Part shown: positions 1 to 64,000 of the stretch, one piece after another
How positions within the stretch are numbered: the first letter of the stretch is position 1
Layout: each line of letters starts with the position of its first letter
The notes under the pieces: model-generated
What the model was told of the DNA's origin: nothing
The model's input: the letters and a program-made list of their open reading frames with translations, nothing else
Databases searched by the model: none
Position numbers and translations under genes: made by a program
Assembly (NCBI GenBank): GCA_009760855.2
Contig: WPIO01000274.1
Coordinates: forward strand, 1 to 64,000
Origin: Cristatella mucedo
Taxonomy: Eukaryota; Bryozoa; Phylactolaemata; Cristatellidae
DNA: 64,000 nucleotides
Reading direction: 5' to 3'

Positions 1-441
1 AACAGTCATCGATTTTTGAAGAAGAATTTGCAGTGCCGGTTTTCATTTTTCTGGCCATGATTGGGGGAACGGATTTTGTATTCCCACGACAAAACAATAG
101 CAAAGATGTCATCAGCAAACCGTTGCTGAGAAACGTACGTATTACCCAAGGCTAGATGGTTACTAAGCAACGATCAGTGACAAGTGTTGCATTTTATTTT
201 GAATAAACTATAACAGCACTTGCTTTGACCTAAATATAGATGCAAGCATCCGGACGTTATCTGGACGCACTTCGTACCTCCTTTCGCATGCACGAAATAT
301 ACTTGTTGGTTCATTGAAAAATTATGCCGGCGGCTTAACTTAGTTCATTGTTACTGTACTGGCACACGAAATTTCAGCTTTAGGACTTTTATTCTCTTCA
401 CGAAGATTCTTAGAAATCCCATCGATTGTTTTGTCGGTGTC

Positions 442-976
442 AATGTATGTAGCTCCATCAGTAACTCCACAAAGTCATAAAGACATGTGGGTGTTAGGCA
501 GGAGAGTTTTGTATAGCACACTCACAGCCTAAGCGGCTTTCGGTACACATTCGGTAGCCATAAGGCTTCGTCTTACGCAACAAAGAGAAAGTGGGAAGCA
601 TATCGGAGTTAGGAGTGCAGTTGAGGTAGTGAGTAGCATAGAAGTAGCAGTTCAGGACCGCTGAAAAAGATGTGCCATAGTCGGCAGTTGGAGAGTAGAT
701 GTCGTTGCTTAAGAATTGTGGAAGCGAGTTCCACAGTCTAGGACCTGCAGAGCTAAAGCTTCTGTCGCCAACTGTCTTTAATCGGAGGAATGGGCCAGCT
801 AATTAATTGTCCACATATGACCTGAGGGCTCAAACAGGCTGAAACTGATGCAGCAGTTCAGCTAGGTACAAAGGAGCCAAGCCGTGGTGGGCGTTGTGGG
901 TCAGAATAAGAACTTTGCTCTGTATCCTTTGCTCAACCGGCAACCATCCTAGCTCCTTCAGCAAAGGTGACACGTG
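442..976 (-). mobile_element. LINE family A 3' fragment in unit 1
   Basis: 535-bp 5'-truncated L2/CR1-type LINE end, read on the - strand. It encodes the C-terminal tail of the reverse transcriptase ORF, with the family-typical strings KVL-LTHKA-HG, GDRSFSSAGPRLWNSLP and a 3' region ending near an ACAT-rich tail. In this copy the frame is broken near the Asp-Asn-Lys segment. It sits in the intron upstream of LRR exon W1 and is shared at the same place by units 2-4. Confidence 0.85.
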
Positions 977-1594
977 TTTGTACATAGCACGTACACGTCA
1001 GCCAATATTTGATGTTGGGTGATCTCCCCTCAATAATGCGTCCTGAGGCTTATCAACATCTGTCCCCACTGGCAGGCACAAATTATCGTTAACTCAACAA
1101 TCCAGTAACCCTGGTTCGTTATCAACACAAGGCAATGGGAACATAAATCTGTACCTTGTGTACTCATAGTGCTAGGCTTCAGAATATACAAGAAGTAGAT
1201 GAGATAAAAGACTTCTTCAAACATTGAAATTTAGTCTTCCGTTCACGAACTATGGCTTGCTGTGCTTATGTGAATTTGTAGTTGAAATCGCTATTTTTTT
1301 CAGCTTTTGTGTTAGCGAACGTAATCAACCACAATGAGAGTCGGTGATTCTTTAATCTTTCTACATTCCATTGGCTATGTAGTTCTGAGGTGTAGGAAGG
1401 TGTTTGTAACATTAACCGATCGCCTTTGAGAGTAGGTTCGTTAGTGATGTACGTATAGATGATGGAAGGACGAATGCTGTGACACCAGTGTGGTCCCTAT
1501 TTGAAATACAAAATAAGCTGTCATCTCCTGGATAACCGTCGTTAGACAGGCTGGTTCGACTGTAACTATGGTTCTTTTGGGTGTGATGTTTTAG

Positions 1595-1735
1595 CTTGAG
1601 GAGCTCTGGATCAGTGAAAATAAAGAGCTCTGCAGTCTTCCTCCCTCAGTTTGTCAGCTGCAAGCCCTGAAAAAGCTCGGTGCTTCTGACTGTGGCCTAA
1701 CTAAACTGCCCGATGGCTTGGAAGTCTTGCAGTTG
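1595..1735 (+). CDS. LRR exon W1 of a Roco-family gene (47 codons)
   Basis: Internal exon of 141 bp, phase 0 at both ends. It is preceded by a T-rich tract ending in TTAG and followed by gtaaga (the other copies have gtaagt). It translates without stops as two leucine-rich repeats of 24 and 23 residues: LEELWISENKEL-SLPPSVCQLQ, then ALKKLGASDCGLTKLPDGLEVLQL. The pattern LxxLxxSxNxLxxLPxxhxxLxx is the Roco-type LRR. The last residues join the next exon in perfect LRR register (L-x-x-L-x-x-L-x-x-L). Residue 29 is Gly, where the other W copies have Asp. LRR blocks of Roco proteins act as the sensor or interaction region ahead of the GTPase. Too short to be found as an ORF; recognised by repeat periodicity and splice sites. 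Confidence 0.85.
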
Positions 1736-2887
1736 GTAAGATAACGAGTGGCATTTTAGCCGTTAAGTGAAGTTCCTACTTTAATGTGGAAAAGATGCCA
1801 CTTTCTGTGTTTTGCATCCCAAGATGCAGTATTTTCGCAGATCAAAAACACATATCCACGACATTGAAATATCCTATTGTTTTGGCAATAGCTTCATGCC
1901 TCTATTGTGCTTTGTGACCTACCAATGTTAGCAGTGTGTAAACCAGAAATACTTGTTTCGGCAGACCGACGTTGAGTAGTTGGTCCTATGTATGGTCATG
2001 TTCACTGAAAATGTGCTTTGGAAAGTGACCTGAATATTTTCACTTAACGGGCTTAGCCTAAATTTGAGGGCAGCATTATATTCAAGTTGAGCACAACATG
2101 AATTTTTATTGTAGGTATAAAATTAAAATATGCTTGTACATTCAGTCTTTTTTCTTAGTGTTTCTACCGTTCTTTTTATAATTGATAACCCCGAGCTAGA
2201 TGCGAAGGTTATCTAGCTGAAAAATCGAAAATATGGTGAAGTTAAAACAAACAAACAATTTAAACGGTGCATTCATTTGTGTGCTGGTATCGTTACTCGT
2301 TTTTACTAGTCAAATGGAGTTCTTTTCACACAATTTCCGACTGAATCGCTAAAAAAGCTACAGGAGCAAAATTACAGGTTAGAGACAGTTTTTACGTCGA
2401 TGTTATACTCAAGTTGAAACACTGTCTAGCATGATATAATGATATACATGTTACTAGTCGCTTGATCATACACGTGACAGCCCTTGGTGGCTCATTATTG
2501 GAGGAAACTATTATTGTCCTCAAACGGTTTGTATATCGTCTTCGTGTCCCACCTTAAGTATACTATTTGTTTACTTCATGTTTCAGTAAGGAGCAGATAG
2601 TAAGAAGCGTATTGTGAGTCGTTTACTCTTTTTAATTTTACTGTGTCTCTGGCTGCTGCAGTCCTATTGGAATCTCACAGAGACACGAAGACACAATTTT
2701 TACGTTAAATGACTGTTTTACAGAGACCTTATTTGAGTGATGTCAATGCAGATGATGGAACAATAACTTGTGTGTCCCGCCCCTGATATTTATTCGTAAT
2801 ACTCAACACACTGTCATCCCTTGAACGACCGTAGATAGCCATTGTGGCTCGGAAGTCACCGTGGTTCTTTTTCGTGTCATTTTTTAG
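1736..2887 (+). other. Intron W1-R1 (1152 bp)
   Basis: GT-AG intron between the two LRR exons of unit 1. It is related along much of its length to the intron that follows the R exon, so the W and R modules arose by an older duplication. It holds short inverted repeats kept in all units: AGCTAGAT/ATCTAGCT at 2194-2218 and GTGTCTCTG/CAGAGACAC at 2643-2686. No gene seen inside. Confidence 0.7.
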
Positions 2888-3025
2888 CTGGAAGAGCTCC
2901 GGATCAGTAAAAACAAGCTCATCAGTCTTCCTTCCTCCATATGCCAACTGCATGCACTGAAAAAGCTCGCAGCATTTCAGTGCAACTTAAATAAACTGCC
3001 TGAAGGCTTGGAAGGAATGCGGTCG
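2888..3025 (+). CDS. LRR exon R1 (46 codons)
   Basis: Internal exon of 138 bp, phase 0/0, with acceptor TTTTTAG and donor gtaagt. It encodes two 23-residue LRRs: LEELRISKNKLISLPSSICQ, then the ALKKLAAFQCNLNKLPEGL block ending GMRS. It is homologous to exon W1 (same layout, one codon shorter after the Asn-Lys). The partner module in the unit is 1152 bp upstream and the next W exon is 2352 bp downstream. Confidence 0.85.
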
Positions 3026-4223
3026 GTAAGTTAGGAAGTGAAACTTTAGCTATTGCAAACCGAGAGGTTCTTCTTAAATATATAGGAATGCTGTTGCTTT
3101 GTAACTCTTGCAACCTATGATTCAGCATCGCTGTCAATTAAACGTGGTCCTAAGCAGGGTCGTTTTCGCAAATAACGTGCTTTCGACAGTAGGATGCATA
3201 TATTATGGGATTTGGCTTAGCTTAAAATTAAGGACACTTAAATAGTTCAGGTAAACTCAACATAAAATCTCAATTCAGCTTTATAAATGAAACAGGACGT
3301 TACTTTCAGTCGTTATTCGATTGTTTGTAATGCTTTTTCTTTAATAATTGATAACCCTGAAGTTGAGACTAGAGTTGTCCTGCTGCAAAAGGCTGTACTG
3401 GAGTTGATAACCAAGTTAAAGAAGCCTAAAGATTGCATTAAAATGTCTGGTGCTATCGTCATCCTTACGTATCATTTGGAAGAAGCTCTTTTCCCAGAAT
3501 TTTAGACTCATATGCCTTACGAGCATAAGGGGCTAAATTATACCATTTAGATTGCATTTTACAATGCTGTTCTCTTCTTGTTAAAACGCTGTTTAGCAGG
3601 TTAAATACGAAGACTGTCTTGCCGTTCATTTGCAACATACGACGGCCCTTGGTGACTCGGGTTTGTAAAACCTATGAGTGTCCTAAAACTATACGTGGAA
3701 AATGCCTGCCGATGTTTACTCATAGTTCACTTCATGTTTTACTTAGCAGCAGGTAGTTGCAAGCTTCTAATTGGTCAAGTCCGAACCAGTCATCGATTTT
3801 CGAAGAAGAATTTTCAGTGCCGGTTTCTTTTTCCTGGCCATGGTGGGGGCAACGGATTTCATTTTCGCACGACAAAACAATAGCAATGATGTCATGAGCT
3901 AACCGTTGCTGATAACGTACCGTATTACCCAAGGCTAGATGGTTACTAAGCAACGATCAGTGACAAGTGTTGCATTTTATTTTGAATAAACTATAACAGC
4001 ACTTGCTTTGACCTAAATATAGATGCAAGCATCCGGACGTTATCTGGACGCACTTCGTACCTGTTTTCGCATGCACGAAATATGCTTGTTTGTTCATTAA
4101 AAAATTATGCCGGCGGCTTAACTTAGTTGATTGTTACATACTGGCATACGCAATTTCAGCTTTAGGACTTTTATTCTCTTCACGAAGATTCTTAGAAATC
4201 TCATCGATTGTTTTGTCGGTGTC

Positions 4224-4758
4224 AATGTATGTACCTCCATCAGTAACTCCACAAAGTCATAAAGACATGTGGGTGTTAGGCAGGAGAGTTTTGTATAGCA
4301 CACTCACAGCCTAAGCGGCTTTCGGTACGCATTCGGTAGCCAACAGACTTCGTCTCACGCAACAAAGAGAAAGTGGGAAGCATATCGGAGTTAGGAGTGC
4401 AGTTGAGGTAGTGAGTAGCATAGAAGTAGCAGTTCAGGACCGCTGAAAAAGATGTGCCATAGTCGGCAGTTGGAGAGTAGATGTCGTTGCTTAAGAATTG
4501 TGGAAGCGAGTTCCACAGTCTAGGACCTGCAGAGCTAAAGCTTCTGTCGCCAACTGTCTTTAATCGGAGGAATGGGCCAGCTAATTTATTGTCCACATAT
4601 GACCTGAGGGCTCAAACAGGCTGAAACTGATGCAGCAGTTCAGCTAGGTACAAAGGAGCCAAGCCGTGGTGGGCCTTGTGGGTCAGAATAAGAACTTTGC
4701 TCTGTATCCTTTGCTCAACCGGCAACCATCCTAGCTCTTTCAGCAAAGGTGACACGTG
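4224..4758 (-). mobile_element. LINE family A 3' fragment in unit 2
   Basis: Same insertion as in unit 1, inherited by duplication. Here the C-terminal reverse transcriptase region stays open for 106 codons on the - strand (4596 to 4276), but this is a truncated 5' remnant without endonuclease or catalytic motifs and is not a functional gene. Units 2 and 4 share the variant that matches the independent element at 35.8 kb, so theirs is probably the ancestral state. Confidence 0.85.
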
Positions 4759-5377
4759 TTTGTACATAGCACGTACACGTCAGCCAATATTTGATGTTGG
4801 GTGATCTCCCCTCAATAATGAGTCCTGAGGCTTATCAACATCTGTCCCCACTGGCAGGCACAAATTATCGTTAACTCAACAATCCAGTAACCCTGGTTCG
4901 TAATCAACACAAGGCAATGGGAACATAAATCTGTACCTTGTGTACTCATAGTGCTAGGCTTCAGAATATACAAGAAGTAGATGAGATAAAAGACTTCTTC
5001 AAACATTGAAATTTAGTCTTCCGTTCACGAACTATGGCTTGCTGTGCTTATGTGAATTTGTAGTTGAAATCGCTATTTTTTTCAGCTTTTGTGTTAGCGA
5101 ACGCAATCAACCGCAATGAGAGTCGGTGATTCTTTAATCTTTCTACATTCCATTGGCTATGTAGTTCTGAGGTGTAGGAAAGTGTTTTTAACATTAACCG
5201 ATCGCCTTTGAGAGTAGGTTCGTTAGTGATGTACGTATAGATGATGGAAGGACGAATGCTGTGACACCAGTGTGGTCCCTATTTGAAATACAAAATAAGC
5301 TGTCATCTCCTGGATAACCGTCGTTAGACAGGCTGGTTCGACTGTAACTATGGTTCTTTTGGGTGTGTTTTTTTTAG

Positions 5378-5518
5378 CTTGAGGAGCTCTGGATCAGAGA
5401 AAATAAAGAGCTCTGCAGTCTTCCTCCCTCAGTTTGTCAGCTGCAAGCCCTGAAAAAGCTCGATGCTTCTGACTGTGGCCTAACTAAACTGCCCGATGGC
5501 TTGGAAGTCTTGCAGTTG
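5378..5518 (+). CDS. LRR exon W2 (47 codons)
   Basis: Second copy of the W exon, open, phase 0/0, with acceptor TTTTTAG and donor gtaagt. It differs from W3 and W4 by Ser7 to Arg (LEELWIRENKEL), a position on the LRR strand face next to the conserved Asn. Residue 29 is Asp. Confidence 0.85.
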
Positions 5519-6670
5519 GTAAGTTAACGAGTGGCATTTTAGCCGTTAAGTGAAGTTCCTACTTTATTGTGGAAAAGATGCCACTTTCTGTGTTTTGCAT
5601 CCCAAGATGCAGTATTTTCGCAGATCAAAAACACATATCCACGACATTGAAATATCCTATTGTTTTGGCAATAGCTTCATGCCTCTATTGTGCTTTGTGA
5701 CCTACCAATGTCAGCAGTGTGTAAACCAGAAATACTTGTTTCGGCAGACCGACGTTGAGTAGTTGGTCCTATGTATTGTCATGTTCACTGAAAATGTGCT
5801 TTGGAAAGTGACCTGAATATTTTCACTTAACGGGCTTAGCCTAAATTTGAGGGCAGCATTATATTCAAGTTGAGCACAACATGAATTTTTCTTGTAGGTA
5901 TAAAATTAAAATATGCTTGTACATTCAGTCTTTTTTCTTAGTGTTTCTACCGTTCTTTTTATAATTGATAACCCCGAGCTAGATGCGAAGGTTATCTAGC
6001 TGAAAAATCGAAAATATGGTGAAGTTAAAACAAACGAACAATTTAAACGGTGCATCCATTTGTGTGCTGGTATCGTTACTCGTTTTTACTAGTCAAATGG
6101 AGTTCTTTTCACACAATTTCCGACTGAATCGTTAAAAAAGCTACAGGAGCAAAATTACAGGTTAGAGACAGTTTTTACGTCGATGTAATACTCAAGTTGA
6201 AACACTGTCTAGCATGATATAATGATATACATGTTACTAGTCGCTTGATCGTACACGTGACAGCCCTCGGTGGCTCATTATTGGAGGAAACTATTATTGT
6301 CCTCAAACGGTTTGTATATCGTCTTCGTGTCCCACCTTAAGTATACTATTTGTTTACTTCATGTTTCAGTAAGGAGCAGATAGTAAGAAGCGTATTGTGA
6401 GTCGTTTACTCTTTTTAATTTTACTGTGTCTCTGGCTGCTGCAGTCCTATTGGAATCTCACAGAGACACGAAGACACAATTTTACCGTTAAATGACTGTT
6501 TTACAGAGACCTTATTTGAGTGATGTCAATGCAGATGATCGAACAATAACTTGTGTGTCCCGCCCCTGATATTTATTCGTAATACTCAACACACTGTCAT
6601 CCCTTGAACGACCGTAGATAGCCATTGTGGCTCGGAAGTCACCGTGGTTCTTTTTCGTGTCATTTTTTAG

Positions 6671-6808
6671 CTGGAAGAGCTCCGGATCAGTAAAAACAAG
6701 CTCATCAGTCTTCCTTCCTCCATATGCCAACTGCATGCACTGAAAAAGCTCGCAGCATTTCAGTGCAACTTAAATAAACTGCCTGAAGGCTTGGAAGGAA
6801 TGCGGTCG
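6671..6808 (+). CDS. LRR exon R2 (46 codons)
   Basis: Second copy of the R exon, open, phase 0/0, with acceptor TTTTTTAG and donor gtaagt. It is identical in sequence to R1 as far as I can see. The intron from W2 is again 1152 bp. Confidence 0.85.
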
Positions 6809-8015
6809 GTAAGTTAGGAAGTGAAACTTTAACTATTGCAAACCGAGAGGTTATTCTTAAATATAGGAATGCTGTTGCTTTGTAACTCTTGCAACCTATG
6901 ATTCAGCATCGCTGTCAATTAAACGTGGTCCTAAGCAGGGTCGTTTTCGAAAATAACGTGCTTTCGACAGTAGGATGCATATATTATGGGATTTGGCTTA
7001 GCTTAAAATTAAGGACACTTAAATAGTTCAGGTAAACTCAACATAAAATCTCAATTCAGCTTTATAAATGAAACAGGACGTTACTTTCAGTCGTTATTCG
7101 ATTGTTTGTAATGCTTTTTCTTTAATAATTGATAACCCTGAAGTTGAGACTAGAGTTGTCCTGCTGCAAAAGGCTGTACTGGAGTTGATAACCAAGTTAA
7201 AGAAGCCTAAAGATTGCATTAAAATGTCTGGTGCTATCGTCATCCTTACGTACCATTTGGACGAAGCTCTTTTCCCAGAATTTTAGACTCATATGCCTTA
7301 CGAGCATAAGGGGCTAAATTAGACCATTCAGATTGCATTATACAATGCCGTTCTCTTCTTGTTAAAACGCTGTTTAGCAGGTTAAATACGAAGCCTGTTT
7401 CGCCGTTCGATTGCACGTAAGACGGCCCTTGGTGACTCGCCTTTGTAAAACCTATGAGTGTCCTAAAACTATAGGTAGAAGATAGTCATGTCCTGCCGTT
7501 GTTTCCTCATAGTTCACTTCATGTTTTACTAAGCAGCAGGTAGTTGCAAGCTTCTAATTAGGGAAGTCCGAACCAGTCATCGATTTTTTTTGAAGAAGAA
7601 TTTGCAGTGCCGGTTTCATTTTCCTGGCCATGGTTGGGGCAACGGATTTCGTATTCCCACGACAAAACAATAGCAATGATGTCATCAGCAAACCGTTGCT
7701 GAGAACGTACCGTATTACCCAAGGCTAGATGGTTACTAAGCAACGATCAGTGACAAGTGTTGCATTTTATTTTGAAATAAACTATAACAGCACTTGCTTT
7801 GACCTAAATATAGATGCAAGCATCCGGACGTTATCTGGACGCACTTCGTACCTGTTTTCGCATGCACGAAATATGCTTGTTGGTTCATTGAAAAATTATG
7901 CCGGCGGCTTAACTTAGTTCATTGTTACTGTACTGGCATACGAAATTTCAGCTTTAGGACTTTTATTCTCTTCACGAAGATTCTTAGAAATCCCATCGAT
8001 TGTTTTGTCGGTGTC

Positions 8016-8550
8016 AATGTATGTAGCTCCATCAGTAACTCCACAAAGTCATAAAGACATGTGGGTGTTAGGCAGGAGAGTTTTTGTATAGCACACTCAC
8101 AGCCTAAGCGGCTTTTGGTACACATTCGGTAGCCATAAGACTTCGTCTTACGCAACAAAGAGAAAGTGGGAAGCATATCGGAGTTAGGAGAGCAGTTGAG
8201 GTAGTGAGTAGCATAGAAGTAGCAGTTCAGGACCGCTGAAAAAGATGTGCCATAGTCGGCAGTTGGAGAGTAGATGTCGTTGCTTAAGAATTGTGGAAGC
8301 GAGTTCCACAGTCTAGGACCTGCAGAGCTAAAGCTTCTGTCGCCAACTGTCTTTAATCGGAGGAATGGGCCAGCTAATTATTGTCCACATATGACCTGAG
8401 GGCGCAAACAGGCTGAAACTGATGCAGCAGTTCAGCTAGGTACAAAGGAGCCAAGCCGTGGTGGGCCTTGTGGGTCAGAATAAGAACTTTGCTCTGTATC
8501 CTTTGCTCAACCGGCAACCATCCTAGCTCTTTCAGCAAAGGTGACACGTG
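8016..8550 (-). mobile_element. LINE family A 3' fragment in unit 3
   Basis: Same 535-bp fragment at the homologous place in unit 3. It carries an extra T near 8084 and a missing base near 8380 relative to units 2 and 4, so the reading frame is split. It belongs to the variant class of unit 1 (cataag type), another sign of mosaic inheritance among units. Confidence 0.85.
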
Positions 8551-9168
8551 TTTGTACATAGCACGTACACGTCAGCCAATATTTGATGTTGGGTGATCTC
8601 CCCTCAATAATGCGTCCTGAGGCTTATCAACATCTGTCCCCACTGGCAGGCACAAATTATCGTTAACTCAACAATCCAGTAACCCTGGTTCGTTATCAAC
8701 ACAAGGCAATGGGAACATAAATCTGTACCTTGTGTACTCATAGTGCTAGGCTTCAGAATATACAAGAAGTAGATGAGATAAAAGACTTCTTCAAACATTG
8801 AAATTTAGTCTTCCGTTCACGAACTATGGCTTGCTGTGCTTATGTGAATTTGTAGTTGAAATCGCTATTTTTTTCAGCTTTTGTGTTAGCGAACGTAATC
8901 AACCACAATGAGAGTCGGTGATTCTTTAATCTTTCTACATTCCATTGGCTATGTAGTTCTGAGGTGTAGGAAGGTGTTTGTAACATTAACCGATCGCCTT
9001 TGAGAGTAGGTTCGTTAGTGATGTACGTATAGATGATGGAAGGACGAATGCTGTGACACCAGTGTGGTCCCTATTTGAAATACAAAATAGCCTGTCATAT
9101 CCTGGATAACCGTCGTTAGACAGGCTGGTTCGACTGTAACTATGGTTCTTTTGGGTGTGTTTTTTTAG

Positions 9169-9309
9169 CTTGAGGAGCTCTGGATCAGTGAAAATAAAGA
9201 GCTCTGCAGTCTTCCTCCCTCAGTTTGTCAGCTGCAAGCCCTGAAAAAGCTCGATGCTTCTGACTGTGGCCTAACTAAACTGCCCGATGGCTTGGAAGTC
9301 TTGCAGTTG
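9169..9309 (+). CDS. LRR exon W3 (47 codons)
   Basis: Third W exon, open, phase 0/0, with acceptor TTTTTTAG and donor gtaagt. Its protein matches W4 exactly and serves as the W consensus. The following intron is 1159 bp, slightly longer than in the other units because of a small duplication just after the donor region. Confidence 0.85.
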
Positions 9310-10468
9310 GTAAGTTAACGAGTGTGCATTTTAGCCGTTAAGTGAGTGAAGTTCCTACTTTAATGTGGAAAAGATGCCACTTTCTGTGTTTTGCATCCCA
9401 AGATGCAGTATTTTCGCAGATCAAAAACACATATCCACGACATTGAAATATCCTATTGTTTTGGCAATAGCTTCATGCCTCTATTGTGCTTTGTGACCTA
9501 CCAATGTCAGCAGTGTGTAAACCAGAAATACTTGTTTCGGCAGACCGACGTTGAGTAGTTGGTCCTATGTATTGTCATGTTCACTGAAAATGTGCTTTGG
9601 AAAGTGACCTGAATATTTTCACTTAACGGGCTTAGCCTAAATTTGAGGGCAGCATTATATTCAAGTTGAGCACAACATGAATTTTTATTGTAGGTATAAA
9701 ATTAAAATATGCTTGTACATTCAGTCTTTTTTCTTAGTGTTTCTACCGTTCTTTTTATAATTGATAACCCCGAGCTAGATGCGAAGGTTATCTAGCTGAA
9801 AAATCGAAAATATGGTGAAGTTAAAACAAACGAACAATTTAAACGGTGCATCCATTTGTGTGCTGGTATCGTTACTCGTTTTTACTAGTCAAATGGAGTT
9901 CTTTTCACACAATTTCCGACTGAAATCGTTTAAAAAAGCTACAGGAGCAAAATTACAGGTTAGAGACAGTTTTTACGTCGATGTTATACTCAAGTTGAAA
10001 CACTGTCTAGCATGATATAATGATATACATGTTACTAGTCGCTTGATCATACACGTGACAGCCCTTGGTGGCTCATTATTGGAGGAAACTATTATTGTCC
10101 TCAAACGGTTTGTATATCGTCTTCGTGTCCCACCTTAAGTATACTATTTGTTTACTTCATGTTTCAGTAAGGAGCAGATAGTAAGAAGCGTATTGTGAGT
10201 CGTTTACTCTTTTTAATTTTACTGTGTCTCTGGCTGCTGCAGTCCTATTGGAATCTCACAGAGACACGAAGACACAATTTTACCGTTAAATGACTGTTTT
10301 ACAGAGACCTTATTTGAGTGATGTCAATGCAGATGATGGAACAATAACTTGTGTGTCCCGCCCCTGATATTTATTCGTAATACTCACCACACTGTCATCC
10401 CTCAAACGACTGTGGATAGCCATCGTGGCTCGGAAGTCACCATGGTTCTTTTTCGTGTCATTTTTTAG

Positions 10469-10606
10469 CTGGAAGAGCTCCGGATCAGTAAAAACAAGCT
10501 CATCAGTCTTCCTTCCTCCATATGCCAACTGCATGCACTGAAAACGCTCGTAGCGTTTCAGTGCAACTTAACTATACTGCCTGAAGGCTTGGAAGGAATG
10601 CGGTCG
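10469..10606 (+). CDS. LRR exon R3 (46 codons, most divergent)
   Basis: Third R exon, open, phase 0/0, with acceptor TTTTTTAG and donor gtaagt. Compared with R1 and R2 it has four amino-acid changes in its second repeat: Lys26Thr, Ala28Val, Asn35Thr and Lys36Ile. The core Leu positions are unchanged. The changes fall in a local cluster of substitutions that starts in the upstream intron, which suggests conversion from another unit. LRR function is retained by pattern. Confidence 0.85.
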
Positions 10607-11809
10607 GTAAGTTAGGAAGTGAAACTTTAACTATTGCAAACCGAGAGGTTATTCTTAAATATAGGAATGCTGTTGCTTTGTAACTCTTGCAACCTATGAT
10701 TCAGCATCGCTGTCAATTAAACGTGGTCCTAAGCAGGGTCGTTTTCGAAAATAACGTGCTTTCGACAGTAGGATGCATATATTATGGGATTTGGCTTAGC
10801 TTAAAATTAAGGACACTTAAATAGTTCAGGTAAACTCAACATAAAATCTCAATTCAGCTTTATAAATGAAACAGGACGTTACTTTCAGTCGTTATTCGAT
10901 TGTTTGTAATGCTTTTTCTTTAATAATTGATAACCCTGAAGTTGAGACTAGAGTTGTCCTGCTGCAAAAGGCTGTACTGGAGTTGATAACCAAGTTAAAG
11001 AAGCCTAAAGATTGCATTAAAATGTCTGGTGCTATCGTCATCCTTACGTATCATTTGGAAGAAGCTCTTTTCCCAGAATTTTAGACTCATATGCTTTACG
11101 AGCATAAGGGGCTAAATTAGACCATTCAGATTGCATTATACAATGCCGTTCTCTTCTTGTTAAAACGCTGTTTAGCAGGTTAAATACGAAGCCTGTTTCG
11201 CCGTTCGATTGCACGTAAGACGGCCCTTGGTGACTCGCCTTTGTAAAACCTATGAGTGTTATAAAACTATAGGTAGAAGATAGTCACGTCCTGCCGTTGT
11301 TTCCTCATAGTTCACTTCATGTTTTACTAAGCAGCAGGTAGTTGCAAGCTTCTAATTAGGGAAGTCCGAACCAGTCATCGATTTTTGAAGAAGAATTTGC
11401 AGTGCCGGTTTCATTTTCCTGGCCATGGTTGGGGCAACGGATTTCGTATTCCCACGACAAAACAATAGCAATGATGTCATCAGCAAACCGTTGCTGAGAA
11501 CGTACCGTATTACCCAAGGCTAGATGGTTACTAAGCAACGATCAGTGACAAGTGTTGCATTTTATTTTGAATAAACTATAATAGCTCTTGCTTTGACCTA
11601 TATATAGATGCAAGCATCAAGAAGTTATCTGGACGCACTTCGTACCTGTTTTCGCATGCACGAAATATGCTTGTTGGTTCATTGAAAAATTATGCCGGCG
11701 GCTTAACTTAGTTCATTGTTACTGTACTGGCATACGAAATTTCAGCTTTAGGACTTTTATTCTCTTCACGAAGATTCTTAGAAATCCCATCGATTGTTTT
11801 GTCGGTGTC

Positions 11810-12344
11810 AATGTATGTACCTCCATCAGTAACTCCACAAAGTCATAAACACATGTGGGTGTTAGGCAGGAGAGTTTTGTATAGCACACTCACAGCCTAA
11901 GCGGCTTTCGGTACGCATTCGGTAGCCAACAGACTTCGTCTCACGCAACAAAGAGAAAGTGGGAAGCATATCGGAGTTAGGAGTGCAGTTGAGGTAGTGA
12001 GTAGCATAGAAGTAGCAGTTCAGGACCGCTGAAAAAGATGTGCCATAGTCGGCAGTTGGAGAGTAGATGTCGTTGCTTAAGAATTGTGGAAGCGAGTTCC
12101 ACAGTCTAGGACCTGCAGAGCTAAAGCTTCTGTCGCCAACTGTCGTTAATCGGAGGAATGGGCCAGCTAATTTATTGTCCACATATGACCTGAGGGCTCA
12201 AACAGGCTGAAACTGATGCAGCAGTTCAGCTAGGTACAAAGGAGCCAAGCCGTGGTGGGCCTTGTGGGTCAGAATAAGAACTTTGCTCTGTATCCTTTGC
12301 TCAACCGGCAACCATCCTAGCTCTTTCAGCAAAGGTGACACGTG
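11810..12344 (-). mobile_element. LINE family A 3' fragment in unit 4
   Basis: Fourth copy of the shared insertion. It keeps the 106-codon open C-terminal reverse transcriptase remnant on the - strand with one difference (Thr-Thr instead of Lys-Thr before Val-Gly-Asp). It is a truncated element with no catalytic domain. Confidence 0.85.
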
Positions 12345-12963
12345 TTTGTACATAGCACGTACACGTCAGCCAATATTTGATGTTGGGTGATCTCTCCTCA
12401 ATAATGCGTCCTGAGGCTTATCAACATCTGTCCCCACTGGCAGGCACAAATTATCGTTAACTCAACAATCCAGTAACCCTGGTTCGTTATCAACACAAGG
12501 CAATGGGAACATAAATCTGTACCTTGTGTACTCATAGTGCTAGGCTTCAGAATATACAAGAAGTAGATGAGATAAAAGACTTCTTCAAACATTGAAATTT
12601 AGTCTTCCGTTCACGAACTATGGCTTGCTGTGCTTATGTGAATTTGTAGTTGAAATCGCTATTTTTTTCAGCTTTTGTGTTAGCGAACGTAATCAACCAC
12701 AATGAGAGTCGGTGATTCTTTAATCTTTCTACATTCCATTGGCTATGTAGTTCTGAGGTGTAGGAAAGTGTTTTTAACATTAACCGATCGCCTTTGAGAG
12801 TAGGTTCGTTAGTGATGTACGTATAGATGATGGAAGGACGAATGCTGTGACACCAGTGTGGTCCCTATTTGAAATACAAAATAAGCTGTCATCTCCTGGA
12901 TAACCGTCGTTAGACGGGCTGGTTCGACTGTAACTATGGTTCTTTTTGGGTGTGATTTTTTAG

Positions 12964-13104
12964 CTTGAGGAGCTCTGGATCAGTGAAAATAAAGAGCTCT
13001 GCAGTCTTCCTCCCTCAGTTTGTCAGCTGCAAGCCCTGAAAAAGCTCGATGCTTCTGACTGTGGCCTAACTAAACTGCCCGATGGCTTGGAAGTCTTGCA
13101 GTTG
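12964..13104 (+). CDS. LRR exon W4 (47 codons)
   Basis: Fourth W exon, open, phase 0/0, with acceptor TTTTTAG and donor gtaagt. The protein is identical to W3. The intron to R4 is 1152 bp. Confidence 0.85.
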
Positions 13105-14256
13105 GTAAGTTAACGAGTGGCATTTTAGCCGTTAAGTGAAGTTCCTACTTTATTGTGGAAAAGATGCCACTTTCTGTGTTTTGCATCCCAAGATGCAGTA
13201 TTTTCGCAGATCAAAAACACATATCCACGACATTGAAATATCCTATTGTTTTGGCAATAGCTTCATGCCTCTATTGTGCTTTGTGACCTACCAATGTCAG
13301 CAGTGTGTAAACCAGAAATACTTGTTTCGGCAGACCGACGTTGAGTAGTTGGTCCTATGTATTGTCATGTTCACTGAAAATGTGCTTTGGAAAGTGACCT
13401 GAATATTTTCACTTAACGGGCTTAGCCTAAATTTGAGGGCAGCATTATATTCAAGTTGAGCACAACATGAATTTTTCTTGTAGGTATAAAATTAAAATAT
13501 GCTTGTACATTCAGTCTTTTTTCTTAGTGTTTCTACCGTTCTTTTTATCATTGATAACCCCGAGCTAGATGCGAAGGTTATCTAGCTGAAAAATCGAAAA
13601 TATGGTAGATTTAAAACAAACAAACAATTTAAACGGTCCATCCATTTGTGTGCTGGTATCGTTACTCGTTTTTACTAGTCAAATGGAGTTCTTTTCACAA
13701 AATTTCCGACTGAATCGTTGAAAAAGCTACAGGAGCAAAATTACAGGCTATAGACAGTTTGTACGTAGATGTTATATTCAAGTTGAAACACTGTCTAGCA
13801 TGATATAATGAAACGCTTGTTTCTAGTTACTTGATCATACACGTGACAGCCCATGGTGGCTCATATTTGGAGAAAACTATTCTTGTCCTCAAACGGTTTG
13901 TATATCGTCTTCGTGTCCCACCTTAAGTATACTATTTGTTTACTTCATGTTTCAGTAAGGAGCAGGTAGTAAGAAGCGTATTGTGAGTCGTTTACTCTTT
14001 TTAATGTTACTGTGTCTCTGGCTGCTGCAGTCCTATCGGAATCTCACAGAGACACGAAGACACAATTTTACCGTTAAATGACTGTTTTAAAGAGACCTTA
14101 TTTGAGTGATGTCAATGCAGATGATGGAACAATAACTTGTGTGTCCCGCCCCTGATATTTATTCGTAATACTCAACACACTGTCATCCCTCGAACGACCG
14201 TAGATAGCCATCGTGGCTCGGAAGTCACCGTGGTTCTTTTTCGTGTCATTTTTTAG

Positions 14257-14394
14257 CTGGAAGAGCTCTCGATCAGTAAAAACAAGCTCATCAGTCTTCC
14301 TTCCTCCATATGCCAACTGCATGCACTGAAAAAGCTCGCAGCATTTCAGTGCAACTTAAATAAACTGCCTGAAGGCTTGGAAGGAATGCGGTCG
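14257..14394 (+). CDS. LRR exon R4 (46 codons)
   Basis: Fourth and last intact array exon, open, phase 0/0, with acceptor TTTTAG and donor gtaagt. Residue 5 is Ser (LEELSISKNK), where R1-R3 have Arg and the W exons have Trp. This is a predicted surface position of the LRR beta strand. Its end (GLEGMRS) joins the start of the exon at 34116 (LQVLRLNDN) in phase 0 and in correct LRR spacing, about 19.7 kb downstream. Confidence 0.83.
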
Positions 14395-15156
14395 GTAAGT
14401 TAGGAAGTGAAACTTTAACTATTGCAAACCGAGAGGTTATTCTTAAATATAGGAATGCTGTTGCTTTGTAACTCTTGCAACCTATGATTCAGCATCGCTG
14501 TCAATTAAACGTGGTCCTAAGCAGGGTCGTTTTTGCAAATAACGTGCTTTCGACAGTAGGATGCATATATTATGGGATTTGGCTTAGCTTAAAATTAAGG
14601 ACACTTAAATAGTTCAGGTAAACTCAACATAAAATCTCAATTCAGCTTTATAAATGAAACAGGACGTTACTTTCAGTCGTTATTCGATTGTTTGTAATGC
14701 TTTTTCTTTAATAATTGATAACCCTGAAGTTGAGACTAGAGTTGTCCTGCTGCAAAAGGCTGTACTGGAGTTGATAACCAAGTTAAAGAAGCCTAAAGAT
14801 TGCATTAAAATGTCTGGTGCTATCGTCATCCTTACGTATCATTTGGAAGAAGCTCTTTTCCCAGAATTTTAGACTCATATGCCTTACGAGCATAAGGGGC
14901 TAAATTATACCATTTAGATTGCATTTTACAATGCTGTTCTCTTCTTGTTAAAACGCTGTTTAGCAGGTTAAATACGAAGCCTGTTTCGCCGTTCGATTGC
15001 ACGTAAGACGGCCCTTGGTGACTCGCCTTTGTAAAACCTATGAGTGTCCTAAAACTATAGGTAGAAGATAGTCATGTCCTGCCGATGTTTCCTCATAGTT
15101 CACTTCATGTTTTACTAAGCAGCAGGTAGTTGCAAGCTTCTAATTAGTTAAGTCCG

Positions 15157-16643
15157 TACCAGTCATCGATTTTTGAAGAAGAATTTGCAGTGCCGGTTTC
15201 ATTTTCCTGGCCATGGTTGGGGCAACGGATTTCGTATTCCCACGACAAAACAATAGCAATGATGTCATCAGCAAACCGTTGCTGAGAACGTACCGTATTA
15301 CCCAAGGCTAGATGGTTACTAAGCAACGATCAGTGACAAGTGGTGCATTTTATTTTGAATAAACTATAATAGCTCTTGCTTTGACCTATATATAGATGCA
15401 AGCATCAAGAAGTTATCTGGACGCACTTCGTACCTGTTTTCGCATGCACGAAATATGCTTGTTGGTTCATTAAAAAATTATGCCGGCGGCTTAACTTAGT
15501 TGATTGTTACATACTGGCATACGCAATTTCAGCTTTAGGACTTTTATTCTCTTCACGAAGATTCTTAGAAATCTCATCGATTGTTTTGTGGGTGTCAGCT
15601 TTGTACATAGAACGAACACGTCAGCCAATATTTGATGTTGGGTGATTTCTCCTTAGTAATGAGTCCTGAGGCTTCTGTCCCCACTGGCAGGCACCAATTA
15701 TCGTTAACTCAGCAATTCAGTAACCCTGTTTCGTTATCACTGCAAGGCGTTGGAAACATAAATCTGTACCTTGCGTACTCATAGTGCTAGGCTTCAGAAT
15801 GTACAAGAATTAGATAAGATAAAAGACTCCGGCAAATATTTCAAATTGGTCTTCCCTTCACGAACAATGGCTTGCTGTGGTAATGTGATTTTTAGTTTAA
15901 ATAGCTATTTTTCAAGGCTTTTGTGTTAGCAAATGCGATCAACCACAATGAGAGTCGGTGATTCTTTAAAACCAATGAGAGTCTGATGTTCTTGAAAGTG
16001 TTTTTACATTCCATTGGCCAGATGATGGAAGGATGAATAATTTACTATTTACGATAGAAAAAACTTATGATTACATCTCACCGTTGTTGGTTTTGGTTCA
16101 GCTTTATTAATGAAACAGGACGTTACTTTCATTCGTTATCCGAGTGTCTGTAATCCTTTTTTTTAAATAATTGATAAACCTGAACTTACGGCTAGAGTCG
16201 TCCTGCTGCAAAATGCTGCAGTGGAGTTGATTAACAACTTAAAGAAGCCTAAAGATTGCATTAAAATGTCTGGTGCTATCGTCATCCTTACGTACCATTT
16301 GGATGAAGCTCTTTTCTCAGAATTTTAGACTCATATGCCTTACAGCACGAGGGGCTAAATTAGGCCATTCAGATTGCATTATACAATGCCGTTCTCTTCT
16401 TGTTAAAACGCTGTTTAGCTGGTTAATTACGAAACCTGTTTTGCCGTTCGATTGCATGATAGACGGCCCTTGGTGACTCGGCTTTGTAAAATCTATGCGT
16501 GTCCTAAAACTATAGGTAAAAAATAGTCATGTCCTACCGACGTTTACTCATACTTCATGCATTTTTACTGAGCAGCAACAAGTAGTTACAAACGTCTAAT
16601 CGGTGAAGTCCATACCAGTCGTCGAATTTTGAAGAACGATTTG
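15157..16643 (+). repeat. Degenerate terminal unit, copy 5 (no LRR exons)
   Basis: It begins and ends with the same boundary sequence as the full units but is only about 1.46 kb. It differs in two ways. At about 15596 the 535-bp LINE fragment is absent and the flanks are joined directly. Between about 16030 and 16095 roughly 1.8 kb is missing, including both LRR exons. It also carries many more substitutions than copies 1-4, so it is the oldest preserved member. Its right end runs into a LINE 3' fragment. Confidence 0.9.
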
Positions 16644-16850
16644 CTTTGCATTCACGAAGAAGCTCAGAGCGCACCTGTTTAACTCAGCATTTAGCTGATC
16701 TGTGTATTTAGCTCTTCGTGTGCTTACTCTGTGCCGGCCCCTTGAGGATTTTGTTACCATGCACTTGGAAATGCTTTTCATGCAGCATTTTTAAAGTGCC
16801 TGGAGTGAGATGTAGTTCTCTTAAAGTGCTAACATTTATTTACTTATCGC
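16644..16850 (+). mobile_element. LINE family B 3' end, decayed
   Basis: Starts exactly where unit 5 stops. It shows the last codons of the family B reverse transcriptase ORF in decayed form (a frame related to LKTHLFRTAFS) and the 3' terminal stem-loop region (aaagtgcctggagtgagatg), then a T/A-rich tail. Compare the intact tail at 28103-28142. Confidence 0.6.
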
Positions 16851-16917
16851 TTAAAAAGCTGCATATCGTGCTTGCAATATTAACCTGGCCTTTCAAAATG
16901 TTGACTAACTTCATGGT

Positions 16918-17190
16918 AAGATATCGTAGATGATTTGTGTATTTCTATTCGTTCTAAAACCAGGGCCTAATTATTGTGACAATCTTTCTGAATGTCTCAA
17001 CGTGTCAGCCAGAATTTAATTTTTAATATTAACGTTCCACTGGATCGTTTGGGATAGTTGATGTCTATGCTGAAGGGTAACGTAATTTATTCTAGTTGTA
17101 AGTTAGGTGTTGTCAGTTAGCAGGTAGAAGGCGTACTGTGGTTTTTCGTTGTGAATTTGTGTGATTGCTGGTGGTAGGTCATATATAGCC
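16918..17190 (+). repeat. Old intron duplicate, family R4, copy 1
   Basis: Diverged direct repeat of 19672-19955. Shared anchors include tttgtgtattt, a gttccactggatcg-like block, gaagggtaac and ttattcta. No coding sequence. Probably the trace of an older segmental duplication inside this intron, with LINE material inserted between the two copies. Confidence 0.6.
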
Positions 17191-17582
17191 TTAAGGTAGA
17201 GTGGATTAACTAGTAGGTGTTATAGAAACCAATGTTTTTTTAAGCTGTGTTGTAAGATACCAAATTCTTCGACTTAGAAAGAGTGTTTTCTTACTACCAG
17301 CGATTGAGAAACTGGATCATCCACCAGGTTCCATTCTAGGTATGTAGACAGGAGCTATAGTTTGTTTGGCTTATGTAATCGAGCAGCCGATCGGTCTTTT
17401 GTCCGTGCATGACTGCCCACTCTTTTTTTGTGGGGCTGGATGTGATCTCCTATAGCAGATGCTTGAAAAGGACCTAAACATAACATTCTAGTGAGTGGCC
17501 GGACGGTTGCATGAACAAGTAGATTCAAGCCAGCTGGACTCGCCGTGCTAGAGAGCGACCTCGGGCGACTCCTAGCAGGGTG
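17191..17582. other. Intergenic or intronic, nothing recognised
   Basis: About 390 bp of AT-rich sequence with no open exon, repeat or RNA gene that I can identify. Confidence 0.5.
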
Positions 17583-18598
17583 TGGACCTTTACTATCTCC
17601 GTCTGTAAATCCACAAAGTCATAAAGACCGTGCGGGTGGTACGCAGGGGAGTTTTGTATAGCCCACTCACAGCCTAGGCAGCTTTCGGTACGCGTCAGGT
17701 AGCCAAAAAAATTCGTCCCACACAGCAAAGAGAAAGTGGGAAGCAAAGCAGAGTCAGGAGAGCAGTTGAGGTAGTGAGTAGCATGGAAGTAGCAGCTCAG
17801 AAGGGCTGAAAAGAATGAACCATAGTCGGCAGTAGTACAGTAGTTGTCGTTGCCTAAAAATTGTGGAAGTAAGTTCCACAGTCTAGTACCTGCAGAGCTA
17901 AAGCTCTTGTCGCCAAAGGTCTTTAAGCAGAGGAGTGGGACAGCTAATGTATTGTCCACACAGTACCTAAGGGCGCGAACAGGCTGAAACTGATGCAGCA
18001 GTTCAGCTAGGTATGAAGGAGCCGAGCCGTGGTGGGCCTTGTGGGTCAGCGTTAGAACCTTACTCTGAATCCGTTGGTCAACCAGCATCCACCTTAGCTC
18101 TTTTAGCAAAGGAGACACGTGCTCAATTTTCTGGGACTTTTAGACTAGCCTTGCAGCCATATTCATAGTCAGCTGCAGTGGCCTAATCGCTTTTTTGGTA
18201 GCCCAGCCACAAGGGAATTACAATAATCAAGCCGAGACAGAAATGAAGAGCTAGTTAATTTTTTTGCAAGCCCCTCTGGAAGGCAGCTCCTAATCTTGGA
18301 TAGGGATAGGACGTAATGGCTAGCGGCAGAAGCAGTCTTCCGAATGAAGCTTTTACAATTGAGGCAGCTGTCGAAAACGACACCTACATTTCGAGCACGT
18401 AGTGATGGTATCACAACAGCATCACCTATTAGAAGAGCAAAGCCTTTTAATCCAGCCACATGTTTACGGCGTCCTATGAACAGTACTTTGGTTATATCGT
18501 CATTAAATTTAAGGAAGTTTTCCGATATCCAGGATCGAATATCGGCAAGGCAAGCATTCAGTTTTTCAGTTGCTGCGGAAAACTCCGACGGTTGGTTG
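17583..18598 (-). mobile_element. LINE family A, reverse transcriptase C-terminal half and 3' end
   Basis: Element of about 1 kb on the - strand. Upstream part (18598 to about 18180): ADIRSWISENFLKFNDD, then LIGDAVV...ARNVGVVFDSCLN...LSKIRSCLPE...SRLDYCNSLVAGLPKK, the thumb region after the catalytic motif in L2/CR1-type LINEs. After a frameshifted stretch comes HVSPLLKELRWMLVDQRIQSKV and the rest of the C-terminus to 17585. The YADD motif and everything 5' of it are missing. Its right edge abuts a family B fragment in the opposite orientation. Confidence 0.85.
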
Positions 18599-19077
18599 TC
18601 TACTGGCCTGCGCAATCAGGTACTTTCAGTTGGTGGGAAACTCTGCAGGTTGGCTCATCAGCATTGATGTTTGCAATTACCACATCGCACCTCTTCTAGC
18701 CCACAGGACTGTATTCCCATCAAGTATGGAATTGACGTCAACATTGTTTCACTTATTTTTGGCTCCGGTCTGGTTTCAGCCTTCTTTATCAGAACTTCTC
18801 CTGTATTCGGCGAAGAATAGCACACCTTCTTGTTCAAACTGGAATCGTTTAGTCATAACTCGCCTTAGCCTCAAAACCTTTGTTACCTATAGTTCGCACG
18901 GAATGAAAGCATGGTCATGCCTAGCGAAGATTTTCACTACCTTCTGAAACGGCTAAATTTCAAAAGAAGCTTACAATGCACTTGCTTAACTCGGCAACTG
19001 GCGAAACTTTGCAATCTGTTCGGTGTGTTCATTTCTCTTCTTGCACTCTGCCTGCTGCTTGAGGATGTTACCACAGT
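18599..19077 (+). mobile_element. LINE family B C-terminal fragment (left part)
   Basis: Decayed + strand copy of the family B reverse transcriptase C-terminus, aligned by eye to 27505-27950: the blocks for LPAC-IRRLQLVQNSA, HLTPLLADLHWL and the terminal lysine-rich helix are recognisable at DNA level, but frames are broken. It is interrupted at 19078 by a short family A piece and resumes at 19191. Confidence 0.65.
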
Positions 19078-19190
19078 AATGTCATGTATCCCTGCCTGTT
19101 ACTCTGCAAAGTCAAAAAGACCATGTGAGTGTTAAGCAGGAGAGTTTTGCTTAGAGCACTCACAGCCTAAGCGGCTTTCGGTAACCAAGT
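19078..19190 (-). mobile_element. Very short LINE family A tail nested in family B
   Basis: Only about 113 bp of the extreme 3' end of family A on the - strand, starting with the ACAT-rich tail (aatgtcatgtat) and ending at ctttcggtaacc. The flanking DNA on both sides belongs to one family B copy, so this is a 5'-truncated insertion into an older LINE. Confidence 0.7.
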
Positions 19191-19270
19191 GTCCTTGGCA
19201 ACACTTTCTATGTAGCATATGTAAAGTGCCTAGAATAAGATTCAGTTCTCTGAATGCTCTTCCACGCAAA
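19191..19270 (+). mobile_element. LINE family B 3' stem-loop end (right part)
   Basis: Continuation of the family B fragment after the nested insertion: aaagtgcctagaataagatt, then ttctctgaatgctctt, a diverged version of the family terminal stem-loop, followed by a T-rich tail. Confidence 0.65.
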
Positions 19271-19440
19271 TGTATTTTTATTGTTATTACGAATAGATGT
19301 AACCCATCTAATAAGTACGCTGGTATCTTCCGACGTATTTCATTAATAAGCATGTTTTAAAATTGAAAAGATGGCTCATGACGCAATCTTAGACTGTAAC
19401 CTGCAACAATTGTAAAGGAGACATTACCTAGGGCTGTGAT

Positions 19441-19525
19441 ATCCTGGTAAGCAAGGTGTTGGATGCTCGCGACCGAGGTCGTGAGGTGGAATCTTGCGGA
19501 AGGAACACCTAGGAGGCTGATGGCA
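19441..19525 (+). mobile_element. tRNA-like SINE head (candidate)
   Basis: Contains a degenerate A-box-like stretch (ctggtaagcaaggtgttgg) and then gctcgcgaccgaggtcgtgag with gtggaatcttg where a B box (GGTTCRANTCC) would be. The core cgaccgaggtcgtg recurs in the element at 49.69 kb on the - strand. It is too diverged to fold as a tRNA. Likely a worn SINE rather than a tRNA gene. Confidence 0.4.
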
Positions 19526-19671
19526 AGTCGTGGTCATATCATAACCGTTAACTCTCAGCTGCAACTATAAAAATGATTATATTACAAAGGCTAATGTTTA
19601 TGTACTCATATTTTCAAAAGAGGTCAATCCCATCTGCAATATTATATTACAGCTAGCCAATATGAAGGCTG

Positions 19672-19955
19672 AGTAACATCGTGTTCGGATGCTTAAGACG
19701 TTTTGTGTATTTACGTTCGTACTGAAATCAGGGCGAAATTAGTGCCACAGTTTTTCAATATTTCTCAATGTTACAGGTATAATTTAACGTATAATATTGA
19801 CGTTTCACTGGATCGTACTCGATATTTGATATCCAGGGTGAAGGGTAACTAGTTTATTCTAAGTGTATGTTAGATGATGTCAGTAAGAAGGCAGCACATT
19901 TACTGTGGCTTCACGATGTTAATTTGTATTTTTGGCTGTGATTGGTCATGTCCAG
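19672..19955 (+). repeat. Old intron duplicate, family R4, copy 2
   Basis: Diverged copy of 16918-17190 (anchors: tttgtgtattt, gtttcactggatcg, ggtgaagggtaact, tttattcta, ttgtcatgt-like end). No coding content. Confidence 0.6.
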
Positions 19956-20091
19956 GGGTCAGAGGCTAATTCCTGCCAAATAAGCCATACTCCGGCCATG
20001 CTGCCGCTCGCCATGCTGCTGAACTATGATAAGACAAGTGGCCATCAGCTAAGACCACTTTGTAACATCGCATGCGTAAGCAACCGTCAAA

Positions 20092-22045
20092 GGGCGTTCG
20101 GCTGAGCGGATTTTTCAATTATCGGCAAAGGAGGTACACACGTTCTTCTTGGCACCACCTAAGTAGACGGTCGCAATAAAATCGCGAGCTTAATCTCGCA
20201 GATAGGACGCATCAAAACTCGTTTAAGGTGGTTAAAAAGCCAATGGTAAGTGATAGGCAGTACATCACCTTTCAAAAACTAAACGTGCATCGCGCTTTTA
20301 CTTTCGTAGTGATACAAGAAACTAGATATTAGGTGGAAATGGTTAATCACCCCCCCTTTTGATTCTACATAATTTATTACTTGCTAATGCAAAGCTCAAG
20401 AATAACTACACAGTCGGCTTTCCTAAGTTTAGTGTTATTCGGCCTGCGTGTAATATTAGATAATTATTTAACTTTCGGGCTTGCACTTTCAACTACGGCG
20501 TTTAATAGTCAAAAAGAATGTTTCTTCTCGGGTAATCGAGGGACCGCCAAAGCATGCTGTAAGTAGTTATAACACGCAACAACATGCAGTAACTAACATT
20601 GCAATCAAACAGTCGGTACGTGAAACCGCACGCCTAAAAATGTTTATCCCAGTGGTGTTATCATAGGTTGAATGCATCTAGGAAAATTGGAAGTGAACAA
20701 TTTCAAGCTGCTCTTAGTAGGTGTTCTAGGCTGGTTGCGAATTGGCTTGAACTGGTGTAAATATGCCGCACTACATTTACGTTTGATTCAGGGCAAACAA
20801 TCTGTGGTTGTTTGGCATTTGAAAACACATGCTTGTTTTGAATCACCTGGTGAATAATAGACAGGCATCGACCCCTGTATTTTGTTAAGTTACTAGCCAA
20901 CGCTAAAAACTCCATGAGGATTGACGTACCTGACCTATACACTTGCCGGACATTTAGCGGAGTGGTTTTGTTTGTACGGGCTTGAACGTCTCGACAGCTG
21001 CAACTTCGCAGCTACTGGCAAGGAAATGGCACCGGTAGCACGTGGGAACCATTAATGACCATAACAACGAAATAATTCCCTTAATCTATCGAATAAACCT
21101 TTCCATCCCCCAAAGCTAATCCAATAAATGAATTCATATTATTGTCGAGTCGTTTAGCCTGCCTGGGTGTTGTGATGTCAATCAAACGAAGTATATCCAG
21201 TAAATACATTTGTTGTAGTGACAACATCTTATTTTAATTTTGCCTTGAGAAGTACACCTGTAAGAAACGTCAAATTAAAATAATCATTTTTGCATCGCTT
21301 TAATAACCTGTGCGTCGTCGTAAAGGGAACGTTTTATTTGAAGAATACTTCCAGCCGACGCACACCACGTGCAGAACGCACACTTAGGCTTTGCAAAAAA
21401 ATGGAAAGACCAAATGGAATTAGAATTAGCAGCCGGTTACGTACAGTTGATCTTTATATCTTAAATATGTGCTGATATAACGTGATTTTCAGCAACAACA
21501 GTGAAGTTTCTTTTCTTACCGATTACATTTAACTAGTCGTTTATTATATTTTGCATGTGAAATAAAGCTTAATTTACGCTGATGCTGGATAGATGCAAAA
21601 TATTTAAGCGACAGGCAAAATGCATGGCTGATTTTGTTCCACTTGCTAACTAACGAAAGCCGCCGTTTTTAACAAGATTTCACTTTTAATATGCCGTAAA
21701 AGCATAATGGGTTTGGGCGTCTAACTGTCTAATAGCTTCCGAGTAGATGTTTTAGGCTGGCTAAAATCCGTCGTAGCTTTAAGTATAAATTCTGCGTGGT
21801 AGTACCATTTGATCCAAGGGACAAGAGCCTTCCTTCGTGCGGATTTTTAAAATCTTGTGTTTTGTGTGGTAGTACCGTTCGATCCTCGGGACGAACGATT
21901 TTTTTATACGGATTTTTATAATCTTGTCTTTTCTTGAATTTACAGATCGTTATTTTGACGGCATCGTGTGATGCTTGGTAATAGTTAATAGCAGGTTGAC
22001 GAAACCTCTCAAGGCCGTCCATAAGCCGTGTCAGCGACTATCGTA
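20092..22045 (+). repeat. Intron repeat family R2, copy 1 (1954 bp)
   Basis: First of three diverged direct repeats that each begin at gggcgttcggctgagc. Shared landmarks are gcgagcttaatctcgcag, aggtggtta-aa--caatgg and acatcacc, and later gttttattt and gtgcgtcgt. It contains a segment at about 20520-21165 missing from copy 2, and a short local tandem duplication at 21797-21935 (gtggtagtacc blocks about 70 bp apart). No credible exon found. Confidence 0.75.
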
Positions 22046-23245
22046 GGGCGTTCGGCTGAGCAAATTTTTAAATTATCGCAAATCGAGGCACACTAGGTCT
22101 ATCTTGGCACCAACTAAATACAGAATAGTAATACAATCGCGAGCTTAATCTCGCAGTTAGGAGGTTCATTACACGTTTGAGGTGGTTAAAAGGGAATGGT
22201 AAGTGACAGGTGGTACATCACCCTCCAAAAACGGAAAGTGTGTCACTGTTTTACTTTAGTAGTGATACAAGAACCTAGATATTGGGTGTTAACGGTTAAT
22301 CACACTAAGTGATTCTAAGTAATTAAATACTTGCTAATGCAAAGCTAAAATATGATTACACAGACGGCTTTACTAAGTTTAGTGTTATTCGGCCAGCATG
22401 TAATGTTAGAAATTTCGGCCTTGCACTTTCAACTGCGGTTGTAATGTCATTTAATCGAAGTATTTCAAGTGAAAATAATTGTTGTAGTGACAGCAGCTTA
22501 ATATAATTTTGCCATGTGACCTACAGCTGTAAGAAACATTAAAATAAAATAACCTTTTTTGCATTGCTTTAATATCCTGTGCGTCGTATTAAGGGGAACG
22601 TTTTATTTTAAGTATACTTCCTGCAAACACACACCGTGTACAGATCGTACTATTAGGCCTTGCAAAAAATTGTAGGATCATATTGCTTCAAGGTTAACAA
22701 ACATCATGTAACGTACAGTTAATCTCATCTATCTTAAATATAGGCTGTCGTTATGTGATTTTCAGCAACATCAGCTAATCTTATTGTCTCACCGGTCACT
22801 TTGAGCTAAACGTTTGTTTTGTTTGGCTTGTGAAAAAAGCCTAAGTAGGTTTGACGAAGGATAGATGGGAAGTATTTTAATGACACGGGAAATTCTTTGC
22901 TGATTCTGTTCTACTTGTTAACTAATGAAAGGCTGCGTTTTCATCATGATTTCAGTTTTAATATGCCGTAAAAGCATAAAGGGTATGAACGCCTAACTTT
23001 CTAATAGCGTCTGAGCAGATATTGTAGGCTGGTTAAAATACGTCATAGTGCTAAGTAAATAAGCCGAGTGGTATTGCCGATCATAGGGACGAGAGCCTAC
23101 CTTTGTACAGATTTTTAAAATCTTGTCTTTTCTTGAATTCCCTGATAAAATTTTTGGTGGTATCATCTGCAGTTTGCTAGTAGCTAAATATCAGGTGAAT
23201 GAAACCTCTCACGGCCGTCCGTAAGATGCGTCAGCGACTGTCGTG
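22046..23245 (+). repeat. Intron repeat family R2, copy 2 (1200 bp)
   Basis: Diverged copy of 20092-22045 with one large internal deletion. Start and end anchors are conserved, including the block aaacctctc-ggccgtcc-taag just before the next copy. No coding content. Confidence 0.75.
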
Positions 23246-23753
23246 GGGCGTTCGGCTGAGCGGTTTTTCAACTATCTGCAATAGAGGCACACAAGGTTTT
23301 TTCTTGGCGCCGACTAAATAGACAATAGTAATAAAACTGTGAGCTTAATCTTGCAGTAAGGACGCTTCAATTCTCGTTAGAGGTGGTTAGAGGGCAATGG
23401 CAAGTGACAAGTGGTGCATCACCCTTCAAAAAATAAACGTGGGCCACGCTTTTAAGCTCGTAAAAGTGCAAGAAACTAGATGTTGGATGAAAATAGGTAA
23501 TGATACTTATTTATTCTACATAATCTAATACTTGCTAATGCAAAGCTCAAATATAATTACACAGACGGCTTTACTAAGTTTGCTGTTATTCGGCCTGCTT
23601 GTACTATTAAAACGTTGGGGCTTGCACCTAAAACTTTAGCGTTTGATCTGCCATGTAGAAAATTTCTTCTCTGGCAATTGAGGGACCGCCAAAGCAAGCA
23701 GTAACTAGTTCGTGCTAGTTGGTTTTACTTAAATGCCCACATGCTCATGTTGA
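23246..23753 (+). repeat. Intron repeat family R2, copy 3 (partial)
   Basis: About 500 bp matching the first part of the R2 unit, ending after the block gagggaccgccaaagcaagcag. A further fragment of the same end is found at 28172-28307. Confidence 0.7.
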
Positions 23754-24481
23754 AGTTATACGGCGATCGTTTTCAGGTAGCACTTAGATTTCTAAATAAC
23801 GACTGAAATTGTTATTATAGGCAACCGTACTACTGGTAGCAGTGTTACATAATTCATGGTCCCCATCTTGTCTTAAGTATCCAGCGTAAATGCAGCATTG
23901 CTCTTTTGAAGCTGAGGTCAAGGATTGGAGCTATACGACTAGTGCAAGCGATTGGTGGTCTGTTTAGGACAGTTCATCCCACATGTACTTTTTGGATGTG
24001 AATGCAATCAATTCCAGAGGTCGTTCAGAAGCATTAGCAAATAATTGCGTTATATGAAGAAACCGTATGCAGGAGCACAGCTTTTGGAGCATTGTAGTTC
24101 TCCTGTAAGCATTCAATAAAAGTGCCATTGAATGTATCGTTTGCCTTCGCAGGAAGTTTGTAGTACACAGGTCGCTCCATTTTTACCGAGTTGAGTCACC
24201 TCGGAAAAAAATCTTGCTAAAGATTTCTCTGCAGCCTGCCGTTTTTGGTGAACTATAATTTAAATGGAGGCGACCGCACATGTCGTAGTTCGTCCATACC
24301 TACAACTAATCTGCAACTAAACCTCGTAAATCGGTCTAATGATAGTGCCTTATTTAGATGGATTTGTGATCTTCAAGATGCAGCGAAAATGCTCAAGGAG
24401 CTTACAGATCTTTATTGATTTTTACAGATCGAATAAAAGCGTATACTGGCATCATATTTAATTTGTTTCCAGTTTGAGTTT
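23754..24481 (+). repeat. Intron repeat family R3, copy 1 (728 bp), with LRR-like relic
   Basis: Direct repeat of 24482-25180, both beginning agttatacggcgatcgtttt. Near its end (about 24305-24412) a stretch reads in one frame as LNLVNRSND-ALFRWICDLQ, then AAKMLKEL, which lines up with the ISKN-L-SLPSSICQLHALKKL part of the LRR exons. No good splice sites remain. Possibly a decayed LRR exon, which would make R3 an ancient relative of the active exon cassette. The relic call is tentative. Confidence 0.6.
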
Positions 24482-25180
24482 AGTTATACGGCGATCGTTT
24501 TCAGGTAGCACTTACTTCTCTAAATAGTGACTGAAATCGCTAGAAAAGGCAACTGCACTACTGGTAACAGTGTTAGGTAATTCACTGTCCACATCATGTC
24601 ATCTTAGGTATTCAGCATGAATGCAGCATGGCTTTTTTGAAGCTGAGGTGAATGACTTGAGCTGTTAGACTAGTGCAACCTATTGGTGTTCTGTATAGGA
24701 CAAGTGGCTCATTCCCACAAGTACTTTTAGGATTTGAACGCAATCAATTCCAGAGGTCGTTCAAAAGCTTTAGCGATGAATTGCATTGAATGAAGAAAGC
24801 CGTACGCAGGAGTACTGCTTAAGGCGCATTGTAATTCACTTGTAAGCATTCCAAAACAGTGCCATGGAATGTTTCTTTAGTCTACGCAGGAAGTTAGTAG
24901 TACACATGTCCCTCAATTTTACTGAGTTAAGCCACCTCGATAAACTAGTTTTCTTTAAGATTTCTCTGCTGCCTGCCGTTTATGGTGAACTGCAATTTAA
25001 ATTGATGCGACAGCACGCGTTGTAGTTCGTCTCAATCTACAGCTGATGGGCAACTAAACCTCGTAAATCTGTCCACTGATACTGCCACTTTAAATGGCTT
25101 TGTGATCTTCAAGGTGCAGCGAAAATGCTCAAGTATCCTACAGCCTGCTATTGATTCGCACTCATCGAGTTAAAGTGTGC
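24482..25180 (+). repeat. Intron repeat family R3, copy 2
   Basis: Second R3 unit. The LRR-like relic is present at about 25030-25135 but frameshifted (gatcttcaaggtgcagcg and aaaatgctc retained at DNA level). No functional exon. Confidence 0.6.
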
Positions 25181-25999
25181 ACTGACGTCACGTTTCGCTA
25201 TTTTTAATAATGTTTTTTGCTCGGCTTACGATTCTTGGCAAGCTTAGAAAGTCAAAGTGTTTCTTAAGCCTGTGAGTGGAACTTTAGCTATGCCACTTGC
25301 TATTTCTCTTGCATTACCGCCGTCTAAGTAAGAACTGGTTTATTAACATCATTCGATTGGATCGACCGATCATTCACTAGCGATTTAGATGAACATTATG
25401 CTAAGGTGACCAGTATGTCTTGTGCCTGGTACTTACCTGTATTGAGAAATTGGCCGTGCTTTCTTTGAAGATTTGGTCTCGAAGGCCAAAGCGGCGTAGT
25501 ATAAACGACTGTCTTTAATAAAAAAGAATTGTTTTCGTGACGGCTCATGTCCTCTCTTTTCCTCGGTAACATACATTTGTTCAGCCAAACTAAAACGAGA
25601 AAATGACGTTGTCGCACTGCGTTCTTAAACCTTGGTCGTTAGCAAGGTTCTTTCTTATAGCATTCCCACTTGCGACTTGGCTTGCACACACGGTAAGGTT
25701 TTGTGTAATTTACAATTAAAGCATGCAACTAGCTTTTAGGTTGAGAATTTATAACGGTTAGTCACGCTTTCGATCTATACGGTACGTTTAGGAGCTTTTA
25801 CTGTTAGCAACATTTGCGTTCGTCGTTGTCTGAATGAAATGCTTGAATATGATGTCGGTCCTATATGTAAAAAGAAAGAAAAGCAGCATTATTAGGACGT
25901 GAGCAGGATAAAACCATAGATTCATATGGCACGTGAGATCCTCTTTCGATCCCATTGTGCTTGTTGAAGTATTAAATAGTGCTGTTTTCAAAGAACCCC
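25181..25999. other. Non-coding stretch, nothing recognised
   Basis: AT-rich sequence between repeat R3 and the LINE at 26 kb. Short open frames on the - strand (73 and 67 codons) have no recognisable motif and no splice support. Confidence 0.5.
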
Positions 26000-28172
26000 T
26001 GAATCAAATTACTTAACGTACTAACTGTCCATCGACAGGCATATGAAGACTACTGTAGGTCGTACCAATCGATCCTAGCAAAGGCTAAGTCTAGCTTCTA
26101 TAGAAACATTGTTGAATCACAGATGCACAATCCAAAAAAATGCTGATGTCGACAATAAACCATCTCCTCAACCGTTCCCAGGTTAGCTCCTTACCTGACG
26201 ATCCTTGTGATGATCTAGCCGATCGCTTCTCTCGATTCTTTGTGCAGAAGATAGACAAAATCAGGGAATCCATCCCTGCGACGACAACCTTCCCACTAGA
26301 ATGCTGTTCCTCGGTTCCTGGCTGCGCCTCAATGTCTGCATTTAAACAGGTCACCAGTGACATAGTCCTAAAGCTCGTATCTCAATCAAAGAAGACAACA
26401 AGTCCACTGGACCCTATTCCCACTGTCCTGCTCCTACGTTGCATTGATCTGCTGCTGCCATGCATAACCAACATCATTAATATGTCATTAGCCTCAGGTC
26501 AGGTCCCAGCACCTTTCAAAAAGCTGTAGTCAGGCCACTTCTCAAGAAAGCTACACTAGACCAAGAGAACTTAAGCAACTACCGCCCAGTCTCCCTTCTA
26601 CCATTCCTATCAAAGACACTGGAACGGGTCGCGGCAGACCAGCTGAACTCGTATATCGAAAACCTCACACCTTGCTAGTAATTTCCAGTCTGGCTTTAGA
26701 GCTAATCACTCCACAGAGTCAGCATTGCTTCGGGTATACAACGACCTACTTAGGAATGCAGACATGGGTAGAGTGTCTCTTCTTGTTTTTGCTCGATCTT
26801 TCGGCAGCTTTTGATACCATCGATCACAAAGTACTTCTAGAGCGCCTCTCATCTCGCCTGGGCATCACTGGCACTGCTCTGCAGTGGTTCAGGTCCTATC
26901 TCAGTGGGAGACTCCAGAGTGTTGATGTGAATGGACAAAGATCATCTGAAGTACCTCTAAAATATGGAGTACCTCAGGGCTCTGTGCTAGGTCCGGTCCT
27001 TTTTCACCGTCTATACTCTCCCTCTCGCTGATGTGATTGCCAAGCACAATCTAGGCTTTCACTTCTATGCGGATGACACTCAGTTGTACCTTTGCTTTGA
27101 TCCCTCCCAGCCTTCGAGCACCTCAAATTCTCTCAACTCACTTGCTGCATGCATTGATGACATCCGATCATGGATGGCAGCAAATTTTTCTAAAAACTAA
27201 ACGATGATAAAAACTAACTTACTAGTTATGGGCAAACCTAGTGTTATTCAGAAATTTGAAAGGCTGACTTTCAAAAATTGGCTCTGCCAGCATATCTCCA
27301 GTTGCATCAGCTCGAAATCTAGGTGTCATATTCCAAAGCGACCTCTCGTTAGACGACCACATCAGCTCCACAGTCAAATCAGCCTATTTTTCAGCTTCAT
27401 AACATTGCTAAAAATTAGGGCTTGTTTAGATAAGGATACCACGTCCAAGTTGGTCCATGCATTCGTGACATCTCGTCTCGACTTCTGCAACTCACTGCTT
27501 ACTGGCCTACCAGCATGTGCGATCAGGCGATTGCAGCTGGTGCAAAAACTCTGCAGCTAGGCTTGTCTGCCGTGAGCGTCGCAGTTGCCACATTACTCCA
27601 CTTCTCGCCGACCTGCACTGGTTACCAGTCAAGCAACGGATTGACTTCAAGGTTTTGTCGCTCACTTTTAGGTCTCTTCATTCTATGGCTCCAGCCTATC
27701 TTTCAGAGATACTACCCCATCAGGCAAAGCATCGTACCACTCGCTTTTTGGAATCCAACAGTCTAGAAATACCTCGTACAAAACCTTAAATCCTTTGGAG
27801 ACCGTGCATTTAGCTCGTATGCTCCCACAGCCTGGAACTCCCTCCCGACCTGCATCAGAACATCCCCTGATCTGACCACATTTAAAAGAAACTTAAAAAC
27901 ATACCTATTTAGGACAGCATTTAGTGGGTCCTTGTGATTCGTCCTCGATGTGCTTATGCGTGCTGACACTGTTCATGCTGCCACTAACCACATTTGCATG
28001 CTGACCCAGTGCATGTAACCCCTAACCATGTTATTCATTTTGTTTGTTTTTCAAGCATGATTTTACTTACTATTCTATTGCGTATCACTTTGCAGCAAAT
28101 GTAAAGCGCCTAGAAAGAGATTAAGTTCTCTGAGGGCGCTTTATCAAGTGCAATATTATTATTATTATATTT
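26000..28172 (+). mobile_element. L2-like LINE family B, 5'-truncated, broken ORF with YADD and 3' stem-loop
   Basis: Longest family B copy. From about 26030 it shows the linker between endonuclease and reverse transcriptase (RQAYEDYCRSYQSILAKAK), then the RT N-terminus (DRFSRFFVQKIDKIRES; SPLDPIPTVLLL), palm motifs ([41 protein letters not shown]), the catalytic Phe-Tyr-Ala-Asp-Asp at about 27063, and the thumb and C-terminus to about 27940. It is split by several frameshifts and stops (at 26527, about 26675, 27030 and 27198), so it is inactive. The 3' end has a terminal stem-loop (28103-28142) and an (ATT)n tail. Endonuclease is absent. The domain order and tail type are those of the L2/CR1 group. 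Confidence 0.9.
28103..28142 (+). other. LINE 3' terminal stem-loop (reference copy)
   Basis: Nested hairpin: outer stem AAAGCGCC (28103-28110) with GGCGCTTT (28135-28142), inner stem AGAGA (28116-28120) with TCTCT (28127-28131), followed by an ATT microsatellite. In stringent-type L2 LINEs such a 3' stem-loop is recognised by the element's own reverse transcriptase. More or less decayed versions recur at the ends of most family B copies in the window. Confidence 0.8.
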
Positions 28173-28345
28173 CGGGCTCACTAATTCAAGTAAGACGTTT
28201 GATTTTCCAAAATGAATATTTCTTCTCGGCTAATTGAGGTACCACCAAAGCAAGCAGTAGCCACTTCATCCTATTTGGTTTCAATTTAACCCACGCATGC
28301 TCTTTTCAAGTTTAGTAATACGGCGATCGTTTTCAGGTAGCACGC
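28173..28345 (+). repeat. Fragment of R2 end joined to R3 start
   Basis: Matches the end of R2 copy 3 (ttcttctcggctaattgagg; accaaagcaagcag) followed by the R3 start (atacggcgatcgttttcaggtagcac), the same junction as at 23.68-23.79 kb. A third copy of the R2-R3 junction therefore exists downstream of the LINE. Confidence 0.7.
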
Positions 28346-29185
28346 ATTATTTTTATTATTAGTACATAATAGCAGTGACCTATTTTTATTAGTTTCTGCT
28401 CGGTTTCCAATTCTTCACTCCGTTGGTATGTTGGTAGACTTCAAACGACGTTTTCGTTGCTTTGAAAAACGTTCGTCGTGGTCATAGCTCGTCCCAAAAA
28501 GTTTTTCATGCTAGATTCAGCTGCTTAGAAGTGATGCAATAAGCAGTAACTGTTCCTTAGTCGTTATTAAAAAATGGCAGTCCGAGCCTATGATCGATTT
28601 CAAAAAATCCTCATTTGACCCTTCTCTTGAATGGATAGTGAGGATAGGCTACCCTAACATTGAATGCCTACACTGGCCTTACTGTGATGAATATCCGTTT
28701 TGGATTTAAAGCTAAAAGTCCTGTTGAAATGTTTCCAATAGCTCTAGCATATGCGATCCTTTTTTATGATTGGTAAACCTAATCTTGATGATAGACTTAT
28801 GTGACATTAATGAAGACATACGCATGGTTTCAAAGAGTTCAGTATTAATCTGCTGCGTGCGATGTGGGAAGTTTAGGGCCTCGAATGAAAAATACGGTTG
28901 ATGTGCGGCTAGTGAGGAATGTTTCTAGTTAGATATAATTGTAGGACTGCGAGGTATGCCGTACGTAGGACACATAAAAATGTGTCAGCCTGACAGAAGG
29001 CTGTAGTTTTTGATGCATCTAATATTGCAGTCAATGTTCCCACATAGCACTTTTAAAACTTCGCGGAAGCTCACTATTAGAGCTAATCTCTCCGACGTTA
29101 AGAATATGGCAGAATTTAACAGTGGTTGTAGCTCAATGTAATTTCTTATGGTTTATACACAATTTCTTCTTGGATTATGAGCGGT
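28346..29185. other. Non-coding stretch
   Basis: AT-rich sequence with weak resemblance to R3 and its right flank (for example gctcggtttccaattctt against 25218-25237). No exon, RNA gene or new element recognised. Confidence 0.45.
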
Positions 29186-29262
29186 TTATCTTAGAAAGAG
29201 ATTGAGTTCTCTGAGGGCACTGTATCAAATGTTTTATTATGGTTATTATTATTACTATCCGA
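29186..29262 (+). mobile_element. LINE family B 3' tail remnant
   Basis: Only the terminal stem-loop and tail: ttagaaagagattgagttctctgagggcact, then an interrupted (ATT)n. The 5' part is lost or unrecognisable. Confidence 0.65.
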
Positions 29263-29904
29263 CCATGTTGCGTTACAATAAGCTATTTGTGGTTCAGTAT
29301 AGACCAGGTGACTTAGCCTCACTTACATCGCTTGGAAACGAATGCAGCCAATCACTGTGCCTAATGCTGAGGTTTTAGAGACAACTCGAGTTGGAAGTGA
29401 AGGGCTATTTGCAGCAGCAGTCTGACATTTCTAGTTATCACTTTGGATGTTCAGATAATTTCCATCCAGTCTCTCCTTAGCTGCAGCACATCGTTTGGCT
29501 CCTAACGTCGCTCATTTTCGCCAAGTTGGATCATCTCCCTAGAATAATCGGTCGTAATACTTGTTTCACTTACTGCCTTCTTCGGCGAGCTGTTATTTAC
29601 TTTTATATCGAAACCGGAAATCCCAATGGCTGCCTTTGACAGCTGATAGGCAGGTACAACTGTAAGCTTTATGAAGATAAGCCGCAGGTGGTGGCTTTAC
29701 AATGTTTAGGAATCAGCTGCGAGGCAAATGTACATGTATCTTTCGTATTATTATTGCAGCACTCATTTTAACGTGCATCATTTTTTCGTTTCCTCATTCT
29801 TAGTTGCTGTTAGTTGCTCTTCTTTTGTTTTGCTGACAGTAATAAGTTGGGTCGTCTTGCAAACGAGTCTTTGGTCCCTATTTTGGCTATTTGCTCCTTT
29901 CCTA
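29263..29904. other. Non-coding stretch with R3-like start
   Basis: The first 130 bp resemble the middle of R3 (ctatttgtggttcagtatagacca, gaatgcagccaatc). The rest is unassigned. A 70-codon hydrophobic frame at 29728-29940 runs into LINE tail sequence and is not convincing as a gene. Confidence 0.4.
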
Positions 29905-30052
29905 GCCATGCTATTCATTTTGTTTGTTTTTCAAGCATGATTTTACTTACCATTCAATTGCATTTCACTTTACAGGAAATGTAAAGTGCCTAGAGAGAGA
30001 TTACGTTCTCCGAGGGCACTTTATCAAGTGAATTATTATTATTATTATTCTT
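29905..30052 (+). mobile_element. LINE family B 3' end (outer)
   Basis: 3' UTR block (catgctattcattttgtttg, tttttcaagcatgattttac), terminal stem-loop (aaagtgcctagagagagatt, ttctccgagggcacttt) and an (ATT)n tail. Another family B fragment starts immediately at the end of this tail. Confidence 0.8.
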
Positions 30053-30583
30053 ATCAAGGTTTTGTCGCTCACTTTTAGGTCCCTTCATTCTATGGCTCCA
30101 ACCTATCTGTCAGATATACTACCCCATCAGGCTAAACATCGTACCACCCGCTTTTCGGAATCCAACAGTCTAGAAATACCTCATACAAACCTTAAATCCT
30201 TTGGAGACCATGAATTTAGTTCATATGCTCCCAAAGCCTGGAACTCCCTCCCGACCTGAGTCAGAACATCCCCTGACCTGACCACATTTAAAAGGAACCT
30301 AAAAACACACCTATCTAGGACAGCCTTTAGTGGGTCCCTGTGATTCGTCCTTGATGTGCTTATGCGTGCTGACACTGTGCATGCTGCCACTAACCACATT
30401 TGCATGCTGACCCTGTGCATGTCACCCCTTACCATATTATTCATTTTGTTTGTTTTTCAAGGATGATTTTACTTACCATTCAATTGCATTTCACTTTACA
30501 GCAAACGTAAATCGCCTAGAGAGAGAGATTAATTTCTCTGAGGGCGCTTTATCAAGTGAATAATTATTATTATTATTATTTCC
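30053..30583 (+). mobile_element. LINE family B C-terminal and 3' fragment
   Basis: 5'-truncated copy beginning in the codons KVLSLTFRSLHSMAPTYLSD. It carries HRTTRFSESNSLEIP, FGDHEFSSYAPKAWNSLPT, a premature TGA at 30258-30260, LKTHLSRTAFSGSL, then the 3' UTR, stem-loop and (ATT)n tail. It sits directly after another family B tail, consistent with integration at an ATT tract. Confidence 0.85.
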
Positions 30584-31865
30584 TCGTATTAGGGTCCGCA
30601 AAGACGATCTCGTGTCATAATCTGACGTAGCATTTAAGGAAACGTTTGGTGGTATGACTGATTCACACTGTACCTGGTACTTGCACTACCTATTATGCTG
30701 ACCTCCCTCAGTTTTAGTGAACGTGTTGCAGGGTGAACTTATGCACTCTGGACACCTCTCCAATATATTTCAGCCCTCTTATTCTTGACATAACTAATAT
30801 TACAATATACCTGAGGCAGGTTGTGAGTTGCCATTGGTGCTGACATCATGGCCGAATTATCGGGAAAGACCTGTATGAACGTCTTTACTGTTAGGTCTGA
30901 ATTAAATTATTAATTTAAAGCTTGGAGTGAATAGTCACGGATAGCTCATAACTAAGCTCTATGCTTTCTGTCAGGCTCAAGCTTTATATAGGAATTGTCA
31001 TTCAGCAGACAGTCCACGGCAAGTTACTTTTTAGTAATTATTTGTGAGCCAGGTTTAGGTGGGTCATCTATGAACTAAAGATTAAACCGTTAAATCGGTT
31101 CATGTATTAGCAATTAACGTGAATTGAGTAAGTTTGTAAGATCCCCGTGCCTTTGACTTTGATAGCTGATACCCTCAGTCCCAAAGAAAATGGGACCTTC
31201 CAGTTGTGCCTGCCCAACGACCGAACCTATAGCTTGCCACGAGGATCCAACTGACGAGGCGTTTTGATTGCCGCCCTGCTGGAGAGTCCATCTCTTCAGG
31301 ACGGCTTGAAGTAACTCTTATTTAGTGGCTCTGTGATTAGAATTTAGTGTCGTTAAGTGACTGGTGGCTTGATTTCAGCACTGCCTATTGGCGAGCCAGC
31401 CAGTAGCACCACTTGTGCAGAGCGAAATCGTGTCTCTCAATTTTTACCATGAGTTTTGAGGGCACTGTTAGTTCTACTTCAGGTATTTTTTAGGAGGTTG
31501 CACTACGACAGAGTAGTTGCACGAACACTGCTGTTTTTTCACACTATCACTAAAGGTTTTATCATTTTGTCCTTGAACTCACTCTGTAGTACTTCCCTTT
31601 AGTTTCACATGTTCCTTGCATTACACTTTAGTAAACAAACTCAATAATAGTTTACACAATCTAAATAAATGTCTCAAATTTATTCTACTGAAAAACACGA
31701 ATATGATTTATTGCATGTTATCAGCATTATTTATTAATAAATAATGGCACGGAATGACTTCTACATGATTTACCATATATTCACCAAATCAGATGTACTT
31801 TTTCGGTGGTATTCTTGATGAAGCATTAGTCACCAACCATTTCTTAATAACTTTATGGCCAGAGG
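30584..31865. other. Non-coding stretch, nothing recognised
   Basis: About 1.3 kb without recognisable exon, repeat or RNA. It includes a slightly more G+C-rich patch at about 31140-31330 of unknown nature. Confidence 0.5.
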
Positions 31866-31924
31866 AATATATATATATATATCATATATATATTTCTATA
31901 TATGTATATATATATATATATTCC

Positions 31925-31968
<44 letters not shown>

Positions 31969-32074
31969 CCGGAATATATATATAAGGGGGCAATATATGT
32001 ATATATTATATATATATATATATATTATGTAGCCTATAATTATATTATATATATAAGATATAATTAATATATCT
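31866..32074. repeat. (TA)n microsatellite with embedded SINE-tail scraps
   Basis: Long imperfect AT dinucleotide tract. Two short non-AT islands inside it (aagccggaat at 31966-31975 and aagggggcaa at 31984-31993) repeat pieces of the SINE tail at 32075-32125 (gccggaata; aagggggca). The tract therefore probably grew from the 3' tail of that SINE or contains an older copy of it. Open frames here are meaningless. Confidence 0.9.
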
Positions 32075-32216
32075 ATTCCGGCTCTGCCCCCTTAAGAGAA
32101 CTTAATCTCTTATTCCGGCTCTGCACATATGCCACTGGGGTTGAGCCCACGATCTCAGCCGGACCTGGGTAGGGGCGAGCACCTTAACCACTGGGCCAAT
32201 CCAGCTCCTTCATAGA
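32075..32216 (-). mobile_element. tRNA-derived SINE with L2-like 3' tail
   Basis: On the - strand it begins ggagctggattggcccagtg with an A-box-like TGGCCCAGTGGTTAAGG and, about 30 bp on, a B-box-like GGGCTCAACCCC, as expected for a Pol III promoter derived from a tRNA. The body is followed by AGAGATTAAGTTCTCTTAAG and gggggcagagccggaat, which resembles the family B LINE terminal stem-loop (agagattaagttctctgagg). It ends in the (TA)n tract. This is the classic design of a SINE mobilised by an L2-type partner LINE. Not a tRNA gene, because the stems do not pair as a cloverleaf. Confidence 0.7.
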
Positions 32217-33090
32217 GCTGGAGCCAAATATCACCATTGTAATCGTTGGATTGGTGCATGGAAGAAACGAGGCTCAGCCATTGCCTGATATCCGAGAGCC
32301 ACTCGTAATTATCATCATTCCTTATACAAGTGCCTGCCCATGTGATGTTGATGTTATAGCAAGGCGTTCCTGGTCAGAGTCAGTACCTTGCTACGTGTTT
32401 ATCACTCGCATAATATTGCAATGTTATGTCTCCTCTCCAGAATCATTAGTCATGAGACTTTTCTGCATGCTTAGTTTTTCATAGGACTGGTCATTCATTT
32501 GTAGCCGCACCAAAAAAATCCTTTTCCATCCTTGACTAAAGCTGCCATGTACCTAAAACTGCAAGCGTTTTGTCTGCAATCGCCTTGCCACGAAGGGGCG
32601 CTATTTGTAGTAGGCATATACGACGGGGGTTCGCCATGCAGCTGCCTCTGGATTATTTCTGCACTTACATAAGTTTGAGCTTGCCACACGTAGCTCAACT
32701 CTCCATTTGTGTTGATCACTCTACTTCTCACTGGCGACACCGATATGCTGCTTCTTACTGAAATTATTTTTACCCCACATTTTGCCACATGCCTTCTCGT
32801 CTTATAAAGGTCAACGCAAACAAAGTTAGATGATAAGTTTACAGATTTATGTAAACAAGCTTTTGATAGTGATGCTGCTGTCGGCGATTTTAATATTATT
32901 ATCCGGTGCTTTAATTTCTACTAACTCACAATATGAACTTTGCTGACTTTCCAAATCAAGCACGCGAAGGAGAAAGTTTCCAGAACATTGGTTCATTGTT
33001 CTTCACTTTATCGAGTAGGGGAAGGTCTACAGCAACCAGAACAAATGCCTGCGAGAAATTGAAAAGGCTAGTTTTCGTTGCTTTTTCAAG
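32217..33090. other. Non-coding stretch
   Basis: No recognisable element. Open frames of 60-97 codons on both strands lack motifs or splice context. Confidence 0.5.
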
Positions 33091-33240
33091 CTGAGGTATC
33101 TCAATCTTTAAAAAAAAACTGCGGATCTCGCCACTCTTTCTCCGTCCATGTGGCAGCTGCATCATGCACTGAATCGGCTGCATGCTTCTCTATGCGGCCA
33201 AACCAAACTGACAGATGGCTGAGAAAGCATGCAGTCAGCG
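33091..33240 (+). pseudogene. Decayed LRR exon (pseudoexon)
   Basis: Starts after a splice-acceptor-like ttgctttttcaag and matches the array LRR exons along their length: LRYLNL, a stop, then LATLSPSMWQL, LNRL-ASLCGQTKLTDG and a second stop, against L-ELRIS-N-L-SLPSSICQL, LKKL-ASDCGLTKLPDG. It has two in-frame stops and an A-run indel. The donor site is lost (cagcgttagg where intact copies have tcggtaagtt). This is a relic of the same exon family about 18 kb downstream of the array and 1 kb before the last intact LRR exon, which ties the array and the Roco gene together. Confidence 0.7.
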
Positions 33241-34115
33241 TTAGGTTCTACTGGTTTTAATACGGTATTCGAATTTATGTTGCTATGGTTCGAAAAATGT
33301 GTCTATTAGTCATAAAAAGAGCAGTGTACACAGCAGCACAGCAGTTAAGAAGTGTATGAATCATAAACAATCGTTCATGCATTGCTGTATGCGACCACTG
33401 GTCATACGCTAGGCCAATGCATATGGAAGGAGTCGGAGCAAAGGAATAATTGGAATTGAGAACGAAGAGGAGCCAAATTCAGTTCGAACCAGGGACCAAT
33501 ACATATATGATCTCCAATTCTAAATGCACTGACCTATTTTCAGTCACAACTTTCAGCGGTCAATAAATGATCAACAGGCTTTGCAGGGTCAAATCTACTA
33601 TACGAAGTATTCTTTTTAACTCAATGAAGCCTTCATACTAACGAGTATGTGTTCGCATGATCGTTATGGCATTGCACTCACTCTTTATTTGGCCAGCAGA
33701 GAATCAATTTGGTGCTTTTAGACATTTATTATTGCTATTTCCGAGCATTAAATATACTGCCCCGAAACCATTGTTAGTGGTACTTCCGTGAGCATATTAT
33801 GCAGTGTCTCCTATAAGGAGTGGAGACTTTCAAATAATCTTTGCATACGGCCATGATATAAACTTCCGGAAATGCTACTCCAGCATCTCCTGAGTTTTGC
33901 CATCCACTTCTATCTCCAAGTACATGCAGGTTTGCTTTGTCAAATGCATTGCCAATCCATAAGCCATTTCGGGTTTCCGTTGCCGGTACTGTAATAATAA
34001 TTCCAGCTTATTATTCGGATGGTTGTCAAGGATCGTCAGTATTGCTGAGGCTTCCGACAAATCATCATGCATATAATCCTTTCTTCTGACCTTCACACTT
34101 CTTTCCTCTCTTTAG
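33241..34115 (+). other. Intron, nothing else recognised
   Basis: AT-rich sequence between the pseudoexon and the intact LRR exon. It ends in a good polypyrimidine tract and TTTAG acceptor at 34115. A 73-codon - strand frame here has no support. Confidence 0.5.
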
Positions 34116-34223
34116 TTGCAGGTGCTGCGTCTTAATGACAACTGCCTGAACACTTACCCTACTGGTACCCTCGGTTTGAAGAGTCTTCGAGAACTCGACC
34201 TATCAAATGACTGGCATGGCTGG
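34116..34223 (+). CDS. LRR exon preceding the Roc domain exon (36 codons)
   Basis: 108-bp exon, phase 0/0. The acceptor is a long pyrimidine tract ending ctctctttag, and the donor is gtaagt. It encodes LQVLRLNDNCLNTYPTGTLG, then LKSLRELDLSNDWHGW. The start at 34116 is chosen over the AG at 34121 because Leu-Gln-Val-Leu gives exact LRR spacing; the shorter form would break it. It continues in frame into the exon at 41837 (AFAGHGNMITELPDEVV), completing the repeat DLSND...ITELPDEV. It is less similar to the W and R exons than they are to each other, so it is a stable, older LRR exon. Confidence 0.85.
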
Positions 34224-34454
34224 GTAAGTCCTTAAATACAAATGAATGCTTTTATGCTGGGACATTCAGCTAGAGTAGGTGTCCTTAATTTAACCTCGGC
34301 TGCTTACACACATAGAGTGTTTTTAATTCTTAATTTGCAGATCAAGCTGAATGATCTCGTTCTGTTGCAGTCGGATTTGTTAGTTTTGGACTAACCATCT
34401 TCAGAGTCTTGTGACAGTTTGTGGAGCTTACATCTCCTTCTGAATTAAAAACAA

Positions 34455-34850
34455 ACAGTAATAACAAGATCACTAGTAATATATTGGTATAGCACCTACA
34501 TAGAACTTACTCTTCTTCGAGGCACTTTATGTTTGCTGCGATGGAAGCATGATCACATGGTTAGTGATATCAATGATATCAAGCATTCCCTTGTTAGAGT
34601 TGACACGCTCAGGTTCAGCAATGCAAACAAAGTTAGTGGCAGCATGCACAGCGTTAGCTAACCTAAGCACACAAAGAAAGAATCACGTCGACACTGTAAA
34701 ATCTGTGATAAATAAATGCATTTTTAGCTTCGTCTAAAATGTCGTCCATCAGGAAATGTCATTACCGACGTCAGAAGTGAGTTCCAGGCTATGAGAGCTT
34801 ACAAATTAAAGGCATAGTGACCAAATGTGTGAGGTTTGAACCAGCTATAT
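34455..34850 (-). mobile_element. LINE family B 3' end, decayed
   Basis: On the - strand: C-terminal codons, 3' UTR (gtagcatgc-type blocks, gttagtggcagcatgcacag), and the terminal stem-loop near 34490-34530 with an AT-rich tail. It lies just after the donor side of the 34.2-kb exon, inside the 7.6-kb intron. Confidence 0.65.
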
Positions 34851-35127
34851 GTAAACGATTGTATACAGAAAAGCTGGTATTACTATGCTTAGCCTGGGTT
34901 GGAGAGGAGATCTGACAGGTAGGCTAGAGCCGAAGAATGAAGGGACTTAAAAGTGAGTAACAGAACCTTGAAGTTTATGTGCTGATTTACTGAGTGCTAG
35001 CTCAGGTTGGCGAGAAGTGGTCTGATGTGGCAACTGTGAAGCTCAAGACAGACACGATTAGCTACAGAGTTTGCAACAATTTTAAGTGCCTGATTAGAGG
35101 CCCAGTGACCAGCAACCTGAGAGTTGC
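34851..35127 (-). mobile_element. Probable LINE reverse transcriptase remnant
   Basis: Similar to 38.75-38.99 kb (shared agtgagtaacagaaccttgaagt, gattagctacag-like blocks). It probably belongs to the region upstream of a LINE C-terminus in antisense, but is too decayed to translate. Confidence 0.4.
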
Positions 35128-35312
35128 ATGTGTCGAGGCTGGATGGCCCGCCACAGCTTGGCTTCTTCGCATCTAGCTGAACTGTTGCATCAGCTTCAAT
35201 CTGTTCGAGCCCTCAGGTCCTGTGTGGATATTGAATTAACCGTTCCATTCCTCTGCTTAAAGACTGCTGGCGACAGAAGCTTTAGCTCTGCAGTTCGTAG
35301 ACTGTGGTTTAA
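35128..35312 (+). mobile_element. LINE family A C-terminal fragment
   Basis: + strand copy of the block HLAELLHQLQSVRALRSCVD, ELTVPFLCLKTAGDRSFSSA and RRLW. It ends abruptly at an inverted repeat (35319-35352), after which family B sequence starts. Confidence 0.75.
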
Positions 35313-35318
35313 AAGTTT

Positions 35319-35352
35319 ATCAGTTTATCACTTTATCATGTGATAAACTGAT
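35319..35352. repeat. Perfect inverted repeat at a LINE junction
   Basis: ATCAGTTTATCAC at 35319-35331 and its exact complement GTGATAAACTGAT at 35340-35352, separated by 8 bp. It lies exactly at the boundary between a family A fragment and a family B fragment, so it may mark the rearrangement that joined them. Confidence 0.8.
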
Positions 35353-35728
35353 GCTAAATTACTAGTCATGGGAAAACCCAGTGTGATTCAGAAATTGGAA
35401 AGGCTGGTGCTCAAAAGTGGCTCTGCCAGCACATCTACATTGAATCAGGTCGAAAAATTGGTGTCATGTTACAAAGTGACCTCTCGTTAGACGACCACAT
35501 CAGCTCCACAGTCAAATCTGCCTACTTTCAGCTTCATAACAATGCTAAAATTCGGGCTTGTTTGGATAAGGATACCACGTCTAAGTTGGTCCATGCATTT
35601 GTGAAGTCCCGACCTGACTTCTGTAACTCGCTGCTGGCTGGCCTACCGACATGGGAAATCAGGCGATTACAGGTGGTGCAAAACTCGGAAGCTAGGCTCG
35701 TCTGTCGTGAGCGTCACGGTTGCCACAT
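35349..35728 (+). mobile_element. LINE family B reverse transcriptase part, left of nested insertion
   Basis: Encodes the region after the catalytic motif: LLVMGKPSVIQKLERL, SDLSLDDHISSTVKSAYFQL, ARACLDKDTTSKLVHAF-like block, DFCNSLLAGLP, IRRLQVVQNSEARLVC. It is cut at the codons for Cys-His by a family A insertion, and the same element continues at 36255. Confidence 0.85.
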
Positions 35729-36254
35729 GTAATGTAATGTATGTAATGTATCTCCGTCAGTAACTCCACAAAGTCATAAAGACCATGTGGGTGTTACGCA
35801 GGAGAGTTTTCTATAGCCCATTCACAGCCCAAGCGGCTTTCGGTAGGCATTCGGTAGCCAACAGACTTCGTCTCACGCAACAAAGAAAAAGTGGGAAGCA
35901 CAGCAGAGTTAGGAGAGCAGTTGAGGTAGTGAGTAGCATAGAAGTAGCAGCTCAGGACCGCTGAAAAAGATGTGCCATAGTCGGCAGTTGGAGAGTAGAT
36001 GTCGTTGCATAAGAATTGTGGAAGCGAGTTCCACAGTCTAGGACCTGCAGAGCTAAAGCTTCTGTCGCCAACTGTCTTTAAGCGGAGGAATGGGACAGCT
36101 AATTCATTGTCCACACAGGACCTGAGGGTGCGAAAATGCTGAAACTGATGCAGCAGTTCAGCTAGGTACGAAGGAGCATAGCCGTGGCGGGCCTTGTGGG
36201 TCAGCCTAAGAACTTTGCTCTGCATCCTTTGCTCAACCGGCAACCATTCTAGCT
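35729..36254 (-). mobile_element. LINE family A fragment nested in family B
   Basis: About 525 bp on the - strand, open across most of its C-terminal reverse transcriptase region (ELEWLPVEQRMQSKVLRLTH; KTVGDRSFSSAGPRLWNSLP). Its 3' end carries a clear tail of ACATT units (plus strand taatgtaatgtatgtaatgt, 35730-35749). It splits the family B copy at 35728/36255. The 5' truncation point is close to that of the fragment in the tandem units. Confidence 0.9.
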
Positions 36255-36830
36255 CTCGCACCACCTCTCGCCGATCTGCTCTGGCTACCAGTCAAGCAAC
36301 GGATCGACTTCAGAGTTGGTCGCTCACTTTTAGGTCACTCCATTCTTTGGCTAGAGCCTATCCCTCAGATCTACTGCCCCACCAGGCCAAACCTCGCAAA
36401 ACCTGCTATTCGGAATCCAACAGTCTAGAAATACCTCGTACAAACCTTAAAACCTTTGGAGACCGTGCATTTAGTTCGCATGCTCCAAAAGCCTGGAACT
36501 CTCTCCCGACTTGCGTCAGAATATCCCCTAACTTGACCATATTTAAAAATAATTTAAAAACACCTATTTAGGACAGAATTTAGTGGGTCCCTGTGATTCC
36601 TCCTTCATGTGCTTATGCGTGCTGACACTACATGCTGCCACTAACCACATTTGCATGCTTACCTTGTGCATGTCACCCATAACCACTTTGTTCATGTCGT
36701 TTATCAAGCATGATATTACTTGCGATTCAATCGAGTTTCACCTTGCAGCAAATCTAAAGCGCCTAGAAAGAGATTGAGTTCTTTGAGGGCGCTTTATCAA
36801 ATGCATTGAAATTAATATTAACATGCTTTG
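36255..36830 (+). mobile_element. LINE family B C-terminal and 3' part, right of nested insertion
   Basis: Resumes with the LADLLWLPVKQRIDF region (frameshifted), SLTFRSLHSLARAYPSDLLP, SLEIPRTNLKTFGDRAFSSH and PKAWNSLPTC, then a 3' UTR and the terminal stem-loop aaagcgcctagaaagagatt with ttctttgagggcgcttt (36757-36796). Confidence 0.85.
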
Positions 36831-37473
36831 GTAGTGATAGCTGTTAATCATATGCCAATAATTGAATGAGCCTGTTATTTGGCTCTCTTTTATTAGCTTT
36901 AGTTCAGCCCTCCACTAACTTGATTGTATTGGTCAGGATCTCTGTGTGACTGTTCTGTTTCCTGCTCGACAGTTAGCATATAGTTCACTGTGTTAGAGAA
37001 TGTGGGGATAACTGCACCTAGTGAAATGACGGATCTCGCTGTGTTACTCTGCAGGTAACAGGTGCAGAGTAACGTGCCGAGCCGCCTTAGGCTATTGGCC
37101 AGGCAGTTCGATGAGTGAGGACAGCTCAAAAAGCCATTTTGAAATTCGGACGTCCAAAATCCGTGCCGAAGCTTAGTGGGTATGCTGCCAGCACCAACGC
37201 CGGTTGGACCTCTCTCTAGTCAATGGTTCGGGGTCATTATCGATAATATTGAGAAATTGTGCAGTCATTCACGGCTAGTATATGCATTTATAACAACAAT
37301 TAGCTATTAATTAAGCTCTTTTTAAGGTGTCTAATTATATTGCTAGTCACTTTAATGATGTTGACAAGTGAGGTAGTTGCAAACTTTTAGGTCAGGGAAA
37401 GCTGAATGTTGGCAAGTCACTGGTACAGCTGTCTGTGTCAGCTCCTTGGAAATTATAGTTCAACATAGCATAG

Positions 37474-37540
<67 letters not shown>

Positions 37541-37547
37541 CAGAGAA

Positions 37548-37580
<33 letters not shown>

Positions 37581-38465
37581 ACTCTGTCAAACGAGAACAT
37601 AAGTACCTAAACCTGCCCCCTTGTTTTGTACACTTTTTAGAGATTAATATGATTACATTTGAACAGTTGACTTTAAACATTACACTTGAAACTATAACAA
37701 GAGAAACGATAAGAACTATAACAAGAGAAACGATAAGCTTATGTAGAATAATAAGGCTCTCTTATGGAACCTTGCAAATAAATAACATTAGTGCATGCCT
37801 GACATGAACTTTTTAGTATTTAAATCAAGTTTATTTGTCTCAGCTGCATACAACTAGGCTCCTCCAGTAAATTCTGGTTTATTCTTGAGAAAATTTGCGT
37901 TGTATACTCAGAAGAGCTATGTCGGCAATAATTTGGTTAGTTGTTAACCATCTCCAACCAGTCATTTATTCCACTGTTCCTTACTGAAGTTATCAATAAT
38001 GGCCTCTCTACACGTTATTCCTATGACAGAGTATGCAAAAAAACACTTGCATGGTAAATATTTGGCATAATGCGGCTTTAATACTATGGAAGTTAGTTGA
38101 CCGTTCCATAGTGGCTTGAGAACGAACCACGAACAGCTCCTGTCAACTTTAACTCTGCCTTAATACGATTAATTAATGGCTGTTTATACAACTGAGGGCA
38201 GATTAGACAATGCAGATAAAATTATCCCATTCATGCTTTTGCAGCAGTTACCATATTTATATGTCCTTATGGTGTGTTTTCATAGTTTGGCTCATACTCA
38301 AATGATCTATGGTTGACCGTGATGACAAGCATGTGCAATAAATATTGCTACTTAAAAAATTGGGTTGCAAGTTGGACAATCGCAGGCACTTTGCATGTCT
38401 GCTACTTGCTTGAAGCAATGATAAAAACTATTAAGACATATGTATCGTACCTTAACATAACTTAA
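36831..38465. other. Intron segment with (GA)n microsatellite and small repeats
   Basis: Contains a perfect 11-bp inverted repeat GTTACTCTGCA/TGCAGAGTAAC at 37043-37073, the (GA)n tract listed separately, and a 24-bp direct duplication (aactataacaagagaaacga) at 37688-37735. No exon seen. Confidence 0.5.
37470..37580. repeat. (GA)n microsatellite
   Basis: About 110 bp of GA dinucleotides interrupted by single A or C changes, inside the intron before the Roc exon. Frames reading Arg-Glu or Ser-Leu repeats across it are artefacts. Confidence 0.95.
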
Positions 38466-38995
38466 TTGCTTTATCAGTGCTTCATGTAGGCTGCTATAGA
38501 AGCATCTCAAATTAGAAGTTGCTTTAGCACTGTCTGCAAGAACAAGCAGATTCAGGAATTGTTTTATGAATCCACCAAAGTGTTTGTACCTAAGAGATTC
38601 TGTGTTGCTTCTTTTTCAACGTCAAATCAGGCAAATTCGTGATGTCAGTCAAGAGTGAATGCCAGGCTGGTGGAACCAACTAGGGACGTGTATAATTTCC
38701 AAGGGCCTTGATTTTGGTTAGACTCGTTGGAGGAAGTATGCCTACCTAGCCTTATTGCGAAGTAGTTCCCTTTTAAAGGTCAGAGTATGAGAATGAAAGT
38801 GCCTACAAGTGAGTGACAGAACCTTGAAGTAGATAGCAGCAGTTAGCATACATCTTAAATGCAGCCATTTCAAGACGAACTGCCGAGCTCTTATTGGGTA
38901 GCCTAATTGAAGCTCAATTGAAGACGCGTTTGGGGTTCTCCCAAGTTTCCATGGAAGCGTGATTGTGGCAGATGTGTGCTGCTTCTGTTAGAGGT
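38466..38995 (-). mobile_element. Decayed LINE remnants (family B-like)
   Basis: Short blocks match family B antisense sequence (gatgtcagtcaagagtgaat with gccaggct, like gatgttctgacgcaggtcgg with gttccaggct) and the remnant at 34.85-35.13 kb (agtgagtgacagaaccttga). Frames are destroyed. Confidence 0.4.
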
Positions 38996-39029
38996 GCCAT
39001 TCTCAGGATTGCACAGCCTGCATTAGCAT

Positions 39030-39262
39030 CGTGGTGAATGACAAGTTTGCATTTGACTTCGAGGCCTATGTACTCTGACCTTAAATGGCTTACCCCATAT
39101 GTCAGCCGTTGCTTGCGTCCTTCATACCTAGCTGAAGTGCTGCGCCAGTTTCAGCTTCCACGAGTTTTAAAGTTGGCTATAGGCAGTGAATTAGCTGTTC
39201 CATTCTCATTCTTCAAGCCTCTTGGGAACAGAAAATCTTTGCTGGCTGGTCCTCGCTAGGAC
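39030..39262 (+). mobile_element. LINE family A C-terminal fragment
   Basis: Open for about 70 codons: DLKWLTPYVSRCLRPSYLAE, VLRQFQLPRVL, GSELAVPFSFFKPLGNRKSL and LAGPR, matching the HHG-APSYLAELLHQFQ--RALRS and KT-GDRSFSSAGPR segments. 5'- and 3'-truncated. Confidence 0.75.
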
Positions 39263-40234
39263 CAAGCAATGCGAGCAAACAAAACTCCTACAGCTTCAGG
39301 CACATTTAGACACATTCACAGGGCAGGCAGGTTCAAGGAAATCTGCTTAAAGCAAGTCTTTAGCTGCACCTCATGTTAATGTTGTAAGGGGGGCCAGATC
39401 TGAGGAAGCAAAGCCGGCAGCAGCAGCATCAGGTTTTCGCCTTAACAACAGCTATTTCTCTATTCAGACGACTATGCTAAGCTTTACCTAATGCCTCAGG
39501 CTTTGCACAGCACGACTCTCGTGACACAACTTCCTAACAGAATAATTAATTATAGCAGACGTTTCCTAGTCTAAAAATCGACAAGAGTGACGCAGCCATG
39601 GACTCTCACATGGGTGTGACAAATAAGTAACAGTTTCCATCCTCTTTCTCATACGATATGAAATCCTTGCCTGCTGCAAAATGCTGCAGATCGACATGAC
39701 ATCTCAGAAGAACGTGTGCTCTGATTTCTGTCAGATAATACGTTCAAAATAAAAGCCGTCACGTAATATCTGTTTACACTTTTAGTATTTTAGGTACAGC
39801 GCTACATGGGCATAGTTTCAGTGCACCTACACTCTCTCGAACTCACTCTTTCTCTTCAAATCCCTTGGTGACAGTCATATATTCTAAGTCAATTACTGCA
39901 GTGCCGAAAATGCCATAATTTTTTACAATTTTTGTACTCTGGGAAAAATGAACGAATGGCTTTGCCTAAGGCTGCTTAATTGCCAAAACCCTTCATTTAT
40001 CCCGAAGGCCTTGCTGAAAGACCTCTTGCTTACGGTTGGCTTTAAGTGGCTATTCAACACTGAACTCAAAAGCAAAGATTGGAATCACTCTGCATCTGAT
40101 AATCGCTCAATGCACAAAAGGCGACATAAGTTTCAACGCACTTTAATGCTTGGTGGTAAGCTGTCACATCATCTAGCGTTTCTCCAAGTGTGAAACCACT
40201 ATGAAAGTCGATACAGCTAAAAGTTTAGGTCGCA
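39263..40234. other. Intron segment, nothing recognised
   Basis: Includes an 81-codon + strand frame at 39948-40193 with no recognisable motif and no splice support. Confidence 0.45.
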
Positions 40235-40710
40235 AGCAGGAAGAAACTAGGCCACTGCCGCCGACTATGAATATGGCTGCAAGGCAAGTTTAAAAGTTCC
40301 AGAGATTTGACCTAGTGTCTCATTAGCTAAAAGAGCTACGGTGGCTGCCAGTGGATCAACGGTTACAGGACGAAGTTCTTACGCTGATCCACAAGGCCTG
40401 CCACGGCTTAGCTTCTCCAGACCTAGCTGAAATGCTGCACAAGTTTCAACCTTCTCGGCCCCCCTCTCCTTGTATGGACAATGAATTAGCTTCTCCATGC
40501 CACTGCTTCAAGGCAGTTTGCGACAGAAGCTGTAGCTATGCAGGTCCTAGACTGTGGAAATCGCTTCCATAACTCTTGCACAACAACAACTACCCTTCTG
40601 CTACTGACTATGGCTCTCCCTTTTCAGCAGTTCTGAGCTGCAACTTCCATGCAACTCACTACCTCAACTGCTATCCTGACTCAATACTTTACTTATTCAA
40701 CTAGCTGCTT
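40235..40710 (+). mobile_element. LINE family A C-terminal and 3' fragment
   Basis: Starts with the family A linker (gccgactatgaatatggctg caag in two parts), then LKELRWLPVDQRLQDEV, LIHKACHGLASPDLAEMLHK, DNELASPCHCFKAVCDRSCS and PRLWKSLP, with an in-frame stop before the terminal block (NYPSATDYGS-FSAVLSCNFHATHYLNC-like). Confidence 0.8.
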
Positions 40711-40869
40711 CAATAAGCTTATTCAAGTAGCTGCTCTACCGACTCGTCTACATGCCCAAAGCCTCGGGCAGTTATTCGGCATCGGCAGAAGGAACAGTCA
40801 AAAATGCATCTTTGCTCCATAGTAAATATGTAGGTCACTTAAAGGTCATTTTCTTCATGATAATAACAA

Positions 40870-41240
40870 CAATATTGATGCATACCCTCTGAGAACTTAA
40901 TATCTTTATTGGCACTTTAAGTTTGATGCAAAGGAAGCACGACCGAATGATTAGTGGCATCATGCTCAATAAAAAAGAAGTATAACATGGTTGGAGGAGA
41001 CGAGCACATTGTCAGGATGCACAGGTAGTTAGTGGCTGTGGGCACAGTGTCAGCAGGCTTAAGCAGATATGGACAAATTACAGACCCACTAAATACTATC
41101 TAAAATGTATGAGTTTTAGTTCTCTTTTTAAATTTTCACAAGTTAGGAGATTTCGTGACACATATCCATATGAACCGAAGGCGTGCTCTCCAAAGGATTT
41201 AAGATTTTACTTTTTATTGTATGCTAAGAAAGCCCTGGCA
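40870..41240 (-). mobile_element. LINE family B 3' end, antisense, just upstream of the Roc exon
   Basis: An AT-rich tail and diverged stem-loop lie at 40870-40915 (ccctctgagaacttaatatc), followed on the plus strand by antisense 3' UTR and terminal codons. It ends about 600 bp before the Roc-COR exon acceptor. Confidence 0.65.
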
Positions 41241-41836
41241 TGGCACTTATTTTTTAGTATTTAGTAATGAAAACTAGAGTTAATTTTTGAGTCGCTTGGA
41301 GGAGCTGGCGATTTAGTACCTTTACTCATGGTTTAGTTCAGCCCTTCAGGAAAAACAGACTTTCCTGCCGATGGTAAACTAATCTACAGTTTTATAGAGG
41401 TGTGTCTAGGCTTTTTATGGAACTGCTAACATGGCACTTATTTTTATATTTAAATGAAAACCAGAGCCTCTTGAATGCTGTTTTTTTGCTTGAGAGAATG
41501 TATGCTGTCTGTTCCCTCTTGAATGCCTCTTTTTGCTTGAGAGAATGTATGCCGTCTACTTGTAAAACCTAGGTTTTATGTAATTTAATTAGTTTAAACA
41601 ACAATGTAATTAGTAATTAAGTATCTCCAGTCAGGTATGTATTTCACTGCTCATTGCGGAATTCTATGTGTAATAGTAACGATAAATAATTGCCCAGCAG
41701 CTTATTTGTACGGCTACGTCTGCTAGCATAATATGCATGAAAGAATATTACATTATTTGCCTCTGCTAGTGCCAAGTCGTTTTTTGACAATTTTCTGTTG
41801 ACAATTTCGGTTGAGCTCTCTCTTGTTTTGCTTTAG
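41241..41836 (+). other. Intron end before the Roc-COR exon
   Basis: AT-rich, with an imperfect direct duplication of about 52 bp (ctcttgaatgc...gagagaatgtatgc) at 41465-41562. It ends in the acceptor tgttttgctttag at 41824-41836. Confidence 0.55.
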
Positions 41837-43673
41837 GCGTTTGCTGGACATGGAAACATGATAACTGAGCTGCCAGATGAAGTTGTTCATACCTCACTGA
41901 CCAATCTCTCATTGGAAGGCAATCCAATGGTTTTTCCACCTAGTGAGGTGTGTGACCAGGGAATTAAAGCTATTCGGCAGTACTTCCGAGATAGCAGTCA
42001 GGGGAAGGAATCGCTATGCAATGATACTATCAACATGCTTGGAGACACGGGAGCAGGAAAGACTAGCATCGTTCAGTCGTTACTCTTCGGCCGGCCATCC
42101 ACTGCTGCAGCTGACGATAGAACTCGTGTGATAGATCAGAGCCTTGTAAACATTGAAAATCAGATCATAAATGTGAATGACTTTGGTGGACATGAAATTT
42201 ATCAAACAGTGGTTCCAATATTTTTGCCTTCCAATGGACTTTGCATAATTGCGTTCGACGTATTCAAAAACCTTAAGAAGCAGAAGGAGCAGGTAAACAA
42301 GTGGCTTATGACGATATTTGCTAAATCAACCGAGATACGAGTTATCGTAGTTGGCACGCATTCCGATCTTCTTGTTGAACCAGGCCAACTAAAGGTTGTG
42401 GAAGAAGAGATGGAGAAGTACGTAAAAGAAATTCAGCTGTCTGCTGAAGAAGAGCTTACATTTCATATAAATGCACTTGAATCAAGTCCGGATTCCTCCA
42501 AAACTAACGTCGACTTCCTCAAACAGCATCTTGAAAATATAAAAGATGCTGACATTCAAGTCACAACGATGAGCTGCAAAGACAGAGGTGAAAATCGCAT
42601 AGGTGAATTGAGATCATTAATCAAGAAAAAACTAAAGGCCTCGGAGCAATATCCTGCAACATGGTGTCATATTATGAAAGAAATAAGGGGCCTTAAGTCA
42701 GACGATGACAACTATCGACCATATTTGGAATGGGAGCAGGTCAGAAAAGTTTATGCAAGACACTTGGAGCCGGAGCCGGACGACTCCACACTGAAAGCTA
42801 TACTTAGATCTCTCGTATCTACATCCCAGATTATATGGCTAGAGAGCTCTTCGTCTCTTAAACACTTAGTTTTCAATCAACCTCAACGAATTGTTGACGA
42901 TTTAAAGAAGATATTGCATCACAAATATTCCGAAAGTCATAAAAACGACTACTATTACCAAGACTGTATGAATTTATATCGTCAATGGGAACTTCATAGA
43001 GATTTCTTTGCCCAGTTGCTGGGAAGTGAACATGTCAATGCTGTCAGCGATTTTATGCAACATTTTCACATGATCGCCAAGTCTTCTGAGGAAAAGTACA
43101 TCTTGACTGCCAATCTCCCTGAGCAGCCTCCTTCTAGGCTGCAAGAGTGGCTAAGAAAGGCAGCTGAAGATCCTCCTGTTTGCTTGCGGCTCAGCTTCTT
43201 GAGAGATCTCATGCCACTTGCTTTCTTTCCAACGAACCTTGCATCAATGTTATCCTGGCTGTTTTCGGAAAAAGCTGAGCCAGAATTCTGGAAGGATGGT
43301 ATGCTTGTCAAACTGCATGGTGTACCTATAATAATGAGACGTAACAAGAGTGCTTTGGAATTGGTGGCATTTTCAACAGCTGGCAAGAATGAAGTCTGGA
43401 GACCTTTAAATTCCTTGCTTGACTGCATCACTAAGAATGTGGCAATGTCGTGGAAAGGCGTCAAACCGATGTGTACGCTTATCTGCCCTGGATCGAGATA
43501 CCTGGAGAGCCTGCTTCCAACGGACCAACCACCTCTGGGACGTTTAGTGGATTGGAATGAACTGGCGAAAAACGGGCAAACTAGAGCTGAGATTACACTA
43601 CATTCAAGAACCTGGTATTGCAACAAGTGCTGCTATGAAATACCTTTGATGTGGATGTATCTACAACAGCCAG
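41837..43673 (+). CDS. Roco protein: last LRR, Roc GTPase and COR domain exon
   Basis: Large exon of 612 codons plus one base. Acceptor tgctttag is at 41829-41836. The probable donor is CCAG|gtatga at 43673/43674 (phase 1); if unspliced the frame would stop at 43691-43693. Exon residues 1-45 finish the LRRs (ITELPDEVV; LTNLSLEGNPMVFPPSEVC). The Roc GTPase follows at about 65-257: P-loop GDTGAGKT at 69-76 (42041-42064), switch II DFGGHE at 115-120 with His in place of the Gln seen in Ras, GTHSD at 173-177 (G4, guanine specificity) and SCKD at 246-249 (G5). COR runs from about 272 (YPATWCHIMKEI) to the exon end, with WKDGMLVKLHGVP and a late Cys-x-x-Cys. Roc-COR acts as a GTP-dependent dimerising switch. 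Upstream LRR exons join in phase 0. Any C-terminal effector domain would lie in exons not found here. Frame fully intact. Confidence 0.93.
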
Positions 43674-43693
43674 GTATGACCACACATCGTTAG

Positions 43694-44204
43694 TGCTCTA
43701 CTCGTGAGATAATCTTCGTGAGCCTTAAAATGGGTCACGTTTAGACAAGGCTTTGTTGACCTTGGAGACTTGTAGTACGTCCTGATTTTATTATTGCTTT
43801 CACTCTACCCCAGTTCGACTAATGGACTGATATGGTGCTTTGCCTTAGGTGATGCACTTTAGTCTCTCCGTTGTATTATCTGATTTAGTCTCTGGTTCTA
43901 GGTAGGTTCTGCAACTTTCTTAAGAGCTGGTGCCCATACGATACTGTTTATTTAACGTATAAACTCAGCAAAATCTGTTTTGTGTACCTCTCCACTATGT
44001 TCTGTGCAGTTTTCGGCCGTTAAACAGACCGTAAACTAACTCACTGTTGGACTCGGAGGGGTCACCCTGACCAGTCAGCCTAATAGCTGCAGAAGTATTA
44101 CTGGTCGGCCTGTCAGGATTATTGTCTGCTTAAGCTGTCTCTTTCATTTGAAGACTTATGCAGCCTGCTTTATTTGTGCAGCAGGTAACCGTAATAAGAG
44201 TAAT
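43694..44204. other. Sequence after the Roc-COR exon, no further exon found
   Basis: No obvious coding exon, polyadenylation signal or repeat. Either an intron to distant exons or, if the exon is not spliced at 43673, a 3' UTR. Confidence 0.45.
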
Positions 44205-44560
44205 AATAATACATTGTATATAGAGCCCTCAGAGAACCCAATCTCGGTCTAGGCTCTTTACATTTGCTCCAAAAGAAGCACGTTCGAGTGGTTAGTGGTA
44301 GCATGCTCTACGGCAACAAGTATAGCATGGTTAGAAATGACATGCTTAGAGTCAGCATGCAAATATTGTTAGTGGTAGCTTGCACAGCCTCAGACAGTGT
44401 AAGCACGTAATGGACGAATCACGTGGACCTAGTAAAAGCTGTGATAAATAGATGTGTTTGCAGTTTCTTTTTAAATTCAGTCAAGTCAGGGGATGTAAGT
44501 AGTTCGGGCTGCTAGCCTGCATTCATGCAGGCATAATGAGACCTTACGTCACTTGGGACA
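44205..44560 (-). mobile_element. LINE family B 3' end, antisense
   Basis: Begins with (ATT)n in antisense (aataataataca), then the terminal stem-loop (agccctcagagaacccaatc, tcggtctaggctcttt) and 3' UTR blocks (gttagtggtagcatgctct, gttagtggtagcttgcacag). It ends near the decayed C-terminal codons. Confidence 0.75.
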
Positions 44561-44734
44561 AAACTGAAAACGTTGCCCTCCCTTGTCATAAAGTGATGCA
44601 AAATAGCTCCACCACAGAAGTAACTTTAAACACTCATATAGCAGCCCTATCGAGTCGAGAAAGTTTTATTAACCGCAGTACATGTTAAAGGTATCTAACG
44701 CAGCTTTAACCTGTGTGAATTTTTATCCTTGAAC

Positions 44735-45065
44735 GTTGTTGACTGGTCGATGCAAGCCTAATCAAATGGTTCGTGGTAACATGCTCGATTACAAAAAGCA
44801 TAACATGGTTAGAGGTGACATGCACACGGTCAGCATGCAAATACGATTAGTGGCAGCATGCACAGTTTCAACATACGTAAGCACACAAAGAACGGATCGC
44901 ATGGAAAGACTAAATGCTGTGATAAATATATGCTTTAGCTTATTTTTAAACTTGCTCAAGCCAGGGAATGTCGTGAAGCTAGTCGGATGAAATTTCCAGA
45001 CTTTGGGAGCATGCTAACTATTGGCACAGTCTCCAAATAGTTTGAAGGCTCGTATGAGATACGAG
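44735..45065 (-). mobile_element. LINE family B 3' UTR and C-terminus, antisense
   Basis: Second antisense copy 180 bp after the first: 3' UTR (catggttagaggtgacatgc, attagtggcagcatgcacag) and antisense terminal codons (TFKRNLK and SLPT region; gactttgggagcatgctaac). The open frames on the plus strand here are antisense shadows. Confidence 0.75.
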
Positions 45066-45424
45066 TAAACAACTATATTCCGAGAAGCATGTGATAGGAT
45101 GCTTAGCATGATGGAGGATCCGATAGGTGGGCTGGTCAAGCTCCCTCAGCCAAACAACCCTCACTGCAACACTGCAACACGGCGGCTCTATGCCTGCAAT
45201 GTGTAGTGACCTGGAGCTTGCAATAAGCCAACGATAAAAAGACATTGCATTATTGAAGGTGCTCAGCACTAGCAACAAAATCTTATTAGTGAAAGCAATA
45301 CAATTCCCTCTACTTTACGGCTGACACACAAGGGCGACTGACAGCCGACTGGCTACAGGCTTACAGCATTTCAAGCTCAGCGCTAGACTAGCAGAGCTTT
45401 GCACCAACTATAAGCTCCTGATTT

Positions 45425-45568
45425 ATATAATTCATTTTTTTTGTTTTTTCAAGCATGATTTTACTTACTATTCTATTGCATATCACTTTGCAGCAAATGT
45501 AAAGCGCCTAGAAAGAGATTAAGTTCTCTGAGGGCGCTTTATCACGTACAATATTATTATTATTATTG
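45425..45568 (+). mobile_element. LINE family B 3' tail
   Basis: 3' UTR (tttttcaagcatgattttac), perfect terminal stem-loop aaagcgcctagaaagagatt with ttctctgagggcgcttt (45503-45540) and (ATT)n. The sense-oriented tail is followed directly by an antisense family B body. Confidence 0.85.
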
Positions 45569-45574
45569 TTATTA

Positions 45575-46960
45575 CCTGGCTGGTAAACCACCAAGAAGCA
45601 TGTTACAGAAGTCGAGACGGATGTCACAAATGCATGGTGGAATTTACATGTAATATCACTGTCTAAGCAAGCGCGAATTTCAGCAATGTTAAATATCTGA
45701 ACGAAGGCAGACTGAACTATTTAGGTGATGTTGTCTTACAGTACAAGCTCACTTCAAAACAGGGCACCTAGGTTACGTGCAGATCCATTAGTAGGTATGC
45801 TGGCTGAGCCTATTTTGAGAGTTAAGCTTTCCAAGTTTTAAACTAAACTCAGTTTGCCCATAACTAGTAAATTGGCTTTATCCTCATTTAATCTGAGTGA
45901 GGTTGCTGCTATCCATGTGCAGATTTCATCAATGCGTGCAGCAAGGGAGTTGAAAGAGCCAGGATGTCCAGCTGGATGGCTGTAAGGGAGGACAGCAAAG
46001 GTACACTGACAGTCGTCGACATCATGTAGTGAAAGTCTAGATTGTGCTTGGCAATATTGTCGGCGTCAGGGATAGTATAAAGGGTGAAGAAAATCAGATC
46101 ACACGCAGAGCCCCGGAGTTCTCCATTCTTCAGTGAGTTCTCGGATGATTTTCTTCCGTTCACATCGATGCTCAGGAGTTCTCCAGAGTTGTTAGACCTA
46201 AACCATTTTAGTGCAGTGCCAGTGATGCCTGGGCGAGGTGAGGAGCGCTCGAGATGTAGTTTATGACCAATAGTATTAAACCTGTGTCATAGATCTAGCA
46301 AAACAAGTAGAGAGGGTTCACCTAAGTCTACATTGCTGAGAAGGTCGTCGTAAACCCTAAGCAGGGTTACTCTGTGGAGTGATAGGTTCTAGAACCAGAC
46401 TTTAACGTGCTTGCTAGGTTAGCAGCTTCTCTGTAGACGAGTTTAGCTGGTCTGCCACAACTAGTTCTTGTGTCTTTGAGAGGAACATTAGAATGGAGAG
46501 TGCACGGATGCTGATCAAGCGGTTTTTGTCTAGTTTTTCTTTTTCTTTATTAGTGGCCTAACTGCAGCCTTTTTGGAAGTGGCCCGGATATGTAGTGATG
46601 CTAAATGCATTATTTTGATGTTAGGTGGCAGATGATGCCATGGCAGCAGATCTATGCTTCATAGAGTTATGACAGGGGATGTACGGTCAAGAAGATTGAT
46701 ATACTTCTTGGATTTGAAGATGAATTGAGGATGAGGTCACTAGTGGCCTCCGTGAGTGTAGACATTGAGATGCTGCACGGAATTTAGGGTGAGGAGTCCT
46801 GTGGGGTCGTTAACGATTGACAGAAGTGTTAAAGGGGTGCTGCTGCCTTAGGAGTCTAGACTCTAATCTTGTCTATTGTGCCTAAAGTGAAGCTGAAGAA
46901 GTGATCATGTAGATCTTCAAACCCAATTACTATGAAGAGATTGTTGCATTTGTTGAAAGA
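45575..46960 (-). mobile_element. LINE family B reverse transcriptase, decayed, antisense
   Basis: Read on the - strand from about 46960: FFSFTLGTIDKI (RT N-terminal FF-KI-KI), MSTLTEATSDLIL, KKAAVRPL, QLN, then the region of DLSAAFDTIDH in decayed form, VNGRKSSENSLKNGELRGSA (from VNG-RSSE-PL-YGVPQGS), FFTLYTIPDADNIAKHNLDF HY and a destroyed catalytic motif (Tyr-Met-Met where Tyr-Ala-Asp-Asp is expected). It continues as thumb fragments to 45575. Inactive. Confidence 0.8.
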
Positions 46961-47094
46961 ATGAATCGAACATTAAGCTGAAAGAGCCTATTTGCACAGT
47001 GTTAAAAGGAAATCGAAAGTATTAATATAGGAGAATTAGTGTTTAGAAACAAAGAGTGAGTATAAAGGTAGGAGAACCATGAAAATGCCAGGAA

Positions 47095-47435
47095 CAATTC
47101 AAACGTTCACTTCTATGCAGATAAGACTGGTATGTTCACTTCTATGCAGATAAGACCTTTGCCTTGATTGCTCCCTGCCCATCAACATGTCGATTTCTCT
47201 CAACTCAAATAATGCACATATTGATAGATTCTGCACATGGATGGCAGCAACTTTTAAAACTGTACGTGTGATAAAAACCAACTGACTAGCATGAACGATC
47301 CACGTTTGATTTATCAATTTGAAAGGTATAGTCTCAAAATTGGCCCTGCCAGCACATCTAACACTGAATCTTCACGAAATCTAGGTGTCCCTGTTTCAAG
47401 TGAGCCATTTGCATTGGCAACTGACTACTCAAGAA
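47095..47435 (+). mobile_element. LINE family B fragment with duplicated catalytic-motif region
   Basis: Starts at the codons for HFYADDTQ in mutated form. A piece of about 30 bp (gttcacttctatgcagataa gac) occurs twice in a row at 47103-47158. It continues through the post-catalytic region (tggatggcagcaacttt; actagcatgaac; aatttgaaaggtatagtctc) to about 47430. Frames are broken. Confidence 0.65.
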
Positions 47436-49020
47436 AACAACACTAAATTAAGAGAACTTGAGCAACTTCCCCAAATCTTCCTTGTACTGTTTCAAATCAA
47501 AGACGCAGTGCCGAGTTTGTAGCCATCCAGCTGAACTCTTACATTAAAACTTAAGACTTGCTGCTCAAGTTCCAGTCTGATTTTAGAGCTGATTACTTCT
47601 CGGGGTAAGCATTGGTTTTACCAATATATCGCCCTACATAGGAATGCAGACTCAGTTATAATATCTCTGCTTTTTTGCTCGTTCTTTCAACAGGTTGTAG
47701 CACGTCGAGACCAAGTCCTTCTGAAGCTACTTTCTCGCCCGAGCATCGCTGGGAATGTAGCACTGGCATGGTTTTAGGTCTCATCTCTATAGGAAATTCT
47801 ACAGTATTGGTGTGATAAATGGACACAGATAATCCCGGGTACCTCAGAAGGATAATGTACCTCTAACGCTGTGCTAGGTCAGGTTCTTTTACTGCTGACA
47901 CACTAACTCCAGCCGTTGTGATTGCCAGGATACAATCTAGGCTTTCACTACAGATGGCACTTAGCTGAACCTTTACTTAGATCACTCCCACCCTCGAGCG
48001 TATGAAATTTTCTTAATTCCGTTGCTGTGTTTTGATGACAGATGCACAGGGATGGCAGCTGAATTTCTTACTTTGAATTTTGGTAAGATCTACTTACTAA
48101 TAATGGGCACACCAAGTGCCACTCATAAATTGGCAAGGCTAACCCTCACAATTAGCTCTGCCTGCGAACGTCCTGTTGAATCTGCACGAAATGTACGTGT
48201 CCTGCTCCAACGTGACCTTTCATTAGGTGATTACACGAGCTCCACACTCAAGTGTGCCTCCTCTAAGCCACATAGCATTGCTAAAATCTGTGCTTGCCAA
48301 AACGTCGATGCCTCATCAAAATTGGTCCACCTACTTGTGACATCACAACTAGATTTCTGTTAGATCACTGCTTGCTAGTCTAGAGGCCTGTGCAATCATT
48401 CGCTTACAGCTGGTGCAAAAGTCTGCAGCCATGATTGTCTGTTATGAGCCTCGCAGTTGATACATGATACTGCTCCTCGCCGACCTGCACTATCTCACAG
48501 TCAAGCGACACGGCGACTTCAAGGTTCTGTTACTTACCTTTTAGATCCTTTTATTCTGTGCCTCCAGTCTACCTATACAATATAATCTTCCATGAGGCTA
48601 AGCGTCGTACTATCCAATTTTTGGATATTAATTGTTTACCATTAAACTCAAAAAACCTCAAATACTTTGGAAACCGTGCATTTAGTTGGTATGCTCCGAA
48701 GCCTAGAACCCATGTCTGACATCCATCAAGACAGGGCCTGACTAGACTGCAAGCGAATAGAAACTAAAATTTCGTCTATTTAACGTAGAATTTAGTGGAT
48801 CTGTGTGAGTTTTTATGTGCTTATGTGAGCAGAAACTCTTCTCCTTGCCCTAAGCATATTTTGAAGCTGGCCATTTGCGTGTCACCCATAACCGTGATAT
48901 GCTAGTTGTCATTGAGCGAGCTACTATTAATCACTAGATCGTGCTATCTCTCCAGAAAATATAAATTGACCCGAAAGAGATTAAAGTCTCTAAGGGAACT
49001 ATATTAAATGTATTGTTTAT
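47436..49020 (+). mobile_element. LINE family B, strongly decayed, RT to 3' end
   Basis: About 1.6 kb aligned by eye to 26540-28170: [13 protein letters not shown] region (agcaacttccccaaatcttc), the DLSAAFD region, the SNL-DDYTSSTLKCASS block, KLVHLLVTSQLDFC, LQLVQKSAA, and a 3' end with diverged stem-loop (gacccgaaagagattaaagt, ctctaagggaacta). Many frameshifts. Older than the 26-kb copy. Confidence 0.75.
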
Positions 49021-49660
49021 TTGTCTATTAAAGGAGCTCCTTTTTTAGTCGGTGCTTAACTCATAGAGCTTAAATGTTCTTCGCAGTGCCTCAGTTAGAG
49101 CTTGGCTCAGGCTGCTCTAAACTAAAGGCCTTATACTTCTGACACGGGCTGTGTAATGCGGTTAACCTCTGATTACTTTCGACCAAGTTCAGTGATACCG
49201 GAATATGGAAAAGCAACAAAACAGTCAGAGATGCTGCCTCGTGCTCCAAAAAACCGACTCCTGTAAATAATTGTGATATAAAGAGCGTAATATTAGTTAC
49301 AACTAGTCCATGTAGTTAATGTAGAACAATTTCTTAATTAGCCAGAGTGACATGGCTGTACCGAGCTAGCCATATTACTTGCATTACTATCAAAGATGCA
49401 CTTACTTGCTGAAACCAAAATCGCAACATAAACGTTAAAGCCCTAAACAAATATATTGATTATTACTTTTAACATATCCTGCCAATATTTACCGTTTTTA
49501 AAAATAGTTCTTTTTTTCGAGTGTCTGATAACAGTAACTTCCGTCAAATATTTGCCGATTTGATACCCAGTAAATAAATAAATAAATCCAAGCTGATTGA
49601 ACAGCCTCTTTCTGTATAGCGACAGAAGAGCCTTTATGGCTATCACCACTGCTTGCAGTT
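49021..49660. other. Non-coding stretch, nothing recognised
   Basis: AT-rich sequence without identifiable features. Confidence 0.45.
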
Positions 49661-49745
49661 TCGATAAAGGATCGCCCACTGCAGGAATCAAACCCACGAC
49701 CTCGGTCCCGAGGTCGTGTGTTCGATAAGTAGGCAATGTTTTTTT
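49661..49745 (-). mobile_element. tRNA-like SINE fragment with perfect 11-bp palindrome
   Basis: On the - strand a B-box GGTTTGATTCC follows the hairpin CACGACCTCGG-ga-CCGAGGTCGTG (plus strand 49695-49718, 2-nt loop). This looks like the anticodon-to-T-arm part of a tRNA-derived element, but the loop is too short for a tRNA and no complete A box is seen. The core gaccgaggtcgtg is shared with 19.47 kb, so both are probably members of one worn SINE family. Confidence 0.5.
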
Positions 49746-51830
49746 AAAGCTGTTTGCATATTATTTGTACTTCGTAGTTCGTTCATTCCCTGTAGAAGCA
49801 CAACCTTCAACATCTATTGCAGCCAATAACAAAAATCTGGCGGATGCTATCACAAAAATATGACAGCTGTTGTTAGTGGACTGAGCATGGAACAAGTGGA
49901 GCAGATTGCACGTGCTCTGACCGAAAGCGGGCTGCTGATCAGCGGAGAGAAAGAGACTATACTGGTAACCAATTATGCATTGTTCGTTCAAGCTGCCCTC
50001 AAAGCCGAAAGCTACTTGACAGATCTTGCTATTGATTAGTTTACCTTGTCTTTCGAAGCTGTATGTAAAGGCATGCCTTAACCGATATGATCTCATCCTA
50101 ATTTATTTTGATGCCAAAGAGAATTAGGTGCTGCATATATCTCCTCCAGTGACATAAGCTCTGTTGCCTGCTCCAGGTCTTGAAATAAACGTCCGGTTCG
50201 TTATGTGACAGCACCTTAGCTTAGGTCAGTCCTACGTCTGGAACTGGAAAAAGAGTGCGACCCAATTCCCAAGTTGTCCTTAATCGTGCATCCTTAGAAG
50301 CGTTTATTAATTTTTTTAAGTTATGCACAACGATATTACCATAAACCTGTTATAAGATGTTGCAGGCGTCTTTTTCCTAGTAGGAGTATTCACTGCCGGT
50401 TGACTAAAATATACTACTGCGATAAAAGTATCAATAATATGTTTAGGTAGTTGGGTAAAAACTGCTAGAGAATTTAATCTTGGTATTGCCACTTCGCCGA
50501 TGCTCGGAAGAAAGCATATTGTGATTACGGCAATTTAGTCGGCAGAGGCTTTAAAGCTTTCAGCCCAGCTCCAACTGACATACTTTTTCTTAACTGAAAA
50601 AGCACTACAGTTTTGTCCATCTGCATCTCTCATTCTTTGGCCTTGCTTCATTATAAAAGAGAAACCATTTGGTAGGGTGCGAATCTAGCGGTATCCCCTA
50701 CTTGGCTATGACTCTGCCTCGCCGTCGTGCCTGCGTCCTTCCTATATCCGTGTTATTGCTGTCTGGGTAGCCAGTCAGCACGTACCTTCAAGCCATCAAG
50801 CCGTTGTGACTCTTGTCCAGTCCCGACTCTTTTCCAATTCGTCTCACTATTAGCAGTCGGAAGTAGCAGCATAAAAAGTCTCCCTTTGATGAAACCGTAG
50901 TAGTTTATTTGCCATTATTGTGTACTATTCTAATTGCATGACTTCTGCGAGTTTCTTTCCATATTGATACAAGTTCTCATACCTTCGAAAGTATCTAGAT
51001 AGTGTAAGGCTGTTTAATAACGCGCTAGTCAGCCTAAGACATTCTGGTGTTGGCAAGTAACTATTAAGTTTGTAGGCATTTTCAGTGACAATGCTTCCTC
51101 CGTTGTCCCTCAGCAGAACGTTAGTAAAATAGATAAAGGTCACTTTTTTTGGATAACCTTACAAGGACAGCTGTCACTAGCTCAATTTATACGACATAGA
51201 CTTACCGTGCCAACTTAGCTATTGTCTCCTATGCTTTTCCGTGATCTCTTGAAGGCTGCAGTGGCATTAATGTAGATCGGGTGAGTTCAAGGAGTTCAGG
51301 CCAGTTTCGGCAGGTTAGAGAGTTCTGAAAGCTTAGCCATGCTCAGCAGAGAACAAGTAAGTTAGGTAAGTAGGGTAAGGTTCGGTATATTTCTGGAAGC
51401 TCTCACAAATATTGGAGTTTAAATAAGTTCAGTAAATTCTAGTAGCAAGTCTTATTATTGCACTAATGTCAGCTATCTAGCTTGTGACATTTGTGCAATT
51501 TCTTCTGAGATAAATCAGTAGGAATTGAAAATAAGCAACACAGTACCTATAAATAAAAGCTGTTAGATTTCACACTACATGTACAAAAGTGTGATTTAGG
51601 CTTAATTGAAGTTTATAGCGCCTCCATAAGAAAAATTGAGCATTATAGTGAACCCATTCCAACTTGAAAGTCTGGTGTGTTTTTAAAAACAAGGCCCGAA
51701 TGTTTGTGTCAGCTCTGGCCAAACAGACTCGGCATGACGTTTGTCTCTCTTGCGACTGCTTTTTGCAGCACAGCACGAACACTGCTACGAAAGCAGCTGG
51801 TTACCTCGTAGACATCGTGCTAAAGAATTG
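49746..51830. other. Non-coding stretch, nothing convincing
   Basis: About 2.1 kb without recognisable exon or repeat. A 111-codon frame on the - strand (49761-50096) has no motif, compositional signal or splice support that I can see. Confidence 0.45.
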
Positions 51831-51954
51831 GAAGACAAGAGCCAGTGCCTTCGTTGCTACTCTTCGCCAGGTCAGACCCTGACCTAGCCGATCGAATCGA
51901 AGGTAAAGGAGCCAGCGCCTCCAGTGCTCCTCTTCGCCGGGATAAGTCCAAAGC
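51831..51954 (+). repeat. Short local duplication flanking a LINE
   Basis: Two related blocks, gagccagtgccttcgttgct and gagccagcgcctccagtgct (starts about 51840 and 51910), each followed by cttcgcc. A third weaker block (ggtaggtgctcctctttgcc) lies at 52388, just beyond the LINE fragment at 51955-52350, so the LINE interrupted a small tandem repeat. Confidence 0.5.
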
Positions 51955-52315
51955 AACTTTAAATCCTTTGGAGACCGTGCATTTAGTTCATATTCTCCCA
52001 AAGCCTGGAACTCCCTCCCGACCTGCGTCAGAACATCCCCTGACCTGACCACATTTAAAAAGAACTTAAAAAAACACCTATTTAGGACAGCATTTAGTGG
52101 GTCCCTGTGATTCGTCTTTGATGTGCCTATGCGTGCTGACACTGTGCATGCTGCCACTAACCACATTTGCATGCTGACCCTGTGCATGTCACCCCTAACC
52201 ATATTATTCAATTTTTGTTTTTTTCAAGCATAATTTTTACTTTGCATTTTCCCTTTGCAGCAAATGCAAACCACCTAAAAAGAGATTGAGTTCTCTGGGG
52301 GTGCTTTACTAAGTG

Positions 52316-52350
<35 letters not shown>
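51955..52350 (+). mobile_element. LINE family B 3' end
   Basis: C-terminal codons (SFGDRAFSSYSPKAWNSLPT, CVRTSPDLTTFKKNLK, frameshift by an extra A), 3' UTR with gtgcatgctgccactaacca, diverged stem-loop (aaaagagattgagttctctg) and a long (ATT)n tail (52318-52350). Confidence 0.85.
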
Positions 52351-52754
52351 GCGAACTTACCGATCTTTTTTGAAGGTAGAGAACCGGTAGGTGCTCCTCT
52401 TTGCCAGGAAGTCGGCGAAGCTGAAAAACTAATGGCTGATGTCGAACAGCAAGGACTTCGCTAAGAAAAATCCAGGTGAGTCACCATAATTAAGACCAGG
52501 CAAAGTCCACAATGAGCGTATCCAGGTGAAAATTCAATGAAGTCCTGGTGAGTATCCATTTAGTTAGCCCTAGTGAGTATCCCACATGTGAGACTAAGTG
52601 AGTCTTCTGTGAGTGAGATCTGATGAGTAATCAATGAATAACCTAGTTAAGTGAATCCATTTTTTAAGTTAATCGTCAGTAATGAATTGCACCCTAATTC
52701 AACGTATCTTCACGTATACCTAGGCCCGAGCACTAGTAGCTGCTGAGTGTCACC

Positions 52755-52895
52755 CAAGAGAGTACTGTTTTGCACACTAACAGCTAAAGCTACTGCAGCA
52801 GGACATACCGTAGCCAACAGACTTCATCTAAGGAAATTAAAATGAAAATGAGAAGCATAGCCGAGTCACGAAGGTAATCAAGGAAGTGAGTAATA
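52755..52895 (-). mobile_element. LINE family A 3' end, decayed
   Basis: Antisense 3' block: agagtactgttttgcacact, gtagccaacagacttcatct and gaagcatagccgagtcacg, like the ends at 4.3 and 35.8 kb but much more diverged. Confidence 0.6.
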
Positions 52896-52959
52896 GTGTT
52901 TTCTTAAACAGTTGTACAGCAGCATTAGATACCTCAATCTTTCTCTAGTCACTGCACAT

Positions 52960-53184
52960 GATGAAAATGAATCAGATCAAAATTATTAGTGGTAACATGC
53001 CCAATGAAGGCAAGCCTAGCAAGGTTGGAGTTGACATTCACCGGTCCAGCATGCACGACATGGTTACTGGTGGTTTGTCTGGTGTCAGCATACATTGGCA
53101 CACCTATAGAAATCAATAAGATCCTATGCATGCTAAACAGGTGCCTCTAAGGCATTTTTACGTTTTTACAGTCGGGGGATGATG
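52960..53184 (-). mobile_element. LINE family B 3' UTR, decayed
   Basis: Antisense 3' UTR blocks (attagtggtaacatgcccaa, gacatggttactggtggttt, tcagcatacattggcacacc) matching the 44.7-kb copy. Confidence 0.6.
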
Positions 53185-53735
53185 TTACGCTTGTAGAGAA
53201 TGGTGAATGTGCTTTGGCAGCAAACCAACTACAGGCGCCATCTGCAGCTAGTGCACAACTCTGCAGATAGGCTTGTCTGCCGTGAGTTTTGCGTTCGTAG
53301 CATCGGATCATTTTTTTCACTGACCTGCACTTGCTTCCAGTCAAGCAAAGCATCGACTTCAAGCTTTCGTCACTCACTTTTTAGTTCCGTACTTTCTTTG
53401 GCTCCAGGTTACCTATTAGATCAACTTCCTACCAGGCTAAGCATGTACAACTCGATTTTCGGAATCTGTTTACCAGTACATCGTACAAATCTGGTATTAC
53501 AGCATTTGTCGGGCCCATGTGCTTCGTTCTGTATGTGCTCACTGGTGTTGACACCATGCATACTGCCACTAACCATAATTTCATGACCTATAATAACCTC
53601 TGACCATGTTATTCTTGCTGTTCATTAAGCATGCAATAACTATTAAATTATAATTATTCAAAACCATACCCCCTTATCATCGTATTTCCTTTGGAACATA
53701 ATCTGCTAAAGTGCCTAAAAAGTAATTTAGGTCTC
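53185..53735 (+). mobile_element. LINE family B C-terminus to tail, decayed
   Basis: Recognisable blocks: LQLVHNSADRLVCRE, LTCTCFQSSKASTSSFRHSL (shifted frame of LHWLPVKQRIDFKVL), decayed C-terminus, 3' UTR with catgcatactgccactaacca-like sequence and a weak stem-loop aaagtgcctaaaaagtaatt. No intact frame. Confidence 0.7.
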
Positions 53736-55861
53736 CGATATAGATCCGATATCCGTTCTGCGTTGAGACGTCCACCGACCGCACATACGTGTGGAGGGGA
53801 TTGTTGCCTGCCGTGTGGCCGTGCAGTAGTGAAGGGCATTTCTGTCAATCGTGGTTGATTCGTCGCCGAGTTTCGGCGTCAAGTCGTTCGGCGGTCGGTT
53901 GCTGAGTTGATTATTAGCGTCTAGTTGTCAGTCGTCTTCACGTTGCAAACCCGTTTCGTTGTTGCCTAGTTGAAAGTAGGTTGACTTAATTATCAACACG
54001 ATCAAATAATCTATTTTACTCTCAAAATAGTGCCCATATAGCGAACTGATGCAGCACGATGCGAAGAATCGAGCTTGATTTGAGGGTGAATATATTAAAA
54101 TTTTAGAGTAAGGAAAGATGTGCCCGTACAAAGTAAGTTGTTGAGAGATTTTTCTGCTGTCGAATTGCGGACGTTTGCAACACTTGCTGCACAGGACTTC
54201 GGATATGCGTGTGTCCAGGAAAACAGGATGATTTCAAATCACTGAGGGAGCTGTGGTTCGTTTAGATTAAAAATAATGCTTGACTTTGCATGCTAATAAT
54301 GTGTGCTAGAGGCCAAGTATACATTGGAAAAAGAGTGAATCTTACTTTAAAGCCTTTTTGGATTACAGATTTTGGTTGACATCAATCCTCCGATGTCTCC
54401 CGCGAGACAGTACCAAAACCATGGGCCGGTGTGTAGTGCCTCATTCTCAGGTGAAGCTTTTCGATCAGGATTTCTTTTGTTTCGTGGTTGAATGCAGTGG
54501 ACTGAGGTGGATTGTGGTATTAGCCTCGGTCATTGCGATCTTATTTCAGTGGACTTCGTGAGAACAAGATAGTGGAATCGAGCGAAACTTTCTGTGTAGA
54601 TTATACGTGTAGCGTAGTTTGATATTCCAAACTTTCTGGAGCTGTTTGCTGCTGGATTTGTGGTGGATTTGACGTCAACTTCAATGAATTTCGGTGGACT
54701 GTGGTGTACAGGCATGCGTCGTCAAAGATCATTTGCATAAAACTTGGATGGGCTCAGCGACACGAAAATTTGGTGGACAGATAAATTCAAACGTATGCTA
54801 CAATATCAGCACAAGAATTTGAGCTCGGCAACGCTAACGTCCGGTCGTTTGTTTAGCCTCATTAGATTGGATTGTGTGGATTGTGGTAATTCGTTGAACC
54901 CAAGAAAAGGGCTGCAACGGTCAAGCGATCCCTGGTGGTCCGGTCGAAACACGAAGGTTTGAGCCCTCAGCTGTGCTAGTGAAGGGAGCCTGCCAATTGG
55001 ACAGGGAAGCTAGCTTGCTTGGGCCAATGCTGCTGCGTTCGAGGTCAGGGTCAAGCATAAGCTGCTGAATGGTTTGGCTGCAAAGTTGCAAGCAGCCGTT
55101 GGCTTAAAAATGCCGAGTTCAGAGAATTTGCCATGTCTGACGTGTCTTTTGCTGACCATTTAACTGGACTGTCATCAAGCATGCATAGATGACTTTGCTA
55201 CATTGTGACCACGGTCATCTGGAGGCATAGTCGGCACGAGCTGCGGCAGATCGGCTTGATCTGGCTTTTTGCTGCAGACATTGGCATTGGACCTCGTTCT
55301 GCAGTAATCGACGCCCCAATCGGCTCTGCCCAAGTGCTACTGCTGCATGTCTACCAGGTTCCAGTGCATAAATAACAGGGGAATTCGTGGTCTCCAATGC
55401 AATTATGCATCCCACTCTGGCTGGTGATCAGCATAAGCAAGTGTACCAATACTACTTCCTCGATCTAGGAGATGGGTCAGCATTTAACAGAAAAGTAACT
55501 TCGGCTTCGAGCCAGCTACATTGAGCATTCTTAAGCCACTTAGTCCTTGTGGCTTTGTGGAGTTGAAGCCGGAGATACGTCACATTACATCAAACACAGA
55601 GATTGACAGTTCAAGTGCTCCCACAGACTTATCCCAGCTTAAGTCACGATATTTCTGGACTTAAGAACTTTAAAAAGGAGCTAAAAAAACTCACACGATC
55701 CTTACAGCTTTTTACTCGTGCTGACAAAGCACAACTGACTGGCATGCTTCTTCTCCAGCCAATGCCTTGTTTGTATCAATGTAATTTTATTGTTAAGGTC
55801 ATGGGTGCGGCCGCCGGAAGCCAGTCCGAGCATCGAGGTTACAACCGTCTACTCTAGCCGT
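53736..55861. other. Unassigned stretch between LINEs
   Basis: About 2.1 kb, partly G+T-rich (54340-54960). A short open stretch at about 54122-54244 (SKLLRDFSAVELRTFATLAA in part) has no homology I can name and is stopped on both sides. Nothing here supports a gene. Might be the body of an unknown mobile element. Confidence 0.4.
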
Positions 55862-58440
55862 CTCCAGAAGTAGCAGTGAGAAACGCCTGGCAGTCTTCTG
55901 AATGAAGCTTTTGAAATTGAGGCAGCTGTCGAACACGACACCTAGATTACGAGCACGTGGTGAAGGTCGCACAATAGCAGCACCTATTAGAACAGCAAAG
56001 CCTTTTAATCCAGCCACACGCTTAGGGTGTCCTATGAGCAGCAGTTCGGTTTTTATCGTCATTTAATTTCAGGAAGTTTTCCGACATCCAGGATCGAATA
56101 TCGGCAAGGCAAGAATTCAGTTTCTCAGTTTCTGCAGCAGATTCCTACGGTTTAAATGACAAATACAGCTGAGTATTGTCAGCATAGAAGTGATATCCTA
56201 TTCCATGGGCCTTAATCACTTTTCCCAGAGGTTGCGTATAAATAGAGAACAGCAAGGGACCAAGTACAGACCCTTGAGGGACTCCACAGGTGACCCCTTC
56301 TCATGTCTGAGACCTGACCCCCACACGACACGGATTGAACACGACCAGACAAGTATGATTTAAACCATGCCAGTGCTTCGTCTGCCAGACCGATCGTTGT
56401 TCTCAATCGTTCAAGCAGAACTTCGTGATCAATGGTGTCGAAGGCAGCAGACAGATCTAGCAGAGCTAGGGCAGTGACATTCCCATCGTCGTTGCCACGT
56501 AGAATGTCATTGCCAACACGGAGGAGAGCAGTTTCAGTAGAGTGCTGCCTCTTGAAACCTGATTGAAATGTTTCTGACATTCCATTATTTTCAATATGTT
56601 CAACTAGCTGCTTGGCAACAATTTTTAAGAATCTTTGATAAGAACGGAAGAAGGGAAACTGGACGATAGTTTGCTAGGACATCTGTGTCTAATCCAGGCT
56701 TTTTTTAAGAATAGGTCTAACGATTGCCGATTTGAAGGACTTGAGGACGACCCATTTTTCCCCAAAGAAGCATTAAAAATCTTGGTTATGGTAGGGCTAA
56801 GGTGGTCTGCAAGTGAAGACCACAGAGATGAAGGTATAGAGTCTTCAGGAGACGAGCTCTTTTTGCTAGACCTTATTAAGGCAGCCACATCACAGGCAGA
56901 AACATCAGTTAACCTTTTAAGAAAGGTCACAGGTTGAGGAACGGCGATTGATTTGGTCGGAGTGGGCTTAATGGAGGCACGAATGTGCACAATTTTTTCA
57001 GTAAAGAAGGCTGAAAACTTTTCGGCTGAGCCCCTTAATATCTGGGGAGTCAGACCTGACAGCATTGGCCAGTAAATGGTTTTACTGTCTTAGAAATCTG
57101 TTTAGTGTCCGACTGGCAGGAATTCAGTTTTTCTAATGAAAAAGAAGCATTGGCTTTTTTTAAGCTTTCGGGTGTAAACTCGAAGGAAGTCTTTAAAATT
57201 GACTAGGTCTGCATCAGACCCCGATTTCTTGAAACGACGTTCCAGCCTCTGCTTAACACGGCGCATCTTAAGCAGTTTGTTTGTAAATTGAAAGCAATCT
57301 CGACGACTTTGCACAGGTAGAGCGAACAGGAGCATGCTTGTCAAGAGCACTCCTAAGTGTCATGTTCATCGCATCTGTGAGGGTATCGAGGCTGCCGGTC
57401 GAGTCTGAATGCAGATCAAGAAGGCCTGCATCACAAACAGATTTCAAAACCTTGTCCATGTCAATGCTTCGTAAATTACGTCATTTGGCAAATTAGACAT
57501 TGCCCTGCACGTACGAGGGAGCAGGAACAGTAAACGAGACCGAACATGATCTGAGAGGTTCAGTGGGCACACCACAAAGTCAGTGGGGAGGATATCCTTA
57601 GTGATCACGAGATCTAGAATGTGGCCACCGACGTGGGTGCTATGATTAACGTGTTGGGCCAAACCAAAATTTTCAAGACAGGCAAGAACTGAGCAGACCT
57701 GGCTGTTGCTAGGGTTGTCAACGTGAATAGTGAAGTCTCCTACAATCAGTAGCGGCCTTTCACACACAAATATTTTAGCGAGGAACTCTGAAAACTCCTC
57801 TATAAACAAGTTTGGACAGCCAGGAGGCCCGGTATATCACAACGGTGAGAGGCATTGTCTTTGATGAAGACCTGATAGCAACCGATTCAAACGATGACCC
57901 ATGCGAGAAACTGCACATTTTATAGCTAAACGATTCGCGAACAACAATTGCAACCCGCCACCAACCTTGTCAGAACGCATGGACGGATAGAATTAAAAGC
58001 CGGGTGGGGTGGTCTCGGAAATACAACTGCTGGAACGAGGCGTCATCCAGGTTTCGGTAAGCAGAAATGCATCTAGCTTCTCCTGGACCACCTGATCGCG
58101 GATAAGTAACCCCTTTGGTTTTTTTAGCGAGCGGACATTTAGTAGGCGGAATTTAAGAGGTTGTCCAACAACTTGGCGACGGCGATGAAGTGGCCTGAAT
58201 TCTATACCGTTTGCGTCCGGCCCGGCGGACGCTGGCTCTTCGAATTTGAATTTGACCTTGGTAACGGCCGTGGGACGACGTTTCACAACGTGCTGGGCTA
58301 CAGCGGGTGGGCTACTACCGCAACAAGTACGACTTAGGGCTTTAAACTTACGAGGCGTAGGTTTGATAGCCGAGCTGTTGATGGGGCGAACGCAGGATGC
58401 AGGTAGGTTCACACTGACCCGCCGGAGAAGGCCCGCTGGT
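55862..58440 (-). mobile_element. LINE family A, longest copy (endonuclease and reverse transcriptase), inactive
   Basis: Read on the - strand from about 58440. First comes an N-terminal leader rich in basic residues, then the start of the APE-type endonuclease (LLNVRSLKKPKGLLIRDQVV, LLTETWMT). Its C-terminal half is at 57809-57500 (LLIVGDFTIHVDNPSNS, FGLAQHVNHSTHVGGHILDL, NLSDHV). The RT linker is at 57350-57110 and the RT N-terminus at 57065-56690 (FSAFFTEKIVHIRASI; SSKKSSSPEDSIPSSL). The palm is at 56580-56380 (FQSGFKRQHSTETALLRVGN; LLDLSAAFDTIDHEVLLERL). The catalytic motif appears as Phe-Tyr-Ala-Asp-Asn near 56190, with Asn for the second Asp. The post-catalytic block ends at 55862 (ARNLGVVFDSCLNFKS). 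It lacks the C-terminus and 3' tail and has several frameshifts. Family: L2/CR1 group. Confidence 0.88.
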
Positions 58441-58545
58441 AGGTATCGACTAATGGCGACATCGCATCTTATGCTAAGCAGGTCCTGTTTTGAGCGTTGT
58501 CTAGAGTGCTCTCCTCGAGGAAAAATGGCTTAGGACGCTCTTCCT

Positions 58546-58995
58546 CCCCGATGTGGGCTGCCGCACTATGCATGCGAAATTCATGCTGACTTTGCTGGTT
58601 TTATAATTTACTTTCTGTCGATCGCGTTGTCTTCGTGCGACAGCTCGAGGCAATGGCTGCATTCCCTAATTTGATCCAGCAGGGTTCATGACCAGTGGCA
58701 TTGTTAAGGCGCGAACCTGTAGTAATCCCAGCACACAGCAACTTATCTTTTGAGGCTGTTTTATAAGCGCAACGCAGACGAGTAAACGTTGGCTCACGTC
58801 AGCGCCATAAATGGAATACCGTTTTCAGAAATTCGATTCGCTTCGGTAAAGAATATAAACCCACTAATTTGGCTTCAAGGCAAACGGTGTTACGGAGCCC
58901 ATGCGAATAGAGGTTAGAGGAATGATGCGGGCGTACGATTGTGCTTCCTTCACAGCAAAGTAAGTGACTAGAAAAAGATTGAGTCTCTACCGTCA
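58546..58995 (+). mobile_element. Repeat C, copy 1 (non-coding, LINE-type tail)
   Basis: About 450 bp closely related to 59826-60310: gatgtgggctgccgcac, ctcgaggcaatggctgcatt, tgacgtcagcgccataaat-type block, ttagaggaatgatgcgggcg. It ends in a diverged version of the LINE terminal stem-loop (gtgactagaaaaagattgag). No ORF. Probably a non-autonomous element or the 3' UTR of a third LINE family. Confidence 0.6.
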
Positions 58996-58999
58996 AGCC

Positions 59000-59340
59000 G
59001 CCCTACTCTGCGGCGCTCGTACTGCGAGCGCCTTCGCGGCGTCGGATTCCCGCCCGGCGAACGTGCAGGCTGAAGGTGATTTTGCGCTCGCACCGGCCTA
59101 GCGATGGGCCTTGGACGTTCGCCGACGGCGACATCAAAGGCCTACTAGCCCCCTCCGCAGACGTCAGCTCGGCGGCCGCTTCCTGTCGGACCGCCTACGC
59201 TTTGTTGATGCGGCGGCGCGTAGTTAAGAGACGAGAGGGTCGCCAGAGGATTCTTGCTAGTCAAAAGATGGGGCCACGGCCAGCAGGTGGGATTGTAGGA
59301 AAGAGTACCACCCGGGAGATTTACCAACCGGATTTACCAA
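59000..59340 (+). repeat. GC-rich repeat D, copy 1
   Basis: G+C-rich, CpG-rich block matching 62600-62930: gattttgcgctcgcacc, tgggccttggacgttcgcc-like stretch, gacatcaaaggcc, ctcggcggccgct and aggattcttgctagtcaaaa. It is followed directly by a family B C-terminus. It could be a promoter or 5' region of an unidentified element; the open frames in it are not conserved between copies. Confidence 0.6.
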
Positions 59341-59825
59341 CCAAGGTTTTGTCGCTGACTTTTAGGTCACTTTATTCTTCGGCTCCAGCTTATGCGTCCG
59401 ATCTACTCCCCCACCAGGCCAAGCACCGTACCACCGCTTTTTGGAATCCAACAGTCTATCAATATCTCGTACAAACCTCAAGCCCTTTGGAGACCGTGCA
59501 TTGAGTACGTATGCTCCCAAAGCCTGGAACTCCCTCCCGAATTGCGTCAGAACATCCACTGACTTGACCACCTTTACAAAGAACTTAAAAACACACCTAT
59601 TTAGGACAGCATTTAGTGGGTCCCTATCATTCGTCCTTGATGTGCTTATGCGTGCTGACACTGTGCATGCTGCCACTAACCACATTTGCATGCTGACCCT
59701 GTGCATGACACCCTAAACATGTTATTCATGTTGTTTATCAAGCATGATATTACTCACCATTAAATTGCGTTTTCCCTTGCAGCAAATGTAAAGCGCCTAG
59801 AAAGAGATTGAGTTCTCTGAGGGAG
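59341..59825 (+). mobile_element. LINE family B C-terminus and tail, chimeric junctions
   Basis: Starts at the codons KVLSLTFRSLYSSAPAYASD, continues through the frameshifted HRTTAFWNPTVYQ, SSPLETVH, then AYAPKAWNSLPN-type codons, LKTHLFRTAFSGSL and the 3' UTR, to aaagcgcctagaaagagatt and ctctgaggg. There it changes abruptly into repeat C (agccccagacgtgggctgcc). Repeat D lies on its left. The outer stem of the stem-loop and the (ATT)n tail are missing. Confidence 0.8.
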
Positions 59826-60312
59826 CCCCAGACGTGGGCTGCCGCACGAGGCACGCGAGACTCATTCTGACTTTGTTCATTTTAGAATTCACTTTGTGTC
59901 GACCTCTTTGTCTTCGTGCTGTAGCTCGACGCAATGGCTGCATTATCAAATTTGATTTAGCAGGGTTCGTGACCGGTGGCAGTTGTAAGTGTCCACCCTG
60001 TAGTTACCCAGCGCACAGTGACTTATCTCTCGAGACTGCTATACAAGTGCGACGCAGTCAGGTATAAGTTGGCTGACGTAAGCGCCATAAATCGAGCGTC
60101 GTTTTCTAAAATTCGACTCACTTCGGTAGAAAAAAATGAACCCACGTATGTGGCTTTAAATCGAATGACGTCGCGGGGCCCATATGAGTAGAGCTTAGAG
60201 GAATGATGTGGGCGTTCGATCATGCTTTCTTTGCAGAAAAGTAAAGTGCCTAGAAAGAGATTGAGCTATCCGAGGGCGTTGTATAGAATGTATTATTATT
60301 GTTATTGAAATA
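59826..60312 (+). mobile_element. Repeat C, copy 2, with full LINE-type tail
   Basis: Related to 58546-58995 and more complete. Ends aaagtgcctagaaagagattgagc, ctatccgagggcgttgta in two adjoining blocks, then (ATT)n, so it shares the 3' terminus of family B LINEs and was probably mobilised by the same reverse transcriptase. No coding capacity seen. Confidence 0.65.
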
Positions 60313-60866
60313 AGCGTGCGTGCAAGCGTCCGAAAGCGAACGCAGCCAGAAGGATTGAAGCCATAGAACCCGTGAGTCAAGCGTAGTAGCACAAATGCGA
60401 CGCGAAAAGCATCGTTAGCGGGTTCGGCCCGGTGGTCGCGACGAAGGCGTCAGGTTAGACTACGTCTTGGCGTGAGAACGAAGGGTGCCAGACGCTTTCT
60501 ACCGGTAGGAGGCGTGACGTCACTGCCCGGTGCGTTACCTATGCCGCTCAGCAAAGACGCTCGAGCAGCGAGACCTCTTTTTTCGCAGCGGCCGCCGGCC
60601 TCGCATGCATATTAGCCTCCCGTCCGAAGAGATCGTGCAGTCGTAGGACGACTGTCGAGCGAGCACTGGGCGGCGAACACTGGCGGCCGCCAAGCGACAA
60701 CGCGCGTAAACCATGCGGCGACGAGGCCGCTACTGCATCCAAGTGCCGGGCGCTGTCGATGAAAAATGTAATGTGTCTCCATCTATGAAAAACGAACAAA
60801 ACTCCTCAAATGTGGTTAGTCATAAAGACCATGTCGAGGACGAATCACAAGCTATAACTCCTCAAA
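60313..60866. other. CpG-rich stretch of unknown nature
   Basis: Markedly richer in G+C and CpG than the first 58 kb (for example gcggccgccggcctcgcatg at 60589-60608). A 61-codon frame begins at 60713 and runs into a LINE tail at 60.85 kb, so its C-terminal part is not genuine. It could be a CpG-island-like promoter or part of a GC-rich mobile element. Confidence 0.4.
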
Positions 60867-61325
60867 GTTACGCAGGAGAGTTTTGTATAGAGCACTAGCA
60901 GCGTGAGCGGCTTTCGGTACGCATTCGGTAGCCAACAGACTGCGTCTTAACCAACAAAGAGAAAGTGGTAAGCGTAGCGGCATCAGGAGAGCAGTCCAGG
61001 TAGTGAGTAGCATGGAAGTAGCAGCTCAGGACCACTGAAATGACTTAGGCAGAGTCGGCAGCAGGAGAATAGTTGTCGTTGCGTACCAATTGTGGAGGCG
61101 AGTTCCACAGTCTAGGACTTGCAGAGCTAAAGCCTTTGTCGGCAACGGTCTTTACGCGGAGGAATGGAGCAGCTAATTTATTGTCCACACAGGACCTGAG
61201 GTCGCAAAGAGGCTGAAACTGGTGCAGCAATACAGCTAGGTACGAAGGAGCCAAGCCGCAGTGGGCCTTCTGGGTCGGCGTAAGAACTTTGCTCTGTATC
61301 CGTTGCACAACCAGCATCCATCGTC
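60867..61325 (-). mobile_element. LINE family A C-terminal and 3' fragment
   Basis: Antisense: LVVQRIQSKVLTPTQKAHCG, LAPSYLAVLLHQFQPL, DNKLAAPFLRVKTVADKGFS, PRLWNSPPQLV-NDNYSPAAD, then a decayed 3' end starting at gcaggagagttttgtatag on the plus strand. Confidence 0.8.
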
Positions 61326-61464
61326 ACATCGTGGCAACCCCCGACACCTTAGGTATTTCGATTGCCCGCGGGAAGGTCAACATGTGCGTTAGGCAACGGC
61401 GGTGGCCGGGCACTGCTCATGGTTAGCACGACTGACGTAATGTCACGTCGGAATGACGCGAGGT

Positions 61465-61650
61465 CGCAGCCTAAGCGGCTCTTGGTAAGCATTCGGCAGC
61501 TAACGAACTTCATCTCGCACAACGAAGAGAAAGGGAGAAGCATAGATGAGTTGGGAGAGCCGTTGAGACAGTGAGTAGCATGACAGTTGCTGCTCACGAG
61601 AGCTGGACAGGATGCGCCGCAGTCGGTAGCTGGAGAGTAAATGTCGTACG
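61465..61650 (-). mobile_element. LINE family A 3' end, short fragment
   Basis: Antisense block encoding SSNCHATHCLNGSPNSSMLL, PFSSLCEMKFVSCR and the terminal TKSRLGCD, corresponding to the C-terminal residues seen at 4276-4480. Truncated on both sides. Confidence 0.7.
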
Positions 61651-62599
61651 TTACCTTTCTAGTCTTCTCGGCCGGCCGCCTTTGTTATTTTCTGTCCGAC
61701 CTCAACTTCTACTGTACCACTATAGTGCTATAAGTCTTTCCACCGCCATTAGGTCCTTCTGCTGACGACGTATATTGCAGATGCAGAATTTCTCAGCGTT
61801 TCGCGTGCGTCGGGCTCTCGAAAAAGAATATTGCAAATTTACGACTCACGGTTGCCTCTTGATCGATTTTACATCACCCGCTCTCTGTGTTATGCAAAGT
61901 ACTTTTGCTGACCGTTCGTCTGGAACTCGCATGCGGTATATGGTGGCATTGAGTGGATGATCGCCTCGCTATACTTGAACTCTATTTGAGTTCCGTGCAG
62001 TAGCATTACTCAGCTATGATTCGTCGCGAGCTAAGGGCGGTGACTGCGCGAGGCTCATATTGATTCGCTTCGCCGAGAACGCTGCAATTGCCGAATGGCG
62101 CTGAACTGGTCGAAGCAAAGTCTCCAAGCGGTTCCCTGTTGTAATATGCAATCGCCACATGAGCGTCGCATTCGCCGCTGCGCCTGGCGAATTGATGGAT
62201 TGCAGCGTGGCGAAGCGGGCTGGCGAACGAGCGAAATGTGATAGCTCATTTCAAGAGCGTTTGCGTGCGGAATACCTCGACATTTCGCCGATAAGCCGTA
62301 AACGTCTCAGTGAAACCCCCCATTCACGCCCTTCGCAGAAATTCCTAACGAACGGGAATGTAGTAATTTAAGAGAGCCCGCCCACTACTGCCGCCGCCAG
62401 CTCTCGGCAATACTCCAAGACAAAATTCTCTAACCTGCCGCTGTTCGGTCACACACGACGTAAACCAAGATTCACCCGTTAAAGTATTCGCCTACGCGCT
62501 AAGCTCCGTCTCGATGCCGCCGCTCAGACGACCGCGCTTCCAGAAAATTTGCGCCCATCGCCGGAGCAGCTCGCAGTAACCGTCGGCTGCGGCTGCGGT
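61651..62599. other. GC-richer stretch, nothing recognised
   Basis: No identifiable gene, RNA or repeat. Short frames of up to about 70 codons on either strand lack motifs. Confidence 0.4.
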
Positions 62600-62930
62600 T
62601 GGCTCGATTGCTTGTGCGTTTGCAGCGTTGGATTCGCGCGCCACGAACGCATGGGCGGCTGGCGATTTTGCGCTCGCACCTGCCTACTGACGGGCCTTCG
62701 TCGCCAGCCGACAGCGATGTCAAAGGCCGACTAGCCGCCCTCCACCGCCGACGTCGGCTCGGTGGCCGCTCTTACTCGGACCGCCTGCGCTTTGTTGATG
62801 CCTTGTGGGTTGTAAGGAGGTCAGAGGGTCACTCGAGGATTCTTACTAGTCATAAATGGGGAACAGGATGAGCAGGTGGGATTTTAGGAAATAGAACTAA
62901 CCGAGAGATTTCCGAACCGGAGCGACTCTC
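62600..62930 (+). repeat. GC-rich repeat D, copy 2
   Basis: Matches 59000-59340 (gattttgcgctcgcacctgc, gcgatgtcaaaggcc, gtcggctcggtggccgct, gcgctttgttgatgc, gaggattcttactagtcat). The reading frames differ between the two copies through indels, so the conservation is not that of a protein. Confidence 0.6.
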
Positions 62931-63384
62931 CAACCGTTCCTTGCATCGTTAATATATTGTCGACTCGAGTTCTAAACGCCTTTTGACAGGAATGCATTTC
63001 CGGGCTTCCGTTTCTTGTTATTATGTGCCGATAAGAAGCTGCAAAAGAAAGTCGAGCGCCTACTGGGATGAAAACTGAAATTCTGCTCAACTTAAGCACC
63101 AAACACGCTATCTGGGCTGAAATTAAGGAGGTACGAAAAGCCGATACGAGCCCAAAAGCTCGTCGAGTGTGGTATTGCGGTCAGGAATTGCCCTTTCAAT
63201 GCAACTCCTGCTGCTCCTGCTTGAACTTCAAAGGTGACGCCGATTCGCATAGCTCGCATGCTGACATTTCTCTCTGCAGCGGCGGGCGACCGCTGGCACG
63301 CTGGCGGAGGAGCCTTTCCATCGCTACGAAGACTGCACCAGTGCAAATCGGGTGGTCCATACATGTATGACATCCAGTCTCGAA
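62931..63384. other. Unassigned stretch
   Basis: No recognisable feature. Overlapping frames of 100-111 codons exist on both strands (63068-63370 +, 63092-63427 -), but neither shows a motif, and the - frame runs into a LINE remnant. Confidence 0.4.
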
Positions 63385-63605
63385 AACTGTAACTCAAAAA
63401 ATGTCTCCCATCTTCCAGCCTGTGCAATGAGAAGCTTCCAGACGGTACACACCGAAGCGACTAGGCTCATCTGTCTTTTACATCGCAGTCGCCTCGACAA
63501 ACCACTTCTTAAAGACCCATACTTCATCCCCCATCAAACTGCCAATCTTCGTCATTCAGTTCTTGGCCCGTTGATTTTCTCACTTCAGCCATACTATCCG
63601 AAGTA
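63385..63605 (+). mobile_element. LINE reverse transcriptase C-terminal remnant
   Basis: Open + strand stretch with LENCNSKNVSHLPACAMRSF, QTVHTEATRLICLLHRSRL, a decayed form of LDYCNSLLAGLPACAIRRLQ and LVQNSAARLVC, then DPYFIPHQTA-LRHS for the SEILPHQAKHRTTR block with the middle deleted. Probably family B or a relative. Confidence 0.6.
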
Positions 63606-64000
63606 GTTCTCAGTCCGGCCACGCGTTGCTCGACCTATCCATCAAACTTTAATCTAATCACGTGACTACGCGGCCATTCGTAATCCATTCCCAATTGGCC
63701 GGATAGGACTAGGCTGCTAAGGAGTTACCTGCTCACGCCTATGCTGCCTACTGGACGTCAGTGAGTCTAGTTCAAGCTGTACAAAGTGGCAGCGACGCCA
63801 CGCCCACACTACCTAGCCGTATCGTCCAGAGGTTACGGGAAGATTAAGCGCTTTTATGATGAGTTGAAATCTTCTATTTGGGTCTCCCCGAATCAAGCGC
63901 ATCGACACCCTCACCTGCCCACGATCCTACTCAGAAACTGTCTCTCGACGAAAGGGCTTGATCTGAGCCAGCTGTCGCCGACCGTGCTAAAACGGTGCCT
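63606..64000 (+). other. Unassigned right edge with an open frame running off the window
   Basis: From about 63770 a + strand frame stays open to the last base (about 76 codons: VAATPRPHYLAVSSRGYGKI, KRFYDELKSSIW and onward to LSQLSPTVLKRC). I do not recognise it. It could be the start of a coding exon or mobile element that continues to the right, or chance. Confidence 0.35.

Follow-up and report, generated by a model that had tools for sequence, protein, structure and literature searches.

Tandem two-exon LRR cassettes in a family of probable LRR-Roc-COR recognition receptor genes

Roco proteins owe their prominence chiefly to LRRK2 and Parkinson's disease, and leucine-rich repeats (LRRs) precede the Roc domain in LRRK1, LRRK2 and bacterial Roco proteins. 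The locus described here raises the question whether such a gene can alter its LRR sensor by gaining, losing and exchanging whole exon cassettes. It lies in a stretch of 64 kb, called the window throughout, which opens with an array of near-identical units bearing LRR exons and holds a Roc-COR exon further downstream; to our knowledge, near-identical LRR cassettes have no counterpart in LRRK1, LRRK2 or bacterial Roco proteins. We regard it as probable that the array belongs to an LRR-Roc-COR recognition receptor, the sensor length and binding face of which are diversified by cassette recombination plus positive selection.

Units, exons and extent of the array

Units U1 to U4 stand head to tail, each about 3.79 kb long (Table 1); in alignment any two of them are 97.38-98.39% identical and differ by 3-11 indel events. 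Every unit contributes one 141-bp exon, W, and one 138-bp exon, R, which together encode four LRRs in 93 residues. All eight exons are open in phase 0, preceded by AG and followed by GTAAG, just as an earlier note on this DNA had described them (four units of about 3.79 kb, each with two intact exons); its claim that the units are compatible in frame likewise agrees with the symmetric phase 0 of all eight. Between W and R, dN is 0.21-0.23 and dS 0.67-0.73, with one W codon omitted from the alignment.

Table 1. Coordinates of array units, exons and related features in the window
Feature	Position	Strand	Remarks
Unit U1	3-3786	+	left-most; contig C193 begins here
Unit U2	3787-7573	+	
Unit U3	7574-11371	+	
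Unit U4	11372-15159	+	
Unit U5	15160-16644	+	diverged and truncated; without W/R exons and dispersed-repeat piece
Exon W1	1595-1735	+	141 bp, 47 aa, two LRRs, phase 0
Exon R1	2888-3025	+	138 bp, 46 aa, two LRRs, phase 0
Exon W2	5378-5518	+	141 bp, 47 aa, phase 0
Exon R2	6671-6808	+	138 bp, 46 aa, phase 0
Exon W3	9169-9309	+	141 bp, 47 aa, phase 0
Exon R3	10469-10606	+	138 bp, 46 aa; 4 amino acids unlike R1/R2
Exon W4	12964-13104	+	141 bp, 47 aa, phase 0
Exon R4	14257-14394	+	138 bp, 46 aa, phase 0
Dispersed-repeat piece, U1	443-976		
Dispersed-repeat piece, U2	4225-4758		
Dispersed-repeat piece, U3	8017-8550		
Dispersed-repeat piece, U4	11811-12344		
Junction	25472-25473	+	277 bp that contig C470 has here, among them a 138-bp LRR exon, are missing
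Last LRR exon before Roc-COR exon	34116-34223	+	36 aa, phase 0
Roc-COR exon	41837-43672	+	end of last LRR, Roc GTPase, COR-like stretch; exon end inferred

The window opens at the left end of contig C193 (150,735 bp). The array, which had been noted earlier to run off the left edge, is therefore cut by the assembly and not by the window, and the start of the gene lies outside the contig. Matches to the unit's W/R part (2.3 kb) number at least 18 among those listed, on C193 (4), C509 (5), C470 (5) and C491 (4). These contigs measure 25.6-150.7 kb, and all four end inside the array. A left boundary of the array was found neither among 48 matches to unit DNA (40 of 296 candidates scored) nor among the 150 exon matches obtained by scoring 150 of 263 candidates.

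The versions of the array are not copies of one another. At least three contigs (C193, C470 and C509) have right flanks alike at 97-98% and share a diverged fifth unit, and their array content is unlike. Units fail to pair by position across contigs, and those in the window are themselves mosaic: where the four units divide two against two, at 20 sites, these sites form six runs (permutation P 0.0008). Exons have also been gained or lost. On C491 one R exon is missing, another R has AT for AG at its acceptor and one W has a GC donor; U5 of C193 and of C470 contains neither W nor R, a 1,802-bp gap in the window's U5 relative to C509 covering both. These mosaic units and exon differences, together with the number of units on the four contigs, support the recent and repeated expansion that had been proposed from the window.

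The dispersed-repeat piece, present in U1-U4 and absent from U5, looks LINE-like by eye only. Copies elsewhere in the genome are 94-95% identical, and seven of the eight fetched lie on contigs of 2.7-13.6 Mb. An Rfam scan of the 64-kb window gave nothing at gathering scores.

Roc-COR exon and family-wide architecture

The Roc-COR exon has an open frame with the P-loop GDTGAGKTS. It matches the Pfam Roc domain (PF08477) at 52.1 bits against a cut-off of 27, and its best PDB match is the Roc domain of LRRK2. LRRK1 chains align with exon residues 4-367, and Pfam gives no COR hit; a homolog search with the exon returned three proteins among 8,000 candidates scored. In 13 aligned sequences GxxGAGKTS, DFGG and GTHxD, which we take to be GTP-binding motifs, are invariant. 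The exon appears to close on a donor-like end (CCAG followed by GTATGA), the encoded PG being nearly invariant in paralogs, which suggests that further exons follow. Roc copies with internal stops also occur in the genome.

The short exon at 34116 would connect this exon to the other LRRs. The genome holds ten further matches to it, with E values of 8e-15 to 0.049, and seven of these, or eight of eleven with its own locus, have LRR exon matches on one side and a Roc match in the same orientation on the other, as expected if the exon is, as first proposed, part of the gene.

Matches to LRR exons precede a Roc match in the same orientation on at least 15 contigs (16 loci) among the matches listed, a count made by comparing the LRR-exon and Roc match tables with 150 of 263 exon candidates scored. 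By gene order and strand, the LRRs thus appear to be N-terminal to Roc in the family, and together with the Pfam and PDB matches this order supports the original Roco assignment. As in LRRK1, LRRK2 and bacterial Roco proteins, a Roc domain with its G motifs is preceded by LRRs. On contigs C214, C215 and C276 the LRR matches are not on the expected side of the Roc match, and C173 bears LRR matches but lacks a Roc match; these exceptions could be neighbouring genes cut by contig ends.

The exons are uniform in size, 114 of 115 being 141 or 138 bp long. This set comprises calls with a score of at least 28, 39 of them from C193, C509, C470 and C491 and 76 from 80 stretches taken around LRR hits that lie on 13 further contigs; in seven cases a 153-bp call was shortened to 141 bp, where a GT or GC donor stands. 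An intact exon was present in 76 of the 80 stretches, while of the other four (L077, L082, L108 and L119) one has a stop and three are broken or partial. Since the exon caller demanded phase 0, flanking AG and GT, a length of 120-165 bp and an LRR score, the uniform phase is partly built in, whereas the uniform length is not. The array in the window is one instance of this family-wide architecture, where the earlier note had seen an oddity of a single locus.

Contamination by another organism is unlikely, because the copies of the repeat piece are mostly on large contigs and the 13.6-Mb contig C550 and the 985-kb contig C49 also have Roc or LRR-exon matches.

Selection at concave-face positions

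In an early test, confined to units in the window and to sites chosen post hoc, five of seven replacements fell at concave sites (P 0.009). For the later sets, the positions were taken from passages of a paper on brown-algal genes (PMC11378527) through our own mapping of site numbers. Ratios were obtained by a counting method; a 144-bp exon was dropped, identical sequences entered the count a single time, and a group had to contain at least two to be included. As exons within one array are not independent, all P values are only indicative.

At LRR positions 3, 5, 7 and 8, on the concave face, pN is 0.287 against a pS of 0.171, and pN elsewhere is 0.096. Pooled over 15 groups, pN/pS at these positions amounts to 1.67 (95% range of a bootstrap over groups 1.18-2.55), or 1.48 once four probable second versions are dropped; outside them it is 0.56. 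None of 20,000 random position sets was as extreme. Amino acid change exceeds silent change at concave positions in 14 of the 15 groups, the exception being C114 (pN/pS 0.70). The W+R family gives 3.2 at concave positions and 0.51 in the rest of the exon. W alone is little variable (concave pN/pS 1.34, with 196 of 5,000 random sets as extreme), its divergence being 1.51% against 5.23% in introns; in R, concave codons are 14.25% diverged against the same 5.23% in introns (15 of 18 units). The family thus seems to change fast at the residues expected to face a ligand, much as immune receptors and the brown-algal system do, and this excess, with the mosaic units, speaks for receptor diversification as suggested at the outset.

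Mechanism, alternatives and related systems

The array would encode the sensor of one member of an expanded LRR-Roc-COR gene family, its exons presumably being co-spliced into one protein. Each 3.79-kb cassette would then add 93 residues (four LRRs), and its gain, loss or exchange would leave the reading frame intact because all exons are symmetric phase 0. Among near-identical cassettes, unequal crossing-over and gene conversion would change the number of units and reassort W and R, after which positive selection would alter concave-face residues. The products would most likely be recognition receptors, perhaps with a role in immunity or allorecognition, the concave LRR face holding a ligand and the Roc-COR GTPase giving the output. 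If so, an animal has independently built an exon-cassette LRR-Roco repertoire of the kind proposed as an immune system of brown algae, with a sensor that alters by 93 residues per step. Its loci would allow unit number, exon mosaicism and binding-face selection to be measured together, and would bear on why Roco proteins have LRRs.

Diversity might instead arise at the RNA level, each transcript taking a subset of W and R exons, either in Dscam-like fashion or by skipping. The eight symmetric phase-0 exons of the window, with their good splice sites, would suit such a reservoir, and passages on the brown-algal shuffled-LRR ROCO genes report several splice variants (PMC11378527). Exon content, however, already varies between contigs, and DNA-level variation therefore exists whatever splicing does; we give the splicing account a minor but real chance. 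The molecules could also serve in allorecognition or self/non-self compatibility, and not as pathogen sensors. The variation between versions and the diversity of the concave face would suit either role, the molecular mechanism being the same in both; we consider a specifically allorecognition role unlikely.

The lost or damaged exons of C491, U5 and the 25472/25473 junction, the small size of the four contigs and the Roc copies with internal stops would all be expected of a decaying or silent duplicate with neutral tandem repeats. Against this, none of the eight exons on C193 is interrupted and all keep intact splice sites; the Roc-COR exon, too, has an open frame. Divergence is lower in W than in introns, changes in R cluster at concave codons, and pN/pS in the rest of the W and R exons is well below one. 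We consider a silent locus quite improbable. The contigs with like flank and unlike arrays (C193, C470 and C509), together with C491 and its similar array, are also the starting point for supposing somatic rearrangement of Roco LRR cassettes, by which one individual would hold more array versions than two germline alleles. Outside vertebrates there would then exist a system for diversifying LRR-based receptors. A simpler explanation of the contigs is that they are paralogous duplicates or unresolved haplotypes, and we regard the somatic account as very improbable. That the assembler wrongly repeated one or two units, as the ending of all four contigs inside the array might hint, is extremely improbable and was rejected, because units are 1.6-2.6% apart with unit-specific coding differences and the array recurs on four contigs, three of them with a common diverged fifth unit.

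For a receptor diversified by cassette recombination and selection, the closest precedent is the shuffled LRR-ROCO genes of brown algae, on which Zambounis et al. (2012) reportedly worked; cassette form, exon phase and host differ. The passages of Teng et al. 2024 (PMC11378527) concerned with exon structure and selection describe one LRR per 72-bp phase-2 exon, report that four sites on the concave face (14, 16, 18 and 19) are under positive selection, and propose an immune receptor. A probable LRR-Roc-COR order, many paralogs and frame-preserving LRR exon modules link the present family to that system, and the spacing of the algal sites matches that of positions 3, 5, 7 and 8 under our mapping. 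Unlike the algal exons as described there, those reported here are 141 or 138 bp long, in phase 0 and with two LRRs each, and they are combined into two-exon, four-LRR cassettes of 3.79 kb with a dispersed-repeat piece, the head-to-tail copies being 97-98% identical.

The host, too, is probably an animal, unlike that of the algal genes. In COI on the mitochondrial-type contig of the assembly, AGR codes for Ser and ATA for Met (table 5) where the protein is conserved, and a brown-alga host was rejected on this ground; the code presumably points to an animal, given our assumptions on site conservation and on the taxonomic range of table 5. Exon arrays in animal Roco genes were not found among the open-licence PMC full-text matches listed. 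Lamprey variable lymphocyte receptors, assembled somatically from cassettes, and the LRR domains of plant NLRs also combine modular LRRs with concave-face diversity; they are different proteins.

Tetrahymena LRR genes likewise form arrays of uniform symmetric LRR exons, for which unequal crossing-over has been proposed (PMC6564038). In the passages on those arrays the exons are 90 bp long, in phase 2 and mentioned without a link to Roc-COR, unlike the 141/138-bp phase-0 exons of the present family. The same passages place a LINE-like element beside young units; in the window, the repeat that resembles a LINE by eye is carried by U1-U4 and not by U5.

A tandem cassette and its variation between contigs

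The first 15.16 kb of the window consist of four head-to-tail units (U1 to U4) of 3,784-3,798 bp each, 97.38-98.39% identical in pairwise alignment. Each unit bears one W exon (141 bp, 47 amino acids) and one R exon (138 bp, 46 amino acids), both coding for leucine-rich repeats (LRRs), and all eight are open and in phase 0, preceded by AG and ended by GTAAG, which agrees with the tandem two-exon units of about 3.79 kb described in the earlier note. W and R are themselves related (dN 0.21-0.23, dS 0.67-0.73), and their similarity extends no farther than some 30 bp beyond the exon. The pair thus probably arose by duplication of a two-LRR exon, was maintained under constraint, and only later underwent amplification.

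The window spans positions 1-64,000 of C193, a contig comprising 150,735 bp of a 572-Mb genome in 688 contigs (other C numbers denote further contigs). Full or near-full + strand matches to the 2.3-kb W/R part of U1, 40 of 296 candidates being scored, were found on C193 (4), C509 (5, its fifth unit included), C470 (5) and C491 (4). The array had been said to run off the left edge; indeed, each of these contigs starts inside it. The right flank of C193 is 97.8-98.3% identical to C509 and C470 over 6-8 kb, and these two may represent other alleles, paralogs or, on a bold reading, somatic versions of one locus.

Comparison of 15 units revealed no pairing by position between contigs: the final C509 unit that carries the dispersed repeat described below is nearest to U1 of C193, and the first C470 unit to the second of C509. 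Within C193, 20 sites split U1-U4 two versus two and fall into 6 runs (permutation P 0.0008), U2 grouping mostly with U4 on the left and with U3 on the right. Such partner switching is the trace expected from crossing-over or conversion between units.

A dispersed repeat is represented in each of U1-U4 by a 534-bp piece, LINE-like as judged by eye from its reading frame, independently of any repeat library. Genomic copies of the piece are 94-95% identical in all 36 scored of 8,845 candidates, and those on large contigs tie C193 to the same genome. U5, a truncated fifth unit, is devoid of this piece and 6-14% diverged in its aligned parts. The fifth unit of C509 also lacks the piece and retains W and R; relative to it, an internal 1,802-bp gap removes both exons from U5. 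The C470 fifth unit is likewise without W and R. The simplest order of events would be formation of the exon pair, cassette duplication, repeat insertion and amplification of the marked cassette.

Exons have also been gained, lost and damaged. A 277-bp segment of C470 that includes a 138-bp LRR exon is absent from C193, and one of the W exons of C470 carries an extra in-frame codon. In C491, one R exon is lost, another has AT instead of the AG acceptor, and one W has a GC donor. Overall, W is open in 18/18 copies and a callable R is kept in 16/18 units. Between C173 and C215, the number of differing bases is 0-3 in four of five exon pairs compared and 18 of 141 in the fifth, a pattern that conversion by another exon could produce.

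Features in the window and on other parts of the genome
Location	Strand	Feature
443-976		Dispersed-repeat piece in U1
15160-16644		U5
20072-25156		Second set of local tandem duplications, downstream of the array, 76-81% identity
26116-27031		Reverse-transcriptase-like fragment (by eye in ORF list)
34116-34223	+	Last LRR exon before Roc-COR
41837-43672	+	Roc-COR exon
45909-46286		Reverse-transcriptase-like fragment (by eye in ORF list)
56212-57089		Reverse-transcriptase-like fragment (by eye in ORF list)
C193:146588-148369		Broken second Roc-COR copy, stops inside; beyond the window, near the contig's other end
C148:156075-180564		Five LRR exons, regular 6.1-kb period

Architecture of the gene and its family

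The short LRR exon and the Roc-COR exon most likely continue the array's gene. A Roc domain is clearly present (Pfam, 52.1 bits; LRRK2 chains matched in PDB), and alignment to LRRK1 makes COR likely, short of proof. Of the 63 genome matches to the Roc-COR exon, 12 are stop-free and nearly complete in length. LRR matches lie upstream of a same-strand Roc match on C193, C107, C148, C150, C274, C237, C167, C239, C263, C256, C49 (two loci), C80, C114, C245 and C550, the Roc match being fragmentary or interrupted by stops on C80, C114, C239, C245 and at one C49 locus. On C214, C215 and C276 the LRR matches stand on the wrong side of Roc, and C173 has LRR matches and no Roc match. Eight of 11 matches to the short LRR exon (C193 included) have LRR exons before them and Roc after them, two others lie 5´ of Roc with no upstream LRR hit (C128, at the contig end, and C114:276475), and a weak one on C148 fits neither arrangement. 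This gives a family architecture of n two-LRR exons, then the short LRR exon and the Roc-COR exon. Further exons probably follow, since in C193 a donor-like site closes the Roc-COR exon and the proline-glycine pair encoded there is nearly invariant among 13 aligned sequences.

C470 and C509 have further LRR exons in or near the region corresponding to the second set of duplications. On C237, three LRR exons of one Roco gene (stretches L094, L095 and L096) encode identical protein, apparently another recent exon expansion. In the five-exon C148 set, protein differences are nearly confined to positions 5, 10, 29, 31 and 32. Between the two versions of one Roco gene on C150 and C274, DNA identity is 99% for the Roc-COR exons, and LRR exons differ at 4-12 of 141 bases (five exon pairings tried).

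Selection on the concave face

Positive selection has been reported for brown-algal ROCO LRRs at four sites of the concave face (PMC11378527), which we mapped by spacing to positions 3, 5, 7 and 8 of LxxLxLxxN. On 13 other contigs, 80 stretches around LRR exon hits were picked from 150 matches, and 76 contained an intact exon. Together with C193, C509, C470 and C491 this gave 115 exons, of which 95 measure 141 bp, 19 measure 138 bp and one measures 144 bp. At the four positions pN is 0.287 and pS 0.171, versus a pN of 0.096 elsewhere; pN exceeds pS in 14 of 15 exon groups, the exception being C114, and none of 20,000 random eight-position sets was equally extreme. The pN/pS ratio spans 1.18-2.55 in a group bootstrap and is 1.48 without four probable second versions. 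High variability (pN 0.369) is likewise seen at position 10, beside the conserved Asn and outside the tested set.

In the window's own W+R family the concave ratio reaches 3.23. Taken separately, R gives 4.25 and W 1.34, the latter a value that 196 of 5,000 random sets equalled or exceeded. Across 15 units, R concave codons are 14.25% diverged versus 5.23% for introns, a level reached by 1 of 300 same-shape intron blocks.

The Roc-COR exon evolves fast as well: among the closest relatives of the window copy (stretch L009) dN is about equal to dS with the frame open (dN 0.151, dS 0.124 for L009/L011; 0.162 and 0.163 for L009/L010), and more distant pairs give 0.25-0.65. Between L009 (C193) and L011 (C128), identity upstream of about 41.1 kb is 93-97% in most 150-bp bins (88-89% in two); across the Roc-COR exon and past it, it is about 77-95%, in most bins under 92%.

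Possible function and precedents

Gain, loss or exchange of a cassette would leave the frame unchanged, in steps of 93 residues, and selection would thereafter work on the concave face. If other LRR receptors are a guide, this face would bind ligand and Roc-COR relay the signal. We consider it fairly likely that the gene encodes a diversified recognition receptor, which may serve immune defence or allorecognition.

Clear precedents for the principle are exon shuffling in brown-algal LRR-ROCO genes (PMC11378527) and the 90-bp LRR exon arrays of Tetrahymena (PMC6564038). Unlike in those systems, here each phase-0 exon holds two LRRs, and a compound, repeat-marked cassette was amplified head to tail; the host also differs, being probably an animal. 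In the open-licence literature no report of animal Roco genes with such arrays was found, which is weak evidence of absence.

On the mitochondrial-type contig C688 (stretch L044), at COI sites that we take to be conserved, AGR codons stand for serine, ATA for methionine and AAA for lysine, pointing to genetic code table 5. This code favours an animal host, and disfavours a cnidarian, demosponge or echinoderm. DNA adjoining COI seems, by eye, rich in short GC-rich palindromic repeats.
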